Assembly: GCA_902774325.1 (NCBI GenBank)
Contig: CACYIC010000016.1
Location: forward strand, 1-47,138
Reading direction: 5' to 3'
Source: an uncultured Ruminococcus sp.
Lineage (GTDB): Bacteria > Bacillota > Clostridia > Oscillospirales > Acutalibacteraceae
DNA: 47,138 bases
A program made the translations under genes and the position numbers. The number at the start of each line of letters is the position of its first letter. The stretch's first letter is position 1. The notes under the pieces are model-generated. The model was not told the origin of the DNA. It ran no database searches and worked only from the letters and a program-made list of their open reading frames with translations. This document shows positions 1 to 47,138 of the stretch, one piece after another.

Positions 1-272
1 CCGTAGTTCTGTACGATGGCGGGGTCTTTGATATTGACCTCCACCGTGCCGTAATAAACGACAAACAGATTCACCTCAGCGCCGTTGATCTCCGTCCTAA
101 TGGGTACCGGATTCTTGCTGCCGAAACGGATCTTCTCCGTCTGCGGAGTCGTTACCTCAGGCTGCGTCGGCTGTTCTGCCGGTTTTTCTTCTGCCTTTTC
201 TGTTGTGCTTTCGCCTGCCGTGTTTTCGACTGCCGCTATAACGCTGTCAAATAACTTATCCAAAAATCCCAT
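1..272 (-). CDS. N-terminus of probable SPFH-like protein (partial, runs off the left edge)
   Basis: The reading frame starts at an ATG (complement of 270-272) with an AAGGAG ribosome binding site 8 nt upstream, and stays open to the window edge (90 codons). The product begins MGFLDKLFDSV, has a Glu/Thr/Pro-rich linker at about residues 18-40, and then a beta-rich stretch (IRFGSKNPVPIRTEI followed by FVVYYGTVEVNIKDP). Short MGF/MGL-type starts followed by 'RFGSKxPIxxR...G...Y.V.I.DP' resemble SPFH/YdjI-like 'virion core' proteins of Firmicutes, which often lie beside zinc-ribbon genes as here. That family call is inference from pattern only. It is encoded downstream of, and in the same direction as, the 1352-residue secreted protein, across a 365-nt gap with its own possible promoter. 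Confidence 0.6.
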   Translation of the reverse strand, partial: MGFLDKLFDSVIAAVENTAGESTTEKAEEKPAEQPTQPEVTTPQTEKIRFGSKNPVPIRTEINGAEVNLFVVYYGTVEVNIKDPAIVQNY

Positions 273-305
273 GATAGTTTCTCCTTGTACAGATTTATTT
301 ACTTC

Positions 306-334
306 TATTTACAATAAAAATTTGGATTTGTCTA
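306..334 (-). promoter_or_regulatory. Possible promoter of the partial SPFH-like gene
   Basis: On the minus strand a TAGACA box (329-334) and a TAAATA box (306-311) are separated by 17 nt, about 35 nt upstream of the ATG at 272. The -10 match is moderate, so this is a candidate only. Confidence 0.35.
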
Positions 335-523
335 CCCGATAATCGCTTTTTAGGGATTTCTCAAATCGAAAAAGAGTTCAGCCCATTCTTGATTCAAAAC
401 GCTTCTCTGCACGTCGGAAATATATGCAGAAAATCATTTAGCTTTGAGAAATTGATAAGAAACGTTATTCGTAAAAAGAAGCCAACATATCTATCAAAAC
501 CGGGTATCTCTGAGCAAGCTTAC

Positions 524-616
524 TCGGATTAACAAGTATACTTAATCCGAATTCAAGTCAGCTAAAAATATTCGATCCGCAACAAAGCCTCCTGCGAATA
601 ATAGTCTTTAGCTGAC
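524..616 (-). terminator. Two hairpins in the gap downstream of the 1352-residue protein gene
   Basis: The 273-637 gap holds no convincing gene. It contains a 9-bp inverted repeat TCGGATTAA/TTAATCCGA (524-532 and 542-550) and a second hairpin whose arms are GTCAGCTAAA (557-566) and TTTAGCTGAC (607-616) with an inner ATTCG/CGAAT pair. They lie just after the minus-strand stop at 638 and may end that transcript. Neither has a strong U tract, so their role as terminators is uncertain. Confidence 0.4.
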
Positions 617-637
617 TGTGCCGTATAACAACTCCGA

Positions 638-3600
638 TCAGATCAGGCAATTCGCCGTTTCCCTTGCGGCGCCCTTGAGGTCGGTGCCGTATTGTTCTTG
701 CAGAAGCCGTTCCATCTCGACAGGCGAAGCGTTTTCGGAGCTGACCTTTTCGGCTATGTTTGCCATATCACGGACGCGGTCGGTGACAAGAGAGCTTCCC
801 GTTTCCGCGTCGTGCAGGATATTTCGTCCCTCGGTGATCTTCTTCACCTTGACGAGCTGCTTCGCGCCCTCTACCAGCTCGTCGTTAGACTGGATATACA
901 GGTCGTTCGCCTGTTGGATAAACGCCTCGCGCTGTGCGCCCTCGGCGGTTTTCGCCTGTGCCATAAGCCCGTCTGCTTCGCTCTCGAGCTTTCTTGAATA
1001 ATCAACGCGCTCGCCTACCTTGTGCTCAAACGCCTTCTTATCCAGACCACTGCCCTTTAGCGGATCGCCGTAATGCTTGGGATCGGTCAGCGCCTTCAAG
1101 TCCTTGTACGCCTCGGGGTTCCATCTGATATCGTATTCGTTGCCCTGATCCATCCACGGGTTGACGTAGGTGTTGTCCAACTTGCGGGTGAATTCCTTGG
1201 CTACCTCATAGCTCGGCGCTTCTTTGCCGCCGTGATACGCCCTGTAGGTCGCGCGGGCAAGCGCATTTTCGCCTACGGACTGGTCGATGCCGACGCTCTT
1301 GCTCGGGTCGGAGCGGTTGAGCTCCATGACGCTCAGGTCGTAGTCGTTGGGCATACAGCCCCTTTCGCCTGCCGCGGCTCTCCACGCCTTTTTGGAGGTC
1401 GCGTTCTCCACAAACAGGTTGGAGCGGTTCTTGCCCGTCTTCAGCGCGATATCGTCGAGCGCGCTTTCGGTGATGGCTTGCAGCTTGGCATTTCTCAGCC
1501 TGACGACCTCGGCGCGCATCGTCGTCGCAAAGGGATCGTCGAGCTGATTGAGCTTGTTGTAGGTGGACTTGTGCTGCAGGATATTGTTGTAAACGAACTC
1601 CTCAACCGCCTGGTCGGCTTCGCGCAGGTTGCCCGACGCACGCGCCGTGCCGTGCTCCTTCATCAGACGGCGCAGGGTGAATATCTCATTGTCGGCGCGC
1701 TGATCGGCAAGCTCGTATTTCCAGTATGCCTTGAGCTGCTCGGGCGTCATAGTCGCCGGGTCGGGCTTGTTGCCGAACATGGAGTCGACCCTGTTCCTGG
1801 AGGCTTCGAGCGCCTCCTTGCTGCGGTTCATCGCGTTGGAGAGGTTTCTCGCGGAGCCGTTGGTGAAGGCGATGACCTCGTCGAGACTCTTCGCGGTTTT
1901 GCCGTAGAGGACGCTCTTGGAGCGCAGGGCGGAGTCGATGCCGTCCATCTTGACGCGGTATTTGGACATAATGGTGCCGAGGATATCCTTCTCATAACCG
2001 CCGTGGAGCTTGCCGTGTATTTTGGCGTAGCCGAGGTTGAGACCCTTCAGCGTGCCCGCCATGATCGCCCGCATAAGGAGCTGCTTTTCATACTCCTCCA
2101 CTCCGATCCTTACTCCCTGCCAGAAGCCGAAATCCTTGTCGTCCTTGCAGGAATAGACCGCCGCCTGCATTTTTTCGCCGGCGTCCATTGCGAAGAAGAG
2201 GTATTCGGAATAGCCGTAGGTGCAGATACCGAGGGCGATCCTGCCGAGGATTCCGCCGTTGTCGCGCATACCCTGCATAAAGGCGTAGATCGCGGCGATG
2301 TCGTCGGCGAGGGTGACCTTTTCAGCCTCCTCGTTCGCGCCCGCCAGCTTGCCCTGCACGATGCGCAGCCAGGTGTTCGTCACGCGGTCGACCTGACGCT
2401 GGTCGTAGCCGAAGGCGAAGTCGTAGCCCTTGATCATTCTGTCAATCAGGTTGTAGAACGGCAGGTAGTGCTCGAGCTTAGGGTCGTACCTGTGCTTGAG
2501 CTTTGTCATGATGAGCTCGAGCTGCTCGGTGATTTTTTCGTCGTAATCGGTGAAATTCTTCCAGTCCTGCGGACTCTGTATCTGACGGAAGGGCATACTG
2601 TGCAGCAGCACCTTCTTTTTGACCGTGTATTCCTTTTTGCGGAAGGTCGCCCTGACGGTGATCTCCGCGCGTATCCTTGTGGGCTGATCGAGCGCCGACT
2701 CTGTGGCGCAGAGCTTGACGATCCTCATGCCCTCGTGGTCGATGTCCTTGGTGCGCGCGACGCGGATACCGAGTGAGTTCACAAGCGTCTGATGGCTGTC
2801 CTGTGCCGGACCGATCAGTGAATTTTTGTCGTTATCAACGCGTATCGCCCTGACCTCGACCTCCTTGTCGGGAACGACGGGTACGCGCTTGATCTCCTCC
2901 TCTTCCTCGTCCCAGAAGAAGAGCATGATCCTGCCGGTGGTGCAGCACAGCTCCTTCTCCCACGAATTGAGGTTTGAGGAGGTGGTGGAGGCGGTCAGCG
3001 CTTCCGTTCCCGCGCCGACCAAGGCTCCCATCGGGTTCATTGTCGCCGTCGGGGTCGCAAGGCTCTCTCCCAGCTCAACGCCTGCCGCTCTGCGCTGCGC
3101 CATTTCGGTGTGACCGTCCTTGACGCGGAGATAACAGCCGATCGCGTCCGCTTCCAGCCTGAGCACAAGACCCATATGGATGCGGAATATCTCATAGTCC
3201 TTCTCAACTATGCGCTCGGGACGCGTCGCGTCCGCCTTGATCTTAGCCTCGACGTGCAGGACATGGCGCTCGGTCGTGCCGGCGTCCGCCTCGTCCTTCG
3301 GCGAGATATCGCGCAGCTTCACGCGGTAAAGGCGCGGCATCTCCTTGTAGGGCCGGACGTCGATCGAGTATATCTTCTTGTTCTTCGGGCTGATGATCTC
3401 CGCATTGACCTCGGTATCGTCGGGCATATTCATCAGCGCGAAGTGAAACTCGACCTCCTTTTCGTGGTGAGCGGGCAGACCGAGGTTGTCCTGCGCAAAG
3501 ACGATCTCGGGCTGAATGATCTTGAAGATGATGTTTTCCGTGAACATACCGCCCCTGCCCTCAAAGCGGAAGCTCACCATGCCATTGTCCTCCGTGAAGT

Positions 3601-4696
3601 TCGCGTCGGCGGAAACGAGCGCCTTGCGGTAACCGTTCGTGATGCCGCCGTCCTGAACGATCAGCTTTCCGTCGCCCGAGAAGGTCCGTATGCTCTGCGT
3701 CAGGTCGGGACGCGGCCGCATACCGCCGCCGGGCGGGTACTCTACGATATGGGCGAACACGGGCACGGGCGTTTGTCCGAGCTCGATCGTATTTTCAAAG
3801 TTCTTGTTGACGCACATGGCAAAGCTCGAGGTAGGCGAGTCGTTTTTGCCCGAGGAGCCGGCTAAAACCGCTCCTGCCGCAGCCGCGCCCGCGCCGAGGG
3901 AGGAGACGATGATCGCGGCGGGGATGGCGACGCCGATCTCACCGGGATTGTCGTCCGCGAAGATCGTCGCGGAGCCGTTGCCCTTGTATTTGATGCCGTA
4001 GACCTTGAACCGGATCAAAATGCCGCCGTTGACAGTATTGCCCGACGACCGGTCCTTACCGCGTATGACAAACGCAATACTTGTATCGCCGTCTTCGCCT
4101 AAGCACAGTAAGTTGGCAACGTCCTTTTCTTCAAAGACCTTTGTCGGAAAGGCAACGTCACCCGTTGTTTCCTCACGGCTTTTGATGTCGGCAAGCACCT
4201 GTCCGGCGTTAAAATCCAAAGCCACTCCTTTTTCATCGACCAAGGCGCCGAAGCGGATATTGGAGAAGGTCACATCAAAGTGATAGGAAAAGCCCTTGTC
4301 ACCCACCGTAGTGCCGGATATCGTCACAACGCCGTTATCGGCATTCCGCTCCCACTTCATATTCGGAATAGAGTTATAGACGACCTCGTCATTCTTGAAT
4401 TTCCTGCTTCCTTTGTTGCGTGAACGGGACGAATGCACATAGCTGTCCACGCTGAGGGTCGTCGAATGAACATATTCCAATCCAAGATAATAACCGTCTG
4501 CGTCCTTGACGCTCGCTTCAATGCTGTAGGTGTCGCCGTCGACCTTTTTGTGGTTTCTGTAATAATAGTCAATCGGCTTGATGTAGCCGTCGGGCAGGGC
4601 GACCTCCGCCTCCTCGGCAAATACCGTGACCGGAAGGCACAGCACCGAGACGATCAGCATCGTTAGAAAACTGATCGCCGCTATTCTCTTTTTCAT
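638..4696 (-). CDS. Large secreted protein of unknown function (1352 aa)
   Basis: I do not recognise a family. Residues 1-27 form a clear signal peptide (MKKR, hydrophobic core, cleavage near VFAEE). Residues about 30-250 look beta-rich. A Gly/Ala-rich hydrophobic stretch near 255-285 (AIPAAIIVSSLGAGAAAAG) could be a membrane span. Beta-sandwich-like segments follow to about 700, and the C-terminal half from about 710 is mainly helical, charged and coiled-coil-like, with a motif NDYDLSVMEL near residue 1140. The stop at 638 is preceded by an ordinary C-terminus ending in NCLI. The start codon overlaps the stop of the upstream zinc-ribbon gene by 4 nt (ATGA), so the two are probably translationally coupled. 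If the Gly/Ala segment spans the membrane, the helical half would lie on the other side from the N-terminus. The plus-strand frames open across it are shadows. Confidence 0.85.
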   Translation of the reverse strand: MKKRIAAISFLTMLIVSVLCLPVTVFAEEAEVALPDGYIKPIDYYYRNHKKVDGDTYSIEASVKDADGYYLGLEYVHSTTLSVDSYVHSSRSRNKGSRKFKNDEVVYNSIPNMKWERNADNGVVTISGTTVGDKGFSYHFDVTFSNIRFGALVDEKGVALDFNAGQVLADIKSREETTGDVAFPTKVFEEKDVANLLCLGEDGDTSIAFVIRGKDRSSGNTVNGGILIRFKVYGIKYKGNGSATIFADDNPGEIGVAIPAAIIVSSLGAGAAAAGAVLAGSSGKNDSPTSSFAMCVNKNFENTIELGQTPVPVFAHIVEYPPGGGMRPRPDLTQSIRTFSGDGKLIVQDGGITNGYRKALVSADANFTEDNGMVSFRFEGRGGMFTENIIFKIIQPEIVFAQDNLGLPAHHEKEVEFHFALMNMPDDTEVNAEIISPKNKKIYSIDVRPYKEMPRLYRVKLRDISPKDEADAGTTERHVLHVEAKIKADATRPERIVEKDYEIFRIHMGLVLRLEADAIGCYLRVKDGHTEMAQRRAAGVELGESLATPTATMNPMGALVGAGTEALTASTTSSNLNSWEKELCCTTGRIMLFFWDEEEEEIKRVPVVPDKEVEVRAIRVDNDKNSLIGPAQDSHQTLVNSLGIRVARTKDIDHEGMRIVKLCATESALDQPTRIRAEITVRATFRKKEYTVKKKVLLHSMPFRQIQSPQDWKNFTDYDEKITEQLELIMTKLKHRYDPKLEHYLPFYNLIDRMIKGYDFAFGYDQRQVDRVTNTWLRIVQGKLAGANEEAEKVTLADDIAAIYAFMQGMRDNGGILGRIALGICTYGYSEYLFFAMDAGEKMQAAVYSCKDDKDFGFWQGVRIGVEEYEKQLLMRAIMAGTLKGLNLGYAKIHGKLHGGYEKDILGTIMSKYRVKMDGIDSALRSKSVLYGKTAKSLDEVIAFTNGSARNLSNAMNRSKEALEASRNRVDSMFGNKPDPATMTPEQLKAYWKYELADQRADNEIFTLRRLMKEHGTARASGNLREADQAVEEFVYNNILQHKSTYNKLNQLDDPFATTMRAEVVRLRNAKLQAITESALDDIALKTGKNRSNLFVENATSKKAWRAAAGERGCMPNDYDLSVMELNRSDPSKSVGIDQSVGENALARATYRAYHGGKEAPSYEVAKEFTRKLDNTYVNPWMDQGNEYDIRWNPEAYKDLKALTDPKHYGDPLKGSGLDKKAFEHKVGERVDYSRKLESEADGLMAQAKTAEGAQREAFIQQANDLYIQSNDELVEGAKQLVKVKKITEGRNILHDAETGSSLVTDRVRDMANIAEKVSSENASPVEMERLLQEQYGTDLKGAARETANCLI

Positions 4697-5784
4697 GCCG
4701 CCGCAGCCCCCTTTGCCTTGGATTTGATCACGCCTGTCGCCTGTAATATCATAAGTGTTCCGCCGCAGAGCAGGAGCAGTAAGCCGTTGATGAGCATGAT
4801 CGTCATGCCATAGGGGATCATGCCGATCACTGTCGCTGCCGAAAAGCCGACCGCCATGCCGCGCATGACGCCCTCAAGCGGCTTTGGATTCTTCACCTTG
4901 AGCGAACCGATGAACTGACGGACAAAGCCGTTGCCTGCCGCCGCCCTTGCCGCCGTGAATGCCGCCGCGGCTCCGCCCATCACGGACATCAAGCCGTTGC
5001 CGCCGGAGATGAAGCAATACGCGATCAGCGCGGCGCCGATGCCGCACAGCCAGCCGAATATCGTATCGCCGCTCACGCCGAACGCGCCCTTTAACATCTC
5101 GCCGAAGGAGCGCTTGGGCTGCGGCGCCTGAGTTTTCTTGTTTGCAAGCAGACTGATAATAGATGTGACCGCCGCCGCGAATATCCCCTTGCCGACCAAG
5201 CCGCCCAACAGCGCGAGCGGATTAAAAAACGACGATGAACCGGCGAAGGTAAAAAACGAAAGTATCTTGGTGGGTATGCCGTTCACGCCGAACGCCCTTA
5301 ACAGATAGGTTATCAGCCACAGCGCGACCATAACCAAAACAGGGATGAGCTTTTTCGGCTCTTTGAAGAACTGCCCGAGACTTTTGGGGAATTCCTTTAA
5401 CCGCGCGGCGATGAGCTTGCCTGTTGAAAGCTGACTGCCGAATCCGAATTTTCCGAGGATCACCTCGCCTGTTTTTATCGGAGCAAACGCGCTCTGCGTG
5501 TTCGGGTCGGCGCTTTGCGACAGTACCTCCTGCCGCTGAACAGGCTGTTGTCGGGCAGGTTGTTGTTGAACAGGTTGTTGTCGGGCAGGCGTCTGCACCG
5601 GCTGTCCGCATTTCATACAGAATTTTGAAGTCGTTTTCAGCTCCGCGCCGCAAAAGGCGCACCTTGGGGCTTTGGAAACCTGTGCAGGATCATAGTTCCC
5701 GCTTCTGACAGGCGCGCCGCACAATGAGCAGAACTTAGATGCAGCTTTCAGCTTTGCGCCGCATTTTTGACAGAAGTTTGCCAT
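4693..5784 (-). CDS. Double zinc-ribbon polytopic membrane protein
   Basis: The product carries two N-terminal zinc ribbons, each with paired CxxC knuckles (FCQKCG...FCSLCG near residues 4-25 and RCAFCG...FCMKCG near 40-65). A Gln/Pro-rich linker with repeated ARQQPVQ units follows, then about 240 residues with five or six hydrophobic segments, including a very Ala/Gly-rich region. Two ATGs lie close together. The one at 5790 sits directly on the GGAG, whereas the one at 5784 has it 7-8 nt upstream, so MANFCQKCG (363 aa) is preferred. Such zinc_ribbon_2-type proteins are common in Firmicutes and of unknown function. The gene lies 12 nt after the next zinc-ribbon gene and overlaps the secreted giant, giving a three-gene operon. 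Confidence 0.85.
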   Translation of the reverse strand: MANFCQKCGAKLKAASKFCSLCGAPVRSGNYDPAQVSKAPRCAFCGAELKTTSKFCMKCGQPVQTPARQQPVQQQPARQQPVQRQEVLSQSADPNTQSAFAPIKTGEVILGKFGFGSQLSTGKLIAARLKEFPKSLGQFFKEPKKLIPVLVMVALWLITYLLRAFGVNGIPTKILSFFTFAGSSSFFNPLALLGGLVGKGIFAAAVTSIISLLANKKTQAPQPKRSFGEMLKGAFGVSGDTIFGWLCGIGAALIAYCFISGGNGLMSVMGGAAAAFTAARAAAGNGFVRQFIGSLKVKNPKPLEGVMRGMAVGFSAATVIGMIPYGMTIMLINGLLLLLCGGTLMILQATGVIKSKAKGAAAA

Positions 5785-5796
5785 AATCATTCTCCT

Positions 5797-6678
5797 TTAC
5801 GGTCTGACAAGATAAACCTCGGCTTCCATACCTGTCTTTGATGCATTCAGCTTACCCTGCGCGTATTGTGTCCCGCCTGTTTCGATAAATTGATACAGGT
5901 CGATCTTGCCGTATTCTCCCGAACCGTACACTCTGTCGATATCAAAGCTTCCGCTGAAGATATAGGGAGCGTCTCCGGCTTCGCTCTCCCAGCCGTCGCC
6001 GTAGTTGATTTGGTCGGGCTGTACCGTGACAGTGCAGTCGGTGTCTATCGTTACATATACAAGCTCCCAAATACCGTCGTACTTAATCATTCCCTTCCAC
6101 TTGCCGACTAAATCATCTCTGCCGATGAACGAGCCCTTCATGCCGCTCTTCACGTCGGATATCCAAGCGAAATCCGTAGGCTTGACACTGCCGAGGCTGT
6201 TCTCATACGGAAGCTCGGCTTTTGGCTGCGTAGGCGCTTGTGTAGGTGGAGCTGTCGACGGCTCTGTGGGAATTGCTGTCGTCGTATCCATGGACGTTTC
6301 CGTCATCTGTTCCGTCGTCTGTTCTGTTGCAACCGCTGAGGCAGTAGGCTGTTGATCACCGCCGGGCTTATTGAGCATTGGTATGACGACAAATATCACC
6401 ATGAGCGCAGCGGCAATCAAAAAAGCGAATCCGCCGCAGATAAGACCGATGATCAGGCCTGTTTTCTTTTTAGGCGGCTGCAGAGCAGGCTGATTATGCT
6501 GATAGGGCGGCTGATACGGCGCATACTGCCGCTCCGGCTGAGGGAATTGTTGTTGCGGCTGCACATAGGGTTGCGATTGTGTCTGCTGAGGCTGAGCGTC
6601 GAGCTTTACTCCGCAGTTATCACAGAATATCGCTCCATCATCAAGCGGATTCCCGCATTTTGGGCAATAATTATGCAT
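5797..6678 (-). CDS. Zinc-ribbon single-pass membrane protein
   Basis: The product (293 aa) starts with a zinc ribbon (MHNYCPKCG...FCDNCG). A Gln/Pro/Tyr-rich linker of about 55 residues follows, then one membrane span near residues 78-100 (TGLIIGLICGGFAFLIAAAL), a Thr/Pro-rich stalk, and a C-terminal domain of about 130 residues, probably extracellular. The ATG at 6678 has GGAGG 7 nt upstream; an in-frame ATG 45 nt further up lacks a site. The layout (cytoplasmic ribbon, span, stalk, sensor-like domain) is common in Clostridia without a known role. It is the first gene of the operon with the second zinc-ribbon protein and the 1352-residue secreted protein, so the three may form one envelope complex (inference). 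Confidence 0.85.
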   Translation of the reverse strand: MHNYCPKCGNPLDDGAIFCDNCGVKLDAQPQQTQSQPYVQPQQQFPQPERQYAPYQPPYQHNQPALQPPKKKTGLIIGLICGGFAFLIAAALMVIFVVIPMLNKPGGDQQPTASAVATEQTTEQMTETSMDTTTAIPTEPSTAPPTQAPTQPKAELPYENSLGSVKPTDFAWISDVKSGMKGSFIGRDDLVGKWKGMIKYDGIWELVYVTIDTDCTVTVQPDQINYGDGWESEAGDAPYIFSGSFDIDRVYGSGEYGKIDLYQFIETGGTQYAQGKLNASKTGMEAEVYLVRP

Positions 6679-6798
6679 GTAAAATTCCTCCGTTTCAGAA
6701 TTTGACCTGCGCGCCGGGCGCATGGCGGATTATGTGATCAATAACGAACCGGTAACAGCCGGGCTCGGTGTAAAGCGTGAAATTGTTATTTTTATCAA

Positions 6799-6827
6799 AT
6801 CATAACATTATTTGCAAAACAATGCAA
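6799..6827 (-). promoter_or_regulatory. Promoter of the zinc-ribbon operon
   Basis: Minus strand: TTGCAT (6822-6827), 17-nt spacer, TATGAT (6799-6804). Transcription would start about 115 nt upstream of the ATG at 6678. Confidence 0.55.
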
Positions 6828-6909
6828 TAGAATTTAGCATTGTTAATATGGCAGAGTCACATCTTTCCGCGTTGACAAGCTTTTCATCTGCAACAAACGA
6901 CCCAAATAA

Positions 6910-7053
6910 ACAGCTAAAACCACCGCGCGCGACCTGCTCAATACGCTGACAGTGCACCGCGAGACCTGCGTAGGCATGGCGGCGAATACGATCGGCAATA
7001 CGGTATGCATCATCGCGTTCAGCGACGGCGGCATCATAGTCGGTCAAAAGTGA
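6910..7053 (+). pseudogene. Peptide deformylase fragment
   Basis: A 47-codon stretch reads TAKTTARDLLNTL, then a segment with the core CVGMAANTIG, then a short strand CIIAFSDGG and a stop at 7051. Peptide deformylases of the GMAANMIG type have this helix, motif I and strand in that order at about residues 25-75. An in-frame stop (6907-6909) precedes the match. The metal-binding motifs II (EGCLS) and III (HEIDH) are absent from the following sequence. It is therefore an internal piece, without start or active site, left by deletion. The call rests on motif recognition. Confidence 0.65.
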
Positions 7054-7096
7054 ACGAACTGCCACGTCATCGGCTTCAAGTCCTCTTTCATTAGAT

Positions 7097-7285
7097 TTGT
7101 CACATAGTTTTGTAAATGAAAACGAAGGAACTAAATCAGAAAAGGGAGCTGGAAACGGCACTGGATTTCCAGTATACATAATCATTATAGCTGCAATTAT
7201 TATTTGCTGTATTATTGCTTTCATTGTATACAAGAATAAGAAATCTAAGCCTAAAAAAGCAACAGATAATAAAGAAACAGAATAA
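7097..7285 (+). CDS. Small ORF with a C-terminal membrane anchor (likely gene remnant)
   Basis: The 62-codon frame opens with a TTG and is open back to 7040. It encodes a Ser/Gly/Lys-rich segment, one hydrophobic span (about 20 residues, VYIIIIAAIIICC) and a Lys-rich tail (KNKKSKPKK). That is the usual tail of a larger surface protein rather than a free small protein. No good ribosome binding site precedes the TTG. It lies directly after the deformylase fragment in the same direction, in AT-rich DNA, so a decayed C-terminus is the likely reading; a true small membrane protein is possible. The rest of 7286-7458 is AT-rich with no gene. Confidence 0.35.
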   Translation: MSHSFVNENEGTKSEKGAGNGTGFPVYIIIIAAIIICCIIAFIVYKNKKSKPKKATDNKETE

Positions 7286-7458
7286 GAATAAGAAGAAACG
7301 AAAACTAAAATGTGTGAATGGCATTTTGAGATGTACGAATCATCAAAAAATGTGCGAATCTGAAATTGTTTAATTTTTTTATATTTTTTAGGGGGCAAAA
7401 TATTTAGGGAGAGGTCAAAAACATTATTTCAAAGGCAATCGTCGTTCTTCTATGGCTC

Positions 7459-7498
7459 AAAAAAGCGCCAACCGGCTCAGATGTCGATTGGCGCTTTT
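7459..7498 (-). terminator. Terminator of the flavodoxin-like gene
   Basis: An 11-bp perfect stem (AAAAGCGCCAA/TTGGCGCTTTT) with a 16-nt loop and T runs on both sides, 22 nt beyond the stop at 7521; it could act in both directions. Confidence 0.85.
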
Positions 7499-7520
7499 AT
7501 GCTTATTCAGCTTTGCTTTT

Positions 7521-8030
7521 TTATATATTCTTAGCGAGCTTGCGGATCTCCGAGAGCTTTTCTTCGGACATATTTTCACTGCCTGCGGCGGTGATGATAC
7601 CCGCGTTTTCGATCTTGACGTAATCCATATATTCCTCGAACTGCGCAACCGCCGATCTGTATCCGCTCGATCCCATGCTGAGGAGCAGAACGGCTTTCTT
7701 TGCCTTGCGGGGTTTGCCGATACAGTACGCGCGCTGGATCGCCGCCTCCATCTGAGCTGTCATGCCGAAATAGTAGATCGGCGAGGCGAATACGATGATA
7801 TCCGCTTCCTTGTACGCGGGCAGGAGCTTATCAAAATCATCCTTCTGAATGCATCTGCCCTCTCCCTTTGTATGGCAGTATTCGCAGCCCTTGCATCCGG
7901 CGATGTTCATTCTTCCGACATGAAAAACCTCAACCTCATGGCCCGCTGATTTTGCTCCCTCGCAAAAAGCGTCGACCATTGCGGCTGTGTTCTGTTTTCT
8001 CGGGCTACCGTTAAAAATGGCTATTTTCAT
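7521..8030 (-). CDS. Flavodoxin-family NAD(P)H-dependent FMN reductase
   Basis: The 169-residue product begins MKIAIFNGSPRKQN, the phosphate-binding loop of the NADPH-dependent FMN reductase/flavodoxin_2 fold. It has the FMN-contact segment FASPIYYFGMTAQM near residues 80-95 and a Cys cluster GCKGCEYC near 48-55 seen in the iron-sulfur flavoprotein-like branch. The length fits the compact members of the family (about 170-200 aa). The start is supported by AGGAG 10 nt upstream. The likely role is a soluble flavin-dependent reductase of quinones, metals or small aromatics; the substrate cannot be read from sequence. It appears monocistronic, with its own terminator. Confidence 0.85.
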   Translation of the reverse strand: MKIAIFNGSPRKQNTAAMVDAFCEGAKSAGHEVEVFHVGRMNIAGCKGCEYCHTKGEGRCIQKDDFDKLLPAYKEADIIVFASPIYYFGMTAQMEAAIQRAYCIGKPRKAKKAVLLLSMGSSGYRSAVAQFEEYMDYVKIENAGIITAAGSENMSEEKLSEIRKLAKNI

Positions 8031-8226
8031 ATCCTGTACTCTCCTTTTGGGTGATATATCTAATCATATCAGATTTTGCGCCGGTTGTCCATAATTTTGT
8101 GAAACAACTAGGGTACAAATTGTACCCCGCTTTGTTATAACGGCAGCCGCATCATCCTGTTATAAAATAATATTCGGCAATGACGCGGAGGAGATTCCGA
8201 ACCGCGAAATAAAAAACCGGCAATAA

Positions 8227-8270
8227 AAACAGCGTGCAGGCGGTGATTTATCACTGCTTGCACGCTGTTT
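8227..8270 (-). terminator. Long hairpin terminator after the truncated hydrolase gene
   Basis: An unusually long hairpin: 20 paired positions (AAACAGCGTGCA with its exact complement, extended by eight pairs including two G-U) around a TTTA loop, followed on the minus strand by TTTTTATTG. It lies 20 nt past the stop at 8290. The rest of 8031-8226 shows no gene; a short palindrome GGGTACAAATTGTACCC lies near 8110. Confidence 0.85.
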
Positions 8271-8289
8271 GATTTGTGAAAGTCCGCGC

Positions 8290-8751
8290 TCAAATCTCAA
8301 TACTTGTACGCGGATATTGGATAAGAAAATTCACATCATGTAATTCACAGTATTTCGCGGTCCTAAAGAAGGCAACACCGGTGTTTTCTATGATATGGGG
8401 CATGCCCTTGATCGGTCGGTCGAGCGGAGAGAAGAAATTATCCCAGTGAATGGGGATCACCAGCTTTGCGCCGGTTTTTTCTATCGTTTCCCTAAAGAAT
8501 GTTTTCTCCGTATCAGGGTCCGCTTTCGCAAGCCCCGCAATGCCGAGAAACAAGACGTCGGCACGAATATCATCAAGCTGCCCTTTTATATAATTGAAGC
8601 TGGGACGGATCAGAAGCTCTTTGTTTGTGGGCAGGGCTTCAACGAACCAACGCTGTGATAAAGAACCCGATTTACCGTCAGGGGCGATACCGACTGCGCT
8701 CTTCCTGCCCGTCGGGAAAAGTCGTGAATGAGCTTCACGATATGAACTCAT
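8290..8751 (-). pseudogene. 5'-truncated metallo-beta-lactamase-fold hydrolase
   Basis: The open frame (153 codons) matches only the C-terminal half of an MBL-fold hydrolase. It holds a strand-turn with ADVLFLGIAGL, then TGAKLVIPIHWDNFFSPLD, in which the His of PIHWD is the usual late metal ligand. The N-terminal part with the HxHxDH motif, normally about 150 residues, is missing, and the first codons (MSSYREAHSRLF) have no ribosome binding site. The break lies at about 8751, close to the 3' end of the neighbouring dockerin gene, whose 3' flank is also cut. A former whole gene truncated by a rearrangement is the simplest account. Confidence 0.75.
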
Positions 8752-8814
8752 TGCGTCGATCGCTTCTGAGTATTCACAGCGAGGCTATCTTCTTCCGCCT
8801 TTTTTTAGTCAGGC

Positions 8815-11800
8815 TTACACGGGCTGATTTCCAAGCACTACATCAAGCTTCGCGATATACTTTTGCAGGTGGGTCACGTCGTTTATGTCTACCGTGCCGC
8901 TGCCGTCGGTGTCGGCGGCTGCGAGGGCGTCGCCCTCAAGGGTGACAAGCCCCGCGAGGTGCTTTTGGATCGTTGTCGCGTCGCGGATGTCCACTATGCC
9001 GTCGAGGTTCGCGTCGCCTATGAGCAATTCCTTTGTCGCCGTGATCTCTGTATTCTCTGTAACGGTAACGGTGTAAACGCCGTTTTCTTCCGGAAGCTCT
9101 GTGCCGTTGGCTTTTACTTTGAGGACATATCCCGTCTGAACGGTGTCCTTATATCTGAGTGTCACAACAGCACCGCTGAGGTATTTGCTGCCGACCATCA
9201 TATTGGGGCTTGCATTTGTCACGATCTCCATCTGACCGGGGAGTGTCAGAGCAAAAAGGCCTGTCAGGTAGCCGGGCTGTCCTTCCTTGTCGATACGGGC
9301 ATATTCCTTGTCGATATTGTTTGTGCCGTCAAAAGCCGTGCCGTTGCCGCCTGTCAGCGCTGAACATTCGTTGAACATATCAGCGGAATTGGTAACTCTA
9401 TCCGTATTCCAATTGTCGCCGGCATATATTGTTGTCAGTTTCTCGCAGCAGCAGAACATATCACTCATATCCGTTACAAGTCTTGTATCAAAGCCGCTCA
9501 GATCAACTGTTGTCAAGACATTACAGTTGTCAAACATATAGCTCATATTCGTTACACTGCTCGTATTTGCGCCTTTAAGGTCAATAGTTAAGGCATTGTA
9601 AAATTCATTAAACAAATACGACGAATCCTCCGGCAATGTCGCACCGTTGCTGTCAACATTGATATGTTCAACATCACAATTGTACACACCTTTAGGAAGG
9701 ATCATGCCGTTGTCGCCGTTCAATACGGTACCTTTCAAGGTGAGTGTGCATGTTCCTGCTTCGAAGTAGGATTCCACGTCAAAATCCGCAGTTACGGTAA
9801 CATTCTCTGCGGGCATTGTGAACGAGTAAACGCCCTCGACAGGCTCTATCGCAGTATCGTTGTACTTCACGCTCTTGACCGCATAGCCCTCATTGGGAGT
9901 AACCGTCAGCGTTACTATATCGCCGCAGTGCACTGTTGCAGGATTGGCGGTTCCGCCGACTGCCGCAGAAACAGAGCCGTTCGCAGATTGGGTAATGTTG
10001 ATGGTATAGTCTATTGGTGCCACCGTCAGCGTGATGGTCGTCGGCGCGCCGGCATAGTCCGTCTCGTGATCGCCGTTGCGCTGCTCGCTGAACAGCTTGA
10101 GCGTATAGTTGCCCTCCGTCAGCGTGTCCGGCAGCGTCATGTTCCAGACCCCGGAGGCGTTGGTCGTCAGGCTGGCGCAATTCAGGATTTCGCCGTTTTT
10201 GTCACAGAGAAGAGCGGAGATATTGTCGCCGGAGGTCACGCCGCTGTAAGTGACGGCGAGGCTGCCGCCGGGCTCGACGGTCGCTCTGCTTGCTCCGTCC
10301 ACGTTTGCGGTGACCGCGGGACGACTGCTGTCGAGCAGCGTCAGCTTGCGGTCTGCCTCCGTCGTGGGCTCCGTGTAAGTGCTGAATCCACCGGTTGCTT
10401 CCGGCTTGCCTCCTTCGGCACGTGAAGTGAAGAGGACAGATCCAAGATTTAACTGAAAAGCGGGACGCGCCCCGAAGAGGCTGTCGGCGAGGGCACCGAA
10501 ATAATTCAGATAACCTTCTTTGAGGACATCGCCCACGTATTCAGTGTTGTAAAAGTATGGCGAGCGGAGCCACCACCAACCGGGCTGCCTGTCGGCATCG
10601 GAGCTGAAATAGGTTTCCGCTTCCCACGCCGACAGCAGGAACAGCGTCGCATCAGACAGGGTCGTGCCGGCAAAGGGGATTCCGGTCCCCGCCGATGTGT
10701 ATTTTCTGTCCGTCTTGCTCGTGGGCTTCACGGCGTTCTTCTCCGCTGCGGAGAAGTCGTTGAACACGTCGCTGCAATAGGCTTTCGCACTCTCCCACGT
10801 TCTGTCCCCGCCCAATACCTCGGCGGAGATCAAAAGCCATGCCGTATCGCTCACACCGATGACGCGCCACTTGATCCCATTCACATAGACAAAGCCGCCG
10901 TTCGCCACGGGGATGCCGTCGATCAGGGAGCGCTCCCGCCCGAAGTTCGCCGTCAGCGTCAGGTCGGCGGTCACGGTGAAGGTATAGCTTGCGTCGGTGC
11001 TGACCACGCTGCCGTTCTCCGTCCAGTTGACGAAAGTGTAGAGGTCGTTCGCCGTTGCCGTCACGGTAACAGAAACGCCGTCAACATAAATCCCGCCGCC
11101 GCTGACTGTGCCGCCCGCAGCAGGAGAAGCGGTGAGGGTGACGGTGCTGGTGTTCGGTACCGTCAGCGTGATGGTCGTCGGTGTGCCGGCGTAGTCCGTG
11201 TTGTGATCTCCGTTGAGCTGTTCGCTGAACAGATTGAGCGTATAGTTGCTGTACCCTGTCAGCGTGTCCGGCAGCGTCATGTTCCATGTGCCGGAGCCGG
11301 AGCTGTCGGGCGTCAGACTGGCGTAATACAGGATCGCACCGCTTTCGTCACAGAGAAGAGCGGAGATATTGTCGCCGGAGGTCACGCCGCTATAAGTGAC
11401 GGCGAGGCTGCCGCCGGGCTCGACGGTCGCGCTGCTTGCTCCTGCCACGTTTGCGGTGACTGCGGGACGACTGCTGTCGAGCAGCGTCAGCTTGCGGTCT
11501 GCCTCCGTCGCGGGCTCCGTGTATGCGCTGAAGCCGCCGGTTGCTTCGGGCTTGCCGCCTTCGGCGCTTGAAGCGAAGAGGACAGATTCAGGATTTAACT
11601 GAAAAGCGGGTCTTGCACCGTAGTAGCCCCCATTGCGGACGTCGTTGCTCCTCACTTCGCCGACAAAGCCGACAACGCCCGCGTAGCTGTAGCCGTCATT
11701 GCAGATGCTCGGCGACCGCAGCCACCATGTGCCGGGCTGCCTGTCGTAATTGGAACTGAAATAGGTTTCCGCTTCCCACGCCGACAGCAGGAACAGCGTC

Positions 11801-14529
11801 ACGTCCGACAGGGTCGTACCGGCAAAGTCGGTTTGGTACTCCGTCGATGTGTATTCTCCGTCAGTCTTGCTCGTGCGCTTCACGGCGCTCTGCTCCGCTG
11901 CGGAGAAGCCGTTGAACACATCGCCGCAATAGGCTATCGTGTTCTCCCACGTTCTGGTTTCACCCAGCACTTCGGCAGAGATCAGAAGCCATGCCGTATC
12001 GCTCACGCCGATAACGCGCCACTTGATCCCATTCACATAGACATTGCCGCCGTTCGCCACGGGGATGATGTCGTCGATCAAAGAGGGTTCCCACTCAAAG
12101 TTCGCCGTCAGCGTCCGGTCGCCGGTCGCGGTAAAGGTATAGCTTGCGTCGGTGCTGACCACGCTGCCGTTCTCCGTCCAGTTGACGAAGATGTGGTCGT
12201 TCGCAGGCGTCGCCGTCACGGTGACGGACGTGCCCGAAGCGTACGTTCCGCCGCCCGTGACCGTGCCTCCCTCAACAGGAGAAGCGGAGAGGGAGACGCT
12301 ATATGCTACATTCAGTGCAATGGAGGTCGGTGCGCTGGCGTAATTCGTGGTGAATTTGCCGTTCTGCCGCTCGCTGAACAGCTTGAGCGTATAGGCACTG
12401 CCCTTTGTCAGCGTGTCCGGCAGCGTCATGTTCCAGACCCCGGAGTCGTCGGGTGTCAGACTGGCGTAATACCGGATCGCGCCGCTTGCGTCACAGAGAA
12501 GAGCAGAAATATTATCGCGGTTAGTGACGCCGCTGTAAGTGACAGCGAGGCTGCCGCCGGGCACGACAGTTGCGCTGCTTGCCCCTGCCACGTTTGCGGT
12601 GACCGCGGGACGGTTGCTGTCGATCAACGTCAGCTTGCGATCCTGCGCCGCCGTGGGCTCTGTGTATGTGATGAAGTCGCCGGTTGCTTCGGACTTGCCG
12701 CTTTCGGCGTGTGAAGCGAAGAGGACAGATTCAGGATTCAACTGAAAAGCGGGACGTGTGCCGAGCTTATTGCCAACTCTGCGATTGCCCAAAGCACCGC
12801 CATCGGTGACGATCCCGGCGTCTCCATTGATGTTAACGCGCGGCGACCTCAGCCACCAGATGCCGGGCTGCCTGTCGGCATTGGAGATGAAATAGGCCTC
12901 TGCTTCCGACGCCGACAGCAGGAACAGCGTCGCGTCCGTCAGGGTCGTGGCGGCGAAAGGAATCGAACGCTCCGTCGTGTATTCTCCATCTGTCTTGCTC
13001 GTGGGCTTCACGGCGTTCTGCTCTGCCGGGGAGAAGCCGTTGAACACGTCGCCGCAATAGGCTTTCGCGCTCTCCCACGTTCTATACTCGCCAAGCAATT
13101 CGGCGGAGATCAGAAGCCACGCCGTATCGCTCACGCCGATGACGCGCCACTTGATCCAGTTCAAATAGACATAGCCGCCGTTTACCACAGGGATGCCGTC
13201 GATCAAAGAGGATTCCCGCGCAAAGTTCGCCGTAAGTGTGCGGTCGGCGGTCGCGGTGAAGGTATAGCTTGCGTCAGTGCTGACCTGGCTGCCGTTCTCC
13301 GTCCAGTTGACGAAGGTGTAGCCGTCCGCAGGCGTTGCTGTCACGGTGACGGACGCGCCCATATCGTACGTCCCGCCGCCCGTGACCGTGCCTCCCGCAA
13401 CAGGAGAAGCGGAGAGGGTGACGTTATACGGTACAGTCTTCAGTGCAATGGAGGTAGGTGCACTGGCGTAATCCGTGTTGAAATCGCCGTTCTGCTGCTC
13501 GCTGAACAGCTTGAGCGTATAGGTGCTGCCCTTTGTCAGCGTGTCCGGCAGCGTCATATTCCAGACCCCGGAGCCGTCGGGCGTCAGACTGGCGTAGTAC
13601 AGAATCGCGCCGCTCTCGTCGCAGAGGAGCGCTGAGATACAGTCGCCGGAGGTGACGCCGCTGTAAGTAACGGCGAGGCTGCCGCCGGGGATGACATTCT
13701 CGCTGCTCGACCCGTCCACGTTTGCGGTGACCGCAGAACGGCTGCTGTCGATCAAGGTCAGTTTCGCATTTCCGGAGAGGGCAATGATCGTCCCGAAATC
13801 GCCGCTTCCCGCTGTTGCAGAGGATTTGCTGCCTTCGGCGCGTGAAGCGAAGAGGGCATTTAGCTTTATCGCGGGGCGAACGCCGAGAAGAGCACCGACA
13901 CCGACGCCACCGGCGTTAACGCGGCCTTTGTCGCCATCCACTACCGCCGCACCGGATTCACGGCCGCCGGGCGAGCAGAGCCACCATTCGTTTAGCATTG
14001 CATCCGGGTGCTTGGAGCATTTCCTCACATCCTCAGAAAGTGCATACGCCTGCTCAGTTGTTAGCAGGAACATCCCGCTTCCATTGACTGCTGTTTTGGC
14101 ATCTGCTGAGATTTCGGTATTATACCAATTATCCACTGCTGTTTTTACGACAGAAGAAGAATATTCGACATAAAGAGAAGTATTCTGATGACCACCGGGA
14201 GGATAAAATCCGTCAGAATTTGAATTATAATGTGATGTAGCAACACATTCCTTTGAAAGCAGTGTTACCGTACTGCTGTCGTAATCGATCAGGTACCACT
14301 CCTTGTTGTCAAAGTAAACTACTGTTGTGGTATTTTTCAGGCTTTCATAAAAACCATCCGAATACGTCTCCGACGCGGTGCCCGCCGTGTTGATGCCTCT
14401 TTGCAGCGCAGCCGTACCCTCGTTCATCGCCGCGGGCGCCGTCTGCGTTGACGCAAAGACGGAAAACGGCGTCATCGACGTAATCAGCACGAATACCAGC
14501 AAAATGCTGATGATCTTTTTTGTTTTCAT
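8815..14529 (-). CDS. Dockerin-bearing modular surface protein with DUF6273-like repeats (1904 aa)
   Basis: Start: ATG at 14529 with GAGGAGGG 8 nt upstream. A signal peptide (MKTKKIISILLVFVL..., cleavage near VFAS) leads into four copies of a DUF6273-like, C-type-lectin/FGE-type module (WRVIGVSDTAWLLISAE ... WWLRSP ... RPAFQLN). These alternate with an Ig-like module (ANVDG...PGGSLAVTYSG) and a divergent InlB/Flg_new_2-type repeat (ASPVAGGTVTGGGTY...FVNWTENGS). A further InlB-like module follows, then BspA-type DUF285 leucine-rich motifs (SYMFDNCNVLTTVDLSGFDT, DMSDMFCCCEKLTTI) and a C-terminal type I dockerin with two Ca-binding loops (DANLDGIVD and DTDGSGTVD), ending GNQPV. No catalytic domain is seen, so it is likely a scaffold-attached adhesin or binder. 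The segment after each WWLRSP is strongly variable. Confidence 0.9.
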   Translation of the reverse strand: MKTKKIISILLVFVLITSMTPFSVFASTQTAPAAMNEGTAALQRGINTAGTASETYSDGFYESLKNTTTVVYFDNKEWYLIDYDSSTVTLLSKECVATSHYNSNSDGFYPPGGHQNTSLYVEYSSSVVKTAVDNWYNTEISADAKTAVNGSGMFLLTTEQAYALSEDVRKCSKHPDAMLNEWWLCSPGGRESGAAVVDGDKGRVNAGGVGVGALLGVRPAIKLNALFASRAEGSKSSATAGSGDFGTIIALSGNAKLTLIDSSRSAVTANVDGSSSENVIPGGSLAVTYSGVTSGDCISALLCDESGAILYYASLTPDGSGVWNMTLPDTLTKGSTYTLKLFSEQQNGDFNTDYASAPTSIALKTVPYNVTLSASPVAGGTVTGGGTYDMGASVTVTATPADGYTFVNWTENGSQVSTDASYTFTATADRTLTANFARESSLIDGIPVVNGGYVYLNWIKWRVIGVSDTAWLLISAELLGEYRTWESAKAYCGDVFNGFSPAEQNAVKPTSKTDGEYTTERSIPFAATTLTDATLFLLSASEAEAYFISNADRQPGIWWLRSPRVNINGDAGIVTDGGALGNRRVGNKLGTRPAFQLNPESVLFASHAESGKSEATGDFITYTEPTAAQDRKLTLIDSNRPAVTANVAGASSATVVPGGSLAVTYSGVTNRDNISALLCDASGAIRYYASLTPDDSGVWNMTLPDTLTKGSAYTLKLFSERQNGKFTTNYASAPTSIALNVAYSVSLSASPVEGGTVTGGGTYASGTSVTVTATPANDHIFVNWTENGSVVSTDASYTFTATGDRTLTANFEWEPSLIDDIIPVANGGNVYVNGIKWRVIGVSDTAWLLISAEVLGETRTWENTIAYCGDVFNGFSAAEQSAVKRTSKTDGEYTSTEYQTDFAGTTLSDVTLFLLSAWEAETYFSSNYDRQPGTWWLRSPSICNDGYSYAGVVGFVGEVRSNDVRNGGYYGARPAFQLNPESVLFASSAEGGKPEATGGFSAYTEPATEADRKLTLLDSSRPAVTANVAGASSATVEPGGSLAVTYSGVTSGDNISALLCDESGAILYYASLTPDSSGSGTWNMTLPDTLTGYSNYTLNLFSEQLNGDHNTDYAGTPTTITLTVPNTSTVTLTASPAAGGTVSGGGIYVDGVSVTVTATANDLYTFVNWTENGSVVSTDASYTFTVTADLTLTANFGRERSLIDGIPVANGGFVYVNGIKWRVIGVSDTAWLLISAEVLGGDRTWESAKAYCSDVFNDFSAAEKNAVKPTSKTDRKYTSAGTGIPFAGTTLSDATLFLLSAWEAETYFSSDADRQPGWWWLRSPYFYNTEYVGDVLKEGYLNYFGALADSLFGARPAFQLNLGSVLFTSRAEGGKPEATGGFSTYTEPTTEADRKLTLLDSSRPAVTANVDGASRATVEPGGSLAVTYSGVTSGDNISALLCDKNGEILNCASLTTNASGVWNMTLPDTLTEGNYTLKLFSEQRNGDHETDYAGAPTTITLTVAPIDYTINITQSANGSVSAAVGGTANPATVHCGDIVTLTVTPNEGYAVKSVKYNDTAIEPVEGVYSFTMPAENVTVTADFDVESYFEAGTCTLTLKGTVLNGDNGMILPKGVYNCDVEHINVDSNGATLPEDSSYLFNEFYNALTIDLKGANTSSVTNMSYMFDNCNVLTTVDLSGFDTRLVTDMSDMFCCCEKLTTIYAGDNWNTDRVTNSADMFNECSALTGGNGTAFDGTNNIDKEYARIDKEGQPGYLTGLFALTLPGQMEIVTNASPNMMVGSKYLSGAVVTLRYKDTVQTGYVLKVKANGTELPEENGVYTVTVTENTEITATKELLIGDANLDGIVDIRDATTIQKHLAGLVTLEGDALAAADTDGSGTVDINDVTHLQKYIAKLDVVLGNQPV
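10468..10557 (-). other. Variable segment of module 4 (DGR-target-like)
   Basis: It lies between the conserved WWLRSP and RPAFQLN codons. The codons are mostly NNC/NNT (TAC TTT TAC AAC, then later GAC AGC CTC TTC), and the residues do not match the other modules. This is the pattern left by adenine mutagenesis of AAY codons in diversity-generating retroelement targets; that reading is inference. Confidence 0.5.
11614..11709 (-). other. Variable segment of module 3 (DGR-target-like)
   Basis: The first nine codons after the SP codons are AGC ATC TGC AAT GAC GGC, then TAC AGC TAC, all with C or T in the third position. It is flanked by conserved WWLRSP and ARPAFQLN. It differs in length and sequence from the equivalents in the other three modules. 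Confidence 0.5.
12757..12840 (-). other. Variable segment of module 2 (DGR-target-like)
   Basis: Residues between WWLRSP and RPAFQLN begin RVNINGDAGIVTDGG. Many codons end in C or T (CGC GTT AAC ATC AAT), but several (GGA, GGG, TTG, AGA, AAG) do not fit the AAY-derived pattern, so evidence here is weaker than for module 3. Confidence 0.4.
13879..13968 (-). other. Variable segment of module 1 (DGR-target-like)
   Basis: Reads GGRESGAAVVDGDKG, then VNAGGVGVGALLG, ending in GVRPA. The frame of invariant positions (AA.V..dG.vn..G..V...GVRPA) is the classic layout of DUF6273-type variable proteins, with the Asn/Ser/Tyr positions replaced by Gly, Val, Ala and Leu. Confidence 0.5.
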
Positions 14530-14674
14530 AGCTTTTCCCTCCTCAATCATTCAATGGTTATCTTATTTAATATCTGCTGAACAATTCAAAAAACAGAAAT
14601 CATCTGACATTATTACAGTTTTTGAATTGTTTAAGTACATGGGCTTTGAGCGTTTACGTTCAAAACACTTGCAC

Positions 14675-14701
14675 CACGCAAAGAAACGCTTTCTTTGCGT
14701 G
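14675..14701 (-). promoter_or_regulatory. Leader hairpin upstream of the DUF6273-dockerin gene
   Basis: A perfect 12-bp inverted repeat (CACGCAAAGAAA/TTTCTTTGCGTG, 3-nt loop) lies in the 5' leader. A TATAAT box on the minus strand (14742-14747) is the likely -10; no good -35 is seen. There is no U tract, so it is not a simple terminator. The gap 14530-14803 holds no gene. Confidence 0.5.
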
Positions 14702-14803
14702 AAACGCACCTCCAAAATACAATTTTTCACCTTACAAGGATATTATACATCATTCGTTATCCCTCGCGCATCACCCGAAAGTGTTATTTTTATCATTTTT
14801 TTA

Positions 14804-14851
14804 TAAAAAAATGGCGGGCGGAAAAAACGAGGTTTTTCGTTCTTCTTCCGC
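14804..14851 (-). terminator. Terminator of the ubiquitin/dockerin pseudogene
   Basis: Minus strand: arms GCGGAA/TTCCGC and AACGA/TCGTT (14818-14851), then a run of seven T. A related but incomplete copy (GGCGGAAGAAGATAGCCTCG on the minus strand) follows the paralogous gene ending at 8815. Confidence 0.65.
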
Positions 14852-14866
14852 AGTTTTAAGAATTGA

Positions 14867-15642
14867 TTATGCGGGCTGATTTCCAAGCACTACATCAAAC
14901 TTCGCGATATATTTTTGCAGGTGAGTCACGTCGTTTATGTCGACCGTGCCGCTGCCGTCGGTATCGGCGGGCTTCGCCCTCAAGGGTGACAAGCCCCGCG
15001 AGGTGCTTTTGGATCGTTGTCGCGTCGCGGATGTCCACTATGCCGTCGAGGTTAGCGTCGCCTATGAGCAATTCCTTCATCGTCGCCGTGATTTCCGTAT
15101 TCTCTGTAACGGTGATCGTATAAACGCCGTTTTCTTCCGGCATCTCTGTGCCGTTGGCTTTTACTTTGAGGACATATCCATCCTCAACTGTGCCCTTATA
15201 TCTGAGTGTCAGGGCAGCACCGCTGAGGTATTTGCCGTTGACCATCATATCTTCGTCGGGGTTTGTCACTATCTCCATATAATCGGGGAGTTCCAGAGCA
15301 AAAACGCCTGTCAGGTAGCCGGGCTGTCCGGCTTTGTCGATAACGGCGTAGGTCTTGTCGATATAATCGCCGTCATAAGTCGTGCCGTTGCTGATCGGGC
15401 GGATATCCCTCTTTGTCTTGAATCTTAGCCTTGACGTTGTCGATAGAGTCGCCGGGCTCGACCTCTAAGGTAATGGTATAGCCGGTCAAAGTTTTTACGA
15501 ATATCTGCATCCCGACCGGCTCACTGTCGACATACGCCGCGTTGGAAGGAACAGCTGCAAATATGCCGAACGTCAGCAGCAGCGCAAGGCTGAGTATCAC
15601 CGCCAAAACGCGCCGTATCGGTCGTATGTTTTGTTTGCTCAT
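14867..15642 (-). pseudogene. Broken secreted ubiquitin / dockerin gene
   Basis: The ATG at 15642 has AGGAGG 7 nt upstream. Residues 1-36 are a signal peptide (hydrophobic core [11 protein letters not shown], cleavage near SNAA), and after an 8-residue linker residues 45-86 match ubiquitin 1-42 ([18 protein letters not shown] ... [14 protein letters not shown]). I count 37 of 42 identities with human ubiquitin; the changes are K11Y, S20G, T22S, E24D and I36Y. After R42 the frame ends at HDL-stop (15373). The next frame continues as ISNGTTYDG...GYLTGVFALELP, colinear with the C-terminus of the 1904-residue dockerin protein. A second break, an 8-nt deletion near 14968 relative to that paralogue, shifts the dockerin before its second Ca loop; in the restored frame it ends GNQPA, stop at 14867. 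The Ile44 patch, Lys48, Lys63 and the GlyGly tail are lost. Confidence 0.85.
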
Positions 15643-16004
15643 AGTTTTCCTCCTTTTGAAGCAGCGAAAGCGCACCCCACGGGACGGACTTATCCCTCAG
15701 AGTACGCTTTAGATTTGAGTATATTGATTTTTTGTGAAAAAGACAGAGTTATCTCGCTGACCGCTGACATGAGCATACCCTATCCCTCTCTTTCCGGCAA
15801 TAGGCAATATATATACAGTTATTATACCGCTGTTTTGCGGGATTTTCATTATTTTTGAGCAAATATTTGTCATTTTTTGTTTTGTATCCAAATTGTCGAA
15901 AGACAGATGAAAACGAGGATTTTTGTTTTCTTCTGCCTGATCCGGGCTTGCATAATGTTACAGCGTTTTATCGGAAAATAGTATTATGAACCATTCGTCA
16001 GGGG

Positions 16005-16032
16005 TTGACTTTTTCGCCGATACAATTACAAT
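16005..16032 (+). promoter_or_regulatory. Promoter of the small membrane protein gene
   Basis: TTGACT, 16-nt spacer, TACAAT, with the start codon about 80 nt beyond. The rest of the 15643-16118 gap holds no gene; on the minus strand a TATAAT near 15825 could serve the ubiquitin pseudogene. Confidence 0.55.
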
Positions 16033-16118
16033 AGAATTATGCGGTATTGCCTTATAATCCGAAATCCTGTTTGACATTTTCGGAGAGTTGGGAAAGACCA
16101 AGATCGTGAGGGGACAAT

Positions 16119-16466
16119 ATGGATCAAAATAATAAAAACACTAAAGCTTTCGGTATAGCTTCTCTTGTATTGAGCGTTTCAGGCTTTGCCTGCTTATGCG
16201 GTTGTTTATTCGCGTTTATTAAGATTTCAGTTTTGGGACTATTTTTATTTTCTTTTGGTTGCGTTGTATTATCCGTTACAGCTTTAGTGTTCGGCGCAGT
16301 ATCTCTCAAAAAGCAGAAGAATCACAACCCGACTGCGTTGACAGGCTTTATCATTTCAATTGTTGACGTCGTGCTGTTGATTATGCTGTGGATGCTGGTC
16401 GTATTCATCTTTGTTTTTTTCTCTTATGCCATGGATTGGATGTCAGGCTTAGGTCGAATGGGTTAG
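16119..16466 (+). CDS. Small DUF4190-like membrane protein
   Basis: The 115-residue product starts MDQNNKNTKAFGIASLVLS and has three hydrophobic segments (about 14-35, 40-65 and 80-105). A Lys-rich turn (SLKKQKNHNP) lies before the third, followed by TALTGFIIS. The 'KAxGIASLVLSI...GxxSLKK...AxxGFIIS' layout is that of DUF4190-type proteins of Firmicutes, whose function is unknown. GAGGGG lies 7 nt upstream of the ATG. It stands alone between a promoter and a terminator. Its base composition is more AT-rich than the large genes around it. Confidence 0.75.
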   Translation: MDQNNKNTKAFGIASLVLSVSGFACLCGCLFAFIKISVLGLFLFSFGCVVLSVTALVFGAVSLKKQKNHNPTALTGFIISIVDVVLLIMLWMLVVFIFVFFSYAMDWMSGLGRMG

Positions 16467-16507
16467 ATGGTATTATTTTGAGAAAGACAGGTATTAGTAT
16501 AAGAATT

Positions 16508-16548
16508 GCCGACGGAGCTTTGTTCTTAAAAACTCCGTCGGCTGTTCT
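16508..16548 (+). terminator. Terminator of the DUF4190-like gene
   Basis: A perfect 10-bp stem GCCGACGGAG/CTCCGTCGGC followed by TGTTCTTT. Confidence 0.8.
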
Positions 16549-16606
16549 TTGCTATCTTTATCTGTCTTGAAAATGGCGGTTGCGGGTGCAGTGCCGTTTG
16601 CTCTCC

Positions 16607-16635
16607 GCTTGAAGCGTCGGCTTCAAGCCTTTTTT
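16607..16635 (+). terminator. Second plus-strand terminator
   Basis: A 9-bp perfect stem GCTTGAAGC/GCTTCAAGC with a GTCG loop and a CTTTTTT tail, downstream of the first terminator; no gene lies between the two. Confidence 0.65.
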
Positions 16636-16689
16636 CGTACTTTGTTTTTGCGGGTTTATGGATTGAAGCAGTTGACCGAAAGCTTTTTC

Positions 16690-17454
16690 TTATCTTTTTT
16701 TATATAGCACAAGCTCCGGGTTTTTCCCCTCATGCTCATAAGTGCTTACCAGAATAAAATCCATATTCGCCAAAACGCCGAAGCAGCGTTCGCCGCCGAA
16801 TTCCGATTCGAGCTGATTGCCCAGATATGTCGCGTCGTTGTCGAGGAACCTCACGCTCATTCCGCTCGGCAGCGGATACGTGAGATTGACATAGCTGCCG
16901 ACGAGAGCGTTCAGCCTTTCCACCTTCGGCATACCCTCTATACCCAGAGCGTTGATCTCGTCGATCAGCTTCTTCTTGAAAGCCTCGAACTCTCCCCCGT
17001 CGCTCAGCTCCTCATAGCGTTTCCAGTAATCGAGCTTAGGGAGCTTTCGCTTCATATAGGCGCGCGCCTGTTCCTCGGAAAAGCCCTCCTTTGCCATGTG
17101 AGGGATACACACTTCGATTAGCTTGTCCATATCGCTGTAGGTATATTGACCGTCCGCGTAGCACCATTTGCAGTAGTCCTCATTCGGCGTTCCGTCCTTG
17201 TCTTTGCCGATGATCGTATCGTCGAGCGGCATTCCGCAGCACTGGCAGATCATCTGACGCGGAGAGCCCAGAAGAGTGTTGATGGAAACGTTGAACAGCT
17301 GTGAGAGCAGCTTCAGCGTTTCGGTATTCGGAACGGTATCGCCGTTTTCCCAGCGCGATACCGCCTGCCGCGTCACAAAAACCTTTTCGGCAAGCTCATC
17401 CTGCGACAGTCCGTTCTTTTTCCTCAGTTCATAGATAACGTCCTTTGTATTCAT
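16690..17454 (-). CDS. XRE-family regulator with zinc-ribbon domain
   Basis: The product (254 aa from the ATG at 17454, with GGGAGGTG 6 nt upstream) has an N-terminal HTH_3/XRE domain (DELAEKVFVTRQAVSRWENG, then VPNTETLKLLSQLF). A putative zinc-ribbon follows near residues 70-100 (CQCCGMPL...YCKWCYADG), then a helical linker (about 105-170) and a C-terminal beta domain (about 180-254) with SYVNLTYPLPSGMSVRFL and GVLANMDFILVSTYEHEG. The HTH plus 'CQxCGMPL' ribbon combination recurs in Firmicutes; the last domain is uncharacterised. It likely senses metal, redox state or a small ligand and represses nearby genes. It is divergent from the gene at 17701, which is the natural candidate target. Confidence 0.85.
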   Translation of the reverse strand: MNTKDVIYELRKKNGLSQDELAEKVFVTRQAVSRWENGDTVPNTETLKLLSQLFNVSINTLLGSPRQMICQCCGMPLDDTIIGKDKDGTPNEDYCKWCYADGQYTYSDMDKLIEVCIPHMAKEGFSEEQARAYMKRKLPKLDYWKRYEELSDGGEFEAFKKKLIDEINALGIEGMPKVERLNALVGSYVNLTYPLPSGMSVRFLDNDATYLGNQLESEFGGERCFGVLANMDFILVSTYEHEGKNPELVLYKKR

Positions 17455-17700
17455 AAAAAGCACCTCCCTGTTACCTATTCTATTACAAATCATTATAAAA
17501 AACAAGCAACCTGCTGTTGCCGTCGATCACTCTTTTGAATACAGAAAGAAGATATCGCGCGCAAACGAAAAATCCCGTATTTTTTCCTTGAAGAATCCGT
17601 TATAATATGATAAATTATTTATGGAGAAGCCGGGGAAAAGCTCTGCTATGGCTTGCCTTCAATTTGTTCTCCCGCAGCTAAATGAGAAAGGATGATTATT

Positions 17701-18456
17701 TTGAAAAACTCAAAAGCAAAAATCCCGCACGCCGTCATATCATGGTTCTTCCTGCTGTACTTTGCGATACTGTTTGCCGAACGGCTTCAAAGCCTGATCC
17801 GCGCGGCGGCGGCTAATCAGTTCTTCATGGACACGTTTGAGGGGATCGCGGGCGTGATCGTTTCGCTTTCGCTCCTGTCCGCCGTTGTGCTTCTGGCGTT
17901 TTTCAATAAAGCCTTTTGGAAATCTCTGACCGGCAAGGCGGAGCCGGATTACGCAATGCTGACCGTCACCTCGGGGGCGATACTCGTTTCGGGAATGATC
18001 CACACGGAATACACCGTCCCCGGCATACAGTTCGCGTCCTACGGTATGCTGATCGTCGCCATGATCCTAAGAGCGGTGCAGCTCATGCCGGAAAGCAAAA
18101 ACCGTTTCGGGCTGTGGTACTCGCTTATTTACCTGACCGTTTTTTCGATGGCGATACCCGTCGTCTACAAGCATTACAGCCTGCCGAACGCGGCGCTGTT
18201 TCACGTTATTGAGTACTGCGTTATGCTCGCCCTGGTGTTCTCGTTTACGCTTATGCTGCGCCGTCTGTTTCTGGGACGCGGAGAAAACCTTCTCTTATGG
18301 ATCCCCTTCGCGATCATGGCGGTCGGCGACGCCGTCGTCCTGTGGATGGGTTGGACAGCTGAGGTCAACACCTTTGTGCTGATTTTTGCCGCGCTGTCGG
18401 TCGTTCTGTTCATCGTCGGAAAGATCATCCTTGCCGTTCGCGGGCAGCGGTCGTAA
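17701..18456 (+). CDS. Polytopic membrane protein, unknown function
   Basis: The product has about seven hydrophobic segments over 251 residues, ending in VRGQRS. No family is recognised with confidence. Two starts are possible. The ATG at 17692 overlaps the purine-rich AGAAAGG and is too close, whereas the TTG at 17701 (reading KNSKAKIPHAVISWFFLL) lies 9 nt after it and is preferred. It is transcribed away from the XRE/zinc-ribbon gene across a 246-nt spacer that contains TATAAT at 17601-17606, so it may be under that regulator. A terminator lies 60 nt past its stop. Confidence 0.75.
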   Translation: MKNSKAKIPHAVISWFFLLYFAILFAERLQSLIRAAAANQFFMDTFEGIAGVIVSLSLLSAVVLLAFFNKAFWKSLTGKAEPDYAMLTVTSGAILVSGMIHTEYTVPGIQFASYGMLIVAMILRAVQLMPESKNRFGLWYSLIYLTVFSMAIPVVYKHYSLPNAALFHVIEYCVMLALVFSFTLMLRRLFLGRGENLLLWIPFAIMAVGDAVVLWMGWTAEVNTFVLIFAALSVVLFIVGKIILAVRGQRS

Positions 18457-18516
18457 CAGCCGCGCGGAAACGCAGGAGATCGGCGGCACAATTTCGTTGA
18501 ATAACAGCCTGAAAAA

Positions 18517-18557
18517 ATCAAGCTCCGGCGGCCACGGCTTAAAGAGCTTGATATTTT
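18517..18557 (+). terminator. Terminator after the polytopic membrane protein
   Basis: A 9-bp perfect stem ATCAAGCTC/GAGCTTGAT, then ATTTTT. Confidence 0.75.
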
Positions 18558-18611
18558 TGCGTTGTATTTCAATACAACAGCAAAAAGCACTCACTTTTTG
18601 AGCAAAAAATG

Positions 18612-18640
18612 TTGATTAAACTTGAAATTAATTGTATAAT
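18612..18640 (+). promoter_or_regulatory. Promoter of the glycan operon
   Basis: TTGATT, 17-nt spacer, TATAAT. The leader starts almost at once with an imperfect 10-bp inverted repeat (GTTACAAAAT at 18651-18660, ATTCTGTAAC at 18671-18680), which could be an operator or an RNA hairpin. Confidence 0.75.
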
Positions 18641-18708
18641 AATAGAATACGTTACAAAATGATCGGCTTTATTCTGTAACGAAAGATAAAGGAAAATGAG
18701 GTCTTGCA

Positions 18709-20295
18709 ATGGAACTGATAGGAATATTGGGATTTACCGTTATTTCAATTATCGCCTACAACAGAGAAGAAAAAATCGATCGGTTTTTGTCCGGGCATAG
18801 TTTTTTGAAGAAAAGCTGTCCTTTTTTGATCTGCTTTATTATTTCGTTTTTAGTGGCAGTGAATTTTAATCTCTCTCCCTTTAACAACGCGCTGCCCGGC
18901 GGCGATTCTTCCGTATTCCTGTATATAGGCAGGTCGATGTACAACGGCGCCGTCCCATACAAGGATTTGTTTGATCACAAGGGCATAGTTTTATATTTCA
19001 TTGAATACCTCGGATATCTGATCGGCTTCGGCAGACAAATCGGCGTCTGGCTGATCGAATGGGCGAATATCTTCGCGACGTCGCTTATCTTCTTCTATAT
19101 CGCCGAGCGGTTCTCGAAAAGCAGGATCATTTGTTATTTATCAACTTATATCGTGCTCCAATTGACCACCCTTACCTTCTTTGAGGGAGAGGGAGGAAAT
19201 CTCACGGAGGAATACGCGCTTCCCTGGATCTCGTTATCTCTTTATGTCGTCGTAAAGTTCTTTCAAACCAAGGAATTCAAGATGCCGCACCTTCTCGCCC
19301 TCGGAGCCGGTTTTACCGTCGTTTTCTTTTTAAGAGTAAACATGGTCGGCTTGTGGGGAGCTCTGATTATCGCGGTATTGATATATCTTGTGAAAAGCAA
19401 GAGGATAGCCGATATTTTTAAGTATTCATTGCTGTTTATCGCCGGCTGCTTATTGGTGGCAGTTCCCGTAATGATCTATTTATCGGTCACCGGCTCGCTA
19501 AAGGATATGATCGATTATTATTTTGTATTTAATCTTTCGTATACAGGCTCGCACTCTAAAAAGGGACTCGTGACCTTTATTTTCTACTGCATAGATTACG
19601 CCGGTATCTCCGCCTTTTTCGTTGTTTATTCCCTGGTTTCAAACCGCAGGAACAAATACCTGTGGCTCAACGCCCTCGCTCTGCTTTTCGCGTATTTGTC
19701 AGCGGCGGTCAGCGGAAGACTCTACCGCCATTACGGCATTATTCTTATCCCGTTTTTTATTATCCCCGCGGTTTTGTCTGTCGCGCCGCTTATGGAGAAA
19801 ACGAAGGAGATCTCAACGCCGCTCAACAAAAAGAGCGCGACTGTATTCGTTATAGTTTTGAGCTTGCTGTGCGTCGCCTTCTATCCGTCGTCGCGCTTTT
19901 ATGTAAAGCTGAAAAAGCCCGCGTCAGGCGGTGAGATCTATTCTTATCTGAGCAAAGAAACCACGGAGAACGACGATGTTTTATTCCTGGGGAAAAAGGT
20001 CTACGGCTATCTCAGGTCAAATCGCCATACAAAGAATAAATTCTTTTATCAGGAACCGCCCATAGACGTCAGCGACAAGCTGTATGACGAGTTCATTTCG
20101 GAATTGAGCAGCAATCCGTCCGATTATATAATCAATCTGAGAACGAACGATCAAGCGGATCCTTCCGAGGAGATTGACGCCGAGGCGAAAAACAATCACC
20201 AAAAGGTGATAGACTATCTTAACGGCGAATGCGAGAAGGGGCTGTATAAGCTTGAAAAGCACAACAGCTTTCAGGTATATGTAAGGAAGCAGTAA
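18709..20295 (+). CDS. GT-C-type membrane glycosyltransferase
   Basis: The 528-residue product has about ten membrane segments and a soluble C-terminal tail of about 130 residues. The first extracytoplasmic loop reads LPGGDSSVFLYIGRSMYNG and then PYKDLFDHKG. This is the Asp-containing loop of the PMT/ArnT-like GT-C families, which use polyprenyl-phosphate-linked sugars. Its likely role is to transfer a lipid-carried sugar onto an envelope glycan outside the membrane. It is first in an operon with a GT2 polyprenyl-phosphate glycosyltransferase, a UDP-galactopyranose mutase and a GtrA protein; the next gene starts 6 nt after the stop. Acceptor and sugar are not readable from sequence. Confidence 0.8.
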   Translation: MELIGILGFTVISIIAYNREEKIDRFLSGHSFLKKSCPFLICFIISFLVAVNFNLSPFNNALPGGDSSVFLYIGRSMYNGAVPYKDLFDHKGIVLYFIEYLGYLIGFGRQIGVWLIEWANIFATSLIFFYIAERFSKSRIICYLSTYIVLQLTTLTFFEGEGGNLTEEYALPWISLSLYVVVKFFQTKEFKMPHLLALGAGFTVVFFLRVNMVGLWGALIIAVLIYLVKSKRIADIFKYSLLFIAGCLLVAVPVMIYLSVTGSLKDMIDYYFVFNLSYTGSHSKKGLVTFIFYCIDYAGISAFFVVYSLVSNRRNKYLWLNALALLFAYLSAAVSGRLYRHYGIILIPFFIIPAVLSVAPLMEKTKEISTPLNKKSATVFVIVLSLLCVAFYPSSRFYVKLKKPASGGEIYSYLSKETTENDDVLFLGKKVYGYLRSNRHTKNKFFYQEPPIDVSDKLYDEFISELSSNPSDYIINLRTNDQADPSEEIDAEAKNNHQKVIDYLNGECEKGLYKLEKHNSFQVYVRKQ

Positions 20296-20301
20296 TAATA
20301 A

Positions 20302-21015
20302 ATGTCAGAAATACTATACATTGTAATGCCCGCCTACAACGAGGAGGCAAATATCAAAGAGACTCTTGACGCGTGGTATCCGATCATTGAAAGGCACAAC
20401 GAAAGCGGAAACTCATGCCTTACAGTTGTGAACGACGGCAGCAAGGACAATACATATAAAATCATGCTGGAATATGCCGAAACGCATCCGTTGTTCGTCC
20501 CCTTGACAAAGGAAAACGGCGGTCACGGCTCGGCGGTCATCTTCGCCTATAACCACGCCGTGAACAGCGGCGCCGATTGGATTTTCCAGACGGATTCCGA
20601 CGGACAAACTGATCCGGATGAATTTGAAGCCTTCTGGAGCGAGCGGGAAAAATACGACGCGATCTTCGGCAACAGGACCGTCAGAGGCGACGGTCAGTCA
20701 AGAGCCTTCGTCGAAAAGGTCGTCTGCCGGCTTGTCAAGCATTATTTCGGCGTAAGGGTCCCGGACGCCAACGCCCCGTTTAGACTGATGAGAGCCGATA
20801 AGGTCAGTCAATATCTCAAAAAGCTGAAGCCCGATTACAACCTGCCGAATATAATGATGACAACTTATTTTGTGTATTATAAAGACGGGACGGCGTTCAG
20901 GGAGATCAGCTTCAAGCCGAGGGAAAAAGGCACGAACTCGATCAATATTAAGAGAATCGTAAAAATCGGCTGGAACGCCTTAAAGGATTTTCGCCAGCTG
21001 AAAAGGGAATTGTAA
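20302..21015 (+). CDS. GT2 glycosyltransferase, polyprenyl-phosphate sugar synthase type
   Basis: A 237-residue GT-A fold enzyme with the nucleotide-binding start YIVMPAYNEEANI, VVNDGSKDNT near residues 43-52, and the metal-binding QTDSDGQTDPDEF near 95-107. Acceptor-side motifs are GNRTVRGDGQSR and DANAPFRLM. There is no C-terminal membrane pair, so it resembles the DPM1-like group that loads a sugar from a nucleotide donor onto polyprenyl phosphate at the inner membrane face. It would feed the GT-C enzyme encoded just upstream. AAGGAAG lies 12 nt before the ATG. The next gene starts 1 nt after the stop. Confidence 0.85.
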   Translation: MSEILYIVMPAYNEEANIKETLDAWYPIIERHNESGNSCLTVVNDGSKDNTYKIMLEYAETHPLFVPLTKENGGHGSAVIFAYNHAVNSGADWIFQTDSDGQTDPDEFEAFWSEREKYDAIFGNRTVRGDGQSRAFVEKVVCRLVKHYFGVRVPDANAPFRLMRADKVSQYLKKLKPDYNLPNIMMTTYFVYYKDGTAFREISFKPREKGTNSINIKRIVKIGWNALKDFRQLKREL

Positions 21016-21016
21016 G

Positions 21017-22144
21017 ATGCAGTATGATTATTTGATAGTCGGCGCGGGCTTGTACGGCGCGGTATTCGCTCAACAGGCGGTCGCTCACGGCAAATCCGTA
21101 CTTGTGATAGACAAGCGAAGCCATATCGGAGGAAATGCCTTTACCGAGAATATCGAAGGGATCAACGTCCATAAGTACGGCGCACATGTTTTTCACACCA
21201 ACTGCAAAGAGGTATGGGAGTATATTTCGCGTTTCGCGGAATTCAACCGATACACAAATTCTCCCGTTGCCAACTTCAAAGGAGAGCTTTATTCTCTGCC
21301 ATTCAATATGCACACCTTCAATAAGATGTGGGGCGTCGTTACCCCGGATGAAGCGAAAGCCAAAATCGAGGAGCAAAGAAAATCGGCGAATATCGCGGAG
21401 CCGAAGAATCTCGAGGAGCAGGCTGTCTCGCTCGTCGGAACGGATATCTACGAAAGGCTGATAAAGGGATATACCGAAAAGCAGTGGGGACGTCCGTGTA
21501 ACGAGCTGCCGCCCTTTATCATCAAGCGCCTGCCGGTACGCTTCACATTTGATAACAATTATTTCGACGCACGGTATCAGGGGATCCCGATCGGCGGTTA
21601 TACCGAAATGATTTCAAAAATGCTCGGCGGCGCTGAGGTCAGGCCGGGCGTTGATTATCTGAAAAGCAAAGGCGAGCCCGAGCTGCTCGCAAAGACGGTC
21701 GTATTCACAGGCTCAATTGATTCGTATTTCAACTACTGCTACGGCGAATTGCAGTATCGTTCGGTAAGATTTGAAACCGAGGTATTGGAGCTTGATAATT
21801 ACCAGGGCAACGCCGTTGTCAATTATACGGACAGGGAAACGCCGTATACAAGAATCATTGAACACAAATGGTTTGAATTCGGCAAGGATAAAAACGGCGC
21901 GGATATCCCCAAAACGGTAATAAGCCGTGAATACAGCTCGGAATGGAAGCAGGGCGACGAGCCGTATTATCCCGTTAATGATGAGCGGAACAACGATCTT
22001 TATCTGAGGTATAAAAGCCTAGCGGAAAAAGAGAAAAACGTCATTTTCGGCGGCAGGCTCGGCGAGTACAGATATTATGATATGGACGTCGTTATTTCCG
22101 CCGCGCTTGAGAGATGCAAGATCGTTTTCGGAGATAATTTATGA
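21017..22144 (+). CDS. glf: UDP-galactopyranose mutase
   Basis: The product (375 aa, normal length) converts UDP-galactopyranose to UDP-galactofuranose with reduced FAD. The N-terminal FAD motif is YLIVGAGLYGAVFAQQA, followed by IDKRSHIGGNAF and the family segment KYGAHVFHT near residues 55-63. Later motifs include YTEKQWGR, LPVRFTFDNNYFDARYQGIP, and the C-terminal YYPVNDERN with GRLGEYRYYDMD. These are diagnostic for Glf. It supplies galactofuranose for a surface polymer together with the two glycosyltransferases before it. The following GtrA gene overlaps its stop by 4 nt. Confidence 0.97.
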   Translation: MQYDYLIVGAGLYGAVFAQQAVAHGKSVLVIDKRSHIGGNAFTENIEGINVHKYGAHVFHTNCKEVWEYISRFAEFNRYTNSPVANFKGELYSLPFNMHTFNKMWGVVTPDEAKAKIEEQRKSANIAEPKNLEEQAVSLVGTDIYERLIKGYTEKQWGRPCNELPPFIIKRLPVRFTFDNNYFDARYQGIPIGGYTEMISKMLGGAEVRPGVDYLKSKGEPELLAKTVVFTGSIDSYFNYCYGELQYRSVRFETEVLELDNYQGNAVVNYTDRETPYTRIIEHKWFEFGKDKNGADIPKTVISREYSSEWKQGDEPYYPVNDERNNDLYLRYKSLAEKEKNVIFGGRLGEYRYYDMDVVISAALERCKIVFGDNL

Positions 22145-22560
22145 AGAACCTGATTATAAAATATAAAAGCTTTATCCTCTACGCCGTTTTCGGCGTATGC
22201 ACCACGCTGATAAACTGGGGAACGTATTATCTTTGCTACAGCCTGATCCGTATCCCAAACGTCCCGTCCACAATAATCGCGTGGATCGTCGCGGTCGCCT
22301 TCGCTTTTATCACCAACAAAATATGGGTGTTTGAGAGCAAGGCGTTTGACGTAAAAACGCTGCTTTACGAGATATGGACCTTTATCGCGGCAAGGCTGGC
22401 GACAGGCGTTTTGGATGTTGCGATCATGTATTTTGCCGTGGATGTTTTTGCTATGAACTCCACGATTTGGAAGCTGATCTCAAACGTCATTGTAATAATC
22501 CTCAACTATATCCTAAGCAAGTTGATCATATTCAGAAAAGGAAGATCCGACAAGTCCTGA
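22141..22560 (+). CDS. GtrA-family membrane protein
   Basis: The product (139 aa) has four membrane segments and the typical start LIIKYKSFILYAVFGVCTTLINWGTYY, with AFAFITNKIWVFES and a basic C-terminal tail. GtrA-like proteins help move polyprenyl-phosphate sugars across the membrane (flippase role proposed for the family). That fits between the cytoplasmic GT2 and the extracytoplasmic GT-C encoded in the same operon. The ATG overlaps the glf stop (ATGA). Confidence 0.9.
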   Translation: MKNLIIKYKSFILYAVFGVCTTLINWGTYYLCYSLIRIPNVPSTIIAWIVAVAFAFITNKIWVFESKAFDVKTLLYEIWTFIAARLATGVLDVAIMYFAVDVFAMNSTIWKLISNVIVIILNYILSKLIIFRKGRSDKS

Positions 22561-22585
22561 TCCCGAGGATTTGCCGGATTTTTTA
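22545..22585 (+). terminator. Terminator overlapping the end of the GtrA gene
   Basis: The arms ATCCGaCAAgTCC and GGAtTTGcCGGAT pair with few mismatches and are followed by seven T with one A. The gene stop lies in the loop. Confidence 0.75.
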
Positions 22586-22619
22586 TTACTCCATTCGCCG
22601 CCGGCGCTTTTGAGATCGG

Positions 22620-22648
22620 TTGACAATTGTTTTCGGAGTTTGTATAAT
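22620..22648 (+). promoter_or_regulatory. Consensus sigma-A promoter of the ADH-luxS pair
   Basis: TTGACA, 17-nt spacer, TATAAT: both boxes and the spacing are exact. The leader to the ATG is about 155 nt and contains no obvious riboswitch. Confidence 0.9.
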
Positions 22649-22809
22649 GATTATAAAAAATACCGATATCAAAGCAAAAGGAACCTGTTGAAAACCTCGC
22701 TTGATTCTGATATGATAAAAGCGGAAGCCGCAGCATACCCGAAACGATCTCCGCGACCGTGTCTGCTGCGAAACGCAAAACAAAAAATCCAATAAAGGAG
22801 CCTGATAGC

Positions 22810-23976
22810 ATGCTGGGAAATTTCAGCTACAAAAACGCGACAAAGCTTTATTTCGGAGATGATTCTCTGAAATACCTCAACGACGAGCTGCCCAAATACG
22901 GCAAAACCGTTCAGCTCATTTACGGCGGCGGCTCGGTCAAGCGCAACGGTATCTATGACGCGGTCGTCGAAATACTCAAGGCAAACGGCAAAACTATCGT
23001 CGAGGACGCCGGGGTTATGCCCAACCCGACCGCCGACAAGCTGCGCGAGGGCGTAAAGCTCGCGCGCGACAATAACGTTGACCTTCTCCTCGCGGTAGGC
23101 GGCGGCTCCTGCTGCGACTACGCGAAGGCGGTGTCCGTTTCCGTCAACTGCGGCGACGACCCGTGGGAGAAGTACTTTATCCGCTTTGAGGAGCCCGACT
23201 GCGAGATCATCCCCGTCAGCTGTATCCTCACGATGGCGGGCACAGGCTCCGAGATGAATGCCGGCTCGGTAATCACCAACCATGAACAAAAGCTCAAGCT
23301 CGGTCACGTTTTCGGCGAGGAGGTCATGCCAAAGTTCTCTATCCTCAACCCGAGGTTCACCATGAGCCTGCCCAAGCGCCAGATGGTCGCGGGCGTCTAC
23401 GATATCTTCAACCACATCTGCGAGCAGTATTTCTCCGGCGAGGACGACAACACCTCCGACTATATCGCCGAGGCGCTGATGAAGTCGGTCATCCACAGCT
23501 CACTGATCGCGGTTGAGGATCCGCAGGACTATGAGGCGCGCTCCAACATCATGTGGACCGCGACCTGGGCGCTCAACACGCTGATCTCCCGCGGCAAGGA
23601 AACCGACTGGATGGTGCACATGCTCGGTCAGGCGGTCGGCGCGATCACCGACGCGACCCACGGCATGACCTTGGCAGCGGTTTCTCTGCCGTATTACAGG
23701 CATATCATGCCCTACGGACTGAAAAAATTCGTCCGCTTCGCAACCGAGGTATGGGGAGTCGATCCCGACGGCAAGACCGATGAAGAGATCGCCGACGAGG
23801 GCTTAAAGGCCATGGAAGGCTGGATGAAGCGTATCGGCGTCGCCATGAACCTGAGCGAGCTCGGAGTGACCGGGGATATGATAGAAGCAATCGCCGACGC
23901 GACAATAATCCTCGACGGCGGCTACAAGCAGCTTGACAGAAGCGAGGTCGTTGAGATATTGAAAGCAAGTCTTTAG
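22810..23976 (+). CDS. Iron-containing alcohol dehydrogenase (butanol dehydrogenase/YqhD group)
   Basis: The product (388 aa, normal length) is a group III alcohol dehydrogenase that reduces aldehydes with NAD(P)H. The start MLGNFSYKNATKLYFG is typical. The nucleotide-binding GGGS (residues near 98-101, LLLAVGGGSCCDYAKA) and TMAGTGSEMN are intact. Metal-ligand motifs are visible: YDIFNHICEQYF near residue 200 and, later, MVHMLGQAVGA and TDATHGMTLAAV. AAAGGAG lies 9 nt upstream of the ATG. It probably acts in fermentation or aldehyde detoxification. It is followed after 65 nt by luxS without a visible terminator. Confidence 0.93.
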   Translation: MLGNFSYKNATKLYFGDDSLKYLNDELPKYGKTVQLIYGGGSVKRNGIYDAVVEILKANGKTIVEDAGVMPNPTADKLREGVKLARDNNVDLLLAVGGGSCCDYAKAVSVSVNCGDDPWEKYFIRFEEPDCEIIPVSCILTMAGTGSEMNAGSVITNHEQKLKLGHVFGEEVMPKFSILNPRFTMSLPKRQMVAGVYDIFNHICEQYFSGEDDNTSDYIAEALMKSVIHSSLIAVEDPQDYEARSNIMWTATWALNTLISRGKETDWMVHMLGQAVGAITDATHGMTLAAVSLPYYRHIMPYGLKKFVRFATEVWGVDPDGKTDEEIADEGLKAMEGWMKRIGVAMNLSELGVTGDMIEAIADATIILDGGYKQLDRSEVVEILKASL

Positions 23977-24041
23977 GCAAGACGCCTGAATTACGCGGTA
24001 TTACTTATAAGCAATAACTATCCGAACAGGAGGAAACATAA

Positions 24042-24566
24042 ATGGAATTGATACAGAGCTTTTCGGTAGATCATACGCGCATAGTGCCCGGGATCTTCAC
24101 AAGCAGAGTCGATCATCTGGGCGAATACTCGGTCACGACCTATGATATCAGACTCAAAAGACCCAACAGAGAGCCGGTCATCGACGTCGCGGCGATGCAC
24201 TCGCTGGAGCATCTCATCGCGACTTATCTCCGCAACGATCCCGACTGGAAGGACGAGGTGATCTATTGGGGTCCCATGGGCTGCCTCACGGGTTTTTATC
24301 TGATTCTCAAGGGTGAACGCGCGCCCCGGGAGATTTATGAGCTTGTGCTCGGAGCGTTCAAAGCGGTAGACGGCGCCGACGAGGTTCCCGGTACCACTCC
24401 CCAAAACTGCGGTTACTACCGTATGCACAACCTTGAGATGGCAAAATGGTACGCAAACGAGTTCGCCGGATATCTTGAGGCAAACGCGGATAACAGCGCC
24501 GTCTTTGAGTATCCCAAAACAGAGCGCCTTGTGACTGACGACGGACAGCACTTTTACGATTCGTGA
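24042..24566 (+). CDS. luxS: S-ribosylhomocysteine lyase
   Basis: The 174-residue enzyme cleaves S-ribosylhomocysteine to homocysteine and the AI-2 precursor DPD. Metal ligands are seen in HSLEH (residues 53-57) and Cys123 (PQNCGYY). The catalytic Cys81 lies in GPMGCLTGFY. The start MELIQSFSVDHTRIVPG matches the family, with AGGAGG 8 nt upstream. It is slightly longer than the usual 150-165 residues at the C-terminus. Genes for SAM-recycling partners are not adjacent; it sits behind the alcohol dehydrogenase. Confidence 0.96.
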   Translation: MELIQSFSVDHTRIVPGIFTSRVDHLGEYSVTTYDIRLKRPNREPVIDVAAMHSLEHLIATYLRNDPDWKDEVIYWGPMGCLTGFYLILKGERAPREIYELVLGAFKAVDGADEVPGTTPQNCGYYRMHNLEMAKWYANEFAGYLEANADNSAVFEYPKTERLVTDDGQHFYDS

Positions 24567-24592
24567 TCGCGTATCCTGTTGTTTCCGGTCAA

Positions 24593-24639
24593 AAAAAACG
24601 ACCCGTACCGACCTGTTAACGGTCGGTACGGGCTTTTTT
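24593..24639. terminator. Bidirectional terminator between luxS and the CUB-dockerin gene
   Basis: A perfect 12-bp stem CCCGTACCGACC/GGTCGGTACGGG with a 7-nt loop, an A run before it and CTTTTTT after it, so it works for both converging genes. Confidence 0.93.
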
Positions 24640-24679
24640 CATTTATTCATTTATCGGTAACTTTATTGCGCGGGAGCGC

Positions 24680-27600
24680 TTATCCCAGTCTGTCTATCAG
24701 CTTGGCGATATACTTTTGAACAGCGGTGACGTCGTCTATATCGACATCTCCGTCGCCGTCCGCGTCCGCGTTCGCGAGCGCCGCTCCCTCAAGGGTGATG
24801 AGTCCCGCGATATGCTTCTGTATCGTTGTCGCGTCGCGGATATCAATAACGCCGTCGAGGTTCGCGTCGCCGCGGATAACGCTGCGGACGCGCCAGGTAT
24901 AGGTATCGCTGTCCGCCGCCCAGTCGGTCTGACCGCCGTACTGCTCGGGTTCAGCCATGATCTGTACGACATTTGTATCTCCGTTAGCTTCGTCGAGCCA
25001 CGTGCTGGGATCAACGGTGAAGTAGCCGCCGCTGACGGTGAGGACGGTATAGGTCATAACGCCGTCGCCCATGATATCGAACATCATCGCGCCTACCCGG
25101 ACATTATCGCTGATCGTCATGGTGATGGCAGAATCATCTTCGCCGGAGTAGATCATGTGCTCCAGACGGTCAAATTCCGCGTCGCCGGAAAGCGTTATCG
25201 CAAGGTCAGCTTCTTCGTTTCCGTTATTGAACATCACCAGACCGGTGAAGTGACCGCCGCTGATATGGAAGGTACCGCCGTCGGCTCCGATAAAGCCGCT
25301 GATGACACCGCCGGTGATGTAGTAGGTATCCTCCGTCCACGGCTGGAGGTTCACGCCGATCGTGCCGCTGCTGCGGAACGTGCCTGTGACCGTGCTTACG
25401 ATTTGGATGGTAGTCGGGTAGAAGGTCGGGACATACTCGCCGTCCACATATCGCCGGCCCATGATTCCGCCTGTGAGCGAGCCCTGAACGTCAAGGGTGT
25501 GACCGTTCAGATCAAACCAGATCGCGTCATCCGAATTGACCTCGAGCGTCTCGCCCTGAGCCACGACGCAGTCGCGCAGGAGCATGACCTTGGAATCGTT
25601 GTACCAGAAGTAGTAGGAGTTTTCATTGGCGGGCAGAGTCGTGATGCTGTCCCTGTAATCATGGTCGAGAGCCGCCGCTGTCATCGCGGCCTGAAGCGTC
25701 GGGCAGTAGGATACGGAATAGATGTGAGACGAATTTTCGTCGGTCTCGCGAAGCTCGATCGTATAGCTCTGTGTCAGCGTCGCCTCGAAGCACGCGCCGA
25801 CGGCTTCACCCGGCGCGAACACGCCGTTTTCATAAGCCGTGATATTGCCGCCCGTCACCGAACCGTTACCTGTAAAGGTCAGGCTTCCGCGCACGGCGAT
25901 CATTTCTCCGTAGAACTCCGCCGCCTTTGTGCCGTCGAGGGTCTTGCCGTTCAGGTCGATGATCGCGGTCACGCCCTCGGGAACGGTGAGAGGATAGCTG
26001 CCGACCGACGCCGTAAGATCTTCTGTCAGCGTGATCGTGCCGAGGTCTGTGCCGGATTCGGCGTTAAGGGTCTCGCCCAGCAGATCCCAGCCGTTCGGGT
26101 CGCGCCAGAGCGCCGTAAAGGTCACGTCCTCCGTCAGGGTGAATTCCTCGCCTGCCGCGTAGACCCTGTTGTTGTACGACCATCCGGCGAAGTATTTGTT
26201 TTTGGGGATAATGAACACCTCATCCGCTGCGGGCAGCGGAGCGGTCTCTCCCGTGGGGAACGGGATGGCGGGAGTTACGGTCGCTCCCTCGCCGCCGATC
26301 ACCTCGGCGCCGTTTCCGTCAAAGGTGACGGTGGGCTTGAGCCGCGTGACCGCCGTGAAGGTCACGTCGCCGGAAATTAAGAACTCGTCGCCCTCGTTAT
26401 AGTTTTCGTCGTCCTTACTCCAGCAGACGAATTCTCTCTCATAGGAATTGAACAGATCGTCAAAATCCGCGAGCGTTATCGTCGAATTCTTCCGCGCCGC
26501 GACGGACTGAGTCTCCTCGCCGAACACATAATTCACCAAGGCGCGCGAGAATACCGTGATCGTCAGCGCGTAGCCCGCGTTGTTTACGGAGGAGTCGGAA
26601 TGGAAGTATATCGTCAGGTATTCTCCGTCTGTTATCAGCGGCTCGCTTATTGTGAACCTGCCGCCGTATCTTTCATTTCCGAGAGCGGGACTTCTGTCTG
26701 TGCCGCCGTTGTAGAATTTAAGATAGTCGTAGGAAGAAGATTCGGTCACGCCGCTGCCGCTGACAGACACCACCATGTTTTCGGGAGCTTTTACGATGAT
26801 CTCCGCGTCGTTGCTGTTCGAATAATTGGCGTCCTTGCCGTCGTCGTACAGCGTGAAGAAGAAGCCGTTTGATTTTTTGGACAGGTCGATCAGCAGAGGA
26901 TCGTTCACGTTATTAAGCGGCGTCGTGGCGTACCAGCCGTTTTCTCCTTCGGGCAGAAGAACCTCGAGGACCGCGTCAAATACCGTCGGGTTATCCGCGA
27001 CGTACCCGTAGCCCGCCTGATAGACGGTGCCGCTGAATTTTTCCTTCCAGCCCATGAAGTGCATACCCGAGGGCAGCACGAACAGATCGGTGAGCTCGGG
27101 AAGCGTGACGGTCGAGCCGAGCGGATACCGTATCGCCTTGCTTTCATCTTTGCAGGTGTAGGTGAAGCCCGTGGCTGCCACCCACTGCGCCGTCAGCGTC
27201 GTGTTCGCGACGATGGACACGCTCGCGCCCGGATAATAAGTGTTTTCGCCGTCGGAATAGCCCGCGAATATCTTGCTTCCGGGAGCGGTAAAGCCATAGT
27301 CGGGAAGCGTGATCGACTCGCCGGAGATCACGGTTATCGGATCCATCTCTCCGCTGCCCTCGCCGGGATCGAAGGAAAGGGTTACAAGCGTCGAGGGATC
27401 GACGAGCATGACGTTGAGCACAAAGCCCGCGCGGTTGTAGTAGCCGTCGCTCGTAAACTGCACCTTCATGGTGTTGGAGGAGGTTTGCATATCGGTCAGG
27501 GTGAAGCTGCCGCTGTACTCTGTCCCGCCCATAAGCGTCGTCAGATCGGAATCATAGATCCTGAGGATATCGCAGTTCGTATCGGTAAGACCCTCGCCGC

Positions 27601-30600
27601 TGAACCTGAAAACGAATCCCTCGGGCGCGGTCATGGTAAGGCTTCCGCTGCAGTTGGCGGCGTAAAGATTCTGCCCGCCGTTGTCATAGAGCTTGAAGGT
27701 AAAGCCGTTCGTCTTGTCGGTCAGATCGAAATCGTCTATCTGCTCGATCACCGGCATAAGCGCGTAGAAGCCTTCCTCGCCGCCGTCGATCAGGTAAGGC
27801 AGATTCTCAAACTCGGCGGTGTAGGTCGTGTCCTCGGTCGCCGTAATGAGCGTAAGCGCGGGATACGCCTCGCCGTCGTTTCCGTTGAGCCAGTGCTTCA
27901 GCTCTTTTCTGTATGGCAGTCTTGAAAATCTCGTTTCATATTCCGCGAGATAGAACTGAGCTCCCTTGCGGTAATACGCGGTCGCTTCCTGATCGTCGTG
28001 ACCCTTATAGGTGATGATTATTTTTTCGATATATACCGCCGTCAGGTGAATATCCTCGGTGACGGCGAAATAATCGTTCACGTGATAGTTGTTAGTGCCG
28101 TCGGTATAATAATCGAAGTAGGTTTTCTCGGGAAGTGTAAAGGTGCACGCGGGTATATAGAGATTGTCGCCGGGCAAAAGTACGATGTCATCCATCGTGC
28201 CGCTGCCCTCGCCAGCGTCAAAGGAGACTGTGATCAGTGAGGACGGACGGGTGACGGTGAGCTTTATCGTGAAACCGGCTTTGTTGGTTCTGGCGTCGGA
28301 GGTAAAGCGGAACGTCACGGCATTGCCTGTGGAATAGAGCTTGCCGAGCGTGGGTGAGCCGCTGTAGCTGCCGATCAGCTCCGCGTCCTGAGAATCGCCG
28401 TCGTATATCTTGAGATAATCGGCTCTTTCCTCGGTGTTAACGCTAGCGGAAAGCTGCATGATGCAGCCCTCGGGAGCCAGAACTGTCAGCGAACCGTCGC
28501 AGTTGTAGCCATAGAAGCTGTCGCCGCCGTTGTCGAACACCCAAAGCTGATAGCCCTCGCTTTCATTGGTCAGATCAGCCGTCAGGGAGCCGTTTTTAGG
28601 CAGGGTGGAATAGTTTTCATAGTTTTGGTACGCGGTTCCCTCTTCGCCGTGCATGATGACGGGCATCTCCTCGATCACCGCCGTAAAATCGACGTCCCCG
28701 TTCGCGGTAAACGAGTCGCCCGCGGCGTACACGGTTTCGCCGCACCGCCAGCCCTTGAAGAGCTTTCTGTCGGGAAGGGTGAACATGGAAGCGAAGGTCG
28801 GAAGCGTGAACTGAGTTCCCTTTTCCGCCAGATTTGATTTGGATTCCTCGCCGAAAATATAGGTGACGCCGGCGTAATCGTTCCGGCTGACCACAGTTAC
28901 GTTCAGACTAAAGCCGTCGTATTGATCGCCTCCGTCGGAGCGGAAGTACAGTCTGACGACTCTGCCGCTGCTCAGGACGTTGTTCACCGTGAACGTGCCC
29001 TGATATTTTCCGCTGCCGAGAGTCTTGGTCGTATCGCCGTCGTAGATGCAAAGCCAGTCGTAGCTGCTTTCCGTGTAGCCGGTGCCGCTGATTTTGAGGA
29101 GGCAGTTCTCGGGAGCGGTGATACTCAAGTAACCGTTGCAGTTGCCCGAATAGTCCGACGAGCTGCCGCCGTCGTCGTAAACCTTGAGGACGAAGTTCGG
29201 TTCCTGATCGCTCAGGTCGACCGCGGCGTTTCCGGTCGCGTTCATATTGACAAAGCTGATGCTGCCGTCCTGCTGTATCTCCACCACGGTCTCAACGACT
29301 GCGGTAAAGGTGGTGTTGCCGCTCACCGTGAACGACGCGCCTTCATTATAGATCGTTCCGTCGTATTTCCAGCCCTTGAATCTCTGTCCCTCGTAAAGGG
29401 TGAACATCGATTCAAAGGTCGGCAGAATGATCTCGTTGCCCTCGTAGGCGTAATCGGACTGAGTACTGCCGTCATAGGAGTAGGTCACGGTGAATCGGCT
29501 GAGGAAAGCAGCCGTCAGCGTCTTGCTCTCATTGAGGACGATCACATCGCCCGGCTTATAGCGGTTAGTACCGTCGGTGTAATAGCCGAAGTATTTGTTG
29601 TAGGGCGCGGTAAAAGCGCACTCGGGCACGGTGACCTCATCGCCGGGGGCGACCGTGATGCTACTCATCATTCCGCTGCCGTTTCCGGCGTTGAAGGATA
29701 CCGTCGCGACAGAGGAAGCGTCAACGAGCGTCACGGTCAGGTCAAGACCTTCGTAGTTGTAGTAGCTGCAGGGGGCAAAACGGATGGTCAGCGCGTTCGA
29801 GGTCGTATAGACCGGATCGATAGTCTTTGTTCCGCTGTCCTTCAAAACAAGCGTCGCATCTGTGCTCGCGCCGTCATAGATGTAAAGGTAATCGTAGTTG
29901 TCACCCGTCACGATGCTGCCGCCGACGCTGAGAACGCAGCCCGCCGGAGCCGAAACGGTAACGGAGCCGTCGCAGTAGTATGAGTAATTACCGCTCAGTC
30001 CGCCGTCGTCGAACACGCGGAACTGATATCCCGCGCTCTTGTCGCTGAGGTCAGCCGTGACCGCGACAGTTCTCGGAAGCAGGGCGTAATCATAGTTGTT
30101 TTCGTCATCGTGCAGGATCACCGGCTCGTCCTCAAACACCGCAGTAAAGGTGACGTCGCTGTTCACGGTGAAGGAGTCGTTCTCGTTATAAACCGTCTCC
30201 CCCGCCTGCCAGCTCTTGAAGATCTTCCTCTCGGGAACGGTGAACATCGAGGTATAGGTCGGCAGATATATCTCGGTTCCCTGCGTATAAACGTATGACT
30301 GTGTATAACTGCCGCCGTCGTAGGTCACAGTGTACCTGTTGATGAGTACAGCCGTCAGAGTTTTATTCCCGCTGAGCGTGATAACGTCGTTCGGCTGATA
30401 GTTATTTTCGCCGTCCGTATAGTGAGTGAACTGCTTGTTGTAGGGTATTGTGAAGGAGCACTCCGGAACGGTCACGGTATCGCCGGGCAAAGCCTTGATG
30501 CTGTTCATGGTGCCGTCGGCCTCTCCGGGGCTGAACGAAAGGGCGATAAACGAATCCTCGTCTATGAGCGTCACGGTAAGATCAAGACCAGTGCGCTCTC

Positions 30601-31915
30601 CGTAGCCGTCGGAGGTTAAGCGTATTGTCAGCGCGGCGCCGGTCGAGTAGACCGCGGAAATTGTATTCGTTCCGCTTTTCCTGAAAATCTGAGTTGCTTC
30701 ACTTGTCGCTCCGTCATAGACTTCGAGATAGTCGTAGCCGTCTTCCGTCGTATAGCTTCCGCTGACGCCGACAGCGCAGCCCAACGGAGCCAAAATGGTG
30801 ATCGAGCCGTAGCAGTTTTTCGAGTAATTATCGCTCAAGCCGCCGTCGTCGAACACGCGGAGCTGATAGCCCGCCTCCTTGTCGCCGAGGTCAGCCGTGA
30901 CCGCGACAGTTCTCGGGAGCAGAGCGTAATCGTAATTATCGGTGTCGTCGTGCAGGATCACCGGCTCGTCCTCAAACGTCGCCGTAAAGGTGACGTCGCT
31001 GTTCACGGTGAAGTGATCGCCCTCGTTATAAAGCGTCTCTCCCGACTGCCAGCCCGTGAAGATCTTTCTTTCGGGAAGGGTGAACAACGAGGCAAAGGTC
31101 GGCAGATCGATCTCAGTTCCCTGCGGCATATCCGCCGTCTGAGTATCTGTCCCGAACTCGCAGGTGACCGTCGCCTTGTTGACGTAAACCGCCGTCAGGA
31201 TTTTATTCCCGTTGAGCGTGATAACGTCGTTCGGATTATAGTTGTTTTCGCCGTCCGTATAATGGGAGAAAAGCTTGTCGCCGGGGATCGTGAAGCCGCA
31301 TTCGGGCACGGTCACGCTCTCGCCCGGATCGACGCTGATCGAACGCATCGTACCGCTGCCATCTCCCGCGTCAAAAGAAAGTGTGGCAAGAGATGAAAGA
31401 GATAAAAGCGTAACATCCAGCTCAAATCCCGAATAGTTATAGACGTAGTCGGAACGGAACCAAAGTGTCAGGACGTTTCCGCTGCTCAACATCGGACTGA
31501 CAGTGAACGGTCTGCCGGCGTATTTGCCGCCCGAAGCTTCTCCGAGCGTCTCAGCCGCATTGTCACTGCCGTCGTAAATGGTCAGCCAGTCGTAGCTTGT
31601 GCTTTCGGAATTGCCGCTGCCGCTGATTCTGATGAGGAAATCTTCCTTCGCGGTGATTTGCAGATAACCGTCGCAGTTATCGGAATAATTTGCCTCCGCG
31701 CCGCCGTCGTCATAGACCTTGAACGTAAAGCCGTTCGTCTTGTCGCTGAGGTCGAGCGTATCCGTTCCGCTCGCGGGCATATTGACGGAATAACCGTCAT
31801 CGTCATTGCCCGAAAGCTGAACAGCCTCCGCAAACGCGGTGAGCGGCGCCGATGATATCAGCAAAAGCAATACCAGAAGCAGCGCGGTAAGTTTTTTGAA
31901 TGTCTTTTTACTCAT
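24680..31915 (-). CDS. Giant secreted protein with seven CUB-like modules, InlB-type repeats and dockerin (2411 aa)
   Basis: Signal peptide at residues 1-29 (LLLVLLLLISSAPLTAFA). Seven CUB-like modules follow. Each begins with a strand and KVYDDGG or RVFDDGG, then NYSxNCDGxLxI.AP, a DYLxIYDG motif and a strand such as LTIRFxSD. They alternate with InlB/Flg_new-type repeats (VSFDAGxGSG, then KxFxxYTDGxNxYxPxDVI, or FKGWxxGExVYxxGDSF). Near residues 2060-2330 lies a beta-helix-like region (VPEGVTAIIDLNGKTLDG), and the protein ends in a type I dockerin (DANLDGVIDIRDATTIQKH and DADGDGDVDIDDV). CUB folds bind proteins or glycans in other systems. No catalytic site is seen, so a scaffold-bound adhesin is likely. 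GGAGGTG lies 5 nt before the ATG. Confidence 0.92.
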   Translation of the reverse strand: MSKKTFKKLTALLLVLLLLISSAPLTAFAEAVQLSGNDDDGYSVNMPASGTDTLDLSDKTNGFTFKVYDDGGAEANYSDNCDGYLQITAKEDFLIRISGSGNSESTSYDWLTIYDGSDNAAETLGEASGGKYAGRPFTVSPMLSSGNVLTLWFRSDYVYNYSGFELDVTLLSLSSLATLSFDAGDGSGTMRSISVDPGESVTVPECGFTIPGDKLFSHYTDGENNYNPNDVITLNGNKILTAVYVNKATVTCEFGTDTQTADMPQGTEIDLPTFASLFTLPERKIFTGWQSGETLYNEGDHFTVNSDVTFTATFEDEPVILHDDTDNYDYALLPRTVAVTADLGDKEAGYQLRVFDDGGLSDNYSKNCYGSITILAPLGCAVGVSGSYTTEDGYDYLEVYDGATSEATQIFRKSGTNTISAVYSTGAALTIRLTSDGYGERTGLDLTVTLIDEDSFIALSFSPGEADGTMNSIKALPGDTVTVPECSFTIPYNKQFTHYTDGENNYQPNDVITLSGNKTLTAVLINRYTVTYDGGSYTQSYVYTQGTEIYLPTYTSMFTVPERKIFKSWQAGETVYNENDSFTVNSDVTFTAVFEDEPVILHDDENNYDYALLPRTVAVTADLSDKSAGYQFRVFDDGGLSGNYSYYCDGSVTVSAPAGCVLSVGGSIVTGDNYDYLYIYDGASTDATLVLKDSGTKTIDPVYTTSNALTIRFAPCSYYNYEGLDLTVTLVDASSVATVSFNAGNGSGMMSSITVAPGDEVTVPECAFTAPYNKYFGYYTDGTNRYKPGDVIVLNESKTLTAAFLSRFTVTYSYDGSTQSDYAYEGNEIILPTFESMFTLYEGQRFKGWKYDGTIYNEGASFTVSGNTTFTAVVETVVEIQQDGSISFVNMNATGNAAVDLSDQEPNFVLKVYDDGGSSSDYSGNCNGYLSITAPENCLLKISGTGYTESSYDWLCIYDGDTTKTLGSGKYQGTFTVNNVLSSGRVVRLYFRSDGGDQYDGFSLNVTVVSRNDYAGVTYIFGEESKSNLAEKGTQFTLPTFASMFTLPDRKLFKGWRCGETVYAAGDSFTANGDVDFTAVIEEMPVIMHGEEGTAYQNYENYSTLPKNGSLTADLTNESEGYQLWVFDNGGDSFYGYNCDGSLTVLAPEGCIMQLSASVNTEERADYLKIYDGDSQDAELIGSYSGSPTLGKLYSTGNAVTFRFTSDARTNKAGFTIKLTVTRPSSLITVSFDAGEGSGTMDDIVLLPGDNLYIPACTFTLPEKTYFDYYTDGTNNYHVNDYFAVTEDIHLTAVYIEKIIITYKGHDDQEATAYYRKGAQFYLAEYETRFSRLPYRKELKHWLNGNDGEAYPALTLITATEDTTYTAEFENLPYLIDGGEEGFYALMPVIEQIDDFDLTDKTNGFTFKLYDNGGQNLYAANCSGSLTMTAPEGFVFRFSGEGLTDTNCDILRIYDSDLTTLMGGTEYSGSFTLTDMQTSSNTMKVQFTSDGYYNRAGFVLNVMLVDPSTLVTLSFDPGEGSGEMDPITVISGESITLPDYGFTAPGSKIFAGYSDGENTYYPGASVSIVANTTLTAQWVAATGFTYTCKDESKAIRYPLGSTVTLPELTDLFVLPSGMHFMGWKEKFSGTVYQAGYGYVADNPTVFDAVLEVLLPEGENGWYATTPLNNVNDPLLIDLSKKSNGFFFTLYDDGKDANYSNSNDAEIIVKAPENMVVSVSGSGVTESSSYDYLKFYNGGTDRSPALGNERYGGRFTISEPLITDGEYLTIYFHSDSSVNNAGYALTITVFSRALVNYVFGEETQSVAARKNSTITLADFDDLFNSYEREFVCWSKDDENYNEGDEFLISGDVTFTAVTRLKPTVTFDGNGAEVIGGEGATVTPAIPFPTGETAPLPAADEVFIIPKNKYFAGWSYNNRVYAAGEEFTLTEDVTFTALWRDPNGWDLLGETLNAESGTDLGTITLTEDLTASVGSYPLTVPEGVTAIIDLNGKTLDGTKAAEFYGEMIAVRGSLTFTGNGSVTGGNITAYENGVFAPGEAVGACFEATLTQSYTIELRETDENSSHIYSVSYCPTLQAAMTAAALDHDYRDSITTLPANENSYYFWYNDSKVMLLRDCVVAQGETLEVNSDDAIWFDLNGHTLDVQGSLTGGIMGRRYVDGEYVPTFYPTTIQIVSTVTGTFRSSGTIGVNLQPWTEDTYYITGGVISGFIGADGGTFHISGGHFTGLVMFNNGNEEADLAITLSGDAEFDRLEHMIYSGEDDSAITMTISDNVRVGAMMFDIMGDGVMTYTVLTVSGGYFTVDPSTWLDEANGDTNVVQIMAEPEQYGGQTDWAADSDTYTWRVRSVIRGDANLDGVIDIRDATTIQKHIAGLITLEGAALANADADGDGDVDIDDVTAVQKYIAKLIDRLG
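29640..31340 (-). repeat. 840-bp coding repeats in exact register
   Basis: Two neighbouring CUB/InlB units share long near-identical stretches at an offset of exactly 840 bp (30001 against 30841, 30112 against 30952, 29701 against 30541). A third, more diverged copy continues toward 31381. This points to recent duplication or gene conversion. Confidence 0.75.
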
Positions 31916-32031
31916 GTCGCACCTCCGAATAAAAGATAAAGTGTGGCTTATATGAACAAATCGGAAAAGGGATTCCGATCAAAGCTTTTCCTCGGATTCA
32001 TTTGCGCGCTGAAACGCTATGATATGTTGTT

Positions 32032-32060
32032 ATTATACAAAATCTATAATGATTATTCAA
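32032..32060 (-). promoter_or_regulatory. Promoter of the CUB-dockerin gene
   Basis: Minus strand: TTGAAT (32055-32060), 17-nt spacer, TATAAT (32032-32037). The leader to the ATG at 31915 is about 110 nt. Confidence 0.8.
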
Positions 32061-32067
32061 TAGTTTT

Positions 32068-32099
32068 GGAACAAGCGGTCATATACAGGGAACAAGCGG
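32068..32099 (-). promoter_or_regulatory. Candidate LytTR-type direct repeat operator of the CUB-dockerin gene
   Basis: On the plus strand GGAACAAGCGG occurs twice (32068-32078 and 32089-32099), period 21 bp, two helix turns. On the gene strand it reads CCGCTTGTTCC, close to the [AC][CA]GTTN[AG][TG] core of LytTR regulator sites. It ends 7 nt before the -35 box. The same pair with the same spacing lies before the LytTR operon. Confidence 0.75.
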
Positions 32100-32103
32100 A
32101 TAA

Positions 32104-32139
32104 GAAAAGCCGCGCAGCGGCGGATTGCTGCTGCGCGGC
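32104..32139 (-). terminator. Terminator of the CxxC-ladder dockerin gene
   Basis: A 10-bp perfect stem GCCGCGCAGC/GCTGCGCGGC extended by three pairs, followed on the minus strand by TTTTCTTA. Confidence 0.85.
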
Positions 32140-32154
32140 ATGAGAATTTGGAAG

Positions 32155-35100
32155 CTAACCGAGAACAATTGTCAGCTTCGCGATATACTTTTGGATCGCG
32201 GTGACGTCGCCGATGTCGATACTGCCGTCGCCGTCGGCGTCGGCGTTTTCAAGCGCGGTATCGTCGAGGGTGATAAGTCCCGCGAGATACTTCTGGACGG
32301 TCGTAGCGTCTATTATGTCGATCACGCCGTCGAGATTGACGTCGCCGACCTCGTAGCTCTCGTATTTGAAGCACATTTCATGTCTTGAGAGCTGCTCGGC
32401 GGTAGACGCCTTATTCACGCCGTCGCCCTCGAGCAGCCAATCAACATAAAGCGCGTCAAGGTCGACAAGACTTTCGCAGCCGTTCGCGGCGCTGATAAGC
32501 AGAGTGGTCTGCTTTGTGACCTCCGCGGCGTCTCCGGCTGTCGGCATCCTGTACATGGTGATATTCGCGGCGCGCTTTTCGAGCGCGGCGGAGACCGCCT
32601 CCGCGAACGAGGTGAAGCGGTAGGTCGCGCCCTTGTGCTCGAAGGAAGCGACGGCGCCGCTTATAACGTCGAGTGTAAAATCGGAATAACCGTTGGGATT
32701 ATCAAATTCAGCGGTGTAGCCCTCGGCGTCGCTGCCGCCGATGACCGCCGCATACTCATAGGTCTTGCCGCTGTGCGAATGACGTACAAAAACGGTTTCG
32801 CCCGCGCCGCCTGCCTCCCGCGCCATCTCTGCGGGAATACCGACGGTCACTCTTGTCGGCTCCGCAACGTCGACAGCCAGCGCCTGAGAAATAGGAACGC
32901 TGTTTTGGCTGTCAAGCTCCGTACCGGGCTGCTCGGCGGTCGCAACGGTCTGCTTCATCGGAGTGATCCCGAACCTCATTGTTAGGTGATCGCCGTACCG
33001 CTCAAAGCCCTTGACCTCGACCTCTAAATATGTCTTTTCAACGACTCTGATCTCCGCGTTTTGTCCGTCGGCTGTCTTTATGATGACCGTTTCGCCGTCG
33101 CTGTCGACAACTATCAAGCCCGCCTGAGCAAGAGCCTCGACTGCGGATGACTTTTCGCCGTCCGTTAAGGCTCTGCCGCCTTCGACAGGCAGATCGACGC
33201 TTACCGCTTCGGCAGCCGCGAGCAGCGTTTGGGCGGTGGCGTCATCTGCCGAAACGCCCATCAAGGTCTCGTTTTTGCCCTGCTCCGAAAGCGCGCTGCC
33301 GCCGATATTATCAAGCGCATCCGCCAAAGTCGCTTCCGCGATGAACTGAGCGCTGACAGTCGTATTTCCGGCGGGCATCACGAAGGAGTATTCCGTATCT
33401 CCGTTCTGTGAAACGCTCACGGTGACGGGCTTTGTCTCGCCGTTCGCCGTATAGGTGACCGCGCCGGGCCTGAATCCCTCCGAGGCGGCGGGAGTTACGG
33501 TCACTAAGGCTCCCTCCACGGCTTTCGCAGCGGAAACGTTGATATTGCCGTTTGAGATACCGTCCGCGATCATCACGTCATAAAGCTCGCCCGTTATCGC
33601 CTCGACCGTGATATTCTGCGCCGGCATATCGAAGGTAAAGCCGCCGTTCTTATCAGGCGTGATATCAACAACTGTCGCGGGCTCGCCGTAGCTGTAACGA
33701 TAGCCCTTGATTGCCGCCGTTGAGTCCGTATCGGCGTTCAGCGTGATCAGATCTCCGTAACAAGCCGTTCCGGGCAGTTCGGAGGAATAGCTCACGCCCG
33801 CGACGTCCGCATAGGCTATGCTGTATTCGTTTTGGGTGAACACCGCGCTCACGGTCACATTGCTCTCGGGCATTGTAAAGCTGCCGCCGGTCACCTCGTA
33901 GATCTTATTGGTGGTTTCGTTTTTCACCGTTATCCTGTCAAGCGTATAACCGGGCTTGGGCTCGGCGGACACGGCGACCTCGCTGCCCTCGGGAGCCTTC
34001 GCCTTGTTGACGGTCACGGTTCCGTTTTCGACCTCGTCGACGCTGACGTTGAAGCCGTCCTTCGCTATAACCAGCACGGAGGTCTGACAAGCCTCGTAGT
34101 TCGCGGTTTCGGGGAGCGCAAAGGTCATATAGGTGTAGCCATCGCCCTTATACGCCACCGCCGCCATCAGGACGTTGCCGGACTTATAGGACAAGCCCTC
34201 GCCCTTTGCCGCGATATCGGCGTTTTCTGTCGTTACGATCACATCCTCGGCTCTTGCTGAATCGTCATAATCCGAATTGAGCCTGAGCGCGGCGGTTTTG
34301 TCGCTGCCGTAAAGCTGCAAAATCGAATCCGCGGTGATCGTCCTCTTCACCTTGTTGATGGTCATCTTCGCTGTCGCGCGTCCGATAAATCTTGAATCCT
34401 CATAGATCACGCGAACGGTGTAAACGCCCGCGTCGACGGGAGCTTCGTCTGTCATATCGGCGAGGTCGGTGCTTTCGCCCTCAAAGTATTCATAGGTCAT
34501 GGTGGGATTGGAGCCCTGGGTGTAGTATGTTCCCTCGAAGCTGATGGCAGCCTCGGGCTGCTGCGCCTCGCCGTTAAAGGCGACCTCTGTATCCTCGATG
34601 CTTATTAAGGATGAAACGTCGGTCTTTGTTTTCCAGATCGCATAGAGCGTCATATCCTCCTGGTCGGCGGAGAAATAGACGGATGAGTTATCATAATAGG
34701 CTCTCGCTCCGTCGGGAGTAAGCGACCAGTAGTTGAAAGCAAGAGTTTCGTGACGGAAGGCGTTCTTGTCCAGATAGTCTCTTGTGCTCACGGTTATCGT
34801 CTGAGGCGCCATAGTGCCGTAGCCACCGTTGGCGTCGAATGTGATCGTCACGTTTCTCTTCCAGACCGCGTACAGCGTCGTATCGTAACTCCTTGCGACA
34901 GCCTCGCCGTCATCATAGGAAGCGTATGTAGAAGTGCTGCTCGTGCTCCATCCGGCGAAGGTGTAGCCCTCGCGGGTGAAGGTGTTCGGGTTCAGCGGGG
35001 TCTCTTCGCCTTTTTGGAGCTTCTGCGGCTCCATCTCTCCCTCGCCGCCGTTCGGGTCAAAGGTCACGATACAGGTGGTCGGCGTCCACTGCGCGTACAA

Positions 35101-38100
35101 CGTACGGTTCTCGGTCAAGGAATACGAGCTGAATGAGGAACTCGCGTAAACGGTCGTGCCGGAGCCGTCGGGAGCGGTGTTCCACTTGCTGAACGCGTAG
35201 TCCTCGCGGGTGAAGGAGTTTTCGAGCGGTTTGGGATTCTCGTAAAGGCTGCACCGTCCGTAGACCTCAAGCCCGGCGTTCAAGCCGTTGGGCAGCTCAA
35301 TGCCGTAAACGGTCGTCAGATAGAGAGCGTTAAGATCGCTCAGCCAGAGCGAGATCGCGCCGTCCGCGTCGACGATCAGGAACGCAAGGAGCGTTGTATC
35401 GGTGGCGTCGTTTTTGAACGCGTAAGGGAACACGAACGAACCGCTGTTCGTATAGACCGCGCCCTTATACTTCAGGCGGTTTGCCAGGGAGTCGGTCGCC
35501 GCGCCCGCCTCGTTTGCTGAATAGACCGACACAGCGCTCTGAGCATAGCTCGGGAAGGTCGCCGTATCGCCATAGCCGAACAGCCGCGCGACTGCCGAAA
35601 GCGTATCGTCGATATCAAGCTCGTTTTCGCCCGGAGTAAGAACAAATCGGTCGGTCACGCCGACGATGGCGGAGGTGCCCATCGAATAGGCGGGTTCCTT
35701 GGTGACGATCGAGAGCGAGGAGTCCATCAGCTCTCTGCCCTTGTCGAACAGGGCGGTATACGCCGCGTATTCCTCGGTTCCGTCGTCCGATACCCGGGTG
35801 AAATCCTTATCGGGATAGCAGGCGATCAGCGCGGAATAGAGCGAAGCGAAATTGTCGAACTTGGCGCTTGCCGTGTAATCGGTGAGCGAGCGGTAGGAGC
35901 TGTCGGCAAGTCCGTCGGTCGAGCCCTCGTCATGCAGCACCCTGCCGAAGCCGCAGCAGTCGCAGAACGCCACGGTGAGATCGGGCGCGGTGACCGTGCT
36001 CGTATACGCGCCGGAGCAGCGCGGGCAAACAGTTGAAGTTCCTGTGGCGAAATCGACGATCTGCGCGACAGGCTCGTCATCGCCGCCGTTGGGGTCGTAG
36101 GTAACGGTGAAGCGCGTCTGCTTCCACTGAGCGTATAGCGTTATGTCGTCGGCGATCTGCTTGAACGCCTTGTCGTAATACTTCGTTCCGCTGCCGTCGG
36201 GCGCGGTGTTCCAACTGTCGAGCGACCAATCCTGCTTGACAAAGCCGCACTGAGGCAGATAGATATAGCTGTTCTGATCGACGGTGAGCGGCTCCATCTC
36301 GCCCTCGCCGCCGTTTGCGACAAAGCTGACGGTGCAGGTCTTTTGCCAGACAGCGTAAAGGGTGGTATCGCGGTTGAATTGCGGCGTCGCGTAACCGACA
36401 TAGCGGTTGCCGGAGCCGTCCGGCTCGGTGTTCCACTCCTTGAAGCGATAGCCCGGGCGGGTGAACTGATTCTCGTTGAGCAGGCTGCTCATGCCGAGGG
36501 TGAATATCTGCGGCTCCATCTCACCTGTCGCGTCGTCCGCGTTTTTGTCAAAGGTGACGGTGAATTTATTTCTTTCCCATCCGGCGTAAAGCGTGATCTC
36601 GCCGTCGGAGGCTCTCAGCTCGTCGATCGGGGAAACGCCGCCGTCGGTGAACGTTCTTCCTGTACACTCGGGATTGAGATACCAGTAGGTGAACCTGTAG
36701 CCCTCGCGCTCGTAGGTGTTCTTGAGCAGTCTTTCCTGATGCACATACCAGCTGCCGTCGCTCAAGCGGCTGACCTCATGCTTCTGAGGTCCCATCGTGC
36801 CGGTCACGCCCTCGGCGTTCGCGTCGTATTTTATCACATAATCCTTCAGCCACAGGGCATACAGGTCGATGTCGGTGCTCAGGTCGAAGCTCGACTGATC
36901 CCACCACAAGAAGTCGTCCCAGCTTTCTGTTGTCGACCAGCCGTAGAAAGTCCAGCCCTCGCGGACAAATTCATTGGCGTGCAGGCGGATAACATCGCCG
37001 GGGTTACAGGTCTGGTCGTCCATCACGCCTGTCGCGTCGTCGGCGTTTTTATGGAAGGTGACGTGGCACATCGAGTCGCCGTTTTGGTGCCATTTTGCCG
37101 TCAGCGTCTGATCGCCCGTGACGGTGAAGCGGCTTCCGGCGGAATAGGTAACACCGCTCGCTGACCAGCCGTAGAAATCAAATCCCGGCTTGGTGAAGCC
37201 GCAGGCTGGCAGGACGACCTCGCTGCCGCTGTACAGTCCGGTCATCGGAGGGGTGGAGCCTGTGCCGCCGTTGGGGTCGAAGGTCAGGGTATAGGTGTTT
37301 TGATCTAAATATGTATCGCTTAGCGTGATTTCCTGCGTGCACAGGATATCCGCGAAGTATTTGTCATAGTTTTTGCTGTACCAATATTCGATATTTCCGC
37401 CGCCGTTCTTGTCCGGCTCCTTACGCGGAACGTGCTCGAGCCAGTGCTCGGAGGTCCTGAAGAAGAACTCGCCGTCAAAGCCGTCCTCGGTGGAGAAGGT
37501 CACGGTGCACAGTCCGTTCGCGACAGCGTGATCGCCGAGTCGGGTGGCGTAGGTCTCGCCGCCGTCGGTGCTCTGCTGAACATACATCGTCGGGCTGCTG
37601 TACATACCTGTAAACAGCGGTACGGAAAGGGTAATTTTAGTTCCTGTCGGATCAAGCGGGAGGTCCTTGATCGGGGCGCCGTCCGCGTCGTTGACCGGAG
37701 CCTCGGAGATGTACTCCACGCCTGACTTCACAAAGCGATAGTAAGCGCTGTAGGTGAAGTTGAAGGTCGCGCCCATGCCGGTGAATTCGGTGGTATCGCC
37801 GTCACCGTCCGCGTCGTCGGAGTCGTGCTCGGCGCGCGTGACGTGCATTATCATCCTCGCCTTGAGGAGTATCTTGGCGCTCGAGTTGCCGCTCGTGCTG
37901 ACAGTCTCGGTGAGACCGTCGGCGCTCTTGCCTGTGATCGTCGCGGGCAGTCCCTCGGCTCCGCGCAAAAGCTCCCGAGAGTGCGCCGCGAGATAATCGG
38001 ACACGCCGCTCATCAGCAGAGTTCCCTCGAGCTGAGGCTGCACGATGCCGCTTGAAGGAATACTTAACTCCACGACCGCATGACAGCCGGAGATCGAGAA

Positions 38101-40056
38101 ATCCGCGACAGGCGGATTGCCCTCGACCTTGGGGATCCTGACGGTGCTGCGCGACAGCTCTCTGCCGCAGATCTTGCACTTAGCGACGAGATCCTTGCTG
38201 CCGTCCTTTGTCGAGGTGGCGGGGACGACGTTCTCTTCCGTCGTCACGATAATATGATTATCCGTGGTCTCAAAGCCGCAGAGCGCGCACTTGTAGGAAT
38301 GCCTGTATGAGTCGGTCTTAGCAGGATTGAGCTCATACTGACACGGCGCCTTGGGAACATAAACGTCGCCGCAGGTCGGGCAGTACACCTCATGGAAGCC
38401 GACCGGGCTGTTGTGACCCTTTCGGCAGGCGGTGCCGCAGCTGACGACCCTTTGGTTGCCGCCGCACTTTGAGCAGAACTGAGTATGATGCCCCGCGTTG
38501 CCGACCAGCTCCGCCCAGCCGTCGGCGTCGCACTTTTCGGTGTTGACAAAGCCGCAGATCTCGCACTTCGCCCTGTGGCTCGTGCCGGAATTGACAAAGC
38601 TGCAGTTGCCGCTGTCCGGCGCGTGAAGGTTCTGGTTCGCGTCGAAATAGTAGTTATCCTGATAGGTCAGGTAGGTGTGGGGATTGGGATCGCTGTTTTT
38701 CAGCCGCGTCCTGAAGGTCTTGGAGTAGCCGCAGTCCTTACAGGTGCGCCGGCAGGTGTTGAGCGTGGCGTTGCTGCCGTTGGAGCTGTCCCATCTGTGC
38801 TGCGCGTACACCTTGCCGCCGCAGACGGTGCAGACCTTGTAGTGACCCTCGCGGAAATAATCGTCAAGATACAGCCAGTCGGTATATTCCGCGCCGTAAG
38901 TGTTGTACAGATCGGGATGCTCCTCCAGATAGGCGCGGCGCACGCGCTCGAAGGTCTCGATCTCATAGGTGCAGTCTGACGTACCCAGCACCTTGCCGCA
39001 GTTCAGGCACACGCGGTCGTGCTTGCCGCCGATACTGACGTAGCCGTCGGTGCTCTGTCCGTTCGAGTCCTTGTGCCTGCATTCTTCCGGAGCGGTGCCG
39101 CCCGGCTTTGGCAGATTCTGCGTATCATACTTGACGTTTTCGGTCTTATAGCCTGTAAAGACATCATTGCCTTCATCATCTTTTTTATACTGCGGATACT
39201 CATAGCTCTTGACCCAACCGCACTTGGAGCACATATGAACGATCGTCTCGCGCTCTTTTCTGCTGCCGTAGGTTCCTATATGGTGTCCGCTTCTGTCAGT
39301 CACCGCGTGACAAACGGTGCACTCCAGCCAGTGGGATGACTCGTTTTTGAATTCCATCCACAAGTGCTCCGAATAGTCGTCCTTTGTGCACTTATGACCG
39401 TAGCCGTCGACCGGGGCGCCCTGGTTAAGGGTGTAGTAGTTCGTAAAATGCTGCTTCTCATAGTCCGTGCAATTGTTATACGGCTTATATGAGCCGTAAA
39501 CTCCTACATAATACTGACTGAGATTATTATGATTGACGTTTTCGGGCTTGACATAGGTATAATTGACTAACGACTTCCCGCTGGTATAGTCGCAGTAGAC
39601 GCAGGTATACTTATGCCCCTCTCCGTTTACATACTGCCAGTCATAGATATGGGGATTCTCACCGTAGAAGATGTGCTTGCACTTCGGCTCGGTACAAACA
39701 AGCACTCCGCCGTGCGGCTTGCCGTTGATCGTGGCGGTACCTCTCGTGTAACGATGCTCTGTCCAGTGGGTATATCCGCACTTCTTGCAGATCTGGGCGT
39801 GGGTTCCGAACTCGCCGTGATCCGCGTTGATGTAGCTGAAATACCATTGGCTCTCGTTGAAGATGTCGTGATCTCCCGTCCTGAGCCGCGCGCCGCAGCT
39901 ATCGCAGACCTCGCAGTGCGTGTAGGTATCCAGACGCTCCCAGTGGGTCCCGTGTTCGTGCTTACATCGTACAGCGCCCGCTGTCAGCGGAACGGCGCCG
40001 ATCAGCATTACGAGCGCGAGAACGACGCTGAGCACTCTCAATGATTGTTTCCTCAT
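32155..40056 (-). CDS. Giant secreted CxxC-ladder / InlB-repeat / dockerin protein (2633 aa)
   Basis: ATG at 40056 with GGAGGTG 5 nt upstream. Signal peptide residues 1-28 (VVLALVMLIGAVPLTAGA). Residues about 30-690 hold some 14 small modules with CxxC knuckles (CEVCDSCG, CKKCG, CVYCD, CTVCH, CSKCG, CLNCG, CTVCGG, CKDCG, CEICG, CPTCG, CALCG, CKICG) and nearby His, like strings of zinc ribbons outside the cell. From about 990 there are many Listeria-Bacteroides/InlB repeats (TVTFDKNADDATGEMEPQ, then YRFKEWNTEPDGSG and TTLYAVW). Later modules look MBG-like (VDAGVYTVRVIYED) and like divergent InlB repeats. It ends in a type I dockerin (DVNLDGVIDIIDATTVQKY and DADGDGSIDIGDV). No enzyme motif is seen. 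It lies 104 nt behind the DUF3021 gene and may be read through from the LytTR promoter. Confidence 0.9.
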   Translation of the reverse strand: MRKQSLRVLSVVLALVMLIGAVPLTAGAVRCKHEHGTHWERLDTYTHCEVCDSCGARLRTGDHDIFNESQWYFSYINADHGEFGTHAQICKKCGYTHWTEHRYTRGTATINGKPHGGVLVCTEPKCKHIFYGENPHIYDWQYVNGEGHKYTCVYCDYTSGKSLVNYTYVKPENVNHNNLSQYYVGVYGSYKPYNNCTDYEKQHFTNYYTLNQGAPVDGYGHKCTKDDYSEHLWMEFKNESSHWLECTVCHAVTDRSGHHIGTYGSRKERETIVHMCSKCGWVKSYEYPQYKKDDEGNDVFTGYKTENVKYDTQNLPKPGGTAPEECRHKDSNGQSTDGYVSIGGKHDRVCLNCGKVLGTSDCTYEIETFERVRRAYLEEHPDLYNTYGAEYTDWLYLDDYFREGHYKVCTVCGGKVYAQHRWDSSNGSNATLNTCRRTCKDCGYSKTFRTRLKNSDPNPHTYLTYQDNYYFDANQNLHAPDSGNCSFVNSGTSHRAKCEICGFVNTEKCDADGWAELVGNAGHHTQFCSKCGGNQRVVSCGTACRKGHNSPVGFHEVYCPTCGDVYVPKAPCQYELNPAKTDSYRHSYKCALCGFETTDNHIIVTTEENVVPATSTKDGSKDLVAKCKICGRELSRSTVRIPKVEGNPPVADFSISGCHAVVELSIPSSGIVQPQLEGTLLMSGVSDYLAAHSRELLRGAEGLPATITGKSADGLTETVSTSGNSSAKILLKARMIMHVTRAEHDSDDADGDGDTTEFTGMGATFNFTYSAYYRFVKSGVEYISEAPVNDADGAPIKDLPLDPTGTKITLSVPLFTGMYSSPTMYVQQSTDGGETYATRLGDHAVANGLCTVTFSTEDGFDGEFFFRTSEHWLEHVPRKEPDKNGGGNIEYWYSKNYDKYFADILCTQEITLSDTYLDQNTYTLTFDPNGGTGSTPPMTGLYSGSEVVLPACGFTKPGFDFYGWSASGVTYSAGSRFTVTGDQTLTAKWHQNGDSMCHVTFHKNADDATGVMDDQTCNPGDVIRLHANEFVREGWTFYGWSTTESWDDFLWWDQSSFDLSTDIDLYALWLKDYVIKYDANAEGVTGTMGPQKHEVSRLSDGSWYVHQERLLKNTYEREGYRFTYWYLNPECTGRTFTDGGVSPIDELRASDGEITLYAGWERNKFTVTFDKNADDATGEMEPQIFTLGMSSLLNENQFTRPGYRFKEWNTEPDGSGNRYVGYATPQFNRDTTLYAVWQKTCTVSFVANGGEGEMEPLTVDQNSYIYLPQCGFVKQDWSLDSWNTAPDGSGTKYYDKAFKQIADDITLYAQWKQTRFTVTYDPNGGDDEPVAQIVDFATGTSTVCPRCSGAYTSTVTAPDLTVAFCDCCGFGRVLHDEGSTDGLADSSYRSLTDYTASAKFDNFASLYSALIACYPDKDFTRVSDDGTEEYAAYTALFDKGRELMDSSLSIVTKEPAYSMGTSAIVGVTDRFVLTPGENELDIDDTLSAVARLFGYGDTATFPSYAQSAVSVYSANEAGAATDSLANRLKYKGAVYTNSGSFVFPYAFKNDATDTTLLAFLIVDADGAISLWLSDLNALYLTTVYGIELPNGLNAGLEVYGRCSLYENPKPLENSFTREDYAFSKWNTAPDGSGTTVYASSSFSSYSLTENRTLYAQWTPTTCIVTFDPNGGEGEMEPQKLQKGEETPLNPNTFTREGYTFAGWSTSSTSTYASYDDGEAVARSYDTTLYAVWKRNVTITFDANGGYGTMAPQTITVSTRDYLDKNAFRHETLAFNYWSLTPDGARAYYDNSSVYFSADQEDMTLYAIWKTKTDVSSLISIEDTEVAFNGEAQQPEAAISFEGTYYTQGSNPTMTYEYFEGESTDLADMTDEAPVDAGVYTVRVIYEDSRFIGRATAKMTINKVKRTITADSILQLYGSDKTAALRLNSDYDDSARAEDVIVTTENADIAAKGEGLSYKSGNVLMAAVAYKGDGYTYMTFALPETANYEACQTSVLVIAKDGFNVSVDEVENGTVTVNKAKAPEGSEVAVSAEPKPGYTLDRITVKNETTNKIYEVTGGSFTMPESNVTVSAVFTQNEYSIAYADVAGVSYSSELPGTACYGDLITLNADTDSTAAIKGYRYSYGEPATVVDITPDKNGGFTFDMPAQNITVEAITGELYDVMIADGISNGNINVSAAKAVEGALVTVTPAASEGFRPGAVTYTANGETKPVTVSVSQNGDTEYSFVMPAGNTTVSAQFIAEATLADALDNIGGSALSEQGKNETLMGVSADDATAQTLLAAAEAVSVDLPVEGGRALTDGEKSSAVEALAQAGLIVVDSDGETVIIKTADGQNAEIRVVEKTYLEVEVKGFERYGDHLTMRFGITPMKQTVATAEQPGTELDSQNSVPISQALAVDVAEPTRVTVGIPAEMAREAGGAGETVFVRHSHSGKTYEYAAVIGGSDAEGYTAEFDNPNGYSDFTLDVISGAVASFEHKGATYRFTSFAEAVSAALEKRAANITMYRMPTAGDAAEVTKQTTLLISAANGCESLVDLDALYVDWLLEGDGVNKASTAEQLSRHEMCFKYESYEVGDVNLDGVIDIIDATTVQKYLAGLITLDDTALENADADGDGSIDIGDVTAIQKYIAKLTIVLG

Positions 40057-40148
40057 TTTGCACCTCCGATAAAAAAATTGAAAATAATATGGCAACACCG
40101 CATAATTCAGGTGTGAGGATCGTGCGTTGTTGTCATATATATATCAGC

Positions 40149-40174
40149 AAGCCGAGATCATTATTTTTCGGCTT
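40149..40174 (-). terminator. Weak hairpin at the end of the DUF3021 gene
   Basis: A 7-bp stem AAGCCGA/TCGGCTT encloses the stop at 40161. It lacks a U tract, so read-through into the giant dockerin gene is plausible. No convincing promoter is seen in 40057-40148. Confidence 0.3.
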
Positions 40175-40643
40175 TGGTTTCCGTAGCTTCCGAGTTTTTC
40201 TTTCGCGTCAGCTCGTTGAGCTCCCTGACCTGCTTTCGATAAACAAAATACAGGATCAGCCAGATAATAAAGAATACGATGAGCTGCAAAACGGCGATGA
40301 TCAAAATTTCGGCAATACCGCTTACCCATCCGAGCAGCAGCGCTATGGGGATATAGAAGATTATGATTACGGCGCAGTGCAAAGCGGTAGCGGCGGCAAG
40401 AGGCAGGCGCTCGATATCATAGAAGGTCATACCCGCGAAGCAAAACGCGCCGTATATGCCCGAAAAAACGCTTTGCATTATCATGGCTCCGACAGCGTTG
40501 CCGCCCGCGATATCAAGCAGCTGTTTTGAGGCAAAGGAAACTCCGCCCGAGGATGAAGTTCCGGTCATGAAGGCGATCAGATTGCCGATCACAACGCCGA
40601 TCAAAAAACCGACGCCCGCCCGTTTTATGATTTTCGCTAACAC
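40161..40643 (-). CDS. DUF3021 membrane protein
   Basis: The 160-residue product has four membrane segments (about 10-28, 50-75, 82-105 and 110-135) and a charged cytoplasmic tail (RKKNSEATETKAEK). The start VGFLIGVVIGNLIAF and the following pattern fit DUF3021, the usual partner of stand-alone LytTR regulators. In the HdrRM and BrsRM systems of Streptococcus mutans the membrane partner restrains the LytTR activator; an equal role here is inference. The start is GTG, with GAGGAGG 7 nt upstream, overlapping the LytTR stop by 7 nt. Confidence 0.88.
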   Translation of the reverse strand: MLAKIIKRAGVGFLIGVVIGNLIAFMTGTSSSGGVSFASKQLLDIAGGNAVGAMIMQSVFSGIYGAFCFAGMTFYDIERLPLAAATALHCAVIIIFYIPIALLLGWVSGIAEILIIAVLQLIVFFIIWLILYFVYRKQVRELNELTRKKNSEATETKAEK

Positions 40644-41104
40644 AGGTAACCCTCCTCTCTTGAAAGTCTTTCCTTTATCAGCGGGATATACCGCCGCGAA
40701 GCCCAGGTCTCCATGCCGTTTTCAAGCTCTATTCGCAGCGTTCCGCCAAGCGTGAAGTCGTATTTTCGCACCATATCCAGATTGATGATCTCAAACCGCG
40801 ACACCCGCAGGAATTTTTCGCTCAACAGCTCCTCTATGCTTTGAAGAGATTGCTTCGCGCGGTATTTTCCGTGAGCCGTAATGATCCGAATGCTTTTTCC
40901 GTCGGCGGAAATGAAAAAGATCTCGTTTTCGTCGATAACGCATTGGCAGTTGTCCTTATCCAGCGCGGTGAGCTTGACCGCGGAGCTCTTCTCAAGGCTC
41001 TCGATCATCTTGTTTATCTGCGCGTCGCGCTCTCCGGCGCGGATCAGGATTTCTATGCCGTCAAGCGTTTTGTCCTGCTCGAACCGCACATTTATCTTCT
41101 TCAT
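40637..41104 (-). CDS. Stand-alone LytTR DNA-binding regulator
   Basis: The product (155 aa) has an N-terminal alpha/beta segment of about 50 residues (MKKINVRFEQDKTLDGIEI) and a LytTR domain from about 55 to 150. The domain is visible as ENEIFFISADGKSIRIITAHGKY, SIEELLSEKFLRVSRFEIINL and VRKYDFTLGGTLRIELENGM. No receiver domain is present, so it is not a classic response regulator. The ATG at 41104 has GGGAGGA 9 nt upstream. It likely binds the direct repeat pair in front of its own operon and the copy in front of the CUB-dockerin gene. Confidence 0.9.
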   Translation of the reverse strand: MKKINVRFEQDKTLDGIEILIRAGERDAQINKMIESLEKSSAVKLTALDKDNCQCVIDENEIFFISADGKSIRIITAHGKYRAKQSLQSIEELLSEKFLRVSRFEIINLDMVRKYDFTLGGTLRIELENGMETWASRRYIPLIKERLSREEGYLC

Positions 41105-41324
41105 ACGGCAGATCCTCCCTTTCCGATCTTTTTTTCGCGGGGTGTATGCAAATCCCCCGCCGCTCGCTGTGATACATACAATCATTACAGGTAGGCTGCG
41201 TCAGCGAAAAAGCCTCGCACCACTCCTGGTGCTCCCAGCCGAATTTGGTATGACAGCAGCGACAGGCAAAAAGCGGGCAGCTTCCGCTTATGGTATATTC
41301 CGCGTTTGAGTCTTTAAACTTCAT
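41061..41324 (-). CDS. Cys-rich mini-protein leading the LytTR operon
   Basis: The 87-residue product has eight to ten Cys in CxxC-like spacing (CPLFACRCCHTKFGWEHQEWC, then TCNDCMYH and GICIHP), like a small zinc-binding protein. It has a GGGGGGAG site 8 nt upstream of the ATG, and that start lies directly behind the promoter with the LytTR-type repeats. Its 3' end overlaps the LytTR gene start by 44 nt in another frame, giving tight coupling. No family is recognised. The regular Cys spacing and good start argue for a real gene rather than a shadow. Confidence 0.65.
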   Translation of the reverse strand: MKFKDSNAEYTISGSCPLFACRCCHTKFGWEHQEWCEAFSLTQPTCNDCMYHSERRGICIHPAKKRSEREDLPYEEDKCAVRAGQNA

Positions 41325-41358
41325 TCAGAAAGCTCCCCCCTATTATTATTCTGCTTAA

Positions 41359-41387
41359 ACTATAACGGATATAAAAAATCGAGTCAA
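41359..41387 (-). promoter_or_regulatory. Promoter of the LytTR operon
   Basis: Minus strand: TTGACT (41382-41387), 17-nt spacer, TATAGT (41359-41364). The leader to the ATG at 41324 is about 28 nt. Confidence 0.8.
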
Positions 41388-41394
41388 TATATTT

Positions 41395-41426
41395 GGAACA
41401 AGCGGTATTATTTCGGGAACAAACGG
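41395..41426 (-). promoter_or_regulatory. Candidate LytTR-type direct repeat operator of the LytTR operon
   Basis: GGAACAAGCGG (41395-41405) and GGAACAAACGG (41416-41426) on the plus strand, period 21 bp, ending 7 nt from the -35 box. Spacing and sequence equal the pair at 32068-32099, with 21 of 22 repeat positions identical. Confidence 0.78.
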
Positions 41427-41502
41427 CGCGGACAGTTCGGCATATTTAAACCGTCCGTTTAAAAGCGCCTGCTTATAATTTAAAAGAAAGATAAACAGTT
41501 GA

Positions 41503-41531
41503 TTGATTTTTTTCTGCGGATGGTTTATACT
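41503..41531 (+). promoter_or_regulatory. Promoter of the esterase lipoprotein gene
   Basis: TTGATT, 17-nt spacer, TATACT. The leader contains a GC-rich 6-bp hairpin AGCGCC/GGCGCT with a 4-nt loop at 41557-41572, just ahead of the ribosome binding site. Confidence 0.6.
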
Positions 41532-41590
41532 AATATCTGCTTAACAAAATAAAAAAAGCGCCTATGGGCGCTCAAACAGGAGATGACGAT

Positions 41591-43210
41591 ATGTTAAAAA
41601 AGCTTGCTTCAACCATCATCGCTCTTTGTCTTGTCGGTCTGACCGCGGTCGGATGCGGCAATTCGGAAGGCGGCGCGTCAGAGGAAACGACCGTTCAGCC
41701 GACGACCGAGCCCAAGGCGATAGTGACCAACCTGCACAAGCCCGATAAAGCCAACTGGCGTTACAACGAGGACTTCGGCTTTTACTATCAAAACGGCATT
41801 GCCTACTGCGACAATCCCGTCGAGGAAAGCTATGAACGTCTGGATATTTTCGTTCCCGAGGAATATATGAACGCGACCGACAACGGCGACGGCACCTTCA
41901 CCTGCGAAATGAACGGGGACGCGAAGCTCAACGGCTATTCCGCCTTAGACGCTCCGATAATCATGCCGGTGCTGACGACCGGCTTCAAGGAGGAAAAGGC
42001 GTGGACGGACAGCGTAATGGAGGAGCTGTACGGTATGGCGATGTCTATGGCGTCGGAATTCACCTCTCAGGGCTTTGTTTTCATCCATCCCGGCTGCCGG
42101 GGAATAACCGAGGGAGTTCCCACGGGCGTTACCGACATCAAGGCGGCTGTCCGATATGTCCGCTACTGCGACGACACGATCGCGGGCGACGCGGAGAGCA
42201 TCTTTGTATTCGGAATGAGCGGCGGCGGCGCTCAGACGGCGGTGCTCGGCGCCTCGGGCGACAGCGAGCTTTATACCCCCTACCTCAAGGCTGTCGGCGC
42301 GGTCGAGGGCGTTTCCGACTCCGTAAAGGGAGCGATGTGCTGGTGCCCCGTCACCGATCTCGGCACCGCCAACGCGGAATATGAGTGGATGATGGGCTGT
42401 ACGCGCACCGGACGCTCAACCGAGGAGCAGGCTCTTTCCGACAGTCTTGCGAAAGCTTACGCCGACTACGTCAACAAGGCGGGCTTCAGGGACGAAAACG
42501 GAAACGTGCTGACCCTGACGGAATCGCAGGAAGGAATTTATCAGGCGGGCAGCTATTACGATTACATCAAGGGAGTTATCGAAAACTCGCTCAACAATTT
42601 TCTCTCCGACACCGATTTCGGCAGCGGCACCGCGGAGGATTACATCAACAGCATGAACGCCGACAGAAAGTGGATAAGCTACGACAAGAGCACGAATACA
42701 GCCACGGTCACGAGCGTCGCGGACTTCTGCAAGGAGTGCAAGAACGCCTCCGAGCTTATCGTCGCCTTCGACCAGCCGGACAGTCAGAATACCCTGTTCG
42801 GCTACGGCTACCGCAAGCCCTCTCACTTTGACAGGATGCTCGCGGATTCGCTCGCCGAGATCGGCAGCGAATACGCTTCCGATTACGCCGACGACCTGAC
42901 CAAGACCGACGCCTTCGGCAATACCGTCGAACAGCGCGTCGATATGTTCTCCCCGCTTTATTATCTCATGGAAAGCCGCGGCGGTTACGGCAAATCAAAT
43001 GTCGCAGAATACTGGCGCATCCGCACCGGCATCAAACAGACCACAAACTCGCTGACCTGCGAGGTCAACCTCGCGCTGGCGCTGAAGCATTATGACGGCG
43101 TAAAAAGCGTGGACTTTGAAACCGTCTGGGATAAGGATCATACGGAGGCGGAGCGCACCGGCGACAGAAGCGTCAACTTCGCCGAATGGGTAAACTCCTG
43201 CATGAAGTGA
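41591..43210 (+). CDS. Secreted lipoprotein alpha/beta hydrolase (tannase/feruloyl-esterase-like)
   Basis: ATG at 41591 with AGGAG 9 nt upstream; 539 aa. Signal peptide with a lipobox (CLVGLTAVGCGNSE), so it is probably lipid-anchored. A Thr-rich linker is followed by an alpha/beta hydrolase core. The oxyanion region is FIHPGCRGITEG and the nucleophile elbow is VFGMSGGGAQTAVLG (GxSxG, near residue 220). The C-terminal VWDKDHTEAERTGD carries a likely catalytic His. The large lid insertion (about 280-460) and this tail pattern resemble subtype B tannases and related esterases. The substrate, perhaps an acylated plant polyphenol or hemicellulose ester, is inference. It is divergent from the LytTR operon. 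Confidence 0.82.
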   Translation: MLKKLASTIIALCLVGLTAVGCGNSEGGASEETTVQPTTEPKAIVTNLHKPDKANWRYNEDFGFYYQNGIAYCDNPVEESYERLDIFVPEEYMNATDNGDGTFTCEMNGDAKLNGYSALDAPIIMPVLTTGFKEEKAWTDSVMEELYGMAMSMASEFTSQGFVFIHPGCRGITEGVPTGVTDIKAAVRYVRYCDDTIAGDAESIFVFGMSGGGAQTAVLGASGDSELYTPYLKAVGAVEGVSDSVKGAMCWCPVTDLGTANAEYEWMMGCTRTGRSTEEQALSDSLAKAYADYVNKAGFRDENGNVLTLTESQEGIYQAGSYYDYIKGVIENSLNNFLSDTDFGSGTAEDYINSMNADRKWISYDKSTNTATVTSVADFCKECKNASELIVAFDQPDSQNTLFGYGYRKPSHFDRMLADSLAEIGSEYASDYADDLTKTDAFGNTVEQRVDMFSPLYYLMESRGGYGKSNVAEYWRIRTGIKQTTNSLTCEVNLALALKHYDGVKSVDFETVWDKDHTEAERTGDRSVNFAEWVNSCMK

Positions 43211-43247
43211 TTCTCCCGAAAACAGCGGCGTTGTAAAAGTTCTGCGG

Positions 43248-43742
43248 CTATGGGCGGCAACGGGTTTTCAGAGGCGTCATAAAATGCTTTGTTTCCCTGT
43301 CGTTTTCAAAATCAACGCTTCTGTAAAAATCCGGATAGATCGTTACGCCGTCACTGTTGTCAAGGTCGATCCATTCGAGATACTCACCGCCGGGTCCTCC
43401 GTCGGTTTTGTGACCGTTTTCGATTCGCAGAAGCTCTTCGTTCGGCTTTACGGTGAAGAAGCAGGAGACCTCATGAAAAAATACGCCGTCGCCATCGGTG
43501 AAGAAGTTCTCATGGATACAGGCGAGGCGGTCAAGCTCACAGGAAATTCCCGTTTCCTCTCTCAGCTCGCGCAGAGCGGCGTCCTCCATGCTTTCACCGA
43601 AGCGGACCCTGCCGCCGACGGAATAGTAAAACGCGCGTTTCTCATTGGGATTTCGCGCCATCAAAATCTTCCTGCCGTTTGTGACGATCAAGCCCACGCG
43701 GAAGTTGAATTTTCCCTGCTCCGTTAAAAATGTGCAGTCCAT
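43248..43742 (-). CDS. NUDIX hydrolase
   Basis: The 164-residue product has a full Nudix box GRVRFGESMEDAALRELREE followed by TGI (GX5EX7REUXEEXGU) near residues 43-65. The preceding strands are FNFRVGLIVTNGRKILMARN, and a later FFHEVSCFFTV segment is typical of the ADP-ribose/NTP pyrophosphatase branch. The substrate is not readable. GGAG lies about 9 nt upstream of the ATG. It is convergent with the esterase gene, 37 nt apart. Confidence 0.92.
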   Translation of the reverse strand: MDCTFLTEQGKFNFRVGLIVTNGRKILMARNPNEKRAFYYSVGGRVRFGESMEDAALRELREETGISCELDRLACIHENFFTDGDGVFFHEVSCFFTVKPNEELLRIENGHKTDGGPGGEYLEWIDLDNSDGVTIYPDFYRSVDFENDRETKHFMTPLKTRCRP

Positions 43743-43775
43743 CTCATCAGCTCCGATCTCAAAATAGTATTATCT

Positions 43776-43803
43776 ATTGTACGCCGTATCAGGAAAATGT
43801 CAA
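43776..43803 (-). promoter_or_regulatory. Promoter of the NUDIX gene
   Basis: Minus strand: TTGACA (43798-43803), 16-nt spacer, TACAAT (43776-43781). The rest of the gap to 44029 has a 7-bp inverted repeat AACCGCC/GGCGGTT (43809-43843) and no convincing gene. Confidence 0.65.
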
Positions 43804-44029
43804 GGAAAAACCGCCGACTTTTCTCGCATGAGCTTTGGCGGTTGTGTACTTCTTGAGCTTTATCAAAATGATTTGTCGACAAAAGTCGAGCGCGAAAGAA
43901 ACGATAACAGAAGAATATGCTTTGGGTTCCTTTTTTAACAAGCGTGAATAATAAAAATGAATCCATAGCAGCTGGCTGCAAATACGGATTATCAAGCATA
44001 AAAATTTTTGAAAAAAGGAGGGCGACGAC

Positions 44030-44692
44030 ATGCAAATATCAAAAGCCGCCGCAGAAATCGGCGGGAGCGCGATGAGGCTGGTTTATCCCCTGCGCTGTCC
44101 GTACTGCGACGAAGTACTGCCGCGATATGATATCGCCTGCTCAGATTGTAAGCCTAAGCTGAATAAAAAACCTCTCCTGCGTATAGTTCACAACGGCTGT
44201 CCCTGCGTCAGCGCCTATCCGTATATGGATCATTACGCCGACGCTATCAAGCGCTTCAAATTTGAGGGAAGAAGCGGCTACAGCGAGCAGCTTGCCGCGG
44301 CGATAATAGAAGCCCTGTGCGAAACCGATTGGGAATGCGCCGAATTTGTGACCTGCGTTCCGATGTACCGGACCCGCAAATGGGCAAGAGGCTATAACCA
44401 GGCGGAGCTTTTGGCAAGGAGCTGCGCGAGGATGCTCAGGCTGCCTTATATCGACGCGCTCAAAAAGACCGGGGACAATCCTCCGCAGCATACGCTGATC
44501 GGCGAAAGAGTAAAGAGGGAGAACGTGAGAAACGTCTTTCGCGCGGTAAACGGAGAGGCGCTCGAGGGCAGAAGTATTCTTATAGTGGACGACGTGATCA
44601 CGACCGGAAGCACCCTCGGAGAGTGCTGCAGGATATTGAGCAAATATACAAGCCTGATCCGCTGCGCGACAGTTTGCTCTGCCGCAGTGTAA
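44030..44692 (+). CDS. comF: ComF-family phosphoribosyltransferase-like protein
   Basis: The 220-residue product has an N-terminal zinc-binding part (LRCPYCDEVLPRYDIACSDC) and a phosphoribosyltransferase fold. The fold includes the strand TCVPMYRTRKWARGYNQAE and the PRPP loop SILIVDDVITTGSTLGE near residues 180-196. ComF proteins help DNA uptake in competent bacteria; as a short relative (GntX/ComFC type) it may have another role where competence genes are absent. GGAGG lies 9 nt upstream of the ATG. Confidence 0.9.
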   Translation: MQISKAAAEIGGSAMRLVYPLRCPYCDEVLPRYDIACSDCKPKLNKKPLLRIVHNGCPCVSAYPYMDHYADAIKRFKFEGRSGYSEQLAAAIIEALCETDWECAEFVTCVPMYRTRKWARGYNQAELLARSCARMLRLPYIDALKKTGDNPPQHTLIGERVKRENVRNVFRAVNGEALEGRSILIVDDVITTGSTLGECCRILSKYTSLIRCATVCSAAV

Positions 44693-44701
44693 ACAGTTTA
44701 G

Positions 44702-44980
44702 CGCGGCGGGCGCTCGCTAAAAACGTCCCAAAGGCTGTACGGAAAAGCTCGGCGTACCTCCAATTTCACGGTGGAGGAAGGCTGTATCGGCTGCGGCTTG
44801 TGCGCGAAAAAATGTCCGGTGCAGGCGATCGAAATGCAGAACAAAAAGCCTGTCCGGACAAAGACGCAATGCACCCTCTGCCTGCGCTGTCTGCACCTCT
44901 GCCCGAAATTCGCCATTCAATACGGCGACGGCAAAACCAAGCGGCACGGTCAGTATCATCATCCGAAGGTAAAAATCTGA
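44702..44980 (+). pseudogene. C-terminal fragment of an EFR1-type 4Fe-4S ferredoxin-flavodoxin protein
   Basis: The frame from 44702 encodes RLYGKARRTSNFTVEEGC, then CIGCGLCAKKCP, a second cluster CTLCLRCLHLCP and KFAIQYGDGKTKRHGQYHHP. Both CxxCxxCxxxC motifs are intact. This is the C-terminal half of EFR1-type proteins, which normally have an N-terminal flavodoxin domain of about 150 residues. Here that half is absent, since comF ends 9 nt earlier. A GTG at 44771 could start a 69-residue ferredoxin, but no good ribosome binding site is seen. A decayed remnant is more likely. Confidence 0.65.
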
Positions 44981-45095
44981 CCGTCCGAAAAAAGCGGCTG
45001 ATTACATTTATTCAACTCAAAACCATCATTTAATCCGCTTTTGCCGCATACGTTGCGCGCGGATATTTTATGATCGTTCCACCGCTGCAAGCGAA

Positions 45096-45662
45096 GTGAA
45101 AGAAATGAAACAAATACAGAAAACGCTCAGCCTGCTTCTCACCTTCATGAAAATCGGGCTGTTTACCTTTGGCGGCGGTTACGCGATGATCCCGTTGATA
45201 CAGCGCGAGACCGTCGAAAACAAAAAATGGATCAGCGACGAGGATATCCTTGAGATCGTCGCGATCGCGGAATCGACCCCGGGACCTATCGCCATAAACG
45301 CGGCGACCTTTATCGGCTGGCGAGTCGCCGGCTTTGGAGGAGCTCTGGCGGCGACCGTCGGAGTGGTGCTTCCGTCATTTGCGATCATCACCGCGATCTC
45401 CTTTGTGCTCTCTGCGTTTCAGGATATTCTCTGGATCCGGTATGCCTTCAACGGTATACGCGCAGGCGTGTTGGCGTTGATCGTCAAAGCGCTGTGGTCG
45501 ATGTACAAGCAAAGCCAGAAAGGGATTTTTGCTTACCTGATCATGTTCGGTGCGTTCGCCGTGACCGCGTTTTTACCCGTCAATGTCGTCTTTGTGATAC
45601 TGTTCTGCGCGGCGGCGGGAATCGTGCAGGCGCTGGTCGTCGGCAGGAGGAACAAGCGATGA
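45096..45662 (+). CDS. Chromate transporter subunit (first half of a split ChrA)
   Basis: The 188-residue product has the CHR-domain signatures MKIGLFTFGGGYAMIPLI near residues 18-35 and AESTPGPIAINAATFIG near 63-79, with about five membrane segments. It is one of two short CHR proteins that together equal a full-length ChrA; such pairs act as heterodimers. The start is a GTG, and an ATG at 45105 in frame is an equally good start. The ATG of the second half overlaps its stop. Substrate may be chromate, sulfate or another anion. Confidence 0.9.
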   Translation: MKEMKQIQKTLSLLLTFMKIGLFTFGGGYAMIPLIQRETVENKKWISDEDILEIVAIAESTPGPIAINAATFIGWRVAGFGGALAATVGVVLPSFAIITAISFVLSAFQDILWIRYAFNGIRAGVLALIVKALWSMYKQSQKGIFAYLIMFGAFAVTAFLPVNVVFVILFCAAAGIVQALVVGRRNKR

Positions 45663-46219
45663 TCTACCTCGATTTGCTCCTCACGTTTCTGAAAGTCGGA
45701 CTGTTCACGTTTGGCGGCGGCTACGCGATGCTGCCGATGATCCGAGATGAAGTCATGGCGCACGGCTGGATGGATCAAAATGAACTGATTGACTTTATCG
45801 CCGTCAGCGAGAGCACACCGGGACCGTTCGGCGTGAACATTGCGACCTTTGTCGGTACGCGGACGGGCGGAATTTTCGGCGGCTTGTGCGCAACTCTCGG
45901 CGTGGTACTGCCGTCGTTTGTGATCATCCTGATCGTCGCGCGGTGTTATCAAAAATTCAAAAGCAACAAGCTGGTAATCGGCGCGATGAACGGTTTAAAA
46001 CCGGCTGTGGTCGGCTTGATCGCGGCGGCGCTGCTGTCACTTTCACAAACAGTATTTTTCCCGGCAGGATGGAGCGTATCGGTTTTCGGCACAGCTCAGT
46101 TTTACGTGTCGCTCGGCATTTTTACCGCGGCGGTCGTGTTGGCGTTCAAAAAGCTACACCCTATCCTCATCATCCTGCTCTCCGCCGTCCTCGGAGTGAT
46201 CGTCGGATATGCTGTTTAA
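45659..46219 (+). CDS. Chromate transporter subunit (second half of a split ChrA)
   Basis: The 186-residue product repeats the CHR signature: LKVGLFTFGGGYAMLPMI near residue 9 and SESTPGPFGVNIATFVGT near 53, plus four or five further membrane segments. AGGAGG lies 8 nt upstream of the ATG, which overlaps the upstream stop by 4 nt. A 7-bp inverted repeat GCAAATC/GATTTGC (46301-46321) downstream is a weak terminator candidate. Confidence 0.92.
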   Translation: MIYLDLLLTFLKVGLFTFGGGYAMLPMIRDEVMAHGWMDQNELIDFIAVSESTPGPFGVNIATFVGTRTGGIFGGLCATLGVVLPSFVIILIVARCYQKFKSNKLVIGAMNGLKPAVVGLIAAALLSLSQTVFFPAGWSVSVFGTAQFYVSLGIFTAAVVLAFKKLHPILIILLSAVLGVIVGYAV

Positions 46220-46415
46220 AAGTTTTACAAACACCTGAAATCATATCAGTTCTATCCCCGTAATGAATCGCGGGAACGGAACGACGAGAGCACAGCTCCT
46301 GCAAATCACTGTGCGATTTGCTTAATTACGACATTGCCGTGACCGTCCGCAGAGCTTTTGCCTTTTAACGAATCAAAAATTGAAAAAGATTCGCGTGGCA
46401 AACAGCAAATTATTA

Positions 46416-46457
46416 TTGTAATTCGCGTTTTGATATGGTAAAATAATAATACCATAT
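46416..46457 (+). promoter_or_regulatory. Promoter with overlapping palindrome before the RpiB-like gene
   Basis: TTGTAA (46416-46421), 17-nt spacer, TAAAAT (46439-46444). An inverted repeat ATATGGT (46433-46439) and ACCATAT (46451-46457) with 11 nt between overlaps the -10 and the start point, and extends imperfectly to 46430-46460. It looks like a repressor operator. Confidence 0.6.
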
Positions 46458-46475
46458 TAAAAGGGGGCTGTTTAA

Positions 46476-46937
46476 ATGAAAATCGCAATGGCAAACGATC
46501 ACGCGGGCACATCAATGAAAAACGAGATCAAGGCTTATCTGGAAACTCAGGGACATACCGTTGTGGACTTCGGAGCCTACGACGAAGAGTCCTGCGACTT
46601 GTCGGATTTTGTTCTTCCCGCCGCTTTAGCTGTCGCCAAAGGAGAATGTGACAGGGGAATTTTCGTTGACGGCGTAGGCTATGGCAGCGCAATGATCTCC
46701 AACAAGGTCAGCGGCATATATGCATGCGTATGTCAGGACCCGTTCTGCGCACAGTTGGCGCGTCAGCACAACGACTCAAACGTACTTTGCCTCGGCGCGA
46801 AGATCATCGGCGGAATGATAGCGATGGAGATCGTGAAGACCTTTATGAAAACCGAACCGCTGACAGCCGACAAATATGTCAGGCGCGTCAAAAAGGTTCA
46901 AAAAATCAACGACGAGCACTGCGTATCCGTAAAGTAA
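46476..46937 (+). CDS. RpiB/LacA/LacB-family sugar-phosphate isomerase-like protein
   Basis: The 153-residue product has the family start MKIAMANDHAG, DFGAYDEES near residue 31, GIFVDGVGYGSAMISNKVSG near 61-80, LARQHNDSNVLCLGAKIIGG near 94-113 and the C-terminal RRVKKV. RpiB and LacAB enzymes interconvert aldose and ketose 5- or 6-phosphates. At residue 65, where typical RpiB has the catalytic Cys of the CGTG loop, this protein has Asp (VDGVGYG). His9 and His98 are kept. AAGGGGG lies 9 nt upstream of the ATG. It appears monocistronic, with its own palindromic promoter and strong terminator. Confidence 0.85.
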   Translation: MKIAMANDHAGTSMKNEIKAYLETQGHTVVDFGAYDEESCDLSDFVLPAALAVAKGECDRGIFVDGVGYGSAMISNKVSGIYACVCQDPFCAQLARQHNDSNVLCLGAKIIGGMIAMEIVKTFMKTEPLTADKYVRRVKKVQKINDEHCVSVK

Positions 46938-46945
46938 ACCGTTCA

Positions 46946-46984
46946 AAAAGCCGGCGCCGAAAATCACTCGGCGCCGGCTTTTAT
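46946..46984 (+). terminator. Terminator of the RpiB-like gene
   Basis: A 15-bp perfect stem (arms at 46946-46960 and 46968-46982) with a 7-nt loop, ending in TTTTAT; it can work in both directions. Confidence 0.93.
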
Positions 46985-47014
46985 ATTGGCTTAAAATGCT
47001 TATCTATCTGCTGA

Positions 47015-47055
47015 ATGAAATAACGGATAGCCAGTTGGACTATCCGTTATTTCAT
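47015..47055 (-). terminator. 16-bp palindromic hairpin abutting the tRNA-Val 3' end
   Basis: Perfect arms ATGAAATAACGGATAG (47015-47030) and its complement (47040-47055) around a 9-nt loop. The right arm shares one base with the encoded CCA. It is probably the tRNA terminator or processing hairpin; the U tract is weak. Confidence 0.55.
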
Positions 47056-47131
47056 GGTGGAGAATGCTGGACTCGAACCAGTGACCTCCTGCGTGTGAAG
47101 CAGGCGCTCTAACCAGCTGAGCTAATCCTCC
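47055..47131 (-). tRNA. tRNA-Val (anticodon CAC)
   Basis: A cloverleaf of 77 nt with encoded CCA. The acceptor stem is GGAGGAT/ATTCTCC, the D arm GCTC...GAGC, and the anticodon arm CCTGC-TTCACAC-GCAGG with anticodon CAC (reads GUG). The T arm CTGG-TTCGAGT-CCAG has an A-C mismatch at its base. Confidence 0.93.
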
Positions 47132-47138
47132 GTTATGA

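What the first reader, a model, noticed from the sequence alone, without database searches (positions are those of the whole stretch)
14867..15642. Secreted bacterial ubiquitin relic fused to a dockerin gene tail
After a Sec signal peptide, residues 45-86 match ubiquitin 1-42 at 37 of 42 positions, far closer than any convergent beta-grasp protein. It is cut off before Ile44, Lys48, Lys63 and the GlyGly tail. The sequence then continues, out of frame, as the 3' end of a DUF285/dockerin gene. The join shares AGCAACG with both parents, as expected for a microhomology deletion. A secreted ubiquitin is known from Bacteroides fragilis; here the context is a Gram-positive dockerin locus. An intact ancestor would export a ubiquitin homologue, possibly docked on a cell-surface scaffold, in a host-associated microbe.
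Basis: partly seen in the sequence, partly recalled or inferred. Interest (0 to 1): 0.85.

Follow-up and report, generated by a model that had tools for sequence, protein, structure and literature searches.

The report
Broken copy of exported bacterial ubiquitin
This bacterium carries a broken gene for an exported ubiquitin, a protein thought of as eukaryotic, and intact relatives in other bacteria carry it at the tip of secreted or surface-attached proteins, which raises the question of whom they show it to.

Summary
On the minus strand, 15642-15373 encodes a signal peptide plus ubiquitin 1-42 (37 of 42 identical to human; Pfam ubiquitin 4e-12). It then runs out of frame into a DUF285/dockerin 3' end, 87% identical in DNA to that of the neighbouring 1911-aa gene; an 8-bp gap in the dockerin is a second lesion. 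The copy is a pseudogene, or an assembly error that I could not exclude. Relatives matter more. Sixteen of 100 same-genus genomes have ubiquitin behind a signal peptide, some as minimal signal peptide-ubiquitin-dockerin proteins of 167-192 aa. Other bacteria put N-terminal ubiquitin on autotransporters, SLH modules, LPxTG-like or CTERM-like tails. A strict signal-peptidase motif abuts Met1 in 69 of 98 (about 2% elsewhere). The Ile44 patch and most lysines are kept; Gly76 is mostly lost. In nine genus genes ubiquitin is far more constrained than its dockerin (pN/pS 0.07 vs 0.55). I infer a displayed, non-conjugatable ubiquitin bound by an outside partner. Ten literature searches listed no paper on this architecture; BfUbb of B. 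fragilis is the characterised bacterial case found.

The parts
15649..15657 (-). Shine-Dalgarno-like AAAAGGAGG upstream of the ATG
   Evidence: sequence
15535..15642 (-). Sec-type signal peptide (residues 1-36, [11 protein letters not shown]...NAA; cleavage site estimated by eye)
   Evidence: sequence; 65% identical over residues 1-40 to a 1417-aa ORF of the same genome
15511..15534 (-). short spacer YVDSEPVG between signal peptide and ubiquitin Met1, similar in L002
15385..15510 (-). ubiquitin residues 1-42, 37 of 42 identical to human
   Evidence: Pfam PF00240 46.1 bits, PDB sequences, count
15373..15384 (-). out-of-frame end of the ORF (HDL and stop)
15385..15393 (-). join; GCAACGG shared with the 3' end of the neighbouring gene
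14982..15398 (-). DUF285 end, linker and first dockerin repeat (15062-14982), in the second frame
   Evidence: 82% identical to 8938-9348; Dockerin_1 match below the cut-off, 18 vs 22.9 bits
14967..14981 (-). second lesion: 8-bp gap relative to the neighbour, shifts the frame inside the dockerin (placement approximate)
   Evidence: DNA alignment
14867..14968 (-). second dockerin repeat and TAA, in the third frame
8815..14550 (-). neighbouring intact 1911-aa gene (InlB-type repeats, DUF6273, DUF285, dockerin), relative of the tail

Best explanation
The window holds the decayed remnant of a gene for a Sec-exported protein whose N-terminal domain was ubiquitin and whose C-terminus was a DUF285-dockerin module. 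A deletion removed ubiquitin from about residue 42 and everything up to the end of the DUF285 region, out of frame; an 8-bp loss also broke the dockerin. The remnant lacks half the fold and can hardly work as ubiquitin or as a docked protein. In intact relatives I propose this working: the Sec pathway exports the protein; signal peptidase cuts right before ubiquitin Met1 in most of the collected forms, or leaves a short spacer (the window, L002, L003 and about half of the genus forms); ubiquitin folds outside the cell at the N-terminal tip; a C-terminal module (dockerin, autotransporter barrel, SLH, LPxTG-like or CTERM-like tail) holds it on a scaffold or the cell surface. Conjugation is given up (Gly76 mostly lost, C-terminus blocked by the fusion), while the Ile44 face and most lysines are kept, so it most likely acts as a displayed ligand or decoy for ubiquitin-binding proteins outside the bacterium, for instance of protists or an animal host. 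Shown here: sequence, architecture, distribution, constraint. Inferred: export, display, binding, partner.
For: Window anatomy. Intact forms: 21 of 100 same-genus genomes match PF00240: the own broken copy, 16 with ubiquitin behind a signal peptide (one of these, G485, probably split by a contig end), and 4 with only an internal, divergent domain. Family 20 of 398 (own included; several divergent or internal), phylum 5 of 398 (own included; one other strong), controls 0 of 14. Export: of 133 domains in 119 loci 104 from 98 loci were kept; 98 have at least 20 aa upstream; 69 have Ala at -1 with Ala/Val at -3 directly before residue 1, against 1.6% of downstream and 2.2% of upstream positions; a looser rule gives 81 against 15-16%; 92 have a hydrophobic stretch upstream. 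Anchors: autotransporter barrel in 7 and SLH in 1 of 10 proteins scanned, dockerin in 8 of 8 chosen for it, LPxTG-like tails in 4. Constraint: nine genus genes, 36 pairs, median pN/pS 0.069 for ubiquitin and 0.550 for the dockerin (35 pairs each with pS over 0.15). These nine and four more genus loci share R6, V13, I26, E/G32 and A57, found together in none of the other loci kept, so much of the constraint acted after a common bacterial ancestor. In 22 profile-retrieved signal-peptide forms the Ile44 patch averages 89% human identity, the seven lysines 84%, Gly76 14%; GC3 of the ubiquitin part follows the rest of its ORF (r 0.85, n 90). Two cohesin matches in the genome.
Against: I found no experiment on these fusion proteins; the one tested relative, free BfUbb, acts on other bacteria. 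Synonymous sites are near saturation, so pN/pS ratios are rough, the pairs are not independent, and swapped dockerins could inflate the dockerin figure. The 80 genome-contig loci are the best of 159 and were found with peptide patterns that include VGMQIFVK and KAKIQDKE, which inflates conservation there. In the less biased 22, core residues such as V26 (14%) and I13 (41%) and also K6 (41%, otherwise R) vary. Not every relative is exported: 6 of 104 have fewer than 20 aa upstream, and some actinobacterial-type loci (L042, L051, L064) have no visible signal peptide. Six of 100 genus genomes have E2-like matches, one of them over the cut-off (G452, which also has an exported-type ubiquitin), and E1 or ligases were not searched, so an internal partner is not excluded. 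Signal peptides were judged by residue rules, not by a trained predictor. No reads were available for the window copy.
Confidence: 0.6

Rival explanations
1. The exported ubiquitins are weapons against other bacteria, like BfUbb: the ubiquitin domain recognises a target on competitors, and the window copy is a lost weapon.
For: BfUbb is a secreted bacterial ubiquitin that antagonises other B. fragilis strains and is present in 13 of 97 genomes of that species (PMC5705921, passages; PMC3352274, passages). The patchy distribution and tandem free copies in Pedobacter (L046) resemble it.
Against: Most collected forms are fusions: 94 of 104 without GG75-76, 4 with it, 6 free. Strong constraint towards human-like residues is not what one expects of an arms race with bacterial targets (inference).
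Confidence: 0.2
2. Ubiquitin is only a very stable, fast-folding N-terminal cap that helps export or protects large surface proteins; no partner reads its surface.
For: It sits at the N-terminus of many unrelated proteins, and most core residues are kept.
Against: The Ile44 patch and the lysines are about as conserved as the core: 89% and 84% versus 86% in 22 profile-retrieved forms (core list recalled). The minimal proteins are little more than ubiquitin plus dockerin.
Confidence: 0.2
3. The window copy is an assembly chimera of an intact ubiquitin gene and a dockerin gene.
For: The genome is a 74-contig assembly, 91% complete; the tail resembles the neighbouring gene (87% DNA identity), and such repeats can cause misjoins.
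Against: The tail differs from the neighbour throughout (54 mismatches and 16 gap positions in 531 aligned columns), so it is not a misplaced copy of it, and a second frameshift lies about 400 bases away.
Confidence: 0.12
4. The truncated 89-aa ORF is itself functional: it would export a ubiquitin 1-42 peptide.
For: Start, ribosome site, signal peptide and ubiquitin frame are undamaged. N-terminal ubiquitin peptides (1-18, 1-34) are reported to have or support antimicrobial activity (PMC10892293, passages).
Against: The piece ends where a deletion begins, none of the matches listed has the same end, and decay is the simpler reading.
Confidence: 0.05

Closest known systems
BfUbb (ubb) of Bacteroides fragilis
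   Same: Sec-exported bacterial ubiquitin, 63% identical to human, without the GlyGly end (PMC3352274, abstract and passages); secreted, 76-residue mature form (PMC5705921, abstract and passages).
   Different: Free protein of one Gram-negative species. The relatives collected here are closer to human ubiquitin (median 87.5% over residues 1-72, a set picked by similarity), come from several phyla by record title, and are mostly N-terminal domains of larger proteins.
'Ubiquitin family protein' WP_013483628.1, Ruminococcus albus 7 plasmid pRUMAL01
   Same: Named public annotation of a related protein in Ruminococcus albus (52% identity over residues 3-144 of L128); a dockerin type I protein is the third gene downstream.
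   Different: Annotation only, on a plasmid; I did not scan this protein for a dockerin.
Eukaryotic ubiquitin-ribosomal protein fusions (eL40, eS31)
   Same: Ubiquitin at the N-terminus of a fusion; the PDB search returns them.
   Different: Eukaryotic fusions keep GlyGly and are cut to release ubiquitin (recalled); here Gly76 is lost in most, and a signal peptide precedes ubiquitin.
Type I dockerin proteins of cellulosomes
   Same: Dockerin_1 at the C-terminus; two cohesin matches in the genome.
   Different: Cargo is ubiquitin, where cellulosomal dockerins usually carry enzymes (recalled); in the window the dockerin is frameshifted.
Pup and bacterial ubiquitin-like conjugation in CBASS
   Same: Bacterial proteins with ubiquitin-like roles (titles seen in listings).
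   Different: Intracellular conjugation systems (recalled), not compared in sequence here; the present proteins look exported and mostly lack the conjugation end.

Membership tests
Ubiquitin (PF00240) | profile match over the curated cut-off | tested here: met
   46.1 bits vs 25.4 for the window ORF, profile 1-40 of 72; 108-111 bits for five genus ubiquitin-dockerins
Ubiquitin (PF00240) | complete beta-grasp fold | tested here: not met
   window copy stops at residue 42; in intact relative L128 the model (mean pLDDT 59; 64-89 over the ubiquitin blocks) matches ubiquitin structures, e.g. 5oxi_A with TM 0.94 by target
Conjugatable ubiquitin | C-terminal GlyGly | tested here: not met
   absent in the window copy; GG75-76 in 5 of 104 domains kept (4 fusions, 1 free)
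BfUbb-type secreted bacterial ubiquitin | Sec signal peptide before ubiquitin | tested here: met
   window residues 1-36 by inspection; strict site directly before Met1 in 69 of 98 relatives
BfUbb-type secreted bacterial ubiquitin | antagonises related strains | not testable with these tools
   needs purified protein
Dockerin-bearing (cellulosome-type) protein | in-frame type I dockerin | tested here: not met
   window dockerin is split over two frames, neither the ubiquitin frame; met in the eight relatives scanned
Dockerin-bearing (cellulosome-type) protein | cohesin partner in the genome | tested here: met
   two PF00963 matches over the cut-off; binding not tested

The most novel reading that the evidence does not exclude
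Bacteria of many phyla keep a eukaryote-derived ubiquitin as a standard surface-display module: the signal peptide is cut to leave an authentic ubiquitin N-terminus at the tip of an anchored protein, the conjugation end is discarded, and the recognition face has been held nearly constant over long times because proteins of protists or animal hosts read it. In some rumen-type Clostridia the module is docked on a cellulosome-like scaffold.
Probability: 0.4. Interest if true: 0.92.

Novelty: new variant of a known kind. Interest (0 to 1): 0.78.

Why it matters
Ubiquitin is a textbook eukaryotic hallmark; a 2024 review (passages) names only Pup and BfUbb as prokaryotic cases in the passages I saw. 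A recurrent, strongly constrained, exported ubiquitin domain in bacteria implies a reader outside the cell, unless these bacteria have ubiquitin enzymes of their own: 94 of 100 genus genomes had no E2 match, E1 and ligases were not searched. Records not labelled MAG (Ruminococcus albus, Dyella, Pedobacter, Cohnella) carry it, so the question can be tested in the laboratory now.

Tried and rejected
Contamination: rejected because of signal peptides, codon composition matching each ORF and records not labelled MAG. L045 (Nitrospinota MAG, four head-to-tail ubiquitins without signal peptide) looks eukaryotic and was dropped. Ortholog of the window gene: a same-genus 1127-aa ORF (L192, genome G466) has the signal peptide and the DUF285-dockerin tail but no ubiquitin match; a 1417-aa ORF of the own genome (L193) has a similar start and DUF285-like repeats by eye, no ubiquitin match and no dockerin that I could see. 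The unbroken parent was not found. Phage or plasmid origin: no hit in phage records, two plasmid records, five viral-contig loci, four of them over the ubiquitin part. E2 enzymes as internal partners: matches in 6 of 100, one over the cut-off. Structure of L128: the ubiquitin part models fairly, the dockerin part poorly. In the 22-domain count the internal InlB-repeat forms, L151 and L165 were also left out, and four signal-peptide forms under 90 bits.

Literature: ten searches; their capped listings show no paper on this architecture. I read passages of four papers (PMC5705921, PMC3352274, PMC4378268, PMC10892293) and saw only listings of the rest. Subscription papers are mostly absent from that library.

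Full report
What is there. On the minus strand of the window, an ATG at 15642 with AAAAGGAGG upstream opens an 89-aa frame: a Sec-type signal peptide, a spacer YVDSEPVG, and [42 protein letters not shown], then HDL and a stop. The last stretch is ubiquitin 1-42, 37 of 42 residues identical to human ubiquitin (human sequence as printed). Pfam gives PF00240 at 4.2e-12. The 60 PDB sequences shown, of 302, are ubiquitins, ubiquitin fusions or engineered variants. It is the only PF00240 match in the genome.

The break. Downstream the sequence continues in another frame as the end of a DUF285 region, a linker and a first dockerin repeat, and after a further shift as the second dockerin repeat. The same stretch is present, 82% identical in protein and 87% in DNA, at the end of the adjacent 1911-aa gene; the alignment shows an 8-bp gap in the window copy at the second shift. 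The join shares GCAACGG with that paralogue. On the ubiquitin side, L002 and L003 use CAGCAGCGG for residues 40-42, so the last one or two residues may be supplied by the tail; the microhomology reading is plausible but not proven. Reads were not available.

Where the parts come from. The first 40 residues resemble the start of a 1417-aa ORF elsewhere in the genome (65%). A same-genus 1127-aa ORF has both this kind of signal peptide (49% over residues 2-58) and the tail (66%). Neither has a ubiquitin match. So the broken gene looks like a member of this protein family that carried ubiquitin behind its signal peptide. That unbroken parent was not found.

Intact relatives. A scan of genome contigs gave 159 relatives and kept the best 80 loci. 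Profile searches found PF00240 in 20 of 398 family genomes, 21 of 100 genus genomes and 5 of 398 phylum genomes, the own genome counted in each, and in 0 of 14 control genomes. Of the 21 in the genus, one is the own broken copy, 16 have ubiquitin behind a signal peptide (in G485 probably split by a contig end, L150 and L151), and 4 have only an internal, more divergent domain within InlB-type repeats (L143, L144, L146, L147). The genus has minimal proteins of signal peptide, whole ubiquitin and dockerin, confirmed by Pfam: L128 (169 aa), L130 (167), L133 (168), L131 (188), L127 (192); longer ones are L134 and L136, and L003 from a Ruminococcus MAG. L135, L139 and L140 show the dockerin motif only. 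Among the 20 family genomes several matches are divergent, internal or weak, and of the four other phylum genomes one is strong.

Beyond the genus. In other bacteria (record titles) the same N-terminal module sits on autotransporter barrels (7 of 10 proteins scanned) and SLH domains (Cohnella), with LPxTG-like tails in four loci and CTERM-like tails in others by eye, and with GLUG, DUF6273, YDG/MBG or beta-helix regions, mostly in Clostridia. L035, L041 and L154 showed no clear further Pfam domain. Six of the 104 domains kept are free ubiquitins, one of which (Dyella, L043) ends exactly at GlyGly.

Export. Of 98 domains with at least 20 residues upstream, 69 have Ala at -1 and Ala or Val at -3 directly before ubiquitin residue 1, against 1.6% of positions downstream and 2.2% upstream in the same proteins; a looser rule gives 81 against 15-16%. 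So in most the mature protein would begin with ubiquitin Met1. A few of the 81 (L003, L139) fit the looser rule only inside a spacer. In the window, L002, L003 and about half of the genus forms a short spacer intervenes. Some loci (L042, L051, L064) have no visible signal peptide, and 6 of 104 domains have fewer than 20 residues upstream. No trained predictor was used.

Constraint. Over 104 domains the median identity to human residues 1-72 is 87.5% (61-99%), while synonymous sites are saturated in 4523 of 5356 pairs. This set is biased towards similarity and towards the scan's peptide patterns. A profile-retrieved subset of 22 gives core 86% (list recalled), lysines 84% (K6 is R in 13 of 22), Ile44 patch 89%, Gly76 14%; V26 and I13 of the core vary. 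In nine ubiquitin-dockerin genes of the genus the median pN/pS is 0.069 for ubiquitin and 0.550 for the dockerin of the same genes. These nine and four more genus loci share five substitutions found together in no other locus kept. I read this as strong purifying selection on ubiquitin inside bacteria. Saturation, non-independence and possible dockerin swapping make the numbers rough. GC3 of the ubiquitin part follows the rest of its ORF (r 0.85, n 90).

How it may work. Shown: sequence, architecture, distribution, constraint, two cohesin matches in the genome. A model of L128 (mean pLDDT 59; 64-89 over the ubiquitin blocks) matches ubiquitin structures best. Inferred: export, anchoring and an outside reader of the Ile44 face. 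Rivals are a BfUbb-like weapon and a mere folding cap. E2-like matches occur in 6 of 100 genus genomes, one over the cut-off; that ORF has no signal peptide by eye.

What is known. BfUbb is exported, lacks GlyGly, binds human E1 covalently in vitro and mediates antagonism between B. fragilis strains (PMC3352274 and PMC5705921, abstracts and passages). A 2024 review mentions Pup and BfUbb as prokaryotic cases (PMC10892293, passages). A named annotation exists in R. albus 7. The listings of ten literature searches show nothing on displayed or docked bacterial ubiquitin; 15 papers in the library mention BfUbb (listing only). I therefore call it a new variant of a known kind. For the window itself the verdict is a broken copy; the interest lies in what it led to.

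Noticed in passing
L165:7891-9003 (genome G093): Three tandem ubiquitin-like ORFs (110-124 aa stop to stop) start with a leader ending LSEEELELVIGG, which resembles double-glycine bacteriocin leaders (label recalled), instead of a Sec signal peptide. Four neighbouring ORFs scanned with Pfam showed no transporter.
   Followed up: partly
L199:1985-2431 (IMG/VR contig): Signal peptide-ubiquitin ORF with an IPTL-CTERM-like tail near ORFs that look like terminase subunits, so possibly phage-borne (labels by eye).
   Followed up: partly
L046 (Pedobacter cryoconitis): Four neighbouring signal peptide-ubiquitin ORFs, each ending at or just past ubiquitin residue 72.
   Followed up: no
L143-L148, L158, L160, L162: Internal ubiquitin-like domains within InlB-type repeat proteins; the second half (RLIFAGKQLED..TL..YNI.KESTIHL) is better kept than the first (by eye).
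   Followed up: partly
window 24680-31915 (minus): 2411-aa dockerin protein with seven CUB stretches, a domain better known from animals (last part recalled).
   Followed up: no
window 32155-40098 (minus): 2647-aa protein with Listeria-Bacteroides repeats and a dockerin.
   Followed up: no
L173:1087-1662 (genome G452): 191-aa E2-like (UQ_con, 28.5 bits) ORF without signal peptide by eye, in a genome that also has an exported-type ubiquitin.
   Followed up: partly
L045: Four head-to-tail ubiquitins without signal peptide in a Nitrospinota MAG contig, probably eukaryotic contamination.
   Followed up: no
L010, L014, L002: These share ubiquitin I36Y with the window; L014's record is titled Lentisphaerae and L002's Clostridiales, which hints at transfer between phyla.
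   Followed up: no
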